A DNA stretch of 64,000 bases from Actinacidiphila bryophytorum (lineage in GTDB: Bacteria; Actinomycetota; Actinomycetes; Streptomycetales; Streptomycetaceae), in the NCBI RefSeq assembly GCF_016916835.1, contig NZ_JAFFIX010000014.1:62001-126000 (forward strand), given 5' to 3'. Below, piece after piece: positions 1 through 64,000 of the stretch (its first letter is position 1; each line of letters begins with the position of its first letter). Below the pieces are notes generated by a model. That model did not search any database. It saw nothing but the letters and a program-made list of their open reading frames with translations, and was not told where the DNA came from. The position numbers and the translations under genes were made by a program.

Positions 1-393
1 CGGCCCGCACAGCACGACGTCCACGGCGGCGGCGCCGGGCTCGGCGGCGTAGGCGTCCAGGAGTTTCGCCAGCAGTTCGCCGGAGGCGCCCGCTTTGGCG
101 GCCAGGACCACGGCGGGGCGGCCGGTGCCGGCCAGCGCCGCCCGGCGGGTGCGCCGCTCCGCCGCCTCGACGGCGTCCAGCGCCGCCCGCGCCTCCCGCA
201 GCAGCACCGCCCCTGCCGCGGTCAGGGCGACCCCCCGGCTGCCGCGCTCCAGCAGCAGGGTGCCCAGGCGCCGCTCCAGCCCGCCGATCGCGCGCGACAG
301 CGGGGGCTGGGCGATCCCGAGCCGCTGCGCGGCCCGCCCGAAGTGCAGTTCCTCGGCGACCGCCACGAAGTACCGCAGCTCACGTGTCTCCAC
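1..393 (-). CDS. LysR-family transcriptional regulator, C-terminus cut by window edge
   Basis: Reading leftward from a GTG at 393, the 131 visible codons begin with a typical LysR winged helix-turn-helix: ETRELRYFVAVAEELHFGRA, then a recognition-helix region with AQPPLSRAIGGLERRLG and the LLLERGSRGVALTAAG wing. The effector-binding domain starts near residue 90 and runs off the left edge. LysR proteins usually bind upstream of a divergent target gene and respond to a small-molecule co-inducer. Here the divergent neighbour is an SDR oxidoreductase 104 bases away, and a LysR-type dyad lies between them, so regulation of the SDR is the likely job. No ligand can be inferred. Confidence 0.9.
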   Translation of the reverse strand, partial: METRELRYFVAVAEELHFGRAAQRLGIAQPPLSRAIGGLERRLGTLLLERGSRGVALTAAGAVLLREARAALDAVEAAERRTRRAALAGTGRPAVVLAAKAGASGELLAKLLDAYAAEPGAAAVDVVLCGP

Positions 394-421
394 CCCGCCA
401 GCCTAACCCGCCCGACCAGGA

Positions 422-442
422 GCGATACCCGTCCGGTATCGC
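422..442. promoter_or_regulatory. LysR-type operator between LysR gene and SDR gene
   Basis: The sequence is a perfect inverted repeat, GCGATACC-N5-GGTATCGC, in the 104-base divergent promoter region. It contains ATAC-N7-GTAT and therefore fits the classical T-N11-A LysR box. Its position, 28 bases upstream of the LysR start and 55 bases upstream of the SDR start, suits both autoregulation and control of the SDR. Confidence 0.75.
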
Positions 443-497
443 CGTCCACCCAGTCGGTCTTGGACGCGCTGCCCGGCGGGGGGCGAGCATCGGTGCC

Positions 498-1241
498 ATG
501 AGTGAGACGAACACCGTGAACCACCCTGGGGTCGCGCTGGTGACCGGGGCCAACAAGGGCATCGGGTACGAGATCGCGGCCGGGCTCGGCGCCCTCGGCT
601 GGTCCGTCGCAGTCGGCGCCCGCAACGAGGGGCGCCGCGAAGCCGCCGTGGACAAGCTGCGTGCGGCCGGGGCCGACGCCTTCGGCGTACCGCTGGACGT
701 GACCGACGACGCGAGCGTGACGGCAGCGGCCCGGCTGATCGAGGGCAAGGCCGGGCGGCTCGACGCGCTCGTCAACAACGCGGCGATCACCGGCGGCGGA
801 CCGCAGGAGCCCACCACGGTCGACGTGGAGCGGGTACGGGCGGCCGTGGAGACCAACGTGATCGGCGTCATCCGCGTCACCAACGCCCTGCTGCCGCTGC
901 TGCGCCGCTCGCCGTCGCCGCGGATCGTCAACGTCTCCAGCAGCGTCGGCTCCCTCGCGCTCCAGACCACGCCCGGCGCGGAGACGGGCCCGATCGCGGT
1001 CGCCTACGCCCCGTCCAAGACGTTCCTCAACGCCGTCACCGTGCAGTACGCCAAGGAACTGGCCGGCACGAACATCCTGATCAACGCCGTCTGCCCCGGC
1101 TACACCGCGACCGACCTCAACGGCTTCCGCGGAGTGCGCACCCCCCGGCAGGGCGCAGCCGTCGCGATCCGGCTTGCCACCGTACCGGACGACGGGCCGA
1201 CGGGCCGCTTCTTCGACGACGGGGGAGAGGTGCCCTGGTGA
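498..1241 (+). CDS. Short-chain dehydrogenase/reductase (SDR)
   Basis: A 247-residue classical SDR, the normal family length. It has the Rossmann cofactor motif TGANKGIG near residue 16, the NNAA motif, an active-site serine in NVSSSVGS, and the catalytic YxxxK as YAPSK near residue 173. Such enzymes oxidise or reduce alcohols and carbonyls with NAD(P)(H) in the cytoplasm; the substrate cannot be read from sequence. The start at ATG 498 leaves room for the upstream operator and puts the glycine-rich motif at the usual distance from the N-terminus. It is divergent from the LysR gene, which probably controls it. Confidence 0.9.
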   Translation: MSETNTVNHPGVALVTGANKGIGYEIAAGLGALGWSVAVGARNEGRREAAVDKLRAAGADAFGVPLDVTDDASVTAAARLIEGKAGRLDALVNNAAITGGGPQEPTTVDVERVRAAVETNVIGVIRVTNALLPLLRRSPSPRIVNVSSSVGSLALQTTPGAETGPIAVAYAPSKTFLNAVTVQYAKELAGTNILINAVCPGYTATDLNGFRGVRTPRQGAAVAIRLATVPDDGPTGRFFDDGGEVPW

Positions 1242-1281
1242 CCCGCCGTCCCGCCGGCCGGACGGACTGAGCCGGCAACAG

Positions 1282-1297
1282 CGGCCCGGACGGGCCG
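1282..1297. terminator. Small hairpin between convergent SDR and TerD genes
   Basis: A 7-base-pair G/C stem with a 2-base centre lies in the 74-base gap between two converging genes. No T-run follows, which is usual for high-G+C actinomycetes. It may act as a bidirectional terminator, but the hairpin is short. Confidence 0.35.
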
Positions 1298-1315
1298 GTT
1301 TGCGGCGGCCGGCGC

Positions 1316-1849
1316 TCAGGACGGGCGCCGGCCCATCGTCCGGCTGAAGGTGTCGGGGTCGGTGTCGAATCCGGCCAGCAGGCTGTGGAACTCCCACGCG
1401 CCCGATGCGGTGCGGGTGAACTCCGCCACCGTCGCCGCCGTCGCGGCACCGACCGAGGTGAAGTCGCCTTCGGCCAGCACGGTGTAGCCCGTCACGATCT
1501 GGTAGGCCGGGTTCGCCACCGCCTGGAACTCCTTCCGGCCGAAGCCCTGTTGGATCGCCACGGCGAGCACGACCCTGGTGTAGTCCGAGCCGAGCCGGTC
1601 CAGTTCGAGGGTCAGCACCTCGTCGAAGCCCAGGCCCTTGCCGTCGGTGCTGTCGCGGTTGAGCCAGATCGTGCCGTCGGGCGAGAACCGGCTGTCGAAG
1701 GCGACCAGATACGCCGGCTCGCCGTGCTCCGCCCCGGCCCGGTAGGTCGCGGCGATCAGGTCCAGATCGCTCGGCGGAGCCCCCAGCGGACTCGGATCCC
1801 ACTTCAGCCGTGCCTCGGCCCGTTCGATGCCCTTGCTGAGGCCGCTCAT
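1316..1849 (-). CDS. TerD-family protein
   Basis: A 177-residue protein matching the TerD/TerE/CABP fold: DLDLIAATYRAG early, FDSRFSPDGTIWLNRDSTDG, then DEVLTLELDRL and FQAVANPAYQIVTG. The acidic loops around DLDL and the DSTDGKG region resemble the calcium-binding loops of TerD. Family members occur in tellurite and stress-resistance operons, but streptomycetes carry many isolated copies of unclear function. None of the other ter genes is nearby, so tellurite resistance should not be assumed. The ATG at 1849 was chosen because the conserved domain begins soon after it; an in-frame start 15 codons upstream would add only a Gly/Arg-rich tail. Confidence 0.85.
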   Translation of the reverse strand: MSGLSKGIERAEARLKWDPSPLGAPPSDLDLIAATYRAGAEHGEPAYLVAFDSRFSPDGTIWLNRDSTDGKGLGFDEVLTLELDRLGSDYTRVVLAVAIQQGFGRKEFQAVANPAYQIVTGYTVLAEGDFTSVGAATAATVAEFTRTASGAWEFHSLLAGFDTDPDTFSRTMGRRPS

Positions 1850-2053
1850 CGGACGTCTCCCCCTTCGGCGGCCGCGCCGGCCGCCACCTCTCACCCTCGA
1901 TTACCCCGTGCCCGCACCCGCTGTCCACACTCTCCCGCCCCGCGCGCCGTCCAGCGGCCTCTTCCGGCCACGGCGCACGCCGGGTCCGCCGGCCTTCTGG
2001 CATGATGACCTGGGGTGCCAGGCAGTTCGGCCACCGGCCGGTAGGGGAGTTCC

Positions 2054-2491
2054 ATGGACGAGTCCGGCCAGATCAACCACATGATCCTGCGGCTGGCCCA
2101 CGCCCACCGCGCGGTTGCCGCGACCCTCCTGCAGGAACTCGGCCTCTACCCCGGCCAGGAGTTGCTGCTCATGCGCCTGTGGGAGTCCGACCACCAGTCG
2201 CAGACCGCGCTCGCGGAGTCGCTGCAGCTCGACCCCTCCACCGTCACGCGCACCGTCCAGCGGCTGGAGCAGCAGGGCTTCATCACCCGCAACCCCTCGA
2301 CGACGGACCGCCGTTCGCTCATCGTGTCGCTCACCCCCGCGGGCAACGCCCTCCGCGCCCAGGTCGAGAAGGCGTGGGGCACCCTGGCGGAGATCACGAC
2401 GGCGGGAATGCCCGACCGGCCGCGTGCCGAAGCCCTGCGCCTGCTGCGGCGCATGGAGACGAACCTGAGATCCGCCGCGTCGCGCCGCTGA
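2054..2491 (+). CDS. MarR-family transcriptional regulator
   Basis: A 145-residue winged-helix protein of typical MarR length. The helix-turn-helix runs through QTALAESLQLDPSTVTRTVQRLEQQGFI, followed by the wing with the conserved DRRS turn and the LTPAG motif. A GGGGAG ribosome site precedes ATG 2054. The gene lies 218 bases upstream of an NmrA-like reductase in the same orientation. The operator-like repeats at 2650-2690 lie just in front of that reductase, so this protein is one candidate for binding them, although an unlinked regulator could also do so. It is divergent from the TerD gene. Confidence 0.88.
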   Translation: MDESGQINHMILRLAHAHRAVAATLLQELGLYPGQELLLMRLWESDHQSQTALAESLQLDPSTVTRTVQRLEQQGFITRNPSTTDRRSLIVSLTPAGNALRAQVEKAWGTLAEITTAGMPDRPRAEALRLLRRMETNLRSAASRR

Positions 2492-2649
2492 AGGCGCCCC
2501 GCTTCGGCACCCCCCTTCACCGCTGCGGGGCAGTGGCGGCGCGCTCCGCACTCGGTCGGGGCGCCGGTGCCCGATGCGGCCGTCACATTGTCGAGTTTTC
2601 GACTCCTTTCATCCACGCCCTGACGCAGGCCAGGCAGCGGCGTTGTCGA

Positions 2650-2690
2650 TTACTTGGTGGGCCAAGTAACATCTTGGCGGACCAAGTAAA
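2650..2690. promoter_or_regulatory. Tandem dyad operators upstream of NmrA-like reductase
   Basis: Two near-identical dyads sit exactly 20 bases (two helical turns) apart. The first, 2650-2669, is TTACTTGG-N4-CCAAGTAA, a perfect 8-base inverted repeat. The second, 2673-2686, is CTTGG-N4-CCAAG and continues into AGTAA. They end 19 bases before the ATG at 2710, a position suited to repression. The MarR protein encoded upstream is the nearest candidate; HxlR or TetR proteins can use comparable sites. Confidence 0.7.
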
Positions 2691-2709
2691 TCGACGAGAG
2701 GTGGGCGTG

Positions 2710-3576
2710 ATGTCGGCAGGCGACGAGATCCTCGTCTTCGGAGCGACGGGCCGTCAGGGCGGTGCTGTGGCCAGGGAGCTGCTGCGGCGCGGGGAGGCGG
2801 TGCGGGCGCTGGTCAGGGATCCGCTGGCCGAGGGCGCCCAGCGGCTGGCGGACGCGGGAGCCGCGCTGGTGACCGGCGACATGGAGGACGCGGAGTCGCT
2901 GGACGCGGCGATGCGGGGCGTCAGCCGGGTCTACAGCGTCCAGACCTTCACCGGCCCCGACGGGGTCGAGGGCGAGGAACGCCAGGGCAAGGCGGTGGCC
3001 GACGCCGCGGTCCGGGCAGGGGTCGGCCACTTCGTCTACGGTTCGGTCGGCGGCGCCGACCGGGGGAGCGGGGTGCCGCACTTCGAGAGCAAGGGCCGTG
3101 TCGAACAGCATCTGGAGAAGCTCGACCTGCCGGTCTCGATACTCCAACCGGCCATGTTCATCAGCAACTTCACCGGGATCGGCCCCGCGCGCGCGGACGG
3201 CGGCCTGGTGCTCTCGCTCGCCCTGGAGCCGGACACGGAACTGCAGATGATCACCACGGAGGACATCGGCTTCTTCGCCGCCGACGCGTTCGACAACCCC
3301 GAGCGCTACCTCGGGCGGCGGACCGAGATCGCCGGCGACGCGCTGACCGGTGCGCAGATGGCCGCGGTCTTCAGCCGCGCCTGCGGCGAGACCTGCACCT
3401 TCCGGCAGCAGTCGCTCGAGGAGGTGCGCTCCTTCAGCGAGGAGGCGGCGATCATGTTCGGCTGGTTCAACCGCGAGGGCTATCGCGCCGACATCCCGGC
3501 GCTGCGGAAGATCCACCCCGGGCTGACCACCCTGGAGCCCTGGGTGCGGGAGAACTGGTCGGCGCCGGCCGCCTGA
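2710..3576 (+). CDS. NmrA-like NAD(P)-binding oxidoreductase
   Basis: A 288-residue atypical SDR. The N-terminal ILVFGATGRQGGAVAREL is the GxxGxxG dinucleotide motif, with the second strand ending in VRALVRDP as in NADP-binding NmrA/HSCARG proteins. VTGDMEDAESL and FVYGSVGGADR follow the family pattern, and the catalytic YxxxK is not conserved, as expected for this subfamily. These proteins act as NADPH sensors or quinone/isoflavone-type reductases; the substrate is unknown. ATG 2710 follows a GAGAGGTGGG ribosome site. Tandem dyads upstream imply tight repression, so it is probably induced by a specific stress or ligand. Confidence 0.85.
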   Translation: MSAGDEILVFGATGRQGGAVARELLRRGEAVRALVRDPLAEGAQRLADAGAALVTGDMEDAESLDAAMRGVSRVYSVQTFTGPDGVEGEERQGKAVADAAVRAGVGHFVYGSVGGADRGSGVPHFESKGRVEQHLEKLDLPVSILQPAMFISNFTGIGPARADGGLVLSLALEPDTELQMITTEDIGFFAADAFDNPERYLGRRTEIAGDALTGAQMAAVFSRACGETCTFRQQSLEEVRSFSEEAAIMFGWFNREGYRADIPALRKIHPGLTTLEPWVRENWSAPAA

Positions 3577-3594
3577 CACGCCGGGCCGCACCCC

Positions 3595-4236
3595 TCAGGG
3601 TGCGGCAGCCGGGGATATCGCGAACGTCTCCACGTGGTCGATGGCTGCCCGCAGGGCGTCCTCCAGCGGGGTGATGTCGCGGGCGACCTGGGAGAGGAGC
3701 ATGCCCCCCTGGAAGGCGGAGAGCAGGAGGTGGGCCAGCCGGGTGGGGTCGGCCGCATCGCTGATGCGGCCGAGCTGCTGCATCCGCCGGAGTCCGTCGC
3801 GGAAGACGTCCCGCCACTGCTCGAAGGCGTGCGCGAGGTCCGCGCGGACGTCGAGGTCGGCCTTGACGATCTCGCCGGCGAGCGAGCCGAGGCTGCAGCC
3901 TTCCCGGCAGGAGCGCTCGTAGGCGACGTAGAAGTGCGCCCACTCCCGGAGCGAGTCGAGGCTGTCGAAGCCGGTGAAGCGCTCGCTGCGGTGGAAGGCC
4001 AGGACGCGCTCGGCCTGCCACTCGACCACCGCGAGGACAAGGCTCTCCTTGGTCGGGAAGTAGTGGTTGAGCTGCGACCCGCTGATGCCTGCGGCACGTC
4101 TGAGCTGCTCGTTGTTCGTCGCGTGGACGCCGTTTGCGTACATCAGCTCCGCGGCGTGCTCCAGGATCCGGGCACGGGTCGCCTGCCCCTTGCCGGTGAG
4201 CTTCTGCGGCCCCCTGGCCTGCGTCGTCGCTTCCAT
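3595..4236 (-). CDS. TetR-family transcriptional regulator
   Basis: A 213-residue TetR protein. The N-terminal helix-turn-helix is ATRARILEHAAELMYANGVH followed by LRRAAGISGSQLNHYFPTKESL, which carries the TetR signature FPTKE. The C-terminal helical ligand domain has REWAHFYVAYERSCREGCSLGSL, similar to a common actinobacterial repressor subfamily of redox genes. It could start at ATG 4236 or at a GTG three codons upstream; neither has a strong ribosome site. The gene is divergent from a quinone-oxidoreductase-like gene, and two dyads in the shared promoter suggest autoregulation plus control of that enzyme. Confidence 0.9.
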   Translation of the reverse strand: MEATTQARGPQKLTGKGQATRARILEHAAELMYANGVHATNNEQLRRAAGISGSQLNHYFPTKESLVLAVVEWQAERVLAFHRSERFTGFDSLDSLREWAHFYVAYERSCREGCSLGSLAGEIVKADLDVRADLAHAFEQWRDVFRDGLRRMQQLGRISDAADPTRLAHLLLSAFQGGMLLSQVARDITPLEDALRAAIDHVETFAISPAAAP

Positions 4237-4256
4237 GGCACCCACGATAACCCGGA

Positions 4257-4316
4257 ATGGGCTTGACAGCCCATATCTGTCTCGTGTTCACTGCCTGTAG
4301 TGGGCTGGGAAGCCCA
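4257..4316. promoter_or_regulatory. Pair of TetR-type operators in divergent promoter
   Basis: Two copies of the same dyad, TGGGCT-N4-AGCCCA, lie at 4258-4273 (extended to 7 base pairs at 4257-4274) and at 4301-4316. The first overlaps a TTGACA -35-like element at 4263-4268, a classic repression layout. Identical half-sites and spacing in both copies make a dedicated regulator very likely, and the flanking TetR gene is the obvious one. Confidence 0.8.
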
Positions 4317-4362
4317 AAAAGCCCGGTGGACCCGCCGGGCACGAGAGGTACGGAGGCACCCC

Positions 4363-5280
4363 ATGAAGGCAGTCGTCGCTACGGACCAGGCCGCGGAAGC
4401 GGCCGGCATCACCCTCGCGGAGCGGCCGGAGCCGACGCCGGCCATCAACGACGTCGTCGTCGAGGTCCACGCGTCGGGCTTCGTCCCCGCGGAGTGGGAG
4501 TGGCCCTCGACGTGGGTCGACCGCTCGGGCCATGACCGCGTCCAGGCGGTCATCGGCCACGAGTTCGCCGGTGTGGTCTCCTCGCTCGGCTACGGCACGA
4601 CGGGACTCTCGGTGGGGCAGCGGGTGTTCGGGATCACGGACTGGCACCGCGACGGAACTCTGGCCGAGTACGCGGCCGTCGAGGCCCGCAACCTCGCGCC
4701 GCTGCCGGGGAACGTCGACTTCACTGTGGGCGCGAGTCTGCCGATCTCCGGCCTGACCGCCTGGCAGGGCCTCTTCCAGCACGGCCGTCTGCGGGCGGGG
4801 CAGACCGTCCTCGCGCACGGCGCCGCGGGCGCCGTCGGGTCGGTGGTCACGCAGCTCGCCCGCGAGTTCGGCGCCTACGTCATCGGTACGGGCCGGGCCG
4901 CGGACCGCCGCGCGGCGCTCGACTTCGGCGCGAACGAGTTCCTGGACCTCGGCCGCGACGACCTCGACGCCCTCGGCAGGGTCGACCTGGTCTTCGACGT
5001 CATCGGCGGTGAGGTCCAGCGGCGTTCTGCGGCCGTCGTCCGTCCCGGCGGAACCCTGGTGTCGGTGGTCGGACCCGTCGAGGCCCGCCCCGCCGACGGT
5101 CTGGCGGTGGACTTCGTCGTCGAGTCCGTCCCGAGCCAGCTGGTGCAGATCGCCGACCGCGTGCGGGACGGCCGGCTGCGTCCGCACATCGGAACGGTCG
5201 CGACCCTCGACGACGCCATCCCCGCGCTGAACCCGACCGAGCGGCGCAAGGGCAAGACCGTCATCCGGGTACGCCCCTGA
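4363..5280 (+). CDS. Zinc-independent medium-chain NADPH:quinone oxidoreductase-like protein
   Basis: A 305-residue medium-chain dehydrogenase/reductase. The N-terminal GroES-like half contains GHEFAGVVSSLG, and the Rossmann half contains HGAAGAVGSVVTQLAREFGAYVIG, the AxxGxxG cofactor motif. The structural-zinc cysteines are absent, which places it with quinone oxidoreductases rather than zinc alcohol dehydrogenases. A CGGAGG ribosome site precedes ATG 4363. Two TetR dyads lie upstream and a divergent TetR gene is adjacent, so it is probably an inducible detoxification enzyme for quinones or reactive carbonyls. The substrate is not known. Confidence 0.88.
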   Translation: MKAVVATDQAAEAAGITLAERPEPTPAINDVVVEVHASGFVPAEWEWPSTWVDRSGHDRVQAVIGHEFAGVVSSLGYGTTGLSVGQRVFGITDWHRDGTLAEYAAVEARNLAPLPGNVDFTVGASLPISGLTAWQGLFQHGRLRAGQTVLAHGAAGAVGSVVTQLAREFGAYVIGTGRAADRRAALDFGANEFLDLGRDDLDALGRVDLVFDVIGGEVQRRSAAVVRPGGTLVSVVGPVEARPADGLAVDFVVESVPSQLVQIADRVRDGRLRPHIGTVATLDDAIPALNPTERRKGKTVIRVRP

Positions 5281-5319
5281 GTGCGATGCGACCTCCAAGT
5301 CCCCGTATTTGTTCAACCG

Positions 5320-5349
5320 TTGACGTAATTGCGGGGCGTCGACTACGTT
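5320..5349 (+). promoter_or_regulatory. Candidate promoter for the GH8 gene
   Basis: TTGACG at 5320-5325 and TACGTT at 5344-5349 are separated by 18 bases, a reasonable vegetative sigma-factor pair. It would give a leader of about 190 bases before the GTG at 5547. The leader shows no obvious operator or riboswitch that I can recognise. Confidence 0.5.
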
Positions 5350-5546
5350 GCCGATCACCAGTGCCGGGTACACGCCGAACCCTGCCGCCCGCCCTGTGAA
5401 GGGCTGTTGCCCGGCTCCGCCCGAGAGCAAGGCGCCGCAGTGCCCACCGCACCGGTGGGGCGCTGGAAGCTCCCCGCCTGCGGTGCGCGTCCGCGCGGCT
5501 GCTGCCGGAACCTGCACCACGCCGGCGGGCGACACTTGGAGGTCGT

Positions 5547-6863
5547 GTGAACAGGACACGCAAACTGACCGTGGCACTGCTGTCGGCCGCCGCGCTGGTG
5601 GCGGTCACCCCCTCGGCGGCGCTGGCGGCGGTCCCGCCCGGGCACGGCAGGCCGGCCCCTGCGCCCGCTGTCCCCAAGGGGAAGCTGCCGGACGTGTTCG
5701 CCCGCGCCGGCTACCCCGCCCGGGCGGTCGACGCGAAGATCCAGGCCGCCTGGCGGCAGCTCTTCCACGGCGACCCGGGCACGGCACCGACCCACGCCGA
5801 CGGGCAGAGCATCTACTACCAGCTGTCGCCCGACATGGCGTACGTCGAGGACATCGGCAACCAGGACGTCCGCAGCGAGGGCATGGGCTACGCGATGATG
5901 ATCGCGGTGCAGCTGGGCCACAGGCACGAGTTCGACTCCCTGTGGAACTTCGCCCAGACGAACATGCAGATCAAGAGCGGCGGCGAGAAGTACTACTTCG
6001 CCTGGCACGCCGACACCACCGGCAAGGTCATCGACACCGGTGTCGCGCCCGACGGCGACCAGTGGATGGCGGCGGCGCTGGCCGAGGCCTCGGCCCGCTG
6101 GCACGACGGCGCCGGCACGTACGACTACGGGCGGCAGGCCGAGCAGATCCTGCACGCGATGTGGCACGCCTCCGACAGCGGCGGCGTGAACATGTTCGAC
6201 GCGGCCAGCCACCTGCCGACGTTCTCCCCGCCCGGCGCCGTCGGCTTCTCCGACCCCTCCTACGCGCTGCCCGCCTTCTACAAGGTCTTCGCGAAGGCCG
6301 ACCCGTCCGACAAGGCGCTGTGGGACAAGGCGTACGCAGCAGGCGAGAAACTCCTCCAGGACGCACCGAACGCGACGACCGGCCTGTCGCCCTGCTACGC
6401 CAACTTCGACGGCACGCCGTTCATGTGGCCCGGGGAGACGGCGGACGACAACGCCTACTCCCACAACTTCCAGGAGGACGCCTGGCGGGTCATTGCGAAC
6501 GCTAACGTGGACGCCGCCTGGAACGGCGTGAAGCCCTGGGAGACGCAGTTCTCCAACCGGCTGGAGAGGTTCTTCGAGGGCCAGGGCGTCACCACCTACG
6601 TGAGTCGCTACCACCTGGACGGCACGCCGCTGCCCTCGGGGCAGAACACCTACGAACCGGCGCACGCCCAGGGCCTGGTGGCGATGAATTCCACCTCCGC
6701 GATCTCGGCGACCGACCCCGGCAGCAGGGCGTTCGTCGAGGACATGTGGAACACCGCCACCCCGTCCGGCCAGGCGCGATACTACGACGGCATGCTCTAC
6801 ATGCTGGGCCTGCTCTACGACAGCGGCCGGTTCCGCGACTTCACGCAGCCCGGCATCCACTGA
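5547..6863 (+). CDS. Secreted glycoside hydrolase family 8 (endoglucanase or xylan-oligosaccharide type)
   Basis: A 438-residue secreted enzyme. Residues 1-28 form a signal peptide (RTRK, hydrophobic core, ALA cleavage site), followed by a proline-rich stretch. The GH8 catalytic barrel fills the rest: RSEGMGYAMM places the proposed general acid at Glu111, and APDGDQWMAAAL carries the conserved Asp pair (169, 171). The PDGxxW pattern resembles reducing-end xylose-releasing enzymes, but cellulases and chitosanases share the fold, so the substrate is uncertain. The GTG at 5547 follows GGAGG by 4 bases. The next gene is a GH5 cellulase, consistent with plant polysaccharide use. Confidence 0.85.
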   Translation: MNRTRKLTVALLSAAALVAVTPSAALAAVPPGHGRPAPAPAVPKGKLPDVFARAGYPARAVDAKIQAAWRQLFHGDPGTAPTHADGQSIYYQLSPDMAYVEDIGNQDVRSEGMGYAMMIAVQLGHRHEFDSLWNFAQTNMQIKSGGEKYYFAWHADTTGKVIDTGVAPDGDQWMAAALAEASARWHDGAGTYDYGRQAEQILHAMWHASDSGGVNMFDAASHLPTFSPPGAVGFSDPSYALPAFYKVFAKADPSDKALWDKAYAAGEKLLQDAPNATTGLSPCYANFDGTPFMWPGETADDNAYSHNFQEDAWRVIANANVDAAWNGVKPWETQFSNRLERFFEGQGVTTYVSRYHLDGTPLPSGQNTYEPAHAQGLVAMNSTSAISATDPGSRAFVEDMWNTATPSGQARYYDGMLYMLGLLYDSGRFRDFTQPGIH

Positions 6864-6873
6864 CCGGGACGTC

Positions 6874-6891
6874 CCGTCCCGTACGGGACGG
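6874..6891 (+). terminator. Perfect palindrome after the GH8 gene
   Basis: An 18-base perfect G/C-rich palindrome starts 10 bases after the GH8 stop codon and can form a hairpin. No T-run follows. Its position suggests a Rho-independent-like terminator separating GH8 from GH5. Confidence 0.6.
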
Positions 6892-7017
6892 CCGCGGCCG
6901 GCGTGCCTGCTGTGACGAGGGTTGACAGGCCGTGGGCGGCTGGTGCACGCTGCCGCCGTCGCCCTCAGGGACATCCCATCTCTCCGCAGAGCAACGGTAC
7001 TTCGCCGCCTGAGGGAG

Positions 7018-7031
7018 TGTTAGCGCTCACA
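7018..7031. promoter_or_regulatory. LacI-family operator upstream of the GH5 gene
   Basis: TGTTAGCGCTCACA is a 14-base dyad with one mismatched pair, centred on AGCGCT. That centre with a CG at the middle is the hallmark of LacI-family sugar-responsive repressors. It lies 58 bases before the GTG of the GH5 gene and downstream of a TTGACA element at 6922-6927. The repressor gene is not in this window. Confidence 0.65.
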
Positions 7032-7088
7032 AAAACCTGTCCCACTGCACATGCCTTGGCCGTCACCCCCCACCGCCAGGAGATCACA

Positions 7089-8555
7089 GTGAACAGAGGA
7101 ATTCCGCGCCTGACCGCCGGAATACTCACCGCAGCCCTGATGCTGGTCGGACTGCTGACCGGGAGCAGCGCGGCGCAGGCCGCTCCGGTGGCGGCGGCCG
7201 CGTCCACCGGACAGTTCCACGGGGTGAACTGGGCCGACCCCAACGACAACTTCATCACCGGCCCGAACGTCCCCGTCGGCCTGTCGACGTCCGACAGCTA
7301 CGCGACCGTGTACACGAAGTCCACCGCGATCCTCAAGGGCTTCCAGGGCCTGGGCGCCAACACCGTCCGCCTGGGATTCAACGCGGCCACCACGTCGGGG
7401 ACATGGTGGAACAGCTACACCGCGGCCCTGGACGCCGCCACCGCGCTGGGCATGAACGTCATCGTCGCCCCCTGGCTGCAGGGCGGGAAGGTCGGTGACA
7501 CCACGTCGTTCAACCAGATGTGGGACACGATGATCAACAAGTACGGCGCGAAGAGCAACTTCTACTTCGACATCATGAACGAGCCGTACGGGTACAACGC
7601 GACCGACCTGACCAACTTCGAGGCCTCCTGGCTGGCGCGCTACCCCAGCCTCCCGCGGGGCCACGTGATCGTGCCCGGCCTGTACTCCGACGGCAACCTC
7701 TGCGCGGTCGGCTCGGACTCCCGGCTGTCCGGCACCCTGCTGTCGATCCACATCTACGGCATGTTCGGCGACTCCCACACCACCGAGGCCGCCTGGGTCA
7801 ACGACTTCACCGGCAACCTGTGCGGCCACGCCGACCGGGCCGTCCTGACGGAGTTCGGCGTCCCCATGAACACCGGAGCCAACTACAACGGCCCCAAGGA
7901 CGGCAACAACGACCTGTCCTACCTCTACGCGATCACCGACACCGTACGCAACCTGGGCATGGGCTCCGTCCTGTGGACGGGAGTCAAGCAGACCAACCAG
8001 ACCCAGGGCCCCGGCCCCTGCGAGAACGCCTCCTGCGCCATCACCTCCCTGAACGGAAGCGGCACCGCCCTGTCCGTGAGCGTCACCAACCAGTCGGGCC
8101 TCGACCGGCTCCAGTGGGGCTGGGGCACCGGCACCAACCCCGGCGGCGGCTCGGGCGGCGGTGGCGGTACCTCGGCGGTGCTGCGCGGCGCCGGATCCAA
8201 CCGGTGCCTCGACGTGCCGAACTCCAGCACCGCGAACAGCACCCGCACCGAGATCTGGGACTGCAACGGCGGGGCCAACCAGTCCTGGACCCTCAACTCC
8301 AGCAGGGAACTGGTCGTCTACGGCACGAAGTGCCTCGACGCCTCCGGCTCAGGGACCACGGCCGGCACCGCCGTGATCATCTACGACTGCAACGGCGGCG
8401 CCAACCAGCAGTGGACCCTCAACAGCGACGGCACCGTCACCAACGCGCTGTCCGGCCTCTGCCTGGACGTCACCGGAGCAGGCACCGCCAACGGAACGCT
8501 CGTCGAACTGTGGACGTGCACCGGAGGCAGCAACCAGAAGTGGTCCCGCCAGTAG
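7089..8555 (+). CDS. Secreted GH5 endoglucanase with C-terminal ricin-type (CBM13) module
   Basis: A 488-residue modular enzyme. Residues 1-31 are a signal peptide ending in AAQAA. The GH5 barrel spans about 38-350: FDIMNEPYG gives the acid/base Glu165 and LTEFGVP the nucleophile Glu255. A Gly-rich linker (about 352-366) leads to a beta-trefoil ricin module (about 367-488) with three CLDV/CLDA-type repeats and QxW motifs such as NQSW, NQQW and NQKW. It probably cleaves beta-1,4-glucans outside the cell, with the lectin module binding sugar chains. GTG 7089 is preceded by AGGAG at 7078-7082. A LacI-type operator lies upstream and a strong hairpin downstream. Confidence 0.9.
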   Translation: MNRGIPRLTAGILTAALMLVGLLTGSSAAQAAPVAAAASTGQFHGVNWADPNDNFITGPNVPVGLSTSDSYATVYTKSTAILKGFQGLGANTVRLGFNAATTSGTWWNSYTAALDAATALGMNVIVAPWLQGGKVGDTTSFNQMWDTMINKYGAKSNFYFDIMNEPYGYNATDLTNFEASWLARYPSLPRGHVIVPGLYSDGNLCAVGSDSRLSGTLLSIHIYGMFGDSHTTEAAWVNDFTGNLCGHADRAVLTEFGVPMNTGANYNGPKDGNNDLSYLYAITDTVRNLGMGSVLWTGVKQTNQTQGPGPCENASCAITSLNGSGTALSVSVTNQSGLDRLQWGWGTGTNPGGGSGGGGGTSAVLRGAGSNRCLDVPNSSTANSTRTEIWDCNGGANQSWTLNSSRELVVYGTKCLDASGSGTTAGTAVIIYDCNGGANQQWTLNSDGTVTNALSGLCLDVTGAGTANGTLVELWTCTGGSNQKWSRQ

Positions 8556-8586
8556 ACCCCGCACAACCCGCGACCCACGGCTGAGC

Positions 8587-8631
8587 GCACGATGCGGCGG
8601 CCGGCGCTCTGCGCCGGCCGCCGCATCGTGC
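8587..8631 (+). terminator. Strong 21-bp hairpin after the GH5 gene
   Basis: A perfect 21-base-pair stem with a 3-base loop begins 31 bases after the GH5 stop codon. It is one of the longest uninterrupted hairpins in the window and very probably terminates the GH5 transcript. Confidence 0.85.
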
Positions 8632-8697
8632 CCCTGTGCCCGGCATGTGGCCGCCGGCCCGCGCAGCGGTGTGCCCGTCAACCGTCTCCAGTCGGTG

Positions 8698-8711
8698 TGG
8701 GAACGCTCCCA
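8698..8711. promoter_or_regulatory. CebR-like operator in front of a decayed glycosidase gene
   Basis: TGGGAACGCTCCCA differs at one base from the palindrome TGGGAGCGCTCCCA, which is bound by CebR, the cellobiose/cellotriose-responsive LacI-family repressor of Streptomyces cellulolytic genes. It lies 59 bases upstream of an ATG that now opens only a broken reading frame. Confidence 0.7.
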
Positions 8712-8769
8712 CGGGAGGGGAGGTGAGGTCCGCTGGTGACGGGCCGTCAAGGAGTCTGACGGGAAGCCG

Positions 8770-9280
8770 ATGTTCGTCTCTGTACGGATCCGAGCGAAAA
8801 GGGCGCCCGTATTGCGCGCCCTGCTGGCCGGGTCGGCGGGAAGGTGTCGCTGAACTGCTCATCCGAACGGGACTTACACACTGTCAGCCTGGGTCAATAG
8901 CAGGGCGGGCAGAATCCGGCGCACGTCTTTCGACAAGAACTTCGGCGGAAGCGAGATGGACGCCTCGGTCAGCCAGGCGATCGGCAGCTGGAAGCAGGTC
9001 AGCGTCCCCGGCATCACCGTGACCAACGGAACGATCCAGGTAGGCGAGTCTTCCAATGCGAACGCCGGCAACTGGGTGAACGTCGACGACTTCACCCTGG
9101 TGCCGTCCGGCGGCACGACCACGTCCGGAGGCACGACTCGAGGGCCGACCGGCGGCGGTTCGCCGGTGCACGCGGTGGGCGCGGGCAAGTGCCTGGATGT
9201 GCCGGGGGGCGCAGACCAACAGCACGCCGGTGGACATCTACGACTGCAACGGCGGCGCGAACCAGCAGTGGACACTCGGC
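8770..9280 (+). pseudogene. Remnant of a secreted glycosidase: signal peptide plus binding modules, catalytic domain lost
   Basis: From ATG 8770 an Arg/Lys-rich start and a short hydrophobic run look like the beginning of a signal peptide, but a stop follows at 8851. From 8857 another frame reads NGTYTLSAWVNS, then, after a pair of compensating frameshifts around 8910-8940, FDKNFGG and EMDASVSQAIGSWKQVSV. This resembles a jelly-roll carbohydrate-binding domain, ending in NWVNVDDFTLV. A Thr/Ser/Gly linker and a ricin-type module (AGKCLDVPG) follow. The latter frameshifts near 9208, continuing as TNSTPVDIYDCNGGANQQWT in another frame. No catalytic domain remains. The parent could have been a GH53-like galactanase or a cellulase; this is uncertain. 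Confidence 0.75.
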
Positions 9281-9330
9281 TGCACCGACACCCGGGACAC
9301 CATGACCGGGACGGCGCGGACGACGAGGGC

Positions 9331-9360
9331 CGGGGGCCGTCGCGAGACGGCGAGCCCCCG
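9331..9360. terminator. Bulged hairpin between pseudogene and DUF1801 gene
   Basis: A G/C-rich hairpin with a GCGA loop and a two-base bulge lies between the converging pseudogene and DUF1801 gene. It may terminate either or both. Confidence 0.45.
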
Positions 9361-9396
9361 GCCTTCGTCGCGCCGGCCGGTCGTGGACTGCCGTCG

Positions 9397-9849
9397 TCAG
9401 CTCACCGCCCGCTTCACCAGTGCAGCGATCCGCCTCTCCACTTCTGGTGTGACCTCGGTCAGGGCAAAACCGGCCGCCCACATCACTCCCTCGTCCAGCT
9501 TCGCCTGGTCGCTGAACCCGAGCGTCGCGTAGCGCGCCTTGAACTTCTCCGCGCTCTGGAAGAAGCAGACGACCTTGCCGTCCAGGGCGTAGGCGGGCAT
9601 CCCGTACCAGAGCTTCGGCGCGAGGACCGGGGCGCCGGCCGAGATCACGGCGTGGACGCGCTCGGCCATGATCCGGTCCGAGTCCTGCATCTCGGCGATC
9701 TTCGCGAGCACGTCCCGCTCCGCCTCCGCCGCCTTGTCCGCACGCGAGCCACGGCGTCTGGCCGTCTTCAGCTCCTGAGCGTGCTCCTTCATCGCGGCCC
9801 GCTCCTCGGCTGTGAATCCCTCGTGCGTGCTGTTCTCGTCGGTGCTCAT
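9397..9849 (-). CDS. DUF1801 (YdhG-like) protein
   Basis: A 150-residue protein with an N-terminal charged helical segment ([20 protein letters not shown]) and a DUF1801 domain over about 45-150. The domain shows the family's typical [31 protein letters not shown] and [13 protein letters not shown]. The fold is widespread and has been linked to iron-chaperone-like roles in some bacteria, but no function can be assigned. GGGGAGATCC precedes the chosen ATG at 9849. It is divergent from a TetR regulator, and an operator identical to that in front of the regulator sits over its own promoter, so the two are probably co-regulated. Confidence 0.85.
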
Positions 9850-9867
9850 GGCGGATCTCCCCTCCAT

Positions 9868-9946
9868 AACGGCACGCAGTGTGCCGATCGAGCCTGAATA
9901 CTGCGCGACATCCTCGGCGGTTGTCAACGGCACGACCGGTGCCGTT
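9868..9946. promoter_or_regulatory. Two matching TetR operators in a divergent promoter
   Basis: Two dyads share the same half-sites and 5-base spacing. At 9926-9946 there is a perfect AACGGCAC-N5-GTGCCGTT. At 9868-9888 there is AACGGCAC-N5-GTGCCGAT with one outer mismatch. Their centres are 58 bases apart, one close to each gene start. This is a textbook arrangement for a TetR repressor controlling itself and its divergent partner. Confidence 0.85.
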
Positions 9947-9957
9947 AGGGTGGTGGT

Positions 9958-10548
9958 ATGACCGACTCGCCCGCCACGCCGAGGCGCCGCGGTGCCGCTC
10001 GCACCGAGGAGCTGCTGCAGGCAACCCTCGATCTGGCCGCGGAAGCCGGCTACGCCGGCCTGAGCATCGAGGCGGTCAGCCGAAGGGCCGGGGTCGGGAA
10101 ACACACCATCTACCGGCGCTGGCCCTCCATGCCGGCGCTGCTGCTCGACGCGCTCAACCGCGCGTGGACCAGCGACCTGGACTACCGCGACACCGGGGAC
10201 GTCCGCGCGGACCTGCGCGAACAGTTCCTGCGGTCGGGCCTGGCCCTGTCCAGCCCGCCGATCGGCCCCGTCTACCGCGCCGTCATCGCCGAGGCGCAGG
10301 CCGATTCCGCGCTGCGGGCGACCGTGCACGAACGATTCCTGGCCACCGTCGAGCAGAGCACTCTCGACCGGATCACCCGCGCCCAGCGCACCGGTGAACT
10401 GGTCGCGGAAGTGAACCTGGAATTCGCCGCCGAGGTGCTGTGCGGCGCGCTGTACTACCGCAGCCTGCTGTCGACCCGACCCATCGACGAGGATGCCGTC
10501 GACGGACTGCTGGACATGTTCATGGCCGCCTACGGAACCGGCGGTTGA
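9958..10548 (+). CDS. TetR-family transcriptional regulator
   Basis: A 196-residue TetR protein. The N-terminal domain reads [20 protein letters not shown] and [21 protein letters not shown]; the TIYRRWPS recognition helix is typical of an actinobacterial TetR subfamily. The C-terminal ligand domain has ETTR-C-like helices with [16 protein letters not shown] 9958 starts 11 bases after a perfect operator, which suggests autorepression. Its most likely second target is the divergent DUF1801 gene. It converges with the small Smr-domain gene downstream. Confidence 0.9.
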
Positions 10549-10568
10549 GACTCGGCTGCCGCCGTGGT

Positions 10569-10814
10569 TCAGCGCAGGTGGACCAGGATCCGCCCGGGGT
10601 TGGCGGGGTCGATCTCGACCCGGGCGTAGAGCTTCTTCAGATGCGTCTGCGCCAGCGTGGTCAGCACCCGCTGCCTGAGCGCGCCCGTCCCCTTTCCCGG
10701 GATGACCTGAAGCACGTCGACCCCGGTGGCGGCAGCCCTGAAGAGCGCCTGGCGCAGTGCGACGTCGAGGTCGCGGTTGCTGCGGAAGATCGGGTGCAGA
10801 TCGAGCGTGAGCAA
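10569..10814 (-). CDS. Small Smr-domain protein
   Basis: An 81-residue protein consisting essentially of a Smr (small MutS-related) domain: LDLHPI at the start, [18 protein letters not shown] in the middle, then GRILVHLR at the C-terminus. GKGTGALR corresponds to the family's HGxGTGxLR loop with Lys replacing His. Smr domains bind or nick nucleic acids, and recent work links some to ribosome rescue; a stand-alone short copy like this has no certain role. No ATG is available before the domain. I chose TTG 10814, which has GGGAAGG about nine bases upstream. Longer GTG/TTG alternatives would add unrelated sequence. Confidence 0.75.
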
Positions 10815-10855
10815 GGTGACCGCCTTCCCTGGTAGCCGTACGGTCGCAGCGTACG

Positions 10856-11245
10856 TCAGGTCTCGGCGCGTGCCCGCAGATCGTCGTGCTCGCGGAGGCG
10901 GACCGCGGTTGCGCCCACTGCGAAGAGCAGGGCGCCGCCGACGCCCAGCGGGGTGGACAGGACCAGCGCGCTCACCGGCCCCGGCCAGTCGCGGGAGGCG
11001 GCACACCTTTCCAGGTGGTCCTGCCGATCGCCGTCGGGCAGGCCGTCGTCGACGTAGAGGTCCTTGCGGTCGGCGAAGGCGGGCGCGGCGCAGCCCTTGC
11101 TCCAGTGGTGGTCGGTGTACGGCACGAACATGCTCCAGGCCGCGTACACCCACAACAGCCCCGCGACGACCAGCAGGCCGATGCCCCACGCCTTCAACCG
11201 GTCCGACCGGCTTCTGAACTCCTGTTCCACCGCCAGCAGATGCAC
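10856..11245 (-). CDS. Two-helix membrane protein of unknown function
   Basis: A 129-residue protein with two transmembrane segments, about 20-38 ([19 protein letters not shown]) and about 93-114 ([20 protein letters not shown]). Between them lies a roughly 55-residue loop with two cysteines (GCAAP and LERCAAS) that could form an extracytoplasmic disulfide. The C-terminus is charged. GTG 11245 follows a strong GGGGGAGGA site. I do not recognise the family. It lies upstream of the Smr gene in the same direction, about 40 bases away, so the two may be cotranscribed. Confidence 0.7.
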
Positions 11246-11449
11246 TGCTTCCTCCCCCGGAATCGATCTGCCGGACTATAGCCGCTGCCGCCCGGAGCGA
11301 CTCACCGGGCCCATGGAGTGGAGGGCTAATCTCCGAAAGGTCCGATCTCCTTCGGGAAAAGTGCCGGGAGATCTGGGAAGTTGGCAAGTTCTCCCGTACA
11401 TTCATGGGACGTCTCACCTCCACTGCCGCCCGCCGTCTGGAGAAAGTAC

Positions 11450-14062
11450 ATGCGCAGGGCTGTTGTTGCCTGCCTCACGGCCGTCGCCGCCACCCTCGGG
11501 GTGTCGAGCGGTGGTTCGGCCGAGGCCGCTCCGCACACTGATGTGCTGCACGTCGCGCCCGACGGGCACGGGACCGCCTGTACCGCGCGGAGTCCCTGCT
11601 CGCTGGACACCGCAAGGGACCGGGCCAGGAAGCTGGTCCCCGGCGCCGAAGGAGACGTCGTCGTCGAACTGCTCGGCGGCACCTACCGGTTGACCGGTCC
11701 GTTCCGGCTCGGGGTCGAGGACTCCGGCCGGCCCGGACATCCGGTGGTCTACCGGGCCGCCGCGGGCCAGACCCCGGTGCTCACCGGCGCCGTCAGGCTC
11801 ACCGGTTTCACCAGGACCGACGCGGACAAGGACGTCTACCGCGCGAAGATACCTGCGGGCGCCGACAGCCGGGAACTGTTCGTCAACGGAGTGCGGGCCG
11901 ACCGCGACCGCGGTACCCGGGACCCGTCCGGATTCTCCGTCACCGCCACCGGCTTCACCACCGCCGACCCGAAGTACACCGGGTGGACCGACCCCGCCCG
12001 GGTCGAAGTCGTGCGCAACAGCGGCTGGAAGCAGATGCGCTGCCCGCTGGCCTCCATCACGCCCTCCGCGTCCGGTGGTTCGGACCTGACCGTGGACCCC
12101 GGCTGCTGGAACAACAACCACTCCTCCGTACCCCATCCGGGCTTCCCCTTCAACGGCGCCGGCCTGCCCACCCTCGACGGCATCACCTGGCTGGAGAACG
12201 CCTACCAACTCCTCGGCACCCCGGGCCAGTTCTACATCGACCCGAACGCCGGCTACCTCTACTACGTGCCGCGACCGGGCGAGGACCTGGCCACCGCCGA
12301 CGTCGAACTGCCGCTGGCCCCGCAGCTGGTGGACGCCTCCGGCACCCCCGGCCACCTCGCGCCGCTGAACGACACCGACTGGCGGGCGGTCTACACCGGC
12401 AGTTGGGGCTACTCCGGCGGCCGGCACCTCGGCGACCTCGACGCCGACGTGCACTACACCTCCACCGACGGTGACGCGGTCAGCTACACCTTCGACGGCA
12501 CCGGCATCCAGATGCTCTCGGAGACCAACGGCGACGAGGGCAGCGCTGACGTCCTCATCGACGGCACCAAGGTGTCCACGGTCTCCGGCAACGGGCCGGT
12601 GCGGCTGGCCCAGCAGGCCATGGTCTCCGTCACCGGGCTGCCCAAGGGGTCCCACACCCTGCGCGTGGTCAAGACCGGCGGGTCGTACCTGCTGGTCGAC
12701 GGCTTCACGGTGATCCCGGACCCGATCGCACCGGTGCACGACATCACCTTCTCCGGCCTCACCTTCCAGGGCGCCACCTGGACCGCCCCCACCGCCGAGG
12801 GCTACGTGGACAACCAGGCCGGCGTCGTCTGGGACCCGACCACGCGCACACCGGCCCGTATCCCGGCCGCCGTGCAGGTGCACAGGGGACAGCGGATCAC
12901 CTTCGCCGGAGACACCGTCACGCACACCGGCACCAGCGGGATAGACCTGGCCGACCAGACCCAGGACTCCACGGTGACCGGCAGCACGATCACCGACACC
13001 TCCGGCATCGGCGTCGCGGTCGGCGAGGCCGACGACTACTACCAGACCGAGCCGGGCCTGATGACCAGCGGCAACACGGTCTCCCGCACCGTGGTGCAGT
13101 TCCCCGGCCAGGAGTACGCGGACGCGGTCGGCATCTGGGTCGGCCACAGCCGGGGAACGACGCTGTCGCACAACGACGTCGGCTACACCCCGTATTCGGG
13201 CATCTCCATCGGCTGGGGCTGGGGCTGGGCCTCGTCCTGCACGCTCCAGGCCAAGCAGGGGCTGCCGGACCCGTGCCTGCACGGCACCACCTACGCGGGT
13301 GGCGAGCAGGTGGTCGGCAACCACGTGCACAGCGTGATGGGCGCGCTGTTCGACGGCGGTCCGATCTACACCCTCGGCGGCCAGTCCGCACCCTCGGAGT
13401 TCACCGGAAACGTCCTGTCGGAGTGCATCGACGGCTGCAACATGATCTACCACGACGAGGGAAGCTCGCTGTGGGAGACCCACGACAACGTGGTGCGCTT
13501 CGGCAACGGGTCGCTGTGGACGAACCTGTGGACGCCCAGCATCCACGACGACTCGATCCACGACAACTACAGCGACACCGCCTCCTACAACAACAACGGC
13601 ACCGACATCACCTTCCAGCAGGCCACCGTGGTGAGCGACGGCAACTGGCCGGCCGCGGCACTGGCCATCGTCAAGGCGGCAGGTCCCGGCACCCCGCCCG
13701 GCAGCACGGCCGACGACGACGACCTCCGCATCGCCTACACCGGCAGCTGGTCGTCGAGCGGCTCCCGCGGCGACGGCGACCTCGACAACGGTGTGCACTA
13801 CACCCAGCAGAACGGTGCGGCCGCCACGATCAGCTTCACCGGTACCGGCATCGGCTTCCTCACCGAGACCAACTCCGACGAGGGTGACATCGGCATCGCA
13901 CTCGACGGCGTGTCCAAGGGCACGGTCAGTGCCGACACTCCGCAGCGGCACAGCCGCCAGACGCTCTGGTCCGTCTCCGGCCTGACCGACGCTCCGCACA
14001 CGCTGACGGTGACCAAGCTCAGCGGCAGCTACCTCCTGGTGGACGGATTCACCCTGAGCTGA
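11450..14062 (+). CDS. Secreted right-handed parallel beta-helix protein, GH141-like, with two repeated binding modules
   Basis: An 870-residue secreted protein. Residues 1-26 are a signal peptide. The start of the mature part (LHVAPDGHGTACTARSPCSLDTARDRAR, described by its key Cys pair) and the following GGTYRLTGPFRLG match proteins with a pectate-lyase-like beta-helix. Many of these belong to GH141, which contains fucosidases and xylanases. Beta-helix rungs rich in Asn/Gly/Thr span about 430-745. A roughly 115-residue module occurs twice, at about 308-420 (inserted) and 758-870 (C-terminal). Both copies have YTGSW, GDLD, VHYT and SYLLVDGFT, and they are probably carbohydrate-binding. GDSL hydrolase follows 31 bases later, perhaps as one transcript. 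Confidence 0.75.
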   Translation: MRRAVVACLTAVAATLGVSSGGSAEAAPHTDVLHVAPDGHGTACTARSPCSLDTARDRARKLVPGAEGDVVVELLGGTYRLTGPFRLGVEDSGRPGHPVVYRAAAGQTPVLTGAVRLTGFTRTDADKDVYRAKIPAGADSRELFVNGVRADRDRGTRDPSGFSVTATGFTTADPKYTGWTDPARVEVVRNSGWKQMRCPLASITPSASGGSDLTVDPGCWNNNHSSVPHPGFPFNGAGLPTLDGITWLENAYQLLGTPGQFYIDPNAGYLYYVPRPGEDLATADVELPLAPQLVDASGTPGHLAPLNDTDWRAVYTGSWGYSGGRHLGDLDADVHYTSTDGDAVSYTFDGTGIQMLSETNGDEGSADVLIDGTKVSTVSGNGPVRLAQQAMVSVTGLPKGSHTLRVVKTGGSYLLVDGFTVIPDPIAPVHDITFSGLTFQGATWTAPTAEGYVDNQAGVVWDPTTRTPARIPAAVQVHRGQRITFAGDTVTHTGTSGIDLADQTQDSTVTGSTITDTSGIGVAVGEADDYYQTEPGLMTSGNTVSRTVVQFPGQEYADAVGIWVGHSRGTTLSHNDVGYTPYSGISIGWGWGWASSCTLQAKQGLPDPCLHGTTYAGGEQVVGNHVHSVMGALFDGGPIYTLGGQSAPSEFTGNVLSECIDGCNMIYHDEGSSLWETHDNVVRFGNGSLWTNLWTPSIHDDSIHDNYSDTASYNNNGTDITFQQATVVSDGNWPAAALAIVKAAGPGTPPGSTADDDDLRIAYTGSWSSSGSRGDGDLDNGVHYTQQNGAAATISFTGTGIGFLTETNSDEGDIGIALDGVSKGTVSADTPQRHSRQTLWSVSGLTDAPHTLTVTKLSGSYLLVDGFTLS

Positions 14063-14093
14063 CCGGCCGTCATCGGCCGAAGAAGGGCAGACA

Positions 14094-15359
14094 ATGTTCC
14101 TCGCCAAGACAAGAACGCCGCCGGTGCTGGCGGCGGTGACCGCGGTCGTGGCCGCCCTGCTGGGCGCCGCACCCACCGCGCCTGCCTCACCCGGCGGACC
14201 CGCCGCGCCAGCCGAGAGCGGCTCGGCGCCCAGCAGCGGGCGGCTGGCGGCGTGGTCGCCCAGTATGACGATCGGCGGCCCCGACTTCGACGACCGGACC
14301 ATCCGGATGGTCGTCCACTCCAGCATCAGCGGGCATTCCCTGCGTATCCACCTGTCCAACCTGCGCGGCACCACCCCGCTCACGATCGGGTCGACGAGCG
14401 TGGCCGTCCAGGCCGACCGGGCCACCGCGGTCCCGCACACCGAGCACGCGGTCACCTTCGGGCGCCGCACCTCGGTGACGATCGCCGCGGGCGCGGAGGC
14501 CGTCAGCGACCCGGTCCCGATGACGGTCACCGCCGACCACAACATCCTGGCCAGCATCTACCTGCCGCACGCGACCAGCTCCGCGACCTGGCACTCCGAC
14601 GCGTTCGACACCACCTACCTGTCCGCTGCGGGCGACCACACGGCCGAGTCGGGCGACGGCGACTACACGGCGTCGACCACGTCCTGGTACTACCTTTCCG
14701 GGCTCGACGTCGTCTCGCCCGACGCCCGCGGCGCCGTGGTCGCCTTCGGCGACTCCATCACCGACGGGTACAACACCCCGACGGGCACGTACCAGCGCTG
14801 GCCCGACGACCTGGCCCGCCGGCTGGCAGCCGCAGGCAAGGCGATGGGCGTGGTGGACGCGGGCATCGGCGGCAACCGCGTCCTGACCGACGTGCCCAAC
14901 ATCTGGCAGGGCGTCAGCGCCACCAAACGCTTCGCCCACGACGCGCTCGGCCAACCCGGGGTGCGCGATGTGATCCTCATGGAGGGCATCAACGACATCG
15001 GCAACAACGCCGGACCCGGCGGCGGCCCCCTCACCGCGCAGGACCTGATCGACGGCTACCGGAACCTGATCGGCCAGGCCCACGCAGCCGGGGTCAGGAT
15101 CATCGGTGCCACCCTCCTGCCGGACAGGGGCAACGGCTACTACAGCGAATCCGCCGAAGCCCTCCGGCAGGCGGCCAACACCTGGATCCGCACCAGCGGC
15201 GCCTTCGACGGGGTGGTCGACTTCGAGAAGGCCGTCATCGACCCCGCCGACCCCACTGCGCTCGACCCCCGCTTCGATTCGGGCGACCACCTCCACCCGA
15301 ACGCGGCCGGCATGCAGGCGCTGGCCGACGCCGTCGACCTCGACATGCTGCACCAGTAG
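14094..15359 (+). CDS. Secreted SGNH/GDSL hydrolase (esterase family)
   Basis: A 421-residue secreted protein. The signal peptide covers about 1-32, followed by a region of about 180 residues with a beta-rich fold (WSPSMTIGGPDFDDRTIRM), as seen in long Streptomyces SGNH hydrolases. All catalytic blocks are visible: VVAFGDSITDG with Ser221, GIGGNRV, MEGINDIG, and DHLHPN with Asp398 and His401. Such enzymes hydrolyse acyl or acetyl esters, often decorating plant polysaccharides. Being 31 bases downstream of a GH141-like protein supports a role in polysaccharide deacylation. The next gene converges with only 7 bases between stop codons. Confidence 0.88.
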   Translation: MFLAKTRTPPVLAAVTAVVAALLGAAPTAPASPGGPAAPAESGSAPSSGRLAAWSPSMTIGGPDFDDRTIRMVVHSSISGHSLRIHLSNLRGTTPLTIGSTSVAVQADRATAVPHTEHAVTFGRRTSVTIAAGAEAVSDPVPMTVTADHNILASIYLPHATSSATWHSDAFDTTYLSAAGDHTAESGDGDYTASTTSWYYLSGLDVVSPDARGAVVAFGDSITDGYNTPTGTYQRWPDDLARRLAAAGKAMGVVDAGIGGNRVLTDVPNIWQGVSATKRFAHDALGQPGVRDVILMEGINDIGNNAGPGGGPLTAQDLIDGYRNLIGQAHAAGVRIIGATLLPDRGNGYYSESAEALRQAANTWIRTSGAFDGVVDFEKAVIDPADPTALDPRFDSGDHLHPNAAGMQALADAVDLDMLHQ

Positions 15360-15366
15360 CGCCGGC

Positions 15367-16026
15367 CTATGACAGGCCCGGGACGGTGTCGCCGTTGAGC
15401 ACCCACAGCGCCGCTGTGTACCACATGAGGGCGATCCCGCAGATCAGGGCGCTGCCGGCCACCGGCAGCGCCCACCCGGGCAGGCGTTTGCTGCGGACGA
15501 CCACCACTTTGGTGACGAACATCGCGTACAGCACGCAGCCGGTGATGCAGTGGATGGTGACGCGGGTGTCAGAGGTCTCGAACCCGTACGCGGTGATGCA
15601 GTGGAAGGCAATGGGCAGGGACAGCAGGAACGCGACGAGACCGATGATCCGGTGCGATGTACGCACCGGCCGGGAGGCGTGGCCGGTGCCGGGCACCAGG
15701 CCGTACATCCACAGCGCCAGGCCGAGCTGCACCAGGGCGAGGCCCAGCAGGGCGGTGCCCATGCGTGCCTTGAGGTCGTAGGTGTCCAGGCCGTGGACGC
15801 CGAAAAGGCCCACGTTGTAGTCCGGGGTCAGATGGCTGCTCCACTCGTACACGCCGACGCCCGCCGCGAACGGTAGCAACGCGACGAGCGCGATCAGAGC
15901 GGCCCGTACCGCCGGCCGCCGCTCCGGGCGGTCCGACCCGGGGCTTGGACCGGAACCGGCGCCCGGACCGGAACCGGTGCCCTCCGCCGAAGGCCCACCG
16001 GCACCGGACGAGTCCGGACCGGTCAC
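15367..16026 (-). CDS. Five-helix membrane protein, DUF6529-like, possible haem-binding partner of the lipoprotein
   Basis: A 219-residue protein with a Pro/Gly/Ser-rich N-terminal tail (about 1-40) and five transmembrane helices. Histidines lie in or near helices 3 and 4 (SHRIIG, IAFHCI, TIHCITG), reminiscent of b-type haem ligation in cytochrome b561-like proteins; this is inference. From memory this matches the streptomycete DUF6529 family. The GTG at 16026 overlaps the stop of the upstream lipoprotein gene by 4 bases (GTGA), so the pair is translationally coupled. The lipoprotein family often accompanies such proteins, suggesting a membrane-bound redox or cell-envelope unit. Confidence 0.75.
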   Translation of the reverse strand: MTGPDSSGAGGPSAEGTGSGPGAGSGPSPGSDRPERRPAVRAALIALVALLPFAAGVGVYEWSSHLTPDYNVGLFGVHGLDTYDLKARMGTALLGLALVQLGLALWMYGLVPGTGHASRPVRTSHRIIGLVAFLLSLPIAFHCITAYGFETSDTRVTIHCITGCVLYAMFVTKVVVVRSKRLPGWALPVAGSALICGIALMWYTAALWVLNGDTVPGLS

Positions 16027-16556
16027 ATCACCACTTGCTTGCCCGCCGGGTCCAGGACGTACCACAGCGCCCCGAACTGGTTGAGGCCCTGGCCGTTGGT
16101 CTGGCCGGGGTCGGTGTCGCCCACGAAGAGGTACAGCGGGTGCTTGTTGTACGTGACCTGGGTCGTACCGTCGGACCGTTTGCTGGTGCCGAGCAGGTTG
16201 CTCTTGGCGCCGCTGCCCGCCTTCGGCTCGCCCTTGCTGAGGAGCGGCGGCCAGGCTGCCGCGCACGCGCCGTTGCAGGTCGACTTCTCGGTCTTGTCGG
16301 CCACGAACAGGTAGAGCGTGCGGCCCTTCCCGTCGACCAGGATCGTGCCGAGCCGGCCGCCGGCGTTGTGGGTGGCCACGGTGCTCTGGGCCGTGGGGCC
16401 GGAGGTGGCGGCCACGGCGGCGGCGGGGCTGTCGGCCGGAGAGGACGCCGTGGCGTCAGCGGTGCCGCTGCCGGTCGAGGACGTGCCTCCGCATCCGCTC
16501 AGCGCGGACACCAGCAGGACGGTCGCGCAGGCGGCGACCGGAAAAGCCCGTTTCAT
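16023..16556 (-). CDS. Secreted repeat lipoprotein (COG4315-type)
   Basis: A 177-residue lipoprotein. The signal peptide ends in a lipobox LSGC at about residues 19-22, followed by a Ser/Thr/Ala-rich spacer. The mature part contains two copies of the short secreted repeat. The first is GTILVDGKGRTLYLFVADK with CNGACAAAWPPL, a conserved Cys-x3-Cys plus Trp-Pro; the second, TYNKHPLYLFVGDTDPG, continues to NQFGALWYVLDPAG. The family (COG4315) is common in actinobacteria but functionally undefined. The gene heads a two-gene unit with the overlapping DUF6529-like membrane protein. Confidence 0.85.
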   Translation of the reverse strand: MKRAFPVAACATVLLVSALSGCGGTSSTGSGTADATASSPADSPAAAVAATSGPTAQSTVATHNAGGRLGTILVDGKGRTLYLFVADKTEKSTCNGACAAAWPPLLSKGEPKAGSGAKSNLLGTSKRSDGTTQVTYNKHPLYLFVGDTDPGQTNGQGLNQFGALWYVLDPAGKQVVM

Positions 16557-16859
16557 CAGGACTCCCAGGGATGAGCGTTGCGAAGGGACGCCCCAGCATC
16601 GCCACCCCCAGCCGCCAGGGCCGCCCGGACACCCTCATGCGGCCCGCCTGTCAGCCGGGCAGCGCAACGTCACGCGGCCAGAACGGCGACAAGGACGACG
16701 CCCGTCCGCGGCTCGGCGGCGCTGCGACCCTCCGCTGAGGTCCGTCGCCGCGCCGTGACGAGCACCATCGCCTCGACTTCCTGAAGAGCCCGAGGCTCCC
16801 GCACTCTTCGGCCGGCTTCAACCGTGATCCGCCGGGCCAGGCCCTTGTAGCCTCAGGTC
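16557..16859. other. Intergenic region, divergent promoters
   Basis: This 303-base stretch separates the divergent lipoprotein gene and the SUKH-like fragment. It must hold both promoters. I see no convincing reading frame, dyad or repeat in it. Confidence 0.5.
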
Positions 16860-17315
16860 ATGGACTACGACCCGTCTCGTGCGGAGCGGACGACAGCCGC
16901 CTGGATGCGCATCGAGGAGTGGTTGCGGGTGCCTGCGCCGCGGTCGTACGCGATGCTGCCCGGTCTGGTCGAGCCGTCCGAGATCGCGGCGACGGACGAG
17001 CCTGCCCTGTGGAACTTCATCGACGTCGCCCGCCCCTGTCCGTGGACCGACGTCATCGCCGCCGCACGAGGAGAATCCTGTGTCATCGCCTTACGACCCA
17101 CAACACGCTCCCGTCGGCGATGTAGGTGCAGCACTCATGATGATCGACTCACGGCTCAAAGGCATCCACGAGGGCAAGACCGGGATCGACCCCGAACAAC
17201 AGGTGATGGTCGACCAGTTCACCGCGTCGATGGGACCGGAGGAGGTCGACGACCTCCTGGACGGCGCGTGCACGCTCATCTTCATGTTCATGACCTGGCT
17301 GCGGAAGGCTCATGA
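16860..17315 (+). pseudogene. Truncated SMI1/KNR4 (SUKH)-like gene overlapping the next gene
   Basis: From ATG 16860 the first 40 or so residues (AWMRIEEWLRVPAPRSYAMLPG) match the beginning of SUKH/SMI1-KNR4 proteins, which occur as immunity or toxin-associated proteins. After about residue 55 the match is lost. The frame continues with Arg-rich sequence that is out of frame with, and overlaps by 236 bases, the well-supported gene at 17080. I read it as the N-terminal remnant of a SUKH gene whose body was replaced or deleted. A short functional protein cannot be excluded. Confidence 0.5.
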
Positions 17316-17616
17316 GGACCACGACAAGGACGTCATCGAGTACGTCGTGCCCAACCTCGTGGCCACGCTGCGCATGATGCCCAGGAGCATCCGGCCCGAG
17401 GCCATCCCCACCATGGCCGGTCTCGTCGTGGCTGCGGGCACCGGCCTGAGCCCCAGCCTGTGGCGCAGACAGTACGGAGACTGGACGGAGGAGGAGATGA
17501 ACCCCCTGGAAGCCACCACCGTCCTGCTCGCGGAGCAGATCAACCGCATCACCGACGACCCCGACTTCGCCACCCGCATGATCACCGAAGCCCTGTCCCG
17601 GTTGGAGGAAGCCTGA
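17080..17616 (+). CDS. Conserved-looking soluble helical protein of unknown function
   Basis: A 178-residue protein starting at GTG 17080, eight bases after a GAGGAG ribosome site. It is mostly helical and acidic, without signal peptide or membrane segment, and rich in Met (MMIDSRLKG, TLIFMFMTWLRKAHED, VATLRMMPRSIRPEAIPTMAGL). I do not recognise the family. Codon use is normal for the genome. It follows a truncated SUKH-like gene, a context found in polymorphic-toxin immunity loci, but no toxin is visible here. Confidence 0.7.
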   Translation: MSSPYDPQHAPVGDVGAALMMIDSRLKGIHEGKTGIDPEQQVMVDQFTASMGPEEVDDLLDGACTLIFMFMTWLRKAHEDHDKDVIEYVVPNLVATLRMMPRSIRPEAIPTMAGLVVAAGTGLSPSLWRRQYGDWTEEEMNPLEATTVLLAEQINRITDDPDFATRMITEALSRLEEA

Positions 17617-17646
17617 CGCAAACCGCAACCTTCGCCCCGAGCCTGC

Positions 17647-18222
17647 TCAATGCACCTTCCACTGAGCGACATCGGTGGAGAATCCGCTGTCCAGGGCGAA
17701 CTGCACCATGGCGACCTTTGAGCCGGCCGGGACTTCGAAGACGATGAATCCCAGGGCCTTGCCGCCTGGGGAGATCGTCGTGGTCGCGGGGAAGTTCGGT
17801 CCCGCCGACGTCGTGTCCGTGATCGCCGAGTCGAACCCCTGGCCTTGGGTGTCGACGACCTTGGCACCGTTGGCGGGGGAGTCGTTGTAGGTCGTGGACC
17901 CCGTGTTGTGCAGGCGGAACTGGACCGCGACCAGCCGCTTCCCCGGCGGGGGACTGGACAAATCTGTCCCGTGTGCCGGATCCACCACCTTCACGACGGT
18001 GACGTCGAGCTTCTCGCCGGCGTTGATGCCGGTCAGGCTCAGCGTGTGGCCTACGGGTACGGGGGAATGAGAGGCCGCCGCAATCGGGCTTTTCGGCCCT
18101 GACGAGGCCGATCCCTGTGGCGGCGTGCTGCTCGGCGTCCCGGCGGCCTCTGGGTTGCCGGCGCAACCGACCGCCGTCGTGACAAGCAACGCCGCCAGAC
18201 CGATCCCGGCCAAACTGCGCAT
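17647..18222 (-). CDS. DUF4352-like lipoprotein
   Basis: A 191-residue lipoprotein. The signal peptide ends at a lipobox-type VGC near residue 20, followed by a Ser/Pro/Gly-rich spacer to about residue 55. The mature beta-sandwich domain resembles DUF4352: LDVTVVKVVDPA, RLVAVQFRLHNTGSTTYNDSPANGAKVVDTQGQ, and TTTISPGGKALGFIVFEVPAGSKVAMVQFAL. That fold is common in Gram-positive lipoproteins anchored outside the membrane; function is unknown. GGGAGGA lies just upstream of ATG 18222. It converges with the gene ending at 17616. Confidence 0.85.
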   Translation of the reverse strand: MRSLAGIGLAALLVTTAVGCAGNPEAAGTPSSTPPQGSASSGPKSPIAAASHSPVPVGHTLSLTGINAGEKLDVTVVKVVDPAHGTDLSSPPPGKRLVAVQFRLHNTGSTTYNDSPANGAKVVDTQGQGFDSAITDTTSAGPNFPATTTISPGGKALGFIVFEVPAGSKVAMVQFALDSGFSTDVAQWKVH

Positions 18223-18694
18223 CGGTGTCCTCCCTGCACAGGACGCGGTTACGCCCGGCGACTGGAAGTCCACACTGCCCCCCGCCGCGGCGTGCCGCAT
18301 TCCGAGCGGCGCCCTACGGGTGATGGGGGCCGGCTGCGTGGCCGTGCCGGAGGCCCCTCGGCAGTGCGGACTCCCAGGGACGCTGCGCTGGATGGGCACG
18401 TACATTGCGCTCTACGACGACGCGTGGTCGGGGGCGACCGCTTTCGTCGATGCGGTGCAGGGTTCGCTCTCGTATCGCCAGGACGATGTGCTGCGGCATC
18501 TGGCGGGCGGGCTGTCCGTCGTGGGGCAACTCAGCTGCCGGACACTGCTTTTGGGGAGTCGGCCCCAGGGGAAGTTCCGACGTGGTCACACCCGGTCGCA
18601 CGTAGTCGGGCACGGGACTCGTCCACGGCGGCGCTTGTCCGGAGCGCGCGGGTGGGGCGGTGAGGTGGCGCTCGGGTGAGGAGGTTGCCGGGGG
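18223..18694. other. Intergenic region with one doubtful reading frame
   Basis: The 472 bases hold the promoter of the DUF4352-like gene on the minus strand. The only protein-like stretch is the frame from ATG 18392 listed separately. I see no terminator hairpin after the RheA-like gene and no repeat. Confidence 0.4.
18392..18679 (+). CDS. Doubtful small hypothetical protein
   Basis: A 95-residue frame whose first 50 residues have ordinary composition (GTYIALYDDAWSGATAFVDA, then VLRHLAGGLSVVGQL) before turning Arg/Gly-rich. No convincing ribosome site precedes it and the end runs almost into the 3' end of the convergent RheA-like gene. It could be a fragment of an older gene. I give it little weight. 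Confidence 0.25.
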   Translation: MGTYIALYDDAWSGATAFVDAVQGSLSYRQDDVLRHLAGGLSVVGQLSCRTLLLGSRPQGKFRRGHTRSHVVGHGTRPRRRLSGARGWGGEVALG

Positions 18695-19375
18695 TCAGGA
18701 GCGGCGGCGCTTGCTGGCCTGGCGGAGGTTGTCGGTATGGGTGGTGAGGGTGTCGATGCCGGTCGCGAGGTCCGGGTGGCCGGTGCCGAGGTGGGGGCGC
18801 ATGCGGGTCAGCGGTGCGATGAGGTCGGCGGCGTCGGTGGCGCCGAGGGCTGTGTGCAGGGCGTGCAGTGCCGGGTCGGCCGCGGCGGGCAGGTCGGTGA
18901 GGGCCGTGATCCGTGCGGCGAGCGTGCGCAGGTCGGCGGCGTTGGTGCGGGCCCAGTCGGTGACCGTGCGGTCGGCTGCCCTGCGGTCGCGTACGGCTTT
19001 CACGCGCTCGGCGCCGGTCTGCGTCGTGCCTGGCGCCCAGGGGCGCAGCCGTAGGTAGCGGTTCTCCGCGGCCTGCCGGCTTGCAACGCCCATGGGCGGG
19101 GCGAGGTCGGCCCAGGTGGCGCCGGCGGCCCTGGCGGCTTCCACGATGCCGGCCTCCCAGCCGGCGAGCTGGGTACGCAGTTCACGCAGCAGGAGGAGGG
19201 CGGCCATGGCCTGGTGGGCGGCGGTCGGCGGTTCACCGCGGGGGCGTCCGGCGGGGTCCTGGGCGCCGCGTACCGCGTCCTCGATCGCGGACAGCGCGGC
19301 GACCGCCGCCATGAACGACACGGGCTCGCCCGGGGCGCCGCCCCCCGGCGCGGACGGTTCTGTCTCCCCACTCAC
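18695..19375 (-). CDS. rheA: RheA-type repressor of hsp18
   Basis: A 226-residue helical protein. It has LLLLRELRTQLAGWEAGIVEAARAAGATWADLAPPMGVASRQAAENRYLRL (given here in outline), a helix-turn-helix-like region near residues 75-125. This matches actinobacterial HSP18 transcriptional regulators. In Streptomyces albus, RheA represses the divergent small-heat-shock gene hsp18 and is itself temperature-sensitive. Here the arrangement is the same: hsp18 is divergent, and the known RheA operator pattern lies between the two genes. I chose GTG 19375 with GGAAAGGG upstream. The C-terminal half is a predicted four-helix region. Confidence rests on gene order plus the operator more than on motif identity. 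Confidence 0.8.
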   Translation of the reverse strand: MSGETEPSAPGGGAPGEPVSFMAAVAALSAIEDAVRGAQDPAGRPRGEPPTAAHQAMAALLLLRELRTQLAGWEAGIVEAARAAGATWADLAPPMGVASRQAAENRYLRLRPWAPGTTQTGAERVKAVRDRRAADRTVTDWARTNAADLRTLAARITALTDLPAAADPALHALHTALGATDAADLIAPLTRMRPHLGTGHPDLATGIDTLTTHTDNLRQASKRRRS

Positions 19376-19407
19376 AGTGGCGTCACCCTTTCCATGACAT
19401 CTCGACT

Positions 19408-19426
19408 TGTCATCCGATGGATGACA
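19408..19426. promoter_or_regulatory. RheA operator
   Basis: TGTCATC-N5-GATGACA is a perfect inverted repeat, identical to the operator reported for RheA at hsp18 in Streptomyces albus. It lies 32 bases upstream of the rheA-like GTG and 63 bases upstream of the hsp18 ATG, so binding should repress both genes until heat inactivates the repressor. Confidence 0.9.
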
Positions 19427-19489
19427 TGTTACAACGGATTCAGGTGAAGCGCACTGGCACCTTGTACAGAGCAAACGGAGGTGTTCGCG

Positions 19490-19924
19490 ATGCTGATGCG
19501 CACTGACCCGTTCCGGGAACTCGACCGCCTGACCCAGCAGTTCCTCGGCTCCACGGGAACCTGGTCCCGGCCCACTCCGATGCCGCTCGACGCGTATCGG
19601 ACCGGCGAGGAGTACGTGATGTGCTTCGACCTGCCGGGCGTGGACCCGCAGGCGATCGACATCGACGTCGAGCGGAACATGCTGACCGTGAAGGCGGAGC
19701 GGCGGCCCCGCCACGAGAGCGACGGCGTGAAGTGGGAGCTGTCCGAGCGTCCCCTCGGGGTCTTCTCCCGCCAGGTCGTGCTGTCCGACACCCTCGACCC
19801 GGACGGCATCAGCGCCGACTACGACGCCGGCGTACTGACCCTTAGGATCCCGGTGGCCGAGAAGGCCAAGCCGCGCAGGATCGCCGTCAACCGCAAGGAC
19901 GACCGCAAGCAGATCCAGGCCTGA
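19490..19924 (+). CDS. hsp18: Small heat-shock protein Hsp18 (Hsp20 family)
   Basis: A 144-residue alpha-crystallin-domain chaperone. The core runs from [30 protein letters not shown] through [10 protein letters not shown] and [31 protein letters not shown], with the IPV C-terminal anchor motif. It holds unfolding proteins during heat stress in the cytoplasm. ATG 19490 follows CGGAGG by seven bases; a GTG three codons upstream overlaps that ribosome site and is less likely. The RheA operator upstream predicts strong heat induction. A long bulged hairpin follows the gene. Confidence 0.95.
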
Positions 19925-19941
19925 CCGCCCCGACCGCGGCC

Positions 19942-19987
19942 GCGGGCGCCCCGACACGGTCCCACGGGACCGGGCCGGGGCGCCCGC
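19942..19987 (+). terminator. Hairpin after hsp18
   Basis: A 12-base-pair outer stem encloses a second smaller stem, starting 18 bases after the hsp18 stop. It probably ends the hsp18 transcript. Confidence 0.7.
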
Positions 19988-20049
19988 CCGGGCGGATTCC
20001 GCGGTCCTGCGCACGCGTCGGACGCGATGCGCGCGGAGGCGAGAAGCCG

Positions 20050-20358
20050 ATGCAGGGTGAGCTTCAGGACACCGCCGTGGTGACGGCGTGCGGCGAGATC
20101 GACATCGACACGGCGCCGGCGCTCGGTCTCGCACTGCTCGCAGCGCTGCGGACCCACCGCGAGGTCACGCTCGACCTGTCAGAGGTGACCTTCATGGACT
20201 GCGCCGGCCTGCGCGAACTCGTCAACGCCCGCAACCAGGCCGACCGCCGCGGCAGCAACCTGATCCTCCGCGGAGCCGGCGCCCCGGTGCTCCGGCTCCT
20301 CCGCCTCACCGGCCTGGACCGCCGCCTGCGCCCGGACCTTCCGCGGCGCGCGCTGTGA
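20050..20358 (+). CDS. STAS-domain protein (anti-sigma-factor antagonist-like) lacking the phosphoserine
   Basis: A 102-residue single STAS domain: VVTACGEIDIDTAPALGLALL, then VTLDLSEVTFMDCAGLRELVNA. In SpoIIAA/RsbV-type antagonists this last segment reads DSSG or DSTG, and its second residue is the serine or threonine phosphorylated by the partner kinase. Here it is Cys51-Ala52, so the usual phospho-switch cannot operate. The protein might be a constitutively active antagonist or a structural STAS partner. ATG 20050 has only a GCGAGAAG-like site. No anti-sigma kinase is adjacent; neighbours are hsp18 and a DUF2267 gene, consistent with a general stress context. Confidence 0.8.
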   Translation: MQGELQDTAVVTACGEIDIDTAPALGLALLAALRTHREVTLDLSEVTFMDCAGLRELVNARNQADRRGSNLILRGAGAPVLRLLRLTGLDRRLRPDLPRRAL

Positions 20359-20482
20359 CCACGTGACGTCCGCACCCGGCTGTCCCTCCGGCTACGGCGC
20401 TCTCTTCGGCCGCCCGCAGTCCGACCACCCCCCCTGACCCGCAGCGCCTCCAGCGCTGACCGACATCACGGAAAGGCTCCAG

Positions 20483-20878
20483 ATGACCTGGAACCACCTC
20501 ATCGCGCAGGTTCGCGACCGCGGCCGCTACGACAGCGACCAGGAAGCCGCCGACGTCCTGCGCGCTGTCCTGGCCGCGCTCGGCGGCCGGCTCGTCGGTG
20601 AGGAACGCTGCGAACTGGCGGCCGTGCTCCCCGTCGAGGCCCGTACGCACTTCGCCGCACAGATCCCCCTCACCGAGCACGCCGACGCCCCCGCCTTCGT
20701 CGCCACCGTGGCAGACGCACTCAACGCCGCCCCGGCCCAGGCCCGCTGGCACACGACCTCTGCTCTCGCCGCCCTCGCCGAGGTCGCCGGGCAGTCTCTC
20801 ACGGACCGCATCCTTGCCGGACTGCCGCGCGGCTACGCACTCCTGTTCTGCCGCGCCGACCTCCAAGCCGCCGCCTGA
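20483..20878 (+). CDS. DUF2267 protein
   Basis: A 131-residue soluble protein matching DUF2267: YDSDQEAADVLRAVLAALGGRLVGEERCELAAVLP, then AAVADALN- and TDRILAGLPRGYALLF-type segments. The domain is helical and often occurs in stress-related or small-heat-shock neighbourhoods of actinobacteria; function is unknown. ATG 20483 follows GGAAAGG by about seven bases. It is 124 bases after the STAS gene and followed by a clear terminator. Confidence 0.8.
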   Translation: MTWNHLIAQVRDRGRYDSDQEAADVLRAVLAALGGRLVGEERCELAAVLPVEARTHFAAQIPLTEHADAPAFVATVADALNAAPAQARWHTTSALAALAEVAGQSLTDRILAGLPRGYALLFCRADLQAAA

Positions 20879-20904
20879 CCAGGCATCCACCAGACGCACA
20901 GCAG

Positions 20905-20936
20905 GGCCGCCCCGTGCTCGCCGGCACGGGGCGGCC
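20905..20936 (+). terminator. Hairpin after the DUF2267 gene
   Basis: A perfect 13-base-pair G/C-rich stem with a 6-base loop begins 27 bases after the stop codon. Confidence 0.8.
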
Positions 20937-21312
20937 GCCGCTGCTCAGGTCATTGCGGTGGCCTGCGTCGGGAGGTGGCGCAGGTCGTCGCCGCAGCCGA
21001 TGACCGGCGCGGGGGTCGGTCAGGGCGGCACGCCGGATCCGACGCTGACGCCTTCGTCTACAGGGCGCGTACCGGCGAGACCCCGCTGTTCGTCAAGGCC
21101 GGGGGCGATCCTGCCCAAGTACCAGTACGCCCGGAGCACCGCCTGCTTCAACAGGCGGTAGCTCGAAACGGCTTCCCGCACCGCGACATGCGACCATGGG
21201 CGGTTCGCGACCGCTTGCCCCGGTTGGTGCAACCGTTGTGGGATCGCGGCACGTCCCATGTCAGGACGAGAGGGCGGGCCGGGGCCGGCCCGCGGGATCG
21301 CGGGGGGGTGTC
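20937..21312. other. Intergenic region without a recognisable feature
   Basis: These 376 bases separate the DUF2267 terminator from the peptidase-like gene. Reading frames here are Arg/Gly-rich and show no protein-like composition. I see no dyad or repeat beyond short G-runs before ATG 21313. Confidence 0.4.
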
Positions 21313-22170
21313 ATGGGCGGTTGGGTGCCGGGCCGGATGGTGGACTGGCTACGTGGCAGCGACCGGCCGTCGGCCGGAATCAGCACGACGGGGCAGAAAC
21401 CGTGGCTGCGGACCGACTCTCGGGGAACATGCCCCGTACCGGAGGAACAGCGGACCTGGACCGAGCGGTGGCTGCACTGGTGTGCCCAGGAGTTCGGGCC
21501 CGCGGCGCCGCGCCGCGAGATCGCCCTCCCGGGCTTCGTCCCCGCAGGTTTCACCGGCACGCAGGAGGAGGCCGAGTTGCTGGTGCGGCAGGTCGGCGCG
21601 GTGATGGGCGCCGACGTCTCCCGCATCGGTGTGCTGCTGGTGGACTCGCCCGAGGAGGTCCAGGGCAGGAAGCACCAGGTCGGTGAGTACCGCCGGGTAC
21701 TCGGCCGGGCGGTGATCGAACTGGACCGCCGCGTGGCGGCCCGGCCGGATTCGTTCGCGGGGCTGGTCGCGCACGAGCTGGCGCATGCCCGGCTGGTCGG
21801 CGAGGGGCGCGTCGCCGGGCTGCGCATCTCCCACGGCGAGGAGGAGCGGCTCACCGACCTGGTGACCGTCTACCTCGGCATGGGCGTCCTGTCGGCCAAT
21901 GCCGCGGACGACTACGTGAAGGCGGCCGGGTACTCGGTGATGCCGGTCGGTGAGCTCACCGACCGGATGCTCACCGGCCGCAGGGACGAGCCCCTGCACC
22001 GGATGGGGTACCTGAGCCCCGTGGAGTACGGCTACGCCCTCGCCTGCTGGAGCACGATGCGTGGCGAGACCGACCCGCCGTGGACCCGGCACTTGAAGGC
22101 GAGCGTACGGGACGCCCTCCTGCGCGGACTGGAGTACCGGGCGGCGCCACGGCAAGCCGGCGCCGGTTGA
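21313..22170 (+). CDS. HExxH zinc-peptidase-like protein
   Basis: A 285-residue cytoplasmic-looking protein with no signal peptide. A VAHELAHARL segment at about 152-161 gives a HExxH zinc site (His154, Glu155, His158). Downstream, GEEERLTDLVTVYLGMGV could provide the third ligand from Glu or Asp about 25 residues later. N-terminal sequence is Trp-rich and basic. This arrangement resembles stand-alone minimal metallopeptidase domains rather than a named protease family, and substrate is unknown. ATG 21313 follows a run of seven G. Confidence 0.7.
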   Translation: MGGWVPGRMVDWLRGSDRPSAGISTTGQKPWLRTDSRGTCPVPEEQRTWTERWLHWCAQEFGPAAPRREIALPGFVPAGFTGTQEEAELLVRQVGAVMGADVSRIGVLLVDSPEEVQGRKHQVGEYRRVLGRAVIELDRRVAARPDSFAGLVAHELAHARLVGEGRVAGLRISHGEEERLTDLVTVYLGMGVLSANAADDYVKAAGYSVMPVGELTDRMLTGRRDEPLHRMGYLSPVEYGYALACWSTMRGETDPPWTRHLKASVRDALLRGLEYRAAPRQAGAG

Positions 22171-22361
22171 TGTCGTGGGCGCCGACCACGCCTACGCCAC
22201 CTCTGCGGTTCAGTCGACAGCGCACTTGCGCTGCTCTGAATGGATGCCAGTGACACCAGGGGCATCGCCGAGCCGATCGAGCCGACGGACATCGAAGAGC
22301 CGATGGAGCCGATGGACAGCGCGCTGCCCACCCAAGCAGCGTGCTGATCCGATGACAACAA
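22032..22361 (-). CDS. Candidate small protein with Ser-Ile-Gly-Ser repeats
   Basis: On the minus strand a frame opened by tandem TTG codons (22361, 22358) encodes GSALSIGSIGSSMSVGSIG, a run of five-residue SIGS-type repeats. Similar Ser/Gly/Val repeats occur in small uncharacterised actinobacterial proteins. The repeats are followed by an Arg-rich tail that runs antisense into the 3' end of the peptidase-like gene. The opposite strand has a competing small frame at 22240-22347 with an Glu-Pro-Met-type repeat. Only one is likely to be real, and the start here is weak. Confidence 0.35.
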   Translation of the reverse strand: MLSSDQHAAWVGSALSIGSIGSSMSVGSIGSAMPLVSLASIQSSASALSTEPQRWRRRGRRPRHQPAPACRGAARYSSPRRRASRTLAFKCRVHGGSVSPRIVLQQARA

Positions 22362-22463
22362 GTTTGCCTCGCCTATGCGGAACGGCGGGTCACCCGCATC
22401 GTCAGCGGCATACCGGGCACGCGCCCCAGGTACGCATCCGGCACGACAGGAAGGAACACGACC

Positions 22464-22913
22464 ATGTCGGTCGTCGAGGAATCGGTCGAGGTCCAGGTAC
22501 CGCTGACCACCGCTTACGACCAGTGGACGCAGTTCGAGGAGTTCCCTCGGTTCATGGACGGAGTCGAGCGCATCGAGCAGCGCACCCCCACCCTCACCCA
22601 CTGGGTGACATCCGTCGGTGGGGTCACCCGCGAGTTCGACGCGGAGATCACCCAGCAGATACCGGACGAGCGGGTTGCGTGGACGACCGTGGAAGGCGAT
22701 GCCCGCCAGGCAGGGGTCGTCACCTTCCACCGGCTCGACGACACGCGCACCAAGGTCATGCTGCAGCTGGAGCACGACCCGCAGGGCATCGTCGAGACCG
22801 TCGGCGACAAGCTCGGCTTCGTCCGCCGCCAGGCCCAGGGCGACCTCAAGCGATTCAAGCAGTACATCGAGGCCCGAGGCACCGAGTCCGGGGCGTGGCG
22901 CGGGCAGGTCTGA
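22464..22913 (+). CDS. SRPBCC/START-like (polyketide cyclase/dehydrase-type) protein
   Basis: A 149-residue helix-grip protein. VEVQVPLTTAYDQWTQFEEFPRFMDGVERIEQ is the typical Coq10/START opening. FDAEITQQIPDERVAWTTVEGDARQAGVVTFHRLDDTRTKVMLQLE gives the beta-strands, and FKQYIEARG ends the C-terminal helix. Members bind hydrophobic ligands in a cavity. Copies of this subtype are common as stand-alone, probably stress-related proteins in streptomycetes and are not reliable evidence of polyketide cyclisation. ATG 22464 follows GGAAGGAA. A strong hairpin follows the gene. Confidence 0.85.
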   Translation: MSVVEESVEVQVPLTTAYDQWTQFEEFPRFMDGVERIEQRTPTLTHWVTSVGGVTREFDAEITQQIPDERVAWTTVEGDARQAGVVTFHRLDDTRTKVMLQLEHDPQGIVETVGDKLGFVRRQAQGDLKRFKQYIEARGTESGAWRGQV

Positions 22914-22951
22914 CCGGGGCGTCCCGGCGACGGTCGCGGTCGAACGCAAGG

Positions 22952-22987
22952 GGGTGGTGCCCGCACCACACGGTGTGGGCACCACCC
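22952..22987 (+). terminator. Hairpin after the SRPBCC gene
   Basis: An 11-base-pair perfect outer stem plus 4 inner pairs, separated by one mismatch, starts 39 bases after the stop codon. It probably terminates the SRPBCC transcript. Confidence 0.75.
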
Positions 22988-23219
22988 ATCCGGCTTTCTC
23001 GGGCGGCTGCCACCAGCTGAACGGAAGCGGACTTTTCGGCTTGCTGCTCTGCCTTCCTTCCGGTGATCCGTGCGGATGCCGTGGCGCCGACTGCGCCGAC
23101 CGCGGTGCCTTCGCCGCCCACGACGGCACCGACCGGTCCTCCGCCGGCATCTCCGGCATTGACCGGTGGCGGTCCTCCGATGGTCAGCGACGCGGTGGGC
23201 CGGCGGCCGCGGACGGCGA
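22988..23219. other. Short gap between two terminators
   Basis: The interval between the SRPBCC hairpin and the peptidase-gene hairpin contains no convincing gene, dyad or repeat. Confidence 0.4.
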
Positions 23220-23248
23220 GTGGGCGCATCCCGTGGGGATGCGCCCAC
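23220..23248 (-). terminator. Hairpin after the first S53 peptidase gene
   Basis: A perfect 13-base-pair stem with a 3-base loop lies 14 bases beyond the stop codon of the minus-strand peptidase gene. It probably terminates that gene and backs up the SRPBCC terminator. Confidence 0.8.
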
Positions 23249-23261
23249 CGCCCGGCCCGCG

Positions 23262-26200
23262 CTACTTCCTCTTGAGTGTGAAGTCCGTGATGACCGCTAC
23301 TCCCTTCTTGATCTTCACCGTTGCCACGGTCGGTTGGTAGCCGTCCTTGGCGACGATGACCGTCAGCGGGTTGTTGCGGGTGTCCAGCCACAGGGCGTAG
23401 GTGCCGTCGGCCGCCGTCGTCAGGGTGTACGTCGACGCCCAGCTGTCGACCTGGACGGTGGCTCCGGCCAGCGGGGCGGCGCCGCCGGTCGTCGTGACGC
23501 CGTAGACGGTGCCGTTCGTCTTGCCCCAGGTCTTGGGCGGGCTGACATGCAGGCCGACGGGGATCGCGGCCACCGGGTAGGGGGTGTCGCTGCCCGCGGT
23601 GACCTCGGCGGTGAAGTCACCGGGCTGGGTGACCTCGGGAACCGATCCGTCCAGTGTGACGGTGACCGTCGAGCTCGCGCCGGGCTGCAGCGTGAGTTCC
23701 TGCGTGCTCTCGCTCAGCCAGCTGACGTCCGCGGCGCCTTCCTGCGCGTACCCCGGGAGCAACTCCACCGAAGCCACCGGTGAGCCGGGTGCGTCGCCGC
23801 CGCCGACCTTGTAGAAGCCGGCCGCGCCGCCGCCCCGGTAGGTCGGGACGTTGGCGTTCGGCAGTGCGCTCCACGTGCCGGACTTCGGGTCGAAGGCGTA
23901 CCCGCGATTGGTCAGGGCGTTCTGGCTGACGCCGCTGGAGAGCAGCAGCAGGCCGTTGGCCGAGGCGGACGACGATGCCCACTGCGGAGCGGGCAGGTCG
24001 GCCACCGGCGACCAGCTGTCGCCGGCCGGGTCGTACACGTAGGCGTGCGCGACCTCGGAGTCGCCCGAGAAGCCGCCCGCGCAGTAGAGCAGGCCGTCGA
24101 TGGCCGCGCAGGACTGCCAGGAGATCGGCTCCGGGTAGGCGGCGATGGCGGACCAGCTGTTGGTGGCCGGGTCGTAGGCACTTGCGTCGGTGGTGCCGCA
24201 GGCGCTCGCGCCGCAGCCGCCGATCATGTAGAGCCTGCCGCCGAGGACCGCGGTGCCCGATCCCGCGTAGGCCTTGGGCGCCGGGGCGCCGGTGCCCCAG
24301 GTGTCGCCGGCGGGGTCGTAGACCTCCAGTTTCGGGTCCGGGTTGCCGGACGCGCCCCACCCGCCGACGGCGTAGAGCTTGCCGTCGATGAAGCCGTGTG
24401 CCGCGGCCTCCCGGGTGTCCGCCGCCGAGGCGAGCTTCGTCCAGCTGCCGGCGGTCGGGTCGAGGACGTAGAGGTCCTTGCTGTCGGCGGAGCCGGTGTA
24501 GCCGAAGGCGGAGTAGACCTTGCCGTCGTAGGTGCCGACGGCGTTGTCCATCACGGCGCTCGGGACGTCAGGAGCCGTCTGCCATGCGTCGTCCGACGGT
24601 CCCGCGGCCGGTGCCGGGCTGCTGCCGGACGGGTGCGCCTTGCTGGACAGCGGGGAGAACGTGCCCTCGACCGTCCTGAGCGGGGCGCCCTGCTCCTGGA
24701 CCTGGAAGCCGCCGGAGCGCTCACTCAGCTTGATCGTGGCGGGAGCACCGCCGGTGTTCTTCACCGTGAGCTGCCGGCTGGTCTTCCCGCCCCAGCCGAC
24801 GGTGGCGTCGACCGTGCCCGGGGTGACCGTGAGCTGTCCGGCCTTGAGTGCGAAGTCCGCCTCCACGGCGCTGTCGGCGCTCACCTTCACCGTTTTGGCG
24901 GTGGTGGCGTAGCGGGCCTTGGCGGCGTCGAAGGCGTGGCTGCCGAAGCCGGTGGAGAACAGGGAGTAGAAGCCGTCGCCGAGGTCGGGGTCGTCGGGAG
25001 TGGCGACGGTGGTGGCGCTCTGGTCGGGGTCGTCCTGGCCGGCGACCTTCGCGCCGACCACGCCGTCGGAGGTGTTGGCGTCGGTCACGGTGCCCACGAC
25101 GAGGGCGCCGGGGACGGTGGTCAGTTCACGGTTGCCGACGAAGACGTCGTCGACGGACCACCACCAGCCGAAGTGCGAGGTGAAGTGGAACCGCACCTGC
25201 ACCGCCGCCTTGCCCGCGAAGTCGGTGAGCGGCACCTCGAACCTGGCCGGTCCGTCGATGCCCGAGGCGGTGGACCAGACCTGGGTCCAGGTCGCGCCGC
25301 CGTCGGAAGTGGCGTCCACCTCGGCCGTCTGCCCGCCGATCGCGTGGTAATCGGTGTCGAAGGCCAGCTCGGGCGAGTTCTTGCCCGTGAAGTCGTAGAC
25401 GGGGCTGATCAGTTGGGTGTCCTGAGTGGCGGCCCCGCCGAAGTGGTCGCTGTCGGCCACCGCGAACGCGCCTTCGCCGCCGGTCTTGTTGCCACGCGAA
25501 CCCGGGTCGTCGAACTCCCAGCCGCCGGTGGTGCCTTCGGCGTTGACGACGCTCCAACCCTGCGGGGCGGCGTCGGTGGAGTCGAACGGCTCGGTCGTGC
25601 CGTTCAGCTGCTGGGTGTACCCGCGGGCGGTGCCCGCCCAGGTGTCGACGGGCACGGAGAAGCTCAGTCCGGCCGAACTGTCACCAACTGTCAGGGTCTT
25701 GGTGACGGTCTGGTAGCCGGGGTCGTTCGCCGCGACGTGCAGCGTGTAGTCGTGGCCCTGGGGCAGCGGCAGGGAGTACGAGCCCGTGGCGGGGTCGGTC
25801 CACACCGAGCCGGGGACGCCGTCCGCGGTGATCTTGGCGTAGAGCGGCCAGCCGTGTCCCGACCCGTCGGTGACCTTGCCGGAGACGGTCTGGCTCGGCA
25901 CCGGGGTCAGGCTGTAGTCCCTGGTGAGGGTGGAGCCGTCGGCGACGGCCACGGCCTTGTCGGTCGTGGTGGCGTAGCCGAACGCGTCCACGGTCACGTC
26001 GTAGGTGCCGACGGGGACGGACAGGTCGTAGGTGCCCGCCGCGTCGGTGTGCGCGACGTCGGTGCCCGCGCTGACCGTGGCGCCGGAGATCGGCTTGCCC
26101 GTGGCGGAGTCGGTGACGGTGCCGGTCAGTTCACCGTGCGGGCCGCTGCGGAAGGCCGCGAGGCCGCTGGGGGTGCCCAGGCCGGTCGGGCCGTCGTAGC

Positions 26201-27401
26201 CGGCGCCGCCGGTGCACAGGTACGCCGGGGAGCACGAGCCGTTGGAGCCCGTGGTGATGTCGTTGATCCCCGAAGCCGCCGCGTAGGGGTAGGCGTTGGG
26301 GTACGAGCCGGCGACCGGGGTGCCGGCGTCGGCGTAGACGGCCGCGATGATCGGCGACGAGACGCTCGTGCCGCCGTAGACCGACCAGCCGCCGGCGCCG
26401 TAGGTCTGGTAGACCGCGACGCCCTCGGCCACCGCCGAGACGTCGGCGAGCGCACGGTTGGCGCAGCCGGTGTCCTTCTGGAAGGCCGGCTTGGGCTCGT
26501 AGAGGGAGCAGCCCGAGCCGGCGTCGTCCCACGCCGACTCCGTCCAGCCGCGGGCGGTGCCGGCGTCGCGGGTCAGCGTGGTGCCGCCGACGGCGGTGAC
26601 GTACTGCGAGGCGGCGGGGTAGCCGACGCCGTACGCGTAGTCGCCGGTCGAGACGGTCACCGCGACGCCGGGGTGGTTGAAGTAGGCGTCGAAGGCGGTC
26701 GTCTCGGAGGGGTCCTCGCCGTTGCCGCCGCGGTAGTCGCTGCCGTAGGAGTTGGAGACGAACTTCGCGCCGAGCGCGACGGCCTCGTTCACCGACGAGC
26801 CGAGGTTCTCGAAGCTGTTGTCGTCGGCCTCGACCAGCAGGATGTGCGCGTAGGGCGCGACCGCGGAGACCATGTCCAGGTCGAGAGAGATCTCACCGGC
26901 CCAACCGGGGTCGGGGGAGGGGTAGTTGGCCCCGCCGCGCTGGTCCACCTTGCTGAAGCAGCCGTTGCCGGTGGTGCAGGCCGGCAACCCGTACTGCTGG
27001 CGGTAGATCGCGAGGTCGGCCTCGGCGTTCGGGTCGTCGAACGCGTCGACGATGGCGACGGTCTGTCCCGCGCCGCCGTCCGTCGGCAGGCTGTAGGCGC
27101 TCTGCAGGTCGTTCGCCCCCCAGCCGTTGGGCGTGACGGCGGCCGCGGTGAGGCCCTTGACCGGCTTGATGTCGGCACGGCGCAGGGCGTAGCAGGTGAA
27201 CTCGTCCTTGCCGGGCGTGGTGCAGGACGGTTCCAGGAGCGGGTGTGCGTCGGTGGCTGCGGCCGGGGCCGCGGCGGCGGGCGCCGCGGCACCGGCCGGA
27301 GCCTGCACGCCCAGGACGGCCAGTGCGGTGGCACTGGCCACGGCCAGGCCGGCGAAGATCGTCCGCCGGAGAGGTGGTCTGGTTCTCGTCGAAATGCGCA
27401 A
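23262..27401 (-). CDS. Giant secreted S53 (sedolisin) peptidase with carboxypeptidase-regulatory and Kelch domains, paralogue A
   Basis: A 1379-residue secreted protein. Signal peptide about 1-38 (Arg-rich, LAVASATALAVLG core). The S53 domain spans about 50-430 with catalytic Glu170 and Asp174 in GEISLDLDMV, the oxyanion Asp in VSTGDYAYG, and nucleophile Ser346 in GGTSVSSP. Two carboxypeptidase-regulatory-like domains follow (GTVTDSATGKPISGATV; VSGKVTDGSGHG). Then come a jelly-roll with WSVDDVFVG, about five Kelch repeats (LYVLDPTAGSW, YDPATNSW) and a terminal regulatory-like domain. I chose TTG 27401, preceded by GGAG and shared with paralogue B; upstream starts would spoil the signal peptide. 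It probably degrades protein at low pH outside the cell. Confidence 0.88.
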   Translation of the reverse strand: MRISTRTRPPLRRTIFAGLAVASATALAVLGVQAPAGAAAPAAAAPAAATDAHPLLEPSCTTPGKDEFTCYALRRADIKPVKGLTAAAVTPNGWGANDLQSAYSLPTDGGAGQTVAIVDAFDDPNAEADLAIYRQQYGLPACTTGNGCFSKVDQRGGANYPSPDPGWAGEISLDLDMVSAVAPYAHILLVEADDNSFENLGSSVNEAVALGAKFVSNSYGSDYRGGNGEDPSETTAFDAYFNHPGVAVTVSTGDYAYGVGYPAASQYVTAVGGTTLTRDAGTARGWTESAWDDAGSGCSLYEPKPAFQKDTGCANRALADVSAVAEGVAVYQTYGAGGWSVYGGTSVSSPIIAAVYADAGTPVAGSYPNAYPYAAASGINDITTGSNGSCSPAYLCTGGAGYDGPTGLGTPSGLAAFRSGPHGELTGTVTDSATGKPISGATVSAGTDVAHTDAAGTYDLSVPVGTYDVTVDAFGYATTTDKAVAVADGSTLTRDYSLTPVPSQTVSGKVTDGSGHGWPLYAKITADGVPGSVWTDPATGSYSLPLPQGHDYTLHVAANDPGYQTVTKTLTVGDSSAGLSFSVPVDTWAGTARGYTQQLNGTTEPFDSTDAAPQGWSVVNAEGTTGGWEFDDPGSRGNKTGGEGAFAVADSDHFGGAATQDTQLISPVYDFTGKNSPELAFDTDYHAIGGQTAEVDATSDGGATWTQVWSTASGIDGPARFEVPLTDFAGKAAVQVRFHFTSHFGWWWSVDDVFVGNRELTTVPGALVVGTVTDANTSDGVVGAKVAGQDDPDQSATTVATPDDPDLGDGFYSLFSTGFGSHAFDAAKARYATTAKTVKVSADSAVEADFALKAGQLTVTPGTVDATVGWGGKTSRQLTVKNTGGAPATIKLSERSGGFQVQEQGAPLRTVEGTFSPLSSKAHPSGSSPAPAAGPSDDAWQTAPDVPSAVMDNAVGTYDGKVYSAFGYTGSADSKDLYVLDPTAGSWTKLASAADTREAAAHGFIDGKLYAVGGWGASGNPDPKLEVYDPAGDTWGTGAPAPKAYAGSGTAVLGGRLYMIGGCGASACGTTDASAYDPATNSWSAIAAYPEPISWQSCAAIDGLLYCAGGFSGDSEVAHAYVYDPAGDSWSPVADLPAPQWASSSASANGLLLLSSGVSQNALTNRGYAFDPKSGTWSALPNANVPTYRGGGAAGFYKVGGGDAPGSPVASVELLPGYAQEGAADVSWLSESTQELTLQPGASSTVTVTLDGSVPEVTQPGDFTAEVTAGSDTPYPVAAIPVGLHVSPPKTWGKTNGTVYGVTTTGGAAPLAGATVQVDSWASTYTLTTAADGTYALWLDTRNNPLTVIVAKDGYQPTVATVKIKKGVAVITDFTLKRK

Positions 27402-27862
27402 CGCGTGACTCCATGCGTTCTTGCAGGGGTCGACCCGTGTACGGATCTGGGGCGACGGTGAATGCACGTGCAATCACCGGGAGTTATTAGGCGAGGCATG
27501 TTCAAGCCATGTCAACGATCACGTACCGTGATGTTACATGACCGTGTGTCAGCGGTGTGAGCTGAACTACTCGCGAACGGACGGGAGTTGGTGGGGGTTT
27601 CTGTGGGAATACGGTGTGAACCCCGTGGTGGGCCAGGCCGGTTGACGCACCGGTAAGCCCCCTGTTTCCCAGCTGTCCCTCTCGGGGCGTGAACACGTCA
27701 CGGCGGCAAGCCGCCAGGGGTCCGCATTGACCGGCGGATCGTGCCGGTTGGAACTTTGTGCTGGTCAGTCTGCTTCCGCGCGTCCCAGCGCTCTGCGTAC
27801 ATCCCCCCGTGCCCCACCGATCAGCCGTGAGCCTCACCTGTCGTCACTTTCTGGAGTCATCT
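27402..27862. other. Divergent promoter region of the two S53 genes
   Basis: The 461-base region must carry both promoters. It contains one clear dyad (27518-27532, listed separately) on the paralogue A side. Both genes show the same start context, GGAGTCA then a TTG start codon. I see no gene in it. Confidence 0.6.
27518..27532. promoter_or_regulatory. Dyad in the S53 divergent promoter region
   Basis: ATCACG-TAC-CGTGAT is a perfect 6-base inverted repeat about 120 bases upstream of the paralogue A start. It could bind a regulator; the LuxR-type gene at 32207-33235 is a possible but unproven candidate. Confidence 0.4.
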
Positions 27863-30800
27863 TTGCGAGCCCAACGCTCCTCCGCGGGCCGAGCGCGCAT
27901 GCTGCGGCGCATAGCTGCCGCTGCCGTCCTCGCCGTCCTCGCGGTCCTGCTGCCCCAGCAGGCACTCGCCGCTCCGCCGCCGGCCACCGCCACCGGTAAG
28001 CCGACCGCCGAACCGGCCTGCGGAACGCCGAAACCCGGCCACTTCACGTGCTTCACGCTCCGCCGCACCGACCACACCGCCGCGCTCGGCGTGAAGCGCG
28101 ACGCCGCCGGGGCCGCCCTGGCGCCGGACGGCTACGCGCCCGCCGACCTGCGGTCGGCCTACGACCTGCCGGCCGACGGCGGAGCCGGCGCGACGATCGC
28201 GATCGTCGATGCCTACGACAACCCGAACGCCGAGTCCGACCTCGCGATCTACCGCCGGCAGTACGGCCTTCCGGCCTGCACGACCGACAACGGCTGCTTC
28301 CGCAAGGCCGATGAGCACGGCGGCGCCGCCTATCCCGCGGCGGACGAGGGCTGGGCCGCCGAGATCTCGCTGGACCTGGACATGGTCTCGGCCATCGCGC
28401 CGCAGGCCCACATCCTGCTGGTCGAGGCCGACGCGACGACGTCCGACGACCTGGGCACCGCGGTGAACACGGCCGTGTCCCTCGGCGCGAAGTACGTCTC
28501 CAACTCCTGGGGCGCGTACTACGACAGCACCGACAACCTGGCCTACGACGAGGCGTACTTCAACCACCCCGGCGTCGCGGTGGTCTTCAGTTCCGGCGAC
28601 GACGGCTACGGCGTCAGTTACCCGGCGTCATCGCCTTACGTCACGTCGGTCGGTGGCACCTCGCTGGTCCGCGACGGCAGCGCCCGCGGCTGGGGCGAAT
28701 CCGTCTGGAACGGCGTGACCTACAACGCCGACGGACCGCACTGGGGCGCCACCGGCTCGGGCTGCTCGGACGTGGAACCCAAGCCGCCCTTCCAGTCCGG
28801 CGTCGACTGCGCCGGGCGCTCGGTCGCCGACGTCAGCGCGGTCGCCGACCCGGCCACCGGCGTGGCGGTCTACAACACCTTCTCCGACGGCGGCTGGAAC
28901 GTCTACGGCGGCACGTCCGCGTCGGCGCCGATCATCGCCGGCGTGTACGCGCTGGCCGGCACGCCGGTCGAGGGCACCTACCCGGCCGCGTACCCGTACC
29001 AGCAGCCGGGCGCGCTCAACGACGTGACACGCGGCGACGACGCCAGCTGCTCCGACAGCGCGCTGTGCGGTTACGGCCCGGTGCCGGACTGCACACCTGC
29101 GTTCACCTGCGCCGCGCAGCCCGGCTACGACGGCCCGACCGGCCTCGGCACGCCCGACGGAGCGGCCGCCTTCAAGCCCGGCCCGCACGGCAGCGTCAGC
29201 GGCACCGTGACCGACGCGGCCACGGGGGCGGCGGTATCCGGCGCGGAGATCAGCCTCGGCGACTACCGGGCGACCGCCGACGCCCAGGGCCGCTACCGGC
29301 TCGACATCCCGGCGGGCTCCTACCCGCTGAGCATCTCGGCGTTCGGGTATGCGGACAAGGACCTGGGCCAGGTGCGCGTCGACGACGGCGCGGCGCTCAC
29401 CGAGGACGCGGGCCTGGTGGCCGTGCCCTCACAGACGATCTCCGGAACGGTCAAGGACGGCGGGCAGCACGGCTGGGGCCTGTACGCCAAGCTCAGCGTG
29501 GACGGCGTGCCCGGCACGGTGTTCACCGACCCGGCCACCGGCCGCTACTCGCTGCGGGTACCGATGAACCGGACCTACACCCTGCACGCCACCTCGCTCT
29601 ATCCCGGCTACCAGCCGGCCGACGCCACCGTCGCCGTGGGCGCCGGCCCCGACACCGTCGACCTCGCCCTGCCGGTCAAGGCCACGGGCACGCTCCCGCC
29701 CGGCTACCGGAAGGACTACCTCGGCGGCGGCCTGGAGTCCTTCGCCACCTCCGCGACCCCCGGCGGCTGGACGGTCAAGAACAACACCGCCGCCGGCGGC
29801 TGGCAGTTCGACGACCCGCTGAACCGGGGCAACCAGACCGGCGCCACCGGCCGCTTCGCCGAGGTCGACGACTACGCGCTGGGCTGGTCACCCGCCGACA
29901 CCGAACTCATCAGCCCCGCCTACGACTTCAGCGCGCAGACCAGGCCCGAGCTGCAGTTCGAGACCGCTCTGCCCTCGCTGTACCGGCTGGGCGACCTGAC
30001 CGCCGACGTCGACGCCAGCACCGACGGCGGCGCCACGTGGACCACGCTGTGGCACCACACCGACATCATCGGCGGCCCCTCGCACCAGGAGGTGTCGCTG
30101 GACGCCTACGCCGGGAAGTCCTCGGTGCGGCTGCGTTTCCACTTCACCGGCTCGCTCACCGGCATCTGGCAGATCGACGACGTGGCCGTGGGCACCCCGA
30201 CCCTGGTCACCCGGCCCGGCGGGCTGGTGGTGGGCCGGGTCACCGACGCCAACACCGGTGCCGGCGTGCTCGGCGCGACGGTCAGCGGCGTCGCGGTCCC
30301 GTCCGACTCCGGCCGGAGCGTGGCCTCGCCCGGCGACCCGGCCGTCGGCGACGGCCTGTACTGGCTGTTCTCCGGCCGGACCGGCAAGCAGCAGTTCACC
30401 GCGGGCCTGCCGGGCTTCGGCTACCCGGCGGTCACCGCCAAGGCCGACGTGCGGCCCGGCGCGGTCACCTCGGCCGACTTCGCACTGCACCCCGCGCAAC
30501 TCCAGTACAGCGTCTCCGCGGTGAGCGCGAACGTGGCCTGGGCGGACAGCAGGACCGTCGACGTCAAGGTGCGCAACACCGGCGGCTCGCCCGCCACCTT
30601 CTCGCTGGGCGAGCAGAACCTGGCAGGGCCGAAGTCCGGCGCGGCCGGTCCCGCGGCACGCAGGACACCCACGGCACTGACGCCCGACACCCTGCTCGAC
30701 ACCGCGCCGGCGGCGACCTCCTCGTCGGCCCCCGCCGCGCCGGACGACCAGGCCTGGCAGCCGCTCGCCGACCTGCCCGCCGGCTCCTTCGGCGGCGTCG

Positions 30801-32098
30801 CCGCCGTGGACCACGGCACGCTCTACGCAGGTCTGGGCGAGTCGCCGGGCGGTGTATGGAGCGGCTCCTTCGGTTCCTACGACGCGGCGGCGGGCGGGTG
30901 GAAGACGCTGGCCGCCCCCACGACCAAGCGCTTCGCCCCCGCCTACGGCTTCATCCGCGGCAAGCTGTACGTCACCAGCGGGCGCGACGCGGCGGGCAAC
31001 CCGATCCCGGGCAGCGAGGTCTACGACCCGGCGACCGACACCTGGTCCCAGATCGCCGACGTGCCCACCGGGTACGGGGCCTCGGGCTCGGCCGTTGCCG
31101 GCGACAAGCTGTACGTCATCGGCGGCTGCGTCCAGTTCACCTGCGGCTCCAACGACGTGCAGGTCTACAACCCGGCGACCGACACCTGGTCGGCGGGTGC
31201 GCCCTACCCGGAGCCGATCTCCTTCCCGGCGTGCGGCACCGCCGACGGGGTCGTCTACTGCTCGGGAGGGGTGTACCAGCCCGACGGCCAGGCCCCGCAG
31301 GACACGGTCCACACCTACGCGCTCGACCCCTCCGGCACCTCCTGGCGCCGGGTCGCCGACGCGCCCACCGACGTGTGGGGCGCCACCGGCACCGCCGCCG
31401 GCGGCAGGCTGCTGGTGGGCGGCGGCGCGCAGGTGAGCACAGGCGCCCTCACCAACGAGGCCCGCGCCTACGACCCGGCCACCGACTCCTGGTCGGCGTT
31501 GCCGAACCTGGCCGAGCCGGTGCTCGACGCCCAGTCCGCGCCGGGCTGGTACGCGATCGGCGGGACCAACGCGTACAACGTCCCGCAGGCGTCGGTCCAC
31601 AAGCTGGCCGGCTACGACCAGCCGCACGCCGACGTGCCGTGGCTCACCCCGTCGGCGACGAAGCTGACGGTCAAGGGCGGCGGCCAGGTCACGGTGCGGT
31701 TGACCCTGGACGCCGGGGCGATGACCTCGGCGGACGCGGGCACCCACCGGGCCGCCCTGGTCGTCGACAGCGACACCCCGTACGGTTCGGTCTCGCTGCC
31801 GGTCTCCATGACGGTGGTCCCGCCCGCCGGTTGGGGACTGCTGAGCGGCACGGTGACCGGCCCGCTCGCCGACGGAACGAACGCGCCGTTGGCGGGTGCG
31901 GTGGTCGAGGTCGACTCCAAGAACGGCGACGTGTCCCTCACCACGGGCCGCGACGGCAGCTACGCACTGTGGCTGCCGGCCAGGAACAACCCGCTCACGG
32001 TCATCGTGGCCGCGACCGGCTACCGCCCCGCGACCCGCACCGTGCGCGTCGTCAAGGACGGTGCGGTGACGGCAGACTTCGCCCTGCTGCGCCAGTAG
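27863..32098 (+). CDS. Giant secreted S53 (sedolisin) peptidase with regulatory-like and Kelch domains, paralogue B
   Basis: A 1411-residue protein collinear with paralogue A. It has a signal peptide (about 1-37, LAVLAVLLPQQALAA) and an S53 domain with Glu167 and Asp171 (AEISLDLDMVS), SSGDDGYG and nucleophile Ser352 (GGTSASAP). Carboxypeptidase-regulatory-like domains (GTVTDAATGAAVSGAEI; ISGTVKDGGQHG), a jelly-roll (WQIDDVAVG), Kelch repeats (YDPATDTWSQIAD, YNPATDTWSAG) and a terminal domain ending NNPLTVIVAATGYRPATRTV follow, almost as in A. TTG 27863 matches A's start; ATG 27899, which would still leave a signal peptide, is the alternative. Secreted, probably acid-active endopeptidase. Confidence 0.88.
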   Translation: MRAQRSSAGRARMLRRIAAAAVLAVLAVLLPQQALAAPPPATATGKPTAEPACGTPKPGHFTCFTLRRTDHTAALGVKRDAAGAALAPDGYAPADLRSAYDLPADGGAGATIAIVDAYDNPNAESDLAIYRRQYGLPACTTDNGCFRKADEHGGAAYPAADEGWAAEISLDLDMVSAIAPQAHILLVEADATTSDDLGTAVNTAVSLGAKYVSNSWGAYYDSTDNLAYDEAYFNHPGVAVVFSSGDDGYGVSYPASSPYVTSVGGTSLVRDGSARGWGESVWNGVTYNADGPHWGATGSGCSDVEPKPPFQSGVDCAGRSVADVSAVADPATGVAVYNTFSDGGWNVYGGTSASAPIIAGVYALAGTPVEGTYPAAYPYQQPGALNDVTRGDDASCSDSALCGYGPVPDCTPAFTCAAQPGYDGPTGLGTPDGAAAFKPGPHGSVSGTVTDAATGAAVSGAEISLGDYRATADAQGRYRLDIPAGSYPLSISAFGYADKDLGQVRVDDGAALTEDAGLVAVPSQTISGTVKDGGQHGWGLYAKLSVDGVPGTVFTDPATGRYSLRVPMNRTYTLHATSLYPGYQPADATVAVGAGPDTVDLALPVKATGTLPPGYRKDYLGGGLESFATSATPGGWTVKNNTAAGGWQFDDPLNRGNQTGATGRFAEVDDYALGWSPADTELISPAYDFSAQTRPELQFETALPSLYRLGDLTADVDASTDGGATWTTLWHHTDIIGGPSHQEVSLDAYAGKSSVRLRFHFTGSLTGIWQIDDVAVGTPTLVTRPGGLVVGRVTDANTGAGVLGATVSGVAVPSDSGRSVASPGDPAVGDGLYWLFSGRTGKQQFTAGLPGFGYPAVTAKADVRPGAVTSADFALHPAQLQYSVSAVSANVAWADSRTVDVKVRNTGGSPATFSLGEQNLAGPKSGAAGPAARRTPTALTPDTLLDTAPAATSSSAPAAPDDQAWQPLADLPAGSFGGVAAVDHGTLYAGLGESPGGVWSGSFGSYDAAAGGWKTLAAPTTKRFAPAYGFIRGKLYVTSGRDAAGNPIPGSEVYDPATDTWSQIADVPTGYGASGSAVAGDKLYVIGGCVQFTCGSNDVQVYNPATDTWSAGAPYPEPISFPACGTADGVVYCSGGVYQPDGQAPQDTVHTYALDPSGTSWRRVADAPTDVWGATGTAAGGRLLVGGGAQVSTGALTNEARAYDPATDSWSALPNLAEPVLDAQSAPGWYAIGGTNAYNVPQASVHKLAGYDQPHADVPWLTPSATKLTVKGGGQVTVRLTLDAGAMTSADAGTHRAALVVDSDTPYGSVSLPVSMTVVPPAGWGLLSGTVTGPLADGTNAPLAGAVVEVDSKNGDVSLTTGRDGSYALWLPARNNPLTVIVAATGYRPATRTVRVVKDGAVTADFALLRQ

Positions 32099-32103
32099 CT
32101 TGC

Positions 32104-32134
32104 CCGGCGGCCGCACCCGCGGTGCGGCCGCCGG
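32104..32134 (+). terminator. Hairpin after paralogue B
   Basis: A perfect 14-base-pair stem with a 3-base loop starts 6 bases after the stop codon of the second S53 gene. Confidence 0.85.
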
Positions 32135-32206
32135 TGCATGTCCGCAGGACCGTCCGGCAATCGGGCCGGTCTCCGCAGGCCACGGCAGGCGGGGGCCGGC
32201 CCCGAC

Positions 32207-33235
32207 TCAGCGGTCCGGTCCCCGCCCGTCAGCGCGGGGGGCGCCCGTCGGCGCTTCCGGAAGCCACCAGCCGCGGCTGGCGGCGAGCACCCCCGCCTGG
32301 AAACGGCTGGCGGCTCCGAGCCGGGTGAGCAGCGCCTGCACCCTGCGCTGCACCGTGCGGTGCCCGATGCCGAGCTGGCGTGCGATGGTCTCGTCCGGCA
32401 TCCCCATGGCCAGCATCGAGATGATCCGCCGCTCCTCGTCGTTGACGAACTCGTCTTCGCCGACCGGCGCGATGCGTCCCGGCATGTACGGCTGCGCTTG
32501 AGCCCAGAGCGACTCGAACAGCGAGGACAAGGCATCGAGCAGCGCCGAGGGGTGGACCAGGATGCATGCGTCGAGCACCTGCGGGGTGGCCATCAGCGGG
32601 ATCAGCGCCGCCTGGTCGTCGGCGATGATCAGCTTCATCGGCGCCTCCGGAACGAAACGTACCTCTTCACCTGCTGCGATGTCCTCCTCCGCCCGCTCCA
32701 TCGCTCCGGGGATGTTGAGGCTGTCGCGGGCGTGGATGAACCGGCTGCGCACGCCGCGACTGGTGATCACGGACGCGGAGTTGACGCGTGCGCCGTCGCG
32801 GGCCTCGGCGTAGGGCGGCGCGTCGATGCCGCGGATCTCCCTTTCGGCGCGGTTGAACAGCTGCTGCCCACAGCGGGCGACGCCGTCACGGCCGTTGATG
32901 ACCTGGATCAGCGAGGCCGAGTCGCGATCCCGGCGCGCGTCGCGGTGTCGCTCGGTCAGAAGCTCGGTCAGGGCGCGCACCCGGTGGATGTCCCGCTCCC
33001 TGGCCAGCAGGAGCACCTCGAGGGCGTGCCCGGGCGGCAGCGCCGTGTAGCACGCCGGGCTGCCGGGCAGCCGGGAGACCAGTCCACCGTCCTCCAACCG
33101 GAGCATGGCCGCGGCGACCGCCTCGGGCTCGATGCCGGTGCGGTGGGCCAACTCCTCGATGGGCAGGGGCAGGTTGTCGACGAGGACGAAATACAGCGTT
33201 TCGGTCGGCTGATCCAGACCGAGAACTTCGAGCAT
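32207..33235 (-). CDS. LuxR-type regulator with TrmB-like N-terminus
   Basis: A 342-residue regulator. The N-terminal 65 residues resemble a TrmB winged helix (LPIEELAHRTGIEPEAVAAAMLRLEDGGLVSRLPGS). The middle part is a phospholipase-D-like sensor fold (RSRFIHARDSLNIPGAMERAE). The C-terminal about 65 residues form a LuxR/NarL-type helix-turn-helix (EERRIISMLAMGMPDETIARQLGIGHRTVQRRVQAL). This TrmB-LuxR architecture is frequent in streptomycetes, often next to secreted peptidase or specialised-metabolite genes. ATG 33235 follows GGAGG by five bases. It converges with peptidase paralogue B and may control the S53 pair, but no direct evidence shows this. Confidence 0.85.
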   Translation of the reverse strand: MLEVLGLDQPTETLYFVLVDNLPLPIEELAHRTGIEPEAVAAAMLRLEDGGLVSRLPGSPACYTALPPGHALEVLLLARERDIHRVRALTELLTERHRDARRDRDSASLIQVINGRDGVARCGQQLFNRAEREIRGIDAPPYAEARDGARVNSASVITSRGVRSRFIHARDSLNIPGAMERAEEDIAAGEEVRFVPEAPMKLIIADDQAALIPLMATPQVLDACILVHPSALLDALSSLFESLWAQAQPYMPGRIAPVGEDEFVNDEERRIISMLAMGMPDETIARQLGIGHRTVQRRVQALLTRLGAASRFQAGVLAASRGWWLPEAPTGAPRADGRGPDR

Positions 33236-33485
33236 GGCCACCTCCGAACGAACGGTAGCCCAAGGAGACCGTTTGGTTGAAGGTGAGACCTTCGGACCCG
33301 AAGCACCACCTCCCAGGCGGGGGTCAGTGGTCGTAGGCGCCGCCATGGGCGAACCGCGATCGTGTCAGGTCTTCCGGGTGGCGGTGCGGAGGCGTCCGAA
33401 GGGGTGAAGCCCGCTTCAAGAACGTGTAAATGGCGGCCGGGGGCGTATGAGCCGAGGAGCGTGGGGCAGATGGTGGCCGGTGTGA

Positions 33486-33770
33486 CGTCGGCGGACTGAA
33501 AGCGGTGAGGCATGCTCCTGTTTCGCAGGCGGCTACGTCAATCCCAGCAACGTCGTCGGGTACCTGAACTACGGAGGCTCGTCCAACTGGTTCCTCTGCA
33601 ACTGGACCGCCGGGCGCACCTACTCCGCCGACGGCTACACCTCACGCGACTACGCCGCCCCCGTCGCCGACAACGGCATGAAAGGCTGGGCATCAGCGGC
33701 TTTCGCCGGCACTCAAAACTACTGGTACGGGCCGGCTGAATGCTTGGAAGGCTACGCCGGCTGGCCCTGA
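33486..33770 (+). pseudogene. 3' fragment of a secreted-protein gene, no start codon
   Basis: The frame ending at TGA 33770 encodes protein-like sequence rich in aromatic residues, Gly and Ser: GGYVNPSNVVGYLNYGGSS, NWTAGRTYSADGYTSRDYAA and DNGMKGWASAAFAGTQNYWY. It contains several cysteines. Composition looks like the C-terminal part of a small secreted beta-rich protein. No in-frame start exists after the stop at 33483-33485, so the gene's 5' part seems to have been lost. I do not recognise the family. Confidence 0.55.
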
Positions 33771-34670
33771 ACCGCCCTGAAGCGGAGTCTTCGTGACGGC
33801 CCGCCGGCTTCTTCGGCGGACCGTGGCGGGCCGGCCGGTGGCCCGGCTGTCGTGTCGGGTGCCGGCGCCGGATTCCACGGTTCCGGCGCGGGCGCGTCGG
33901 CACCCCGTCGACGTCCACGACCACCTGCCCGTTCGCGTCGCTTCGCAGGTCGGATGCCGTTTCCGCAGCGATGCGGGGGCGGCTGAGCGCGCCGCTGCGC
34001 AGGCCGGCGAAGAGGAACGCCGCTACGCGCCGTACCGCCGCGGGGTCGAGATTGATGTCGGCGCCCGTGCCGCCGGTGTGCACACGTGTGGCTTCGACGG
34101 TGTCCTCGGCGTCCGTGGCTCCGCTGTGCGGGGTCGGGCACGGAAAACCTCGCGCCCGCGACGTCCGGTGGAAAGCAGTATCGGCGGCTCAAAGTTAGAC
34201 GAGCCCTTTCCCCCTGGCAACCGGCGCTCAACGGGAGGTTGTCCGAGACGGGTCCGCGGGTCACGGGTACCAGGCGCCGCAACCGGTGCCGCGGGACGCG
34301 CGTAGATCCCGGCCGGGCGGGGCAAGGCGGGAGACGGTTGACACCCCCGCGGAGCTGTCGCTAAGAAGCCGTATGAACGTTCCGACCACGGGTGCTCCGG
34401 GCCGGTGCAGTGCTGCCCGGGCCGGCGATCGACATCGTAGGCATGCGGTGAACCGACGGGCCGTCAGCCGCAGACCGAGCGGGGCGGCCTGTCCTGCGGT
34501 CGGTGCACGGGCACCAGCCGGTTCGGCGCGAACGTAACGTCCGCGGGTACGCGTGCGCCAGGGGGAGAAGGGAGGTTGTCGACCCACCGACCGAAGGCTT
34601 TGCCCGGTTCTTGAGCGCATGCGTCCGGCCGTCCGGACGGCTGCGCTCACAAGCGCCAAGAAGGGGCCAC
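33771..34670. other. 900-base region without a convincing gene, left border of the biosynthetic cluster
   Basis: Only weak frames occur. The best, on the minus strand near 33870-34083, reads GADINLDPAAVRRVAAFLFAGL with sensible composition but no good start, and turns Arg-rich; it may be a gene remnant. The interval must also hold the promoter of the StrR-like regulator. Together with the fragment just upstream it looks like a decayed junction between conserved chromosome and the accessory cluster. Confidence 0.45.
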
Positions 34671-35789
34671 GTGTCTTTATTACCGAACGGCGACGGCTCT
34701 TGGGATTCCCTCTCCGAGAGACCCTCACGCCGCCGTACACAGGTAGTTCCCATCAGTTCCCTGCTGCCCGCCGACTCGCCGCGCCTGGCGGGGGAGACGG
34801 CGGAGCACGCCCGCGCACTGGCGGAGTCGCAGGCGCCGCTGCCGCCCATCGTCGTCCACCGCGCCACGATGCGGGTGGTGGACGGCACGCACCGGCTGCT
34901 GGCCGCGGTCCTGCGCGGCGACGAGTACATCGAGGCCAGGCTGGTGGACGGCACGGACGAGGACATCTTCGTCCTCGCCGTCAAGCTCAACGCCGAGCAC
35001 GGTCTGCCGCTGTCCCGCCAGGACCGTACGGCGGCGGCGGTCCGCATCGCTGAGAGCCATCCGCACTGGTCGGACCGCCGGATCGCCTCGGTGACGGGTC
35101 TGTCGCCGGGCGCGGTGGGAAGTCTGCGCACCCGGGCCGCCGTGGCCATGCCCCAGTTCGGGCTGCGGACAGGACTGGACGGCCGCAACCGCCCGGTGAA
35201 CGGCGCCGCCGGCCGCATCGCGGCCAGCAAGGCGATCGCGGAGAGCCCGGACGCCCCGCTGCGGGAGATCGCCAGACGAGCCGGCGTCGCCCTCGCCACG
35301 GCCCGGGACGTCCGCAACCGCATGCGGCTGGGGCAGGACCCCGTGCCGCCCAAACTCCGACCTGCCGCCGGGCAGCTGGAGCAGGACGCGGCGCTGGAGC
35401 CTGCCGCGCCCGCGCCGCTCGAGCCCGCCCGACCGGAACCTGCCCGGCAGGAGGCCGCCCGACCGGAGCCGGCAGCTGCCGGCATGCTGTCCGAGAAGGT
35501 GCTGGCCCGCATGCGCCGAGACCCGAGCCTGCGCATGTCGCAGGCCGGCCGGGAACTGCTGCACCTGCTCGCCTCCCACCTGCTCACCGACGCGCAGCGG
35601 CAGGACCTGGCGGCGGGCGTTCCCGCACACCGGGCGGCCGACGTCGCCAACGCGGCGCGGCTGTGCGCCGACCGCTGGCTGCAGTTCGCCAGCGACCTCG
35701 AAGTACGGCGGGCCGAGGGCGCAGAGCGGTCGCCGGCGCGCGGTGAGGGTGACCTCGCTGTCGCCGGGGTGCTGAAGTCGCGGGTGTGA
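34671..35789 (+). CDS. StrR/NovG-type ParB-like cluster regulator with two TTA codons
   Basis: A 372-residue regulator. The N-terminal half is a ParB-like domain: VVPISSLLPADSPRL, LPPIVVHRATMRVVDGTHRLLAA, DIFVLAVKLNAEHGLPLSRQDR. A helix-turn-helix follows at about 133-156 (WSDRRIASVTGLSPGAVGSLRTRA), then a Pro/Ala/Glu-rich linker and a C-terminal helical region. This matches the StrR-NovG family of cluster-situated activators that bind GTTC-type dyads, and an exact such dyad lies at 37416-37444. Start GTG 34671 follows AAGGGG. Codons 3 and 4 are both TTA. No downstream start precedes the ParB domain, so translation should need the bldA leucyl-tRNA. It converges with the CCR gene. Confidence 0.88.
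   Translation: MSLLPNGDGSWDSLSERPSRRRTQVVPISSLLPADSPRLAGETAEHARALAESQAPLPPIVVHRATMRVVDGTHRLLAAVLRGDEYIEARLVDGTDEDIFVLAVKLNAEHGLPLSRQDRTAAAVRIAESHPHWSDRRIASVTGLSPGAVGSLRTRAAVAMPQFGLRTGLDGRNRPVNGAAGRIAASKAIAESPDAPLREIARRAGVALATARDVRNRMRLGQDPVPPKLRPAAGQLEQDAALEPAAPAPLEPARPEPARQEAARPEPAAAGMLSEKVLARMRRDPSLRMSQAGRELLHLLASHLLTDAQRQDLAAGVPAHRAADVANAARLCADRWLQFASDLEVRRAEGAERSPARGEGDLAVAGVLKSRV
34677..34682 (+). other. Two consecutive TTA leucine codons in the regulator
   Basis: The third and fourth codons of the regulator are TTA TTA. TTA is the rarest codon in streptomycetes and is read by the developmentally controlled bldA tRNA, so expression of this activator, and hence the cluster, is probably tied to the switch to sporulation and stationary phase. 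Confidence 0.85.
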
Positions 35790-35849
35790 CAAGGTAGCTG
35801 CGGCGGGCCGGCCGCCGTACCGCTGCGGCGGCGGTGGTCGGCCCATGCG

Positions 35850-37202
35850 CTATAGCGCCGCCGATACGGGCTTGCCGGTGCGGAAGCGGTTGATGGCCGG
35901 CTCGTGGTCGGCCCGCAGTTCCGGGTCGGTGACGCCCAGCCCCTCCCGCGGCGCCAGGCACAGCACGCCGACCTTGCCCTGGTGGCGGCCCTGGTGGACG
36001 GCTTCCACGGCGTCCGCGGTGCGCTCAAGCGGCACCACTGCCGACAAGGTTGGGTGCACCTGCCCCTTGGCGACCAGCCGGTTGGCCGCCCACGCCTCAC
36101 GGTAGTTCGCGAAGTGCGTCCCGATGATCCGCTTGAGGTGCATCCACAGGTAGCGGTTGTCGAAGGTGTGCTCGTAGCCCGACGTGGAGGCGCAGCTCAC
36201 GATCGTGCCGCCGCGGCGGGCCACGTACACGCTGGCACCGAAGGTCTCCCGCCCCGGGTGCTCGAACACGATGTCCGGGTCCTCGCCGCCGGTCAGCTCC
36301 CGTACCCGCGCCCCGAACCGCTTCCACTCCCGCTGGTCCTGGGTGTGCTCGTCCTTCCAGAACCGGTAGCCCTCCGCGGCCCGGTCGATGACCAGCGTCG
36401 CGCCCATCCGCCGGCACAGCTCCGCCTTCTGCGGGCTGGACACCACGCACACCGGGGTCGCCCCGCCGTTCAGCGCAAGTTGGGTGGCGTACGAGCCGAG
36501 ACCGCCGGTGGCGCCCCAGATCAGCACGGTGTCGCCCTGCTTCATGCGGGCGCCGTTGTCCGAGACCAACTGCCGGTAGGCGGTGGAGTTCACCAGCCCG
36601 GAGGCGGCGGCCTCCTCCCACGAGAGGTGCTCCGGCTTCGGCATGAGCTGATTGGCCTTCACCAGCGCGAGTTCGGCGAGCCCGCCGAAATTGGTCTCGA
36701 ATCCCCAGATCCGCTGCTCCGGGTCGAGCATCGTGTCCGCGTGGCCGTCGGGGTGGTGCAGCTCCACCGACAGGCAGTGCGCCACGACCGCCTCGCCCGG
36801 CTGCCAGCCGGCGACCCCGTCGCCGCAGCGCAGCACGACCCCGGACAGGTCCGAGCCCAGCACGTGGTAGGGCAGGTCGTGCCGGGCGGCCTGCGGTGAG
36901 GTCTTCCCGTACCGGGACAGGAAGCCGAAGGTCGGCAGCGGCTCGAAGATCGAGGACCACACCGTGTTGTAGTTGATGCCGCTGGCCATCACGGCGACCA
37001 GCACCTCGCCCGCGGCGGGCTGCGGTGTGGGGACCTCTTCCAGGTGCAGCGACCGGCGCGGGTCCTTGTCCCGGCCGGCCAGCCCGTCGAACATCGCCAC
37101 CTCGTCGGAGTGCAGCGTCACCCCCCGGTAGGACTCCGGCACCGGAAGCCGCCCCAGGTCGCCCGGTGCGCCCGCGAGGATCGCCTCAAGAATCTCCTGC
37201 AT
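35850..37202 (-). CDS. ccr: Crotonyl-CoA carboxylase/reductase (CCR), extender-unit supply
   Basis: A 450-residue medium-chain reductase of exact CCR length. Landmarks include SGINYNTVWSSIFEP, HVLGSDLSGVVLR, WGFETNFGGLAELALVK, the NADPH motif WGATGGLGSYATQL, FEHPGRETFGASV and YLWMHLKRIIGTHFANYREA. CCRs reductively carboxylate crotonyl-CoA or longer 2-enoyl-CoAs to ethylmalonyl- or alkylmalonyl-CoA, which polyketide synthases use as branched extender units. ATG 37202 is chosen over upstream starts because it gives the family's usual N-terminus (MQEILEAIL). It is divergent from the synthase row, sharing a promoter with an exact StrR-type operator, so it is almost certainly part of the cluster. 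Confidence 0.93.
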   Translation of the reverse strand: MQEILEAILAGAPGDLGRLPVPESYRGVTLHSDEVAMFDGLAGRDKDPRRSLHLEEVPTPQPAAGEVLVAVMASGINYNTVWSSIFEPLPTFGFLSRYGKTSPQAARHDLPYHVLGSDLSGVVLRCGDGVAGWQPGEAVVAHCLSVELHHPDGHADTMLDPEQRIWGFETNFGGLAELALVKANQLMPKPEHLSWEEAAASGLVNSTAYRQLVSDNGARMKQGDTVLIWGATGGLGSYATQLALNGGATPVCVVSSPQKAELCRRMGATLVIDRAAEGYRFWKDEHTQDQREWKRFGARVRELTGGEDPDIVFEHPGRETFGASVYVARRGGTIVSCASTSGYEHTFDNRYLWMHLKRIIGTHFANYREAWAANRLVAKGQVHPTLSAVVPLERTADAVEAVHQGRHQGKVGVLCLAPREGLGVTDPELRADHEPAINRFRTGKPVSAAL

Positions 37203-37415
37203 ATGTCCGGCTCTCTTTCCGGCCCGGTCCGCGAACAAACGGGACACGGGTAACGAGTGGTGTCGTTCACCAGGAGTAGAAAATGAAATCAGCCGCTCGG
37301 GGATGTCCGTTTCGCTGTCATCCTGCCGAATTGTGGGGGCGCGAGCGTGATTCATGCTGGCACCCGGCGACTGTGGCGTCCAGCCGTCACAGCCCGGCCA
37401 CCTGTGTCAAAGGAA

Positions 37416-37444
37416 GTTCAACTGTCCGGTCCGGTCAGTTGAAC
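37416..37444. promoter_or_regulatory. StrR/NovG-type operator controlling the biosynthetic cluster
   Basis: GTTCAACTG-N11-CAGTTGAAC is a perfect 9-base inverted repeat with an 11-base spacer. The published consensus for StrR and NovG is GTTCRACTG-N11-CRGTYGAAC; every position fits. It lies between ccr and the first synthase gene, 214 bases from the ccr start and 339 bases from the synthase start. The cluster's own StrR-type protein is the natural ligand. Confidence 0.92.
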
Positions 37445-37445
37445 A

Positions 37446-37467
37446 TGCCGACCGGCTCCGGTCGGCA
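37446..37467. promoter_or_regulatory. Second dyad beside the StrR-type operator
   Basis: A perfect 10-base inverted repeat, TGCCGACCGG-CT-CCGGTCGGCA, begins two bases after the StrR-type operator. The two-base centre suggests a DNA-binding dyad rather than a transcription terminator. The binding protein is unknown. Confidence 0.5.
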
Positions 37468-37782
37468 CGGCAGCGGATGGCGGCGCCTTGACGGACCGCA
37501 GGGCGTCGGGGAAGCTGAATCGCGAATGGCGGGAAACACCAGAGGAATCGGTAAACCTCAGGTAACACCGGATCGGTATTCGCGCACCGCCCCCGTGAAC
37601 GGTCGGCGGTGCGATCTCCTCGGCTGCGACAGCCGATTCCAGCAGCGAAGTTCGAGAACGATGTGCGGTAATCCACGACAGGCGTCCGGTGCCGCCGCGG
37701 TGAATTCGGTGGAAGAGCCGGGACATGTGCCTGTTCCGACGTGCACAGGCGCGCAGGTGTCGAGCACTGAGAGGACGGTCGG

Positions 37783-40700
37783 ATGCTGGGCCGCGATTCC
37801 GAATCGCTTGTCGACCATTTCCGTACGGTCTTCGGTAAGGATCCGGAGCAACAGATCTTCCGGTTCCTGGTGGACGGCGAGGGTGAGCCGCATGCCTTGA
37901 CCAACGCCGAGTTCGACCTGCGGGCCCGCACGATCGCCGCGGTGCTCCGGGAGCGCTTCCCGGCCGGGGAGCGGGCGCTGATCATGTGCCCGGCCGGCCT
38001 GGACTACGTGGTCTCCTTCTTCGCCTGCCTCTACGCCGACCTCGTCGCAGTGCCCGTCTACCCGCCCGACCCGGCCTTCCTGATGCGCACCCTGCCGCGG
38101 CTGACCGGGGTCATCGAGGACGCACTGCCGGCCGTCGTACTCGCGCCGGCCGAGACCACCGCACTGGCCGACCGTTTCGCCGAACTCGCCCCGGCGCTGC
38201 GGGACATCGCCTGGCTGGCCGTGGACGAACTCGACACCGCGGCCGCCGACGCCTGGCGCCACCCCGGCACGCGCCGCGACGACCTGGCCTTCCTCCAGTA
38301 CACCTCCGGCTCCACCAGCCGCCCCAAGGGGGTGATGGTCAGCCACGCCAACCTGCTGCACAACATCGGGGCCATCTTCCAGAGGGTGCTGCTGGGCGAG
38401 CGCGACCAGCACGTCGTGAGCTGGCTGCCGCCCTTCCACGACATGGGCCTGATCTTCGGGCTGCTCACCCCGCCCTACGCCGGCTTCCCCGTCACCTTCA
38501 TGTCGCCCTTCTCCTTCCTCAAGCGGCCGCTGCGCTGGCTGCGGGCGATCTCCGACGTCGGCGGCACCGCCAGCGCGGCTCCCAACTTCGCGTACGACCT
38601 CGCCGCCGCGAAGATCACCGAGGCCGAGCGGCAGACCCTCGACCTGAGCACCTGGCGACTGGCGGCCAACGGCGCGGAGCCGGTCCGGCCGCAGACGCTG
38701 GAGCACTTCACCCGCACGTTCGCCCCCAGCGGCTTCCGGCCCGCCATGCACGCCCCTTCGTACGGGCTGGCCGAGGGCACGCTGATGGTCTCCAGCGGCG
38801 ACCCGCTGTCCCCGCCCGCCGGCAGGAGGCTGCGGACGGCCGGGCTGCTGGCAGGCACCGCCGAGGACGCCGGGCCGGACGAGCCCGCGCGGACCCTGCT
38901 CAGCTGCGGCATGTCGGTGAACGACCAGCGGGTCGTCGCGGTGGACCCGCAGACCCGTCTTCTGCTGCCCGACGGCCGGGTCGGCGAGCTGTGGGTCGCC
39001 GGGCCCAGTGTCGCGCAGGGCTACTGGAGGCGCGAGCAGGAGACCGAGGAGACCTTCCGTGCCCGCCTGGCGGGCAGCGGCGACGGCCCCTTCCTCCGTA
39101 CCGGCGACCTCGGCTTCACCGACAGCGATCAGATCTACGTCACCGGCCGCATGAAGGACGTCATCATCGTCGCGGGCCGCAACCACTACCCGCAGGACAT
39201 CGAGCGCACCGTGGAGGGCGTCGGCAGCGGCCTGCGGCCCGGCTGCGGCGTGGCGGGGGTCCGGGAGATCGACGGCGAGGAACGTCTGATCGTCGTCCAG
39301 GAGTACCGCGGGGGCCGCGCGTCCGACGGACCGTCCCGGGTCGCCGCCGAGATCCGCGCCGAGGTCGCCCGCGAGCACGGCCTGCAGGTCTACATCGTGG
39401 TGCTCGCCCGCAGCGGCACCGTCCCCAAGACCTCCAGCGGCAAGCTCCAGCGGCGGGCCTGCCTTGACGCGGTCCTGGCCGGCACGCTGAACCCGCTGTA
39501 CGAGTGGCGGGCGGACGGCGGTGCGCCTTCTTCCCCGGACGGGGCCGCGGACGCCGGCGCGCGGGAGCCCGGTACGGCGCGCAGCGCCGCTGCCGCACCT
39601 GCCCTGGACGCCGCCGAGGTCGAGCTGTGGCTGCGCGGGGCGCTGGCCGCGGCAACCGGCGTGCAGCCGGAAGCCGTCGATCCCGGGCTGCCCTTCGCCG
39701 CGTACGGGCTGCGGTCGGTGGAGATGGTCACGATGGTCGGGGACCTCGAACGGCGCTTCGGGGCGACGCTCGCGTCCACCGTGGTCTGGGAGCACCCCAC
39801 TCCCGCCAAGCTCGCCCGGTACCTGGCCGGCGGCACCCCGGAGCAGGCGCCCGCCGACACGGTCACCCCGGCTCCCCCCGCCGTCACGGCGGTCACTGCG
39901 GCCGCCGCCCTCCGCGGCGTCCCCGGCACCCCCGACGCCCCGGGCCCCGCCGAACCCGTCGCCATCATCGGCATCGGCTGCCGCTTCCCCGGAGGTGTCA
40001 ACGGACCCGAGAGCTTCTGGCGGTTGCTGAGCGAGGGCAGGGACGCGGTGACCGAGGTGCCCGCCGAGCGGTGGGACGTGGACGAGTTCACCTCCGAGGA
40101 CCCGTCCGCCCCTGGGCGGACCAACAGCCGCTGGGGCGGATTCCTCGACGGCATCGACCAGTTCGATGCGGCCTTCTTCGGCATCCCACCGCAGGAAGCC
40201 GCCCGCATGGACCCCCAGCAGCGGCTGCTGGCCGAGGTCGCCTTCGAGGCGCTGGAGAACGCCGGGGTGCCCACCGGCGGGCTGGCCGGCTCGGCCACGG
40301 GCGTCTTCGTCGGCATCTCCACCTTCGAGTACGCAACCGAGCAGTTCCGCGATCTCGACGCCGTCGACCGCTACAGCGGCACCGGCGGCGCCCCGAGTAT
40401 CGCCGCCAACCGCCTGTCGTACCTGCTGGACCTGCGCGGCCCCAGCATGGCGCTGGACACCGCCTGCTCCTCCTCGCTGGTCGCGGTGCTCCAGGCGTGC
40501 GTGAGCCTGGAGCGCGGTGAGTGCGACCTGGCCCTGGCCGGCGGCGTCAACCTGGTGCTCACCCCGGCCTTCGCCATCAACTTCAGCAAAGCCGGCGTGA
40601 TGTCCGCCGACGGCCGCTGCAAGCCGTTCGACTCCCGCGCCGACGGATATGTGCGCTCCGAGGGCGCCGGGGTCGTCGTCCTCAAGCCGCTCAAGCGCGC

Positions 40701-43700
40701 GCTGGCGGACGGTGACCCGGTGTACGCGGTGATCCGCGGCGGCGCGGTCAACCAGGACGGCGCCAGCAACGGCCTCATGGCGCCCAACCCGCAGGCCCAG
40801 GAGGCGGTGCTGCGCGCAGCCCACCGCAGGGCCGGCGTGCGCTCCGCGGACATCGGGTACGTCGAGGCGCACGGCACCGGCACGATCCTCGGCGACCCGA
40901 TCGAGGCCAAGGCGCTCGGCGCGGTCCTCGGCGACGGCCGCGACCCCGCCGAGCCGTGCCTCATCGGCTCGGTGAAGTCCAACCTGGGCCACATGGAGGC
41001 CGCCGCCGGCATCGGCGGGCTGATCAAGACCGCGCTGGCGGTCCGCCACCGTACCGTGCCGGCCACCCTGCACTACCGCGAACCCAACCCGCACATCCCC
41101 TTCGACGACCTCGCGGTGCGGGTCGCGGACACCCTGCAGCCGTGGCCGGGCGCGGACGGCGCACCCGCGCTGGCCGGCGTCAGCTCCTTCGGCTTCGGTG
41201 GCACCAACGCCCACCTGGTGCTGGAACAGCCGCCCGCCCCGGCGGCCCCGCCGCGGAGCACGGACGGCGCCGTGCTGCTGACGGTCTCCGCACGCGACGA
41301 GCGGGCGCTGGGCGACCTCGCCGCGGCCTATGCCGGCAAGCTCGCCGCCCCCGGCCTGGACCTGTCCGCCTTCGCCTGCGCCGCCGCGGTCCGCCGCACC
41401 CACCACGAGCACCGGCTGGCCGTCACCGGCTCATCGGCCGGGGAACTGCGCGCCGCGCTGGGCGCGTTCGCCCGCGGTGAGGAGGCGGACGGCCTGTCCA
41501 GCGGGGTCCGGCGGGTGGGCTGGCGGCCCAGGACGGTGTTCGTCTTCTCCGGGCAGGGCCCGCGCTGGTGGCCCCTGGCCACCGACCTGCTCGACGGGGA
41601 GCCGGTCTTCCGTGCGGTTCTCGAACGCTGCGACGCGCTGCTGCGCCGCCGCGCCGACTGGTCCCTGATGGAGCAGCTCAACGCCGACCCCGCTGCTTCC
41701 CGGCTGCTGGACACCGCCGTCGGGCAGCCCGCACTGACCGCGGTGCAGATCGCGCTCGCCACCCTGTGGCGCTCCTGGGGCGTCGAGCCGGCCGCCGTCG
41801 TCGGCCACAGCGTCGGCGAGATCGCCGCCGCCCATGTGGCCGGGGCGCTCACCCTGGAGGACGCCCTCGTCGTCGCGCTGCACCGGGGTGTCGCCCTGCA
41901 CGCGGCCACGGGCAAGGGCCGTATGGCCGTCGCGGGAGTCACGCTGGACCGGGCGCGGGAGATCCTCGCCGAGCGCCCCCCGGGCGCGGTGTGGGTGGCC
42001 GCGGGCAACAGCCCGAACTCGACCGTCTTCTCCGGTGCGGGCCCCGACGTGGAGGCGCTGGCCAAGTCCCTGGAGGCCGACGGCGTCTACTGCCGGGTCC
42101 TGGAGTCGGTCGAATTCGCCTCGCACTGCCCGCTGATGGAGCCGGTCGCCCAGGAGCTGTGGCGTCTGCTGGCCGACCTGCGGCCGCGTACCGCCGCCCT
42201 GCCCATGGTCTCCACGGTCACCGGGCGGCCCGTGGACGGCGGCGGGCTCGACGCCGAGTACTGGGCGTCCAATCTCACCCAGCCGGTGCTGTTCGACGCC
42301 GCCGTGACCGCGCTCGCCGAGTCCGGCCACGACGTGTTCGTCGAGCTGTCGCCGCACCCGATGCTCACCGACGCCGTCACCGAGCGCCTGTCCTCGTACG
42401 GGCATACGGCCGCCGTCCACTCGCTGCGCCGCGACCAGCCCGGCCGCGCCGCCGTCCGCACCGAACTCGGCCGCCTCTACACCGCGGGCTGCCAGGTCGA
42501 CTGGACCCGGGTGTACGGGCCTGCCGGCCCGATGGCCGACCTGCCCACCTACCCCTGGCAGCGCTCCCGGCACTGGTTCGAGGAGAGCACCCGGCGCCGG
42601 CCGGTCGGGCGCCGTCGCGGCCACCCCGTGCTGCGCTCCCACGTGCGCTCGGCCCTCGCACCGCATGCCGCCCACTGGACCGCGCCGGTGGACCTGGCCG
42701 GATTCCCCTACCTGGCCGACCACCGGGTCGGCGGCGGCGCCGTCCTGCCCGCCGCTCTGGTGCTGGACGCGGCGCTGGCCGCCGCCCGCCTCCACCTGGG
42801 CGGCGGCGCCGTGCTCACCGACGTGGACCTCGGCCGGCTGACCGTCGTACCGGAGGAGGCCGACGACACCACACTGCAACTGGTGCTCGTCCCCGAGACC
42901 GAGGGCACCGGCTCGGTACGGGTCCACACCCGGGCAGGCGCCGACGACGACTGGACCGAGGCCGCCCGGGGCGCCTTCCGCCGCGCCCTGCCCGCCCCCG
43001 CCCCCGGCGCCGAGCCGCTGTCCGCGGCACGCGACCGGTGCACGACCGCAGTCGCGGCCGACGACCACTACGCCGTGCTGCACCGGTCCGGGCTGGAGTA
43101 CGGGCCCGCGTTCCAGGGTGTCGAAGAGCTGTGGCGCGGGCACGGCGAGGCGGTCGGCCGGCTTCGCGACCCTGCCGCCCTGACCGCAGCCCGCGGCGGG
43201 CACCTGGTCCACCCGGCCGTGCTCGACAGCGCCCTGCAGGTGCTCTCCGCCGCGCTCGGCACCCCCGAAGAGCCGCCCGCGACCTATCTGCCGGTGCGGG
43301 TGGGCGGCTTCACCCTCCACACCGACCGCGCCGAACCCCGCTGGGCGCATGCCTCGGTCACCGCACCCGAGCCGGGCGCCGCGGAGATCGCCGGCGCCTC
43401 GGTCGTGCTCTACGCCGAGGACGGCGCCGCCGTCGGCGAGATGACCGGGATCGCGTTGCGGCGCCTGGAGCGCGGCCAGGACGCCGACCCGGTCACCGGG
43501 TCCCTGTACGGCATCGACTGGCTGCCCGCCTCCGCCGAGCAGCCCGCGGCACAACCGCCCGGCAGCTGGCTGCTGTTCGCCGACGCCGGTGGGACCGGGG
43601 CAGCGCTCGCCACCGCACTGGGCGGCGCCGGCGGCAGCTGCGTGACCGCCACTGCCGGCGCCGCCTACCGGCAACTGGACGTCGGCCGCTACGAGCTGGA

Positions 43701-46472
43701 CCCGGCGCGGCGCGAGGACGTCGCCGCCCTGCTGGCCGACCTGGCCGCGGCCGGCACCCGGCTCGACGGGATCGTGCACGCCTGGGCGCTGGACGCCGAA
43801 CTCACCGACGACGGCGGCCCGCAGCAGTTGCCGGCCGCGCAGGACGCCGCCACCGGCCCCGTACTGCACCTGGTGCAGGAGCTCGCCCGGGCCGGGCAGG
43901 ATCCCGCGCCGCGACTGGTGCTGCTCACCCGCGGCGCCCAGCGGGCAGCGTCCGACGACACGTTGGCGCCCGGGCAGTCGCCGCTGTGGGGACTGGCCCG
44001 GGTGATCGGCCTGGAGCACACCGAACTGCGCCCCACCGTCGTGGACCTGGACCCCGCCCGTCCTGCGGGCGAAGCCGATTTGCTGCTGGCCGAGCTGCTG
44101 CGCCCCGGCGACGACGACCAGGTCGCGCTGCGCGGCGCCGAGCGGCTCACCCCGGCGCTCCAGCGCTGGACACCGCCCGCCACCACACCCCAAGCGCGGC
44201 CCGCCTGGACATTCGACGCCGGCCGCGACGGCAACCACCGGCTCCTGGCGGCCCGGCCCGGCAGCCTGGCGAGCGTGACGGCCACCTGGTGGCAGCGCAC
44301 CCCGCCCGGCCCCGGCCAGGTCGAGATCGAAGTCGCCGCCGCCGGAATCAACTTCAGCGATGTCCTCAAGGCGCTGGACAGCTACCCGGGCGCGCAGGGC
44401 GTCGTCCCGCTCGGCGCCGAATGCGCGGGCCGCGTCACCGCCGTGGGCGAGGGCGTCACCCGCCACGCGGTCGGCGACCGGGTGATCGCGGTCGGCGGCA
44501 GCTGCCTGGCGGCCTTCACCACGGTCAGCGAACACCTGGTCGCCCCCGCGCCTGCGTCCCTCGGTGAGGACGAGGCCGCGGCTGTGCCCATCGCCTTCCT
44601 CACCGCCGTCCACGCCCTGGAACGGCTGGCCCGGCTGCGCAGGGGCGAGAGTGTCCTGGTCCACTCCGCGACCGGCGGCGTGGGCCTGGCCGCCCTCCAG
44701 ATCGCCCGCCGCCGCGGCGCCCGCGTCTACGCCACCGCCGGCACCGAGGACAAGCGCGAACTCCTGCGCGGCCTCGGCGTGGAAGCCGCCATGGACTCGC
44801 GCACCCTCGCCTTCGCGGACGAGATCACCGAACGCACCGGCGGGCGCGGTGTCGACGTCGTCCTCAACTCCACCTCAGCCGAGGCACTGGCTCGCAGCCT
44901 GCGGCTGCTGGCGCCCGGCGGCCGCTTCGTGGAGATCGGCAAGCGGGACATCCACGGCAGCAGCCACATCGGCCTGGACTTCTTCAAGGACGGCCGCGCC
45001 TTCCTCGCGGTGGACCTGGAACGCACCATCCGTGAGGCGCCGGCGGACGTCGCGGACCTCTTCGCCGACGTCGTCGCGGGCTTCGAGCGCGGCGACTTCA
45101 CCGCCCTGCCCGTCACCGTCCACCCCTTCGGCGAGGCCCCCGCCGTCTTCGCCACCATGGCGCAGGCCCGGCACACCGGCAAGCTGGTGCTGCGCCCCGA
45201 GACGGGCGAGCGGATCACCACCGCGCCGGGCGCCGCCCCCGTACGGCCGGATGGGACGTATCTGATCACCGGCGGCCTCGGCGCCCTCGGCCTTGAGACG
45301 GCCCGCTACCTGGCCGACCAGGGCGCCCGGCACCTGGTCCTGGCGGGCCGCAGTGCGCCCTCGGCGGCAGCGGAACAGGCCCTCGCCGGACTGCGCGGCC
45401 GCGCCGAGGTCGCGGTGGTCGCCGCCGACGTGTCCGCACGCGAGGGCGTCGACGCCCTCCTGGACCGGATCGACGCGGTCATGCCGCCGCTGGCCGGGGT
45501 CGTGCACGCCGCCGGCATCCTGGACGACGGCATGCTGACCGGCCTCGACCGGGAGCGGTTCGGTACGGTCGCCGGCCCCAAGTCCGCCGCCGCCTGGCAC
45601 CTGCACCAGGCCACAGCGGAGCGCCCGCTGGACTTCTTCGTCCTGTACTCCTCTGCCGCCGCCGCACTCGGCTCGGCCAGCCAGGGCAGCTACGCCGCCG
45701 CCAGCGCCTTCCTCGACACGCTCGCCCACCACCGGCGTTCGCGCGGACTGCCCGCGCTGAGTATCGGCTGGGGCCCGTGGTCGCAGATCGGCCTGGCCGC
45801 CCGTCCCGACCGCGGCGGCGCGCTGGCCGCCCGCGGTATCGGGAGCATCAGTCCGCGCGACGGCATCGCGACCCTCGACCTGCTGCTGCGCGCCTGCCCC
45901 GCCCATGTGTGCGTGCTGCCGCTGGACCGGGACAAGCTGCGCGGCCACCTCGGCGGCGGCCTGCTGCGCACCCTGCTCGCGGACGCCGAGGCCGACCGCC
46001 CGCCGCTGGACGGGGTGCGACGCCGGATGCTCGCGGTCGAGCCGGGCCGCCGCCGCAGGGCGGTCCTGACCGAGCACTGCCGTGCTGCCGCCGCCCGGGT
46101 GGTCGGCATCGAGCCGGAGCGGATCGACACCAGCGCCCCCATCACGGGCCTGGGCTTCGACTCGCTGCTGTCCCTCGAACTGCGCAAGTCGCTGGAGTCC
46201 TCGCTGCGGGTGCAGCTCCCCTCGACCGTCACCTGGCGCTTCCCGACCATCGACGCCCTGGTGCCGTATCTGGCCGAGCGGATGGAGATCGAGCTGGAGC
46301 CCGGCCGGGCCGACGCGGCGGAGCCCGCCGAGGAGCCCGTCCGCGTGCCGGCCGCCGCTGCCGGGGCAGCTCAAGAGCCGGCGGACGCCCCCGACCTGGA
46401 CGCGATGTCCGCCGCCGAACTCGAAGCGCTGCTACTGGCCAGGACCCAGCAGATCAACGGAGAGGACCAGCG

Positions 46473-46476
<4 letters not shown>
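37783..46476 (+). CDS. Hybrid loading/PKS protein: FAAL-ACP-KS-AT-DH-ER-KR-ACP
   Basis: A 2897-residue megasynthase. A fatty acyl-AMP ligase (about 1-580; YTSGSTSRPKG, SWLPPFHDMGL) activates a fatty acid and loads it on ACP1 (Ser645, in LRS instead of DSL). KS (about 725-1152) has Cys895 in DTACSSS, EAHGTGT and KSNLGH. AT (about 1250-1565) has Ser1343 in GHSVGE and a FASH loop at 1445-1448, which is closer to methylmalonyl than malonyl types. DH (about 1610-1890) has His1647 in HxxxGxxxxP and DSALQ. ER (about 2150-2457), KR (about 2490-2670) and ACP2 (Ser2794) follow. It should add one fully reduced unit to a fatty starter. Its stop overlaps the next start by four bases. ATG 37783 has GAGAGGA upstream. 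Confidence 0.93.
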
Positions 46477-58925
<12,449 letters not shown>

Positions 58926-58929
<4 letters not shown>

Positions 58930-59684
58930 GCGAGCTGACCAGCGGCGGTGCCGCCCCCGTCGCCCTGGTGGCCGGCGGCTCCCGCGGCATCGGCCGGGCG
59001 GTCGCCGTACGGCTGGCCCAGGACGGCTACGACATCGCCGTGTGCTACGCCGCCGACGACGCCGCGGCCGGCGCGGTGGCGAAGGAGGTCGGCGCACTCG
59101 GCCGCCGCGCCCTCATACGCCGCGCCGACGTCGCCGACCCGGACGCCGTCGACGACCTGGTCGACGCCGTCGAGGACACGCTGGGCCCGGTGTCCGCCGT
59201 CGTCACCTCCGCGGCGGTGCTGCGCGACCAGCCGCTGACGCTGATGGCCGACGAGGACTGGACGAGGGTGCTGCGCACCAACCTCGACGGCGTCTTCCAC
59301 GTCTGCCGGGCCGTCGTCGGCGACATGATCGAGCGGCGCCGCGGCGCGATCGTCACCCTGTCCTCGGTGGCCGGCCTGCACGGCAACGCCGGGCAGACCA
59401 ACTACGCCGCTTCCAAGGCCGGGATCGTCGGCTTCACCAAATCCCTGGCCCGCGAGGTCGGCCGCTACGGCATCCGCGCCAACACCGTCGCGCCGGGCTT
59501 CGTCGAGACCGACCCCGTACTCGCCCTGCCGCAGGACATACGGGACCGGTTCGCGCAGACGATCGCACTCGGCCGCTTCGGCCGCCCGGAGGAGGTCGCC
59601 GACCTCGTGTCGTTCCTGGTGTCCGACCGGGCCGGCTACATCACCGGAGCCACCTTCCAGATCGACGGGGGCATGGCCACCTGA
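58926..59684 (+). CDS. SDR oxidoreductase (FabG-like) of the biosynthetic cluster
   Basis: A 252-residue classical SDR resembling 3-oxoacyl-ACP reductases. VAGGSRGIGRAVAVRL is the cofactor motif, TSAA replaces NNAG, Ser is in TLSSVAG, and TNYAASKAG supplies the catalytic Tyr/Lys. VAPGFVETD and ITGATFQIDGGM complete the FabG pattern. It starts with GTG 58926 overlapping the upstream PKS stop by four bases, so it is translated with the synthases. It might reduce the beta-keto group that the KR-less module leaves, or a side chain; this is inference. Confidence 0.9.
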
Positions 59685-59737
59685 TCCGGCCGCCCATCGC
59701 CCGCACAGCACCCCGCACACCCACAGAAAGGCACCCG

Positions 59738-60946
59738 ATGAACGACATGGTCTGCCCGATCACCAACGGTCTGCCGAAAGTCCGCGAACGCCCCCTCGAC
59801 CCGCCGGCGATCTTCGGGCAGCTGCGGGACGAGCAGCCCATCGCGCCGATGACGTTCCCCGACGGCGCCCGCGGCTGGGTCATCACCGGCTTCGCTCACG
59901 CCCGTGCGATCCTCAGCGACTCCCGGTTCAGCTCCCAGGGCTCGCTCAAGCACCTGGCCTTCGCCTCGGAACTGGCGACCGGGCTGGACATCGAGAAGGA
60001 CCTGCCGCCCGGGCAGTTCGAGCACATGGACCCGCCCGAGCACACCCGCTTCCGCAAGCTGCTCACCGGCGAGTTCACGCTGCGCCGGATGAAGGCGATG
60101 GTGCCGCAGATCGAGCGGATCGCCGCGGAACGCGTGGCGGCCATGCGCGCCAAGGGCCGGCCCGCGGACCTGGTACGCGACTTCTCCGTCCCCATGTCGG
60201 CGCAGGTCATCTGCGAACTGCTGGGTGTGCCCGCGGACGCCCGCGGGCGCTTCGAGGAGCTCTCCTTCCGGGCGCTGAGCCTGGACATGAAGGCGGAGGA
60301 GAGCAAGGCCGTCCTGGACGCCATCGTCAACCTCCTGGTCGAGGTCGCCATGGGCAAGGTCGCCGAGCCCGGCGACGACCTGCTCACCGGCCTGGTCACC
60401 GGCGGCCAACTGGAGCCGGCCGAACTCATCGGCGTCACCCTGCTGCTGCTCGTGGCCGGCCACGAGACCAGCGCCAACATGCTGTCGCTCGGGACATACG
60501 CGCTGCTGCGCGAACCCGAGCAGCTCGCCAAGCTGCGCGCCGACGAGTCCCTCATCGACAACGCGGTCGAGGAACTGCTGCGCTACCTGACCATCGTGCA
60601 CATCGGCGTGCAGCGCACCCCGACCGAGGACGTCGAGATCGACGGGGTGACTCTCAGGGCCGGCGAGACCGCGCTGATCCACCTGCCCAGCGTCAACCGC
60701 GACCCCGAGCGGTTCCCCGACCCGGACCGGCTCGACATCACCCGCGGCGCCATCGGCCACCTCACCTTCAGCCACGGCATCCACCAGTGCCTGGGCCAGC
60801 AGCTCGCCCGGCAGGAGCTCAAGGTCGGCTTCAGCACGCTGCTGCGGGAGTTCCCGGACCTGCGGCTGGCCGTGGACCCCGACACCATCCCGATGCGGGA
60901 CAACATGACGATCTACGGCGTGCACGAGCTGCCGGTGGCCTGGTGA
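59738..60946 (+). CDS. Cytochrome P450
   Basis: A 402-residue soluble bacterial P450 of the CYP105/107 size class. The I-helix carries LLVAGHETSANM (oxygen-activating AGxxT), the K-helix VEELLRYL (ExxR), and the haem loop FSHGIHQCLGQQLAR with Cys351 as ligand. It probably hydroxylates or otherwise oxidises the carrier-bound or released product. ATG 59738 follows AGAAAGG. The next gene encodes a small ferredoxin, its likely electron donor, and both sit inside the synthase row, so a tailoring role is well supported; position of oxidation is unknown. Confidence 0.93.
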   Translation: MNDMVCPITNGLPKVRERPLDPPAIFGQLRDEQPIAPMTFPDGARGWVITGFAHARAILSDSRFSSQGSLKHLAFASELATGLDIEKDLPPGQFEHMDPPEHTRFRKLLTGEFTLRRMKAMVPQIERIAAERVAAMRAKGRPADLVRDFSVPMSAQVICELLGVPADARGRFEELSFRALSLDMKAEESKAVLDAIVNLLVEVAMGKVAEPGDDLLTGLVTGGQLEPAELIGVTLLLLVAGHETSANMLSLGTYALLREPEQLAKLRADESLIDNAVEELLRYLTIVHIGVQRTPTEDVEIDGVTLRAGETALIHLPSVNRDPERFPDPDRLDITRGAIGHLTFSHGIHQCLGQQLARQELKVGFSTLLREFPDLRLAVDPDTIPMRDNMTIYGVHELPVAW

Positions 60947-61004
60947 CGGCCGTGAACGGTTCGCGTCCCCCCGGCGGCCGCCATCGGGAAGGGCGGTGCC
61001 GCTG

Positions 61005-61199
61005 ATGCCCATCGAGGCCGACCCCGAGGTCTGCGTGGGCTCGGGCATGTGCGCCCTGACCGCGCCCGGCCTTTTCGACCAGTCGCAGGACGACGGAACG
61101 GTCGTGGTGCTGAGGCCCGTTCCGGCGGACCCGGAGCTCGACGACGTACGCGACGCGGTGCGGCGCTGTCCCTCGGGCGCCTTGAAACTGACGGACTGA
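61005..61199 (+). CDS. Small [3Fe-4S] ferredoxin, P450 partner
   Basis: A 64-residue ferredoxin of the type fused or adjacent to actinobacterial P450s. Ligands are in CVGSGMC (Cys-x5-Cys) and RRCPSGAL; the fourth cysteine of [4Fe-4S] types is absent, fitting [3Fe-4S]. Typical acidic composition and the VCVGSGMCALTAPGLFDQ opening agree. It starts at ATG 61005; a GTG three codons upstream is possible. It lies 58 bases after the P450 and passes electrons to it, with a reductase supplied from elsewhere in the genome. Confidence 0.92.
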   Translation: MPIEADPEVCVGSGMCALTAPGLFDQSQDDGTVVVLRPVPADPELDDVRDAVRRCPSGALKLTD

Positions 61200-61251
61200 C
61201 CAGCGGCACGCGCCGGAGCACGCGGCGGCCGCGAGGCGAAGGAGGACCGAA

Positions 61252-62028
61252 GTGCGCAACCCGTGGTTCGGCCGTGGCGAGCCCGGACAGGCAGCCGCGG
61301 TGCGGCTGTTCTGCCTGCCCTACGCCGGCGGCAGCGCGTCCGCCTATCGCGGCTGGCCCGCCCTGGCACCGGCCCGGCTGGAGGTCTGCCCGCTGGAACT
61401 GCCCGGTCGCGGCGGCCGCATCGGCGAGCCGCCGCTGACCCGGCTGCGGCCGATGGCGGACGCCGTCGCCGGCGCGCTCGCGCCGTATGCCGACCGGCCC
61501 TACGCGGTGTTCGGCCACAGCATGGGCGGCCTGCTCGCCTTCGAGGTCACCAGGACCCTGCGCCGCCGCGGACTGCCGCTGCCCGTCCACCTGTTCGTCT
61601 CTGCCGCCGCCGCCCCTGACCTGCGGCGCACCCGGCCGCCGGTGCACCGGGCGCCCGACGCCGACGTCCTGGAGGAACTGCGGGTGCTCGGCGGCACACC
61701 GGCCGAACTCCTGGACGACGAGGAGCTGATGCAGCTCATGCTGCCCACCGTCCGGGCCGACTTCTCGGTCCTGGAGACGTACGAGTACCGCCCCGACAGG
61801 CCGCTGCCGGTGCCGCTGACGGTCTTCGGCGGCACCGACGACCCGTTGGTGCCGGTGCGTGACCTGGACGGCTGGCGCGACCAGACCTCCGCCGGGGCAC
61901 GGCTGCGCATCGTGTCCGGCGGCCACTTCTACCTCCACCCCGCCGCCGCCGAGCTCATGGCCGTGATCGCCGGCGCCGCCGCAGTGCAGCTCGCCGCCGC
62001 GAACGACGATCAGGAGATCGGCGCATGA
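61252..62028 (+). CDS. Type II (editing) thioesterase
   Basis: A 258-residue alpha/beta hydrolase. RLFCLPYAGGSAS and YRGWPAL start the fold. The nucleophile Ser is in GHSMGG, the acid in GGTDDPLV and the catalytic His in GGHFYL. Stand-alone thioesterases of this type clear stalled or wrongly primed carrier domains in PKS/NRPS lines rather than release the product. GTG 61252 follows AAGGAGG. Its stop overlaps the start of the next NRPS by four bases, so it is embedded in the synthase operon. Confidence 0.93.
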   Translation: MRNPWFGRGEPGQAAAVRLFCLPYAGGSASAYRGWPALAPARLEVCPLELPGRGGRIGEPPLTRLRPMADAVAGALAPYADRPYAVFGHSMGGLLAFEVTRTLRRRGLPLPVHLFVSAAAAPDLRRTRPPVHRAPDADVLEELRVLGGTPAELLDDEELMQLMLPTVRADFSVLETYEYRPDRPLPVPLTVFGGTDDPLVPVRDLDGWRDQTSAGARLRIVSGGHFYLHPAAAELMAVIAGAAAVQLAAANDDQEIGA

Positions 62029-64000
62029 CCGACATCGACCTGGCCGGCCTGACCCCGGAGCAGAAGCGCGCGCTGCTGGCGGAGCGGCTGCGCGGCAGGA
62101 GCGGCCCCCCGCCGCCGGCGCGCAGACGCCGCTTCGCCGCGTCCTTCCCGCAGCAGCGCATGTGGTTCCTCGACCAGCTCAACCCGGGCAGTGCCGCGTA
62201 CAACATCCCGGCCGCGGTACGCCTGCGGGGACCCCTCGACGTGGAGCTGTGGCGCCGCAGCCTGGCCGAGATCGTCCGCCGGCACGAGTCGCTGCGCACC
62301 ACCTTCGACGAGTCGGACGGCGAGCCCGTCCAGGTCGTACACGACTCCGGCGAGCTGGAGCTGACCGTCGAGGAGTGCCCGCACCTGCGCGGCCCCGACA
62401 GCGAGCCGGTCCTCCAGGAGCTGGCCCGCCAGGAGTTCGCCCGGCCCTTCGACCTGCGTACCGGGCCGCTGATGCGGATGAAGTTCCTCCGCCTGGCCGC
62501 CGAAGACCACGTGCTGTTGGTCACGATGCACCACATCGTCGCCGACCTGTGGTCCACCTCCGTCCTGTTCGGCGAACTGGTCGCCCTCTACCGTGGCTTG
62601 CTCACCGGCACCAAGGCCGACCTGCCGCAACTGCCCGTCCAGTACGCCGACTACGCCGCCTGGCAGCGCAAGAAGCTGGCCGGCCCAGGCTTCGCCGCCG
62701 AACTCGAGCACTGGAAGAAGACCCTGCAGGGCGCGGCGCCGATCCTGGAGCTGCCCACCGACCGGCCGCGGCCCGCGGTGCTCGGCACGGCCGGCGGCTC
62801 GCGGCCCTTCCGCCTGTCCGCCGACGTGATGAACGGGGTCCGCGAGCTGAGCCGGCGCGCCGGCGTCACCCCGTTCATGACCATGCTCGCCGCCTACGTC
62901 GTGCTGCTGCACCGCTACAGCCGGCAGGAGGACATCGTCGTCGGCGTGCCGGTGGCCAACCGCGGGCAGTCCGAGGTCGAGCCGCTCATCGGCTACTTCG
63001 TCAACACCCTCGCGATCCGCAACGACGTGTCAGGCAACCCCGCCTTCACCGAGCTGCTGGGCCGGGTGCGCAGCGCCGCGCTGGGCGCCTTCGCATACCA
63101 GGAAGTGCCGTTCGAGCGGCTGGTGGAGGAACTGCGCCCGGAGCGCGACCTGTCCAGGTCGCCGGTCTTCCAGGTGTCGTTCGTGTTCCAGAACATCGCC
63201 ATGCCCGCCTTCGAGGTCGGCGGGCTGCGGCTGGAGATGATGGAAGTGGCCGGCTCCACGGCCCGGTTCGACCTCGAACTGCAGGTGTTCGAGCAGGGCG
63301 AGGAACTGGGCGGCTGGTTCGAGTACAACGCCGAGCTGTTCGACGCGGACACCGTCGACCGCATGGGCCGCCATCTGAAGGTGCTGCTGGACAACCTGCT
63401 GGCCGACCCGGAGCAGCCGATCCTCGACGTGGCGCTGCTCACCGAGGACGAGGCGCGCGAGCAGCGCCAGGAGCGGGAGGACACCCGCACCCAGTGGCCC
63501 GACGAACTCCTCACCCACCAGCGCTTCGAGCAGCAGGCCCGGGAGCGGCCCGACGCGGAGGCGGTCCACTGCCAGGGCCGGACCCTCACCTACGCCGAAC
63601 TCGACGCCGCCGCGAACCGGCTGGCCCGCCGGCTCAGGAGCCTCGGCGTCGGGCGCGACGTCATGGTCGGGGTCTGTCTCGAGCGGTCCTTGGACATGGT
63701 CACGGCGGTGCTCGCGGTACTGAAGGCGGGCGGCGCGTACGTGCCGATCGACCCCGGACTGCCAGAGGACCGCATGGCGTTCATGATCGAGGACGCCGGC
63801 CTGCCGGTGCTGGTCACCCAGAGCTCCGTCGCCCCCGGGCTGCCGAAGTCCGCTGCCGTGACGCTGTGCCTGGACGAGCTGCGCGAGGAGATCGCCGCCG
63901 AGTCCGCCGAAGTCCTCGGCGAGCCGGTCGAAGGCGGCGACCTGGCCTATGTCATCTACACCTCGGGCTCGACCGGCCGGCCCAAGGGCGTCCAACTCCC
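62025..64000 (+). CDS. NRPS, condensation and start of adenylation domain, cut by window end
   Basis: Only the first 658 codons are present. After a short N-terminal helix (LTPEQKRALLAERL), which may dock onto the acidic tail of the upstream PKS, comes a condensation domain (about 40-470) with His169-His170 in MHHIVADLWS. The next domain is an adenylation domain: TYAELDAAANRLARRL, LKAGGAYVPIDP, and YTSGSTGRPKG at the very edge. The specificity residues lie beyond the window, so the amino acid is unknown. ATG 62025 overlaps the thioesterase stop (ATGA). The cluster continues to the right. Confidence 0.92.
   Translation, partial: MTDIDLAGLTPEQKRALLAERLRGRSGPPPPARRRRFAASFPQQRMWFLDQLNPGSAAYNIPAAVRLRGPLDVELWRRSLAEIVRRHESLRTTFDESDGEPVQVVHDSGELELTVEECPHLRGPDSEPVLQELARQEFARPFDLRTGPLMRMKFLRLAAEDHVLLVTMHHIVADLWSTSVLFGELVALYRGLLTGTKADLPQLPVQYADYAAWQRKKLAGPGFAAELEHWKKTLQGAAPILELPTDRPRPAVLGTAGGSRPFRLSADVMNGVRELSRRAGVTPFMTMLAAYVVLLHRYSRQEDIVVGVPVANRGQSEVEPLIGYFVNTLAIRNDVSGNPAFTELLGRVRSAALGAFAYQEVPFERLVEELRPERDLSRSPVFQVSFVFQNIAMPAFEVGGLRLEMMEVAGSTARFDLELQVFEQGEELGGWFEYNAELFDADTVDRMGRHLKVLLDNLLADPEQPILDVALLTEDEAREQRQEREDTRTQWPDELLTHQRFEQQARERPDAEAVHCQGRTLTYAELDAAANRLARRLRSLGVGRDVMVGVCLERSLDMVTAVLAVLKAGGAYVPIDPGLPEDRMAFMIEDAGLPVLVTQSSVAPGLPKSAAVTLCLDELREEIAAESAEVLGEPVEGGDLAYVIYTSGSTGRPKGVQL

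Follow-up and report, generated by a model that had tools for sequence, protein, structure and literature searches.

The gene that we assign as the regulator of a PKS–NRPS cluster in Actinacidiphila bryophytorum opens with GTG TCT TTA TTA, followed by CCG, the first four codons occupying positions 34671–34682 of the 64,000-nucleotide stretch of DNA analysed here (the window). This arrangement raises the question of whether two UUA codons placed so early put the regulator under the control of bldA, and whether their doubling makes the brake stricter. The tandem TTA at codons 3 and 4 (34677–34682), pointed out in a preliminary description of the locus, was confirmed. Table 1 collects the features discussed below.

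Table 1. Features of the regulator gene, its leader and the neighbouring cluster genes (positions in the window)
Feature	Position	Strand	Remarks
Predicted leader hairpin directly upstream of the Shine-Dalgarno-like sequence	34612..34649	+	Same place in 4/4 folds, limited covariation
Shine-Dalgarno-like AAGAAGGGG	34658..34666	+	Kept with small changes in 4/4 orthologues
Predicted StrR-like cluster regulator gene	34671..35789	+	372 aa, GTG start; ParB-like fold match and orthologues
TTA codon 3	34677..34679	+	Lineage-specific; 2/4 orthologues, window included
TTA codon 4	34680..34682	+	4/4 orthologues, window included
Crotonyl-CoA carboxylase/reductase gene (ccr)	35850..37202	-	Likely start 37202; ORF continues to 37355, extension looks non-coding
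Candidate site, perfect NovG-type inverted repeat GTTCAACTG-N11-CAGTTGAAC	37416..37444		Only perfect match in the genome
TTGACG, -35-like element upstream of the PKS gene	37488..37493	+	By eye in all four genomes
First PKS gene	37783..46476	+	AMP-ligase, ACP, KS, AT, DH, ER and KR domains
Single TTA codon in PKS gene	54895..54897	+	TTC (Phe) in 3 orthologues

Regulator homologues were searched for in 35 Actinacidiphila genomes (match at E 1e-10) and were found at 23 places in 15 of them, only 8 of these places, window included, holding at least one TTA codon. The close orthologues known, all within this genus, are those of genomes G004, G030 and G001, with 94%, 76% and 71% protein identity, respectively; every count out of four given here includes the window gene.

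The Shine-Dalgarno-like sequence ends 4 bases before the GTG codon at 34671. The reading frame is open further upstream in the window, with possible starts 56 and 20 codons before this GTG, and the orthologous frames of the three relatives are open upstream only from 19 or 20 codons. Since no upstream start is common to all four orthologues (a GTG 12 codons upstream is shared by G030 and G001) and the alignment of the four leaders contains a two-base gap separating two orthologue pairs, GTG 34671 is the likely start. An upstream start would in any case offer no escape from the codons under study, because it also reads both TTAs. On the downstream side, the next in-frame ATG, GTG or TTG of both the window and G004 is the ATG of codon 67, which falls within the ParB-like domain, so that the earlier statement that no alternative start precedes this domain holds for the window; in-frame TTG codons are present at codons 25–32 of the G001 and G030 orthologues.

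The preliminary description proposed to align orthologues in order to see whether both TTA codons are conserved, and the alignment separated the two. Specifically, codon 4 is TTA in all four genes, at protein identities down to 71%, whereas codon 3 reads TTA, TTA, GAA and GTA in the window, G004, G030 and G001, respectively. Loss of the TTA codons from all close orthologues, which that description counted as refuting its claim, is not what was found: the four genes carry 2, 2, 3 and 1 TTA codons, in the same order, and all eight lie within codons 3–31. The G030 gene (L003) has its three at codons 4, 25 and 31, the last two being absent from the other three orthologues. Thirty-two leucine columns are common to the four proteins and the codon is identical in 20 of them; codon 4 is the sole identical column with a codon other than CTG or CTC. 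Codons for shared amino acids differ by 29–37% between the two orthologue pairs. Because codon 4 has been kept as TTA in 4/4 genes despite this divergence, and because none of the five other leucine columns holding a rare leucine codon is kept in all four, the TTA at codon 4 looks selected. On the same alignment the doubling is lineage-specific, seen in the two closest relatives only, as codon 3 is TTA in just 2/4 genes.

How rare such a tandem is was assessed in a sample of 20 stretches (400 kb) of the window's genome, in which 244 genes were called by a GC3 heuristic. TTA accounts for 15 of 89,398 codons and for 15 of 8,825 leucine codons; 13 of the 244 genes have at least one TTA, two have two, none has a tandem, and TTATTA was not found on either strand of the sample. 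The early position of a TTA is not special in itself, since 7 of the 15 sample TTAs also fall at codon 31 or earlier in the (longest) ORFs called. By simple arithmetic, about 0.07 tandem TTA pairs are expected for a genome of this size. The 8.05-Mb assembly contains 17 occurrences of TTATTA and, judged by frame and composition, the regulator gene alone carries an in-frame, coding-like TTA–TTA, one contig-edge site not being judgeable upstream. Another of the 17 lies about 17 codons upstream of a start that, by eye, resembles that of a ferredoxin. Across the 35 Actinacidiphila genomes, the string RTG-NNN-TTATTA was found 25 times in 17 genomes, fewer than the 41 matches of its reversed control, and hence shows no enrichment by itself. 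When these matches were filtered for an ORF of >60 aa, coding composition and a Shine-Dalgarno sequence, which places ORFs of <60 aa outside the assessment, the window gene and the orthologue with 94% identity were the sole ones to pass; two further sites begin ORFs of 163 and 165 aa whose composition is atypical and for which the same test gave no Shine-Dalgarno sequence. In conclusion, the unusual feature of the tandem is its place at codons 3 and 4, not the string.

A bldA query sequence was used to search the genome of the window and returned one strong match, which ARAGORN identifies as a tRNA-Leu(UAA). Among the seven weaker matches examined there are two tRNA genes, both Leu(GAG). G004, G030 and G001 each contain a 96–98% match to the window tRNA, in every case Leu(UAA) by ARAGORN. 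Taken with the lack of any start in the window that bypasses the codons and with the TTA kept at codon 4 in 4/4 orthologues, this tRNA gene lends good support, at the level of sequence, to the claim that translation of the regulator would depend on bldA.

As for the regulator protein, it had no Pfam or NCBIfam family match above cut-off, and no ParB family match by sequence; a match to HTH_24 (E 0.028) fell below the cut-off of that family. The AF2 model, for which three sequences were used, is a weak one (mean pLDDT 56.9), its N-terminal and central stretches being better supported. When this model was compared with the PDB by Foldseek, six chains matched at E 0.001 or better, all of them ParB or Noc, with KorB lower. 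The top ParB/Noc match has an E of 1.9e-4 and a probability of 0.99, but TM-scores of 0.14/0.25 and an rmsd of 17.8 on this weak model; as the TM-scores are low, the comparison supports the domain type of a ParB-like N-terminal domain and not a close fit. In the same model, helices 178–191, 197–204 and 208–219 (block pLDDT 71–82 over 181–220) would fit a tri-helical HTH, and C-terminal helices are placed between 270 and 352, with a block pLDDT of at most 55.

A ParB-like N-terminal domain, a central HTH and a helical C-terminal part are the layout given for StrR-like regulators in PMC10886168, which mentions low model confidence for these proteins too. The predicted layout would resemble that of StrR, NovG, Bbr, Dbv4 and Tei15*. 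A Streptomyces globisporus C-1027 plasmid protein annotated as 'streptomycin biosynthesis operon regulator' has 39% identity over 94% of the query. The best plasmid relative reaches 55% identity. Both plasmid relatives examined (C-1027 and NBC_01431) are devoid of TTA, unlike the gene studied here and its orthologues, in which codon 4 is TTA and one lineage has the TTA doubled. By sequence and model together, the gene product is classed as StrR-like.

The regulator sits in a PKS–NRPS cluster common to four Actinacidiphila genomes. The ccr, PKS and NRPS genes rightward of it have matches in each of the three relatives; FabG and a thioesterase are matched in G004 and G001, and not in the G030 stretches fetched. 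In G030 (G030:C1:345409-351171; L043, L044) the cluster is rearranged, with the regulator divergent from the PKS operon. On the left-hand side, a LuxR/TrmB-type regulator (32207–33346) and the kelch genes were considered as cluster members and rejected, having no match at E 1e-15 in the relatives' stretches fetched. In addition, the gene at 4300–5277 has matches of 33–36% in these stretches, which we take for paralogues. Beside the cluster, the region 23262–32098 encodes two large divergent proteins (1403 and 1446 aa) with kelch and carboxypeptidase-regulatory-like repeats, unmatched in the relatives' stretches. A scan of 33300–37800 found no promoters or terminators, and 33300–38000 contained no Rfam families.

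The NovG-type box consensus, GTTCRACTG-N11-CRGTYGAAC, was used to look for a candidate operator. The perfect inverted repeat at 37416–37444, with ccr on one side and the first PKS gene on the other, is the genome's sole perfect match to it, and the window contains no further NovG-type site with up to 3 mismatches. Among the 35 genomes there are eight distinct perfect sites in seven genomes, and none in the reversed control (0/35). All seven genomes belong to the 15 with a regulator homologue and none to the 20 without; 8 of the 15 homologue-bearing genomes have no perfect box. Seven of the eight boxes have a homologue at most 20 kb away, whereas for the remaining one (G011:C1:8458410-8458438; L074) the nearest of the homologues listed is at a distance of about 130 kb. 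Both the biosynthetic-cluster setting and a box fitting the NovG consensus are points in which the regulator resembles StrR-like activators; no published StrR or NovG binding-site repeat matching the box string was found in the literature searched.

In all four orthologous clusters a perfect box stands beside ccr, one site per genome. In the rearranged G030 locus the genes on either side of it are ccr and those of the NRPS, and no box was seen at the promoter of the PKS genes. When one strand of the window and of seven cluster stretches was scanned with spacers of 9–13, the only other sites had 3–4 mismatches, for which the background is 8 sites per 400 kb at spacer 11. Since the single box is beside ccr in 4/4 clusters and the G030 PKS promoter is without one, direct control of ccr would be the firmest prediction from the sequence; the weakest would be control of the cluster in its entirety. 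The expectation that the codons act as a brake on the whole cluster is only partly supported, by one box next to ccr that in G030 is not at the PKS promoter.

From the codons and their conservation, the likely start, the tRNA gene, the box sequence, the ParB-like fold match and the shared cluster, all directly observed, we consider it probable that the gene encodes a bldA-gated StrR-like activator of the PKS–NRPS cluster. Specifically, we infer that, when the charged tRNA-Leu(UAA) produced by bldA is scarce, ribosomes starting at GTG 34671 would stall at UUA codons 3 and 4, and that a ribosome stalled there, overlying the start region, should block the next initiation as well. Once the bldA tRNA is available, the activator would be made and could bind the inverted repeat between the ccr and PKS genes. 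Codon 4 would act as the conserved gate, codon 3 being a lineage-specific addition that probably confers extra stringency. By analogy, it is plausible that a doubled UUA would make a stricter brake than a single one.

A more elaborate version would add the leader. The predicted hairpin ends 8 bases before the Shine-Dalgarno-like sequence and recurs in separate folds of the four leaders, whose folding z-scores are -2.2, -0.35, -1.0 and +1.1. Pairing is retained in 96.1% of cells versus 24–48% in slid versions; the covariation score of 0.346 was reached by 10 of 500 shuffles, but 163 of 500 reached the count of three pairs with both sides changed, and 104 of 500 that of the pair types. The stems still pair through some changes, and the spacing of the outer arms varies by eye. 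This behaviour is suggestive of an RNA rather than of a DNA operator, no more firmly than four sequences and mixed controls allow, and with these the hairpin was not upheld as a firm RNA element. It is quite unlikely, in our estimate, that the conserved UUA at codon 4, lineage-tuned extra UUAs and the upstream hairpin form a composite switch, in which the stalled ribosome would cover the start and shut off re-initiation, and the output would be steep, more than additive in bldA tRNA.

Other explanations of the early TTA codons have to be weighed against the bldA gate. They could have been kept chiefly for the sake of initiation, which an AT-rich and unstructured gene start favours, with codon 3 perhaps having no added regulatory role. 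Codons ending in A or T are indeed richer in the first 35 codons of all four genes (12, 13, 7 and 9 in the window, G004, G030 and G001, against 32/337, 32/327, 20/315 and 40/335 in the remainder), and most of the TTA TTA stretch is left unpaired in the window fold. Moreover, codon 3 is GAA or GTA in the distant pair, TTA being one base from the GTA of G001. However, the strict TTA at codon 4 in 4/4 genes goes beyond mere AT-richness, and only 15 of 8,825 leucine codons in the genome sample are TTA. For codon 3 an AT-rich start is a serious competing explanation, and overall a possible account that we hold to be less probable than not by some way. A gene acquired recently, or one adapted poorly, could carry such codons by chance, an account that we hold to be very improbable: 13 of the 244 sample genes have a TTA and so does a PKS gene of the cluster, at a non-conserved position, but the regulator gene has a GC3 of 0.88, all four orthologues lack TTA outside codons 3–31, and codon 4 is kept in all of them.

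The gate could also be leaky, UUA being misread when the bldA tRNA is missing, so that the codons merely delay or dampen the regulator. Both UUAs precede a pyrimidine, which is a leaky context, and a study of ccaR, by its title, reportedly concerns mistranslation in a bldA mutant. An adpA fusion, which contains a single UUA, kept about one fifteenth of its reporter activity when bldA was mutated in S. ghanaensis; moeE5, a structural gene that like the regulator has two UUAs, gave a silent reporter in the same mutant (PMC3814723). The EcoVIII endonuclease gene offers a further comparison: natural tandem rare AGG codons (16 and 17) near its start brake translation in E. coli, and changing either of them relieved the inhibition, so that a pair can be stricter than a single codon (PMC6456624). 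Unlike the UUA pair, these are arginine codons tested in E. coli, with no developmentally timed tRNA. We regard the leaky gate as rather unlikely and retain the bldA-gated activator as the preferred reading.

TTA-bearing cluster regulators are well known (among others, PMC2000904, PMC11836424 and PMC10786969), and the present one is therefore not a new kind of system. With ActII-ORF4, RedZ and PeuR, as these sources present them, it shares a cluster activator mRNA whose UUA ties production to bldA; these three are taken to belong to other protein families. PeuR is described with three scattered TTAs (codons 13, 52 and 74), in contrast to the tandem at codons 3 and 4. In the literature searched, no report was found of tandem, consecutive, adjacent or double TTA codons linked to bldA; two papers there mention two TTA codons along with bldA. 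Our best reading is that the regulator is a further bldA-gated cluster activator of the well-known type, to which a lineage-specific second UUA has been added.

It is still debated whether bldA serves as a genuine regulatory device or is mere wiring (PMC3814723). For rare codons, expression has been seen to change linearly with copy number (PMC4745014). The orthologous regulators, alike in other respects and belonging to one cluster, carry from one to three early UUAs and make up a natural test series, which could show whether the number and position of UUA codons set the strictness and timing of cluster activation. Recoding codons 3 and 4, or supplying the bldA tRNA together with the activator, would be a possible route to waking the cluster.

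Other TTA codons in the cluster are few. One, at codon 35 of the ccr ORF, was rejected as a coding feature: it sits in the upstream extension, Ccr most likely starting with MQEIL (37202). The TTA of this extension is also present in G004 and G030, and the G001 match begins after it. Setting the extension aside, the called cluster genes other than the regulator contain one TTA, that of the PKS gene at 54895, which may represent a second, window-specific bldA-dependent step.
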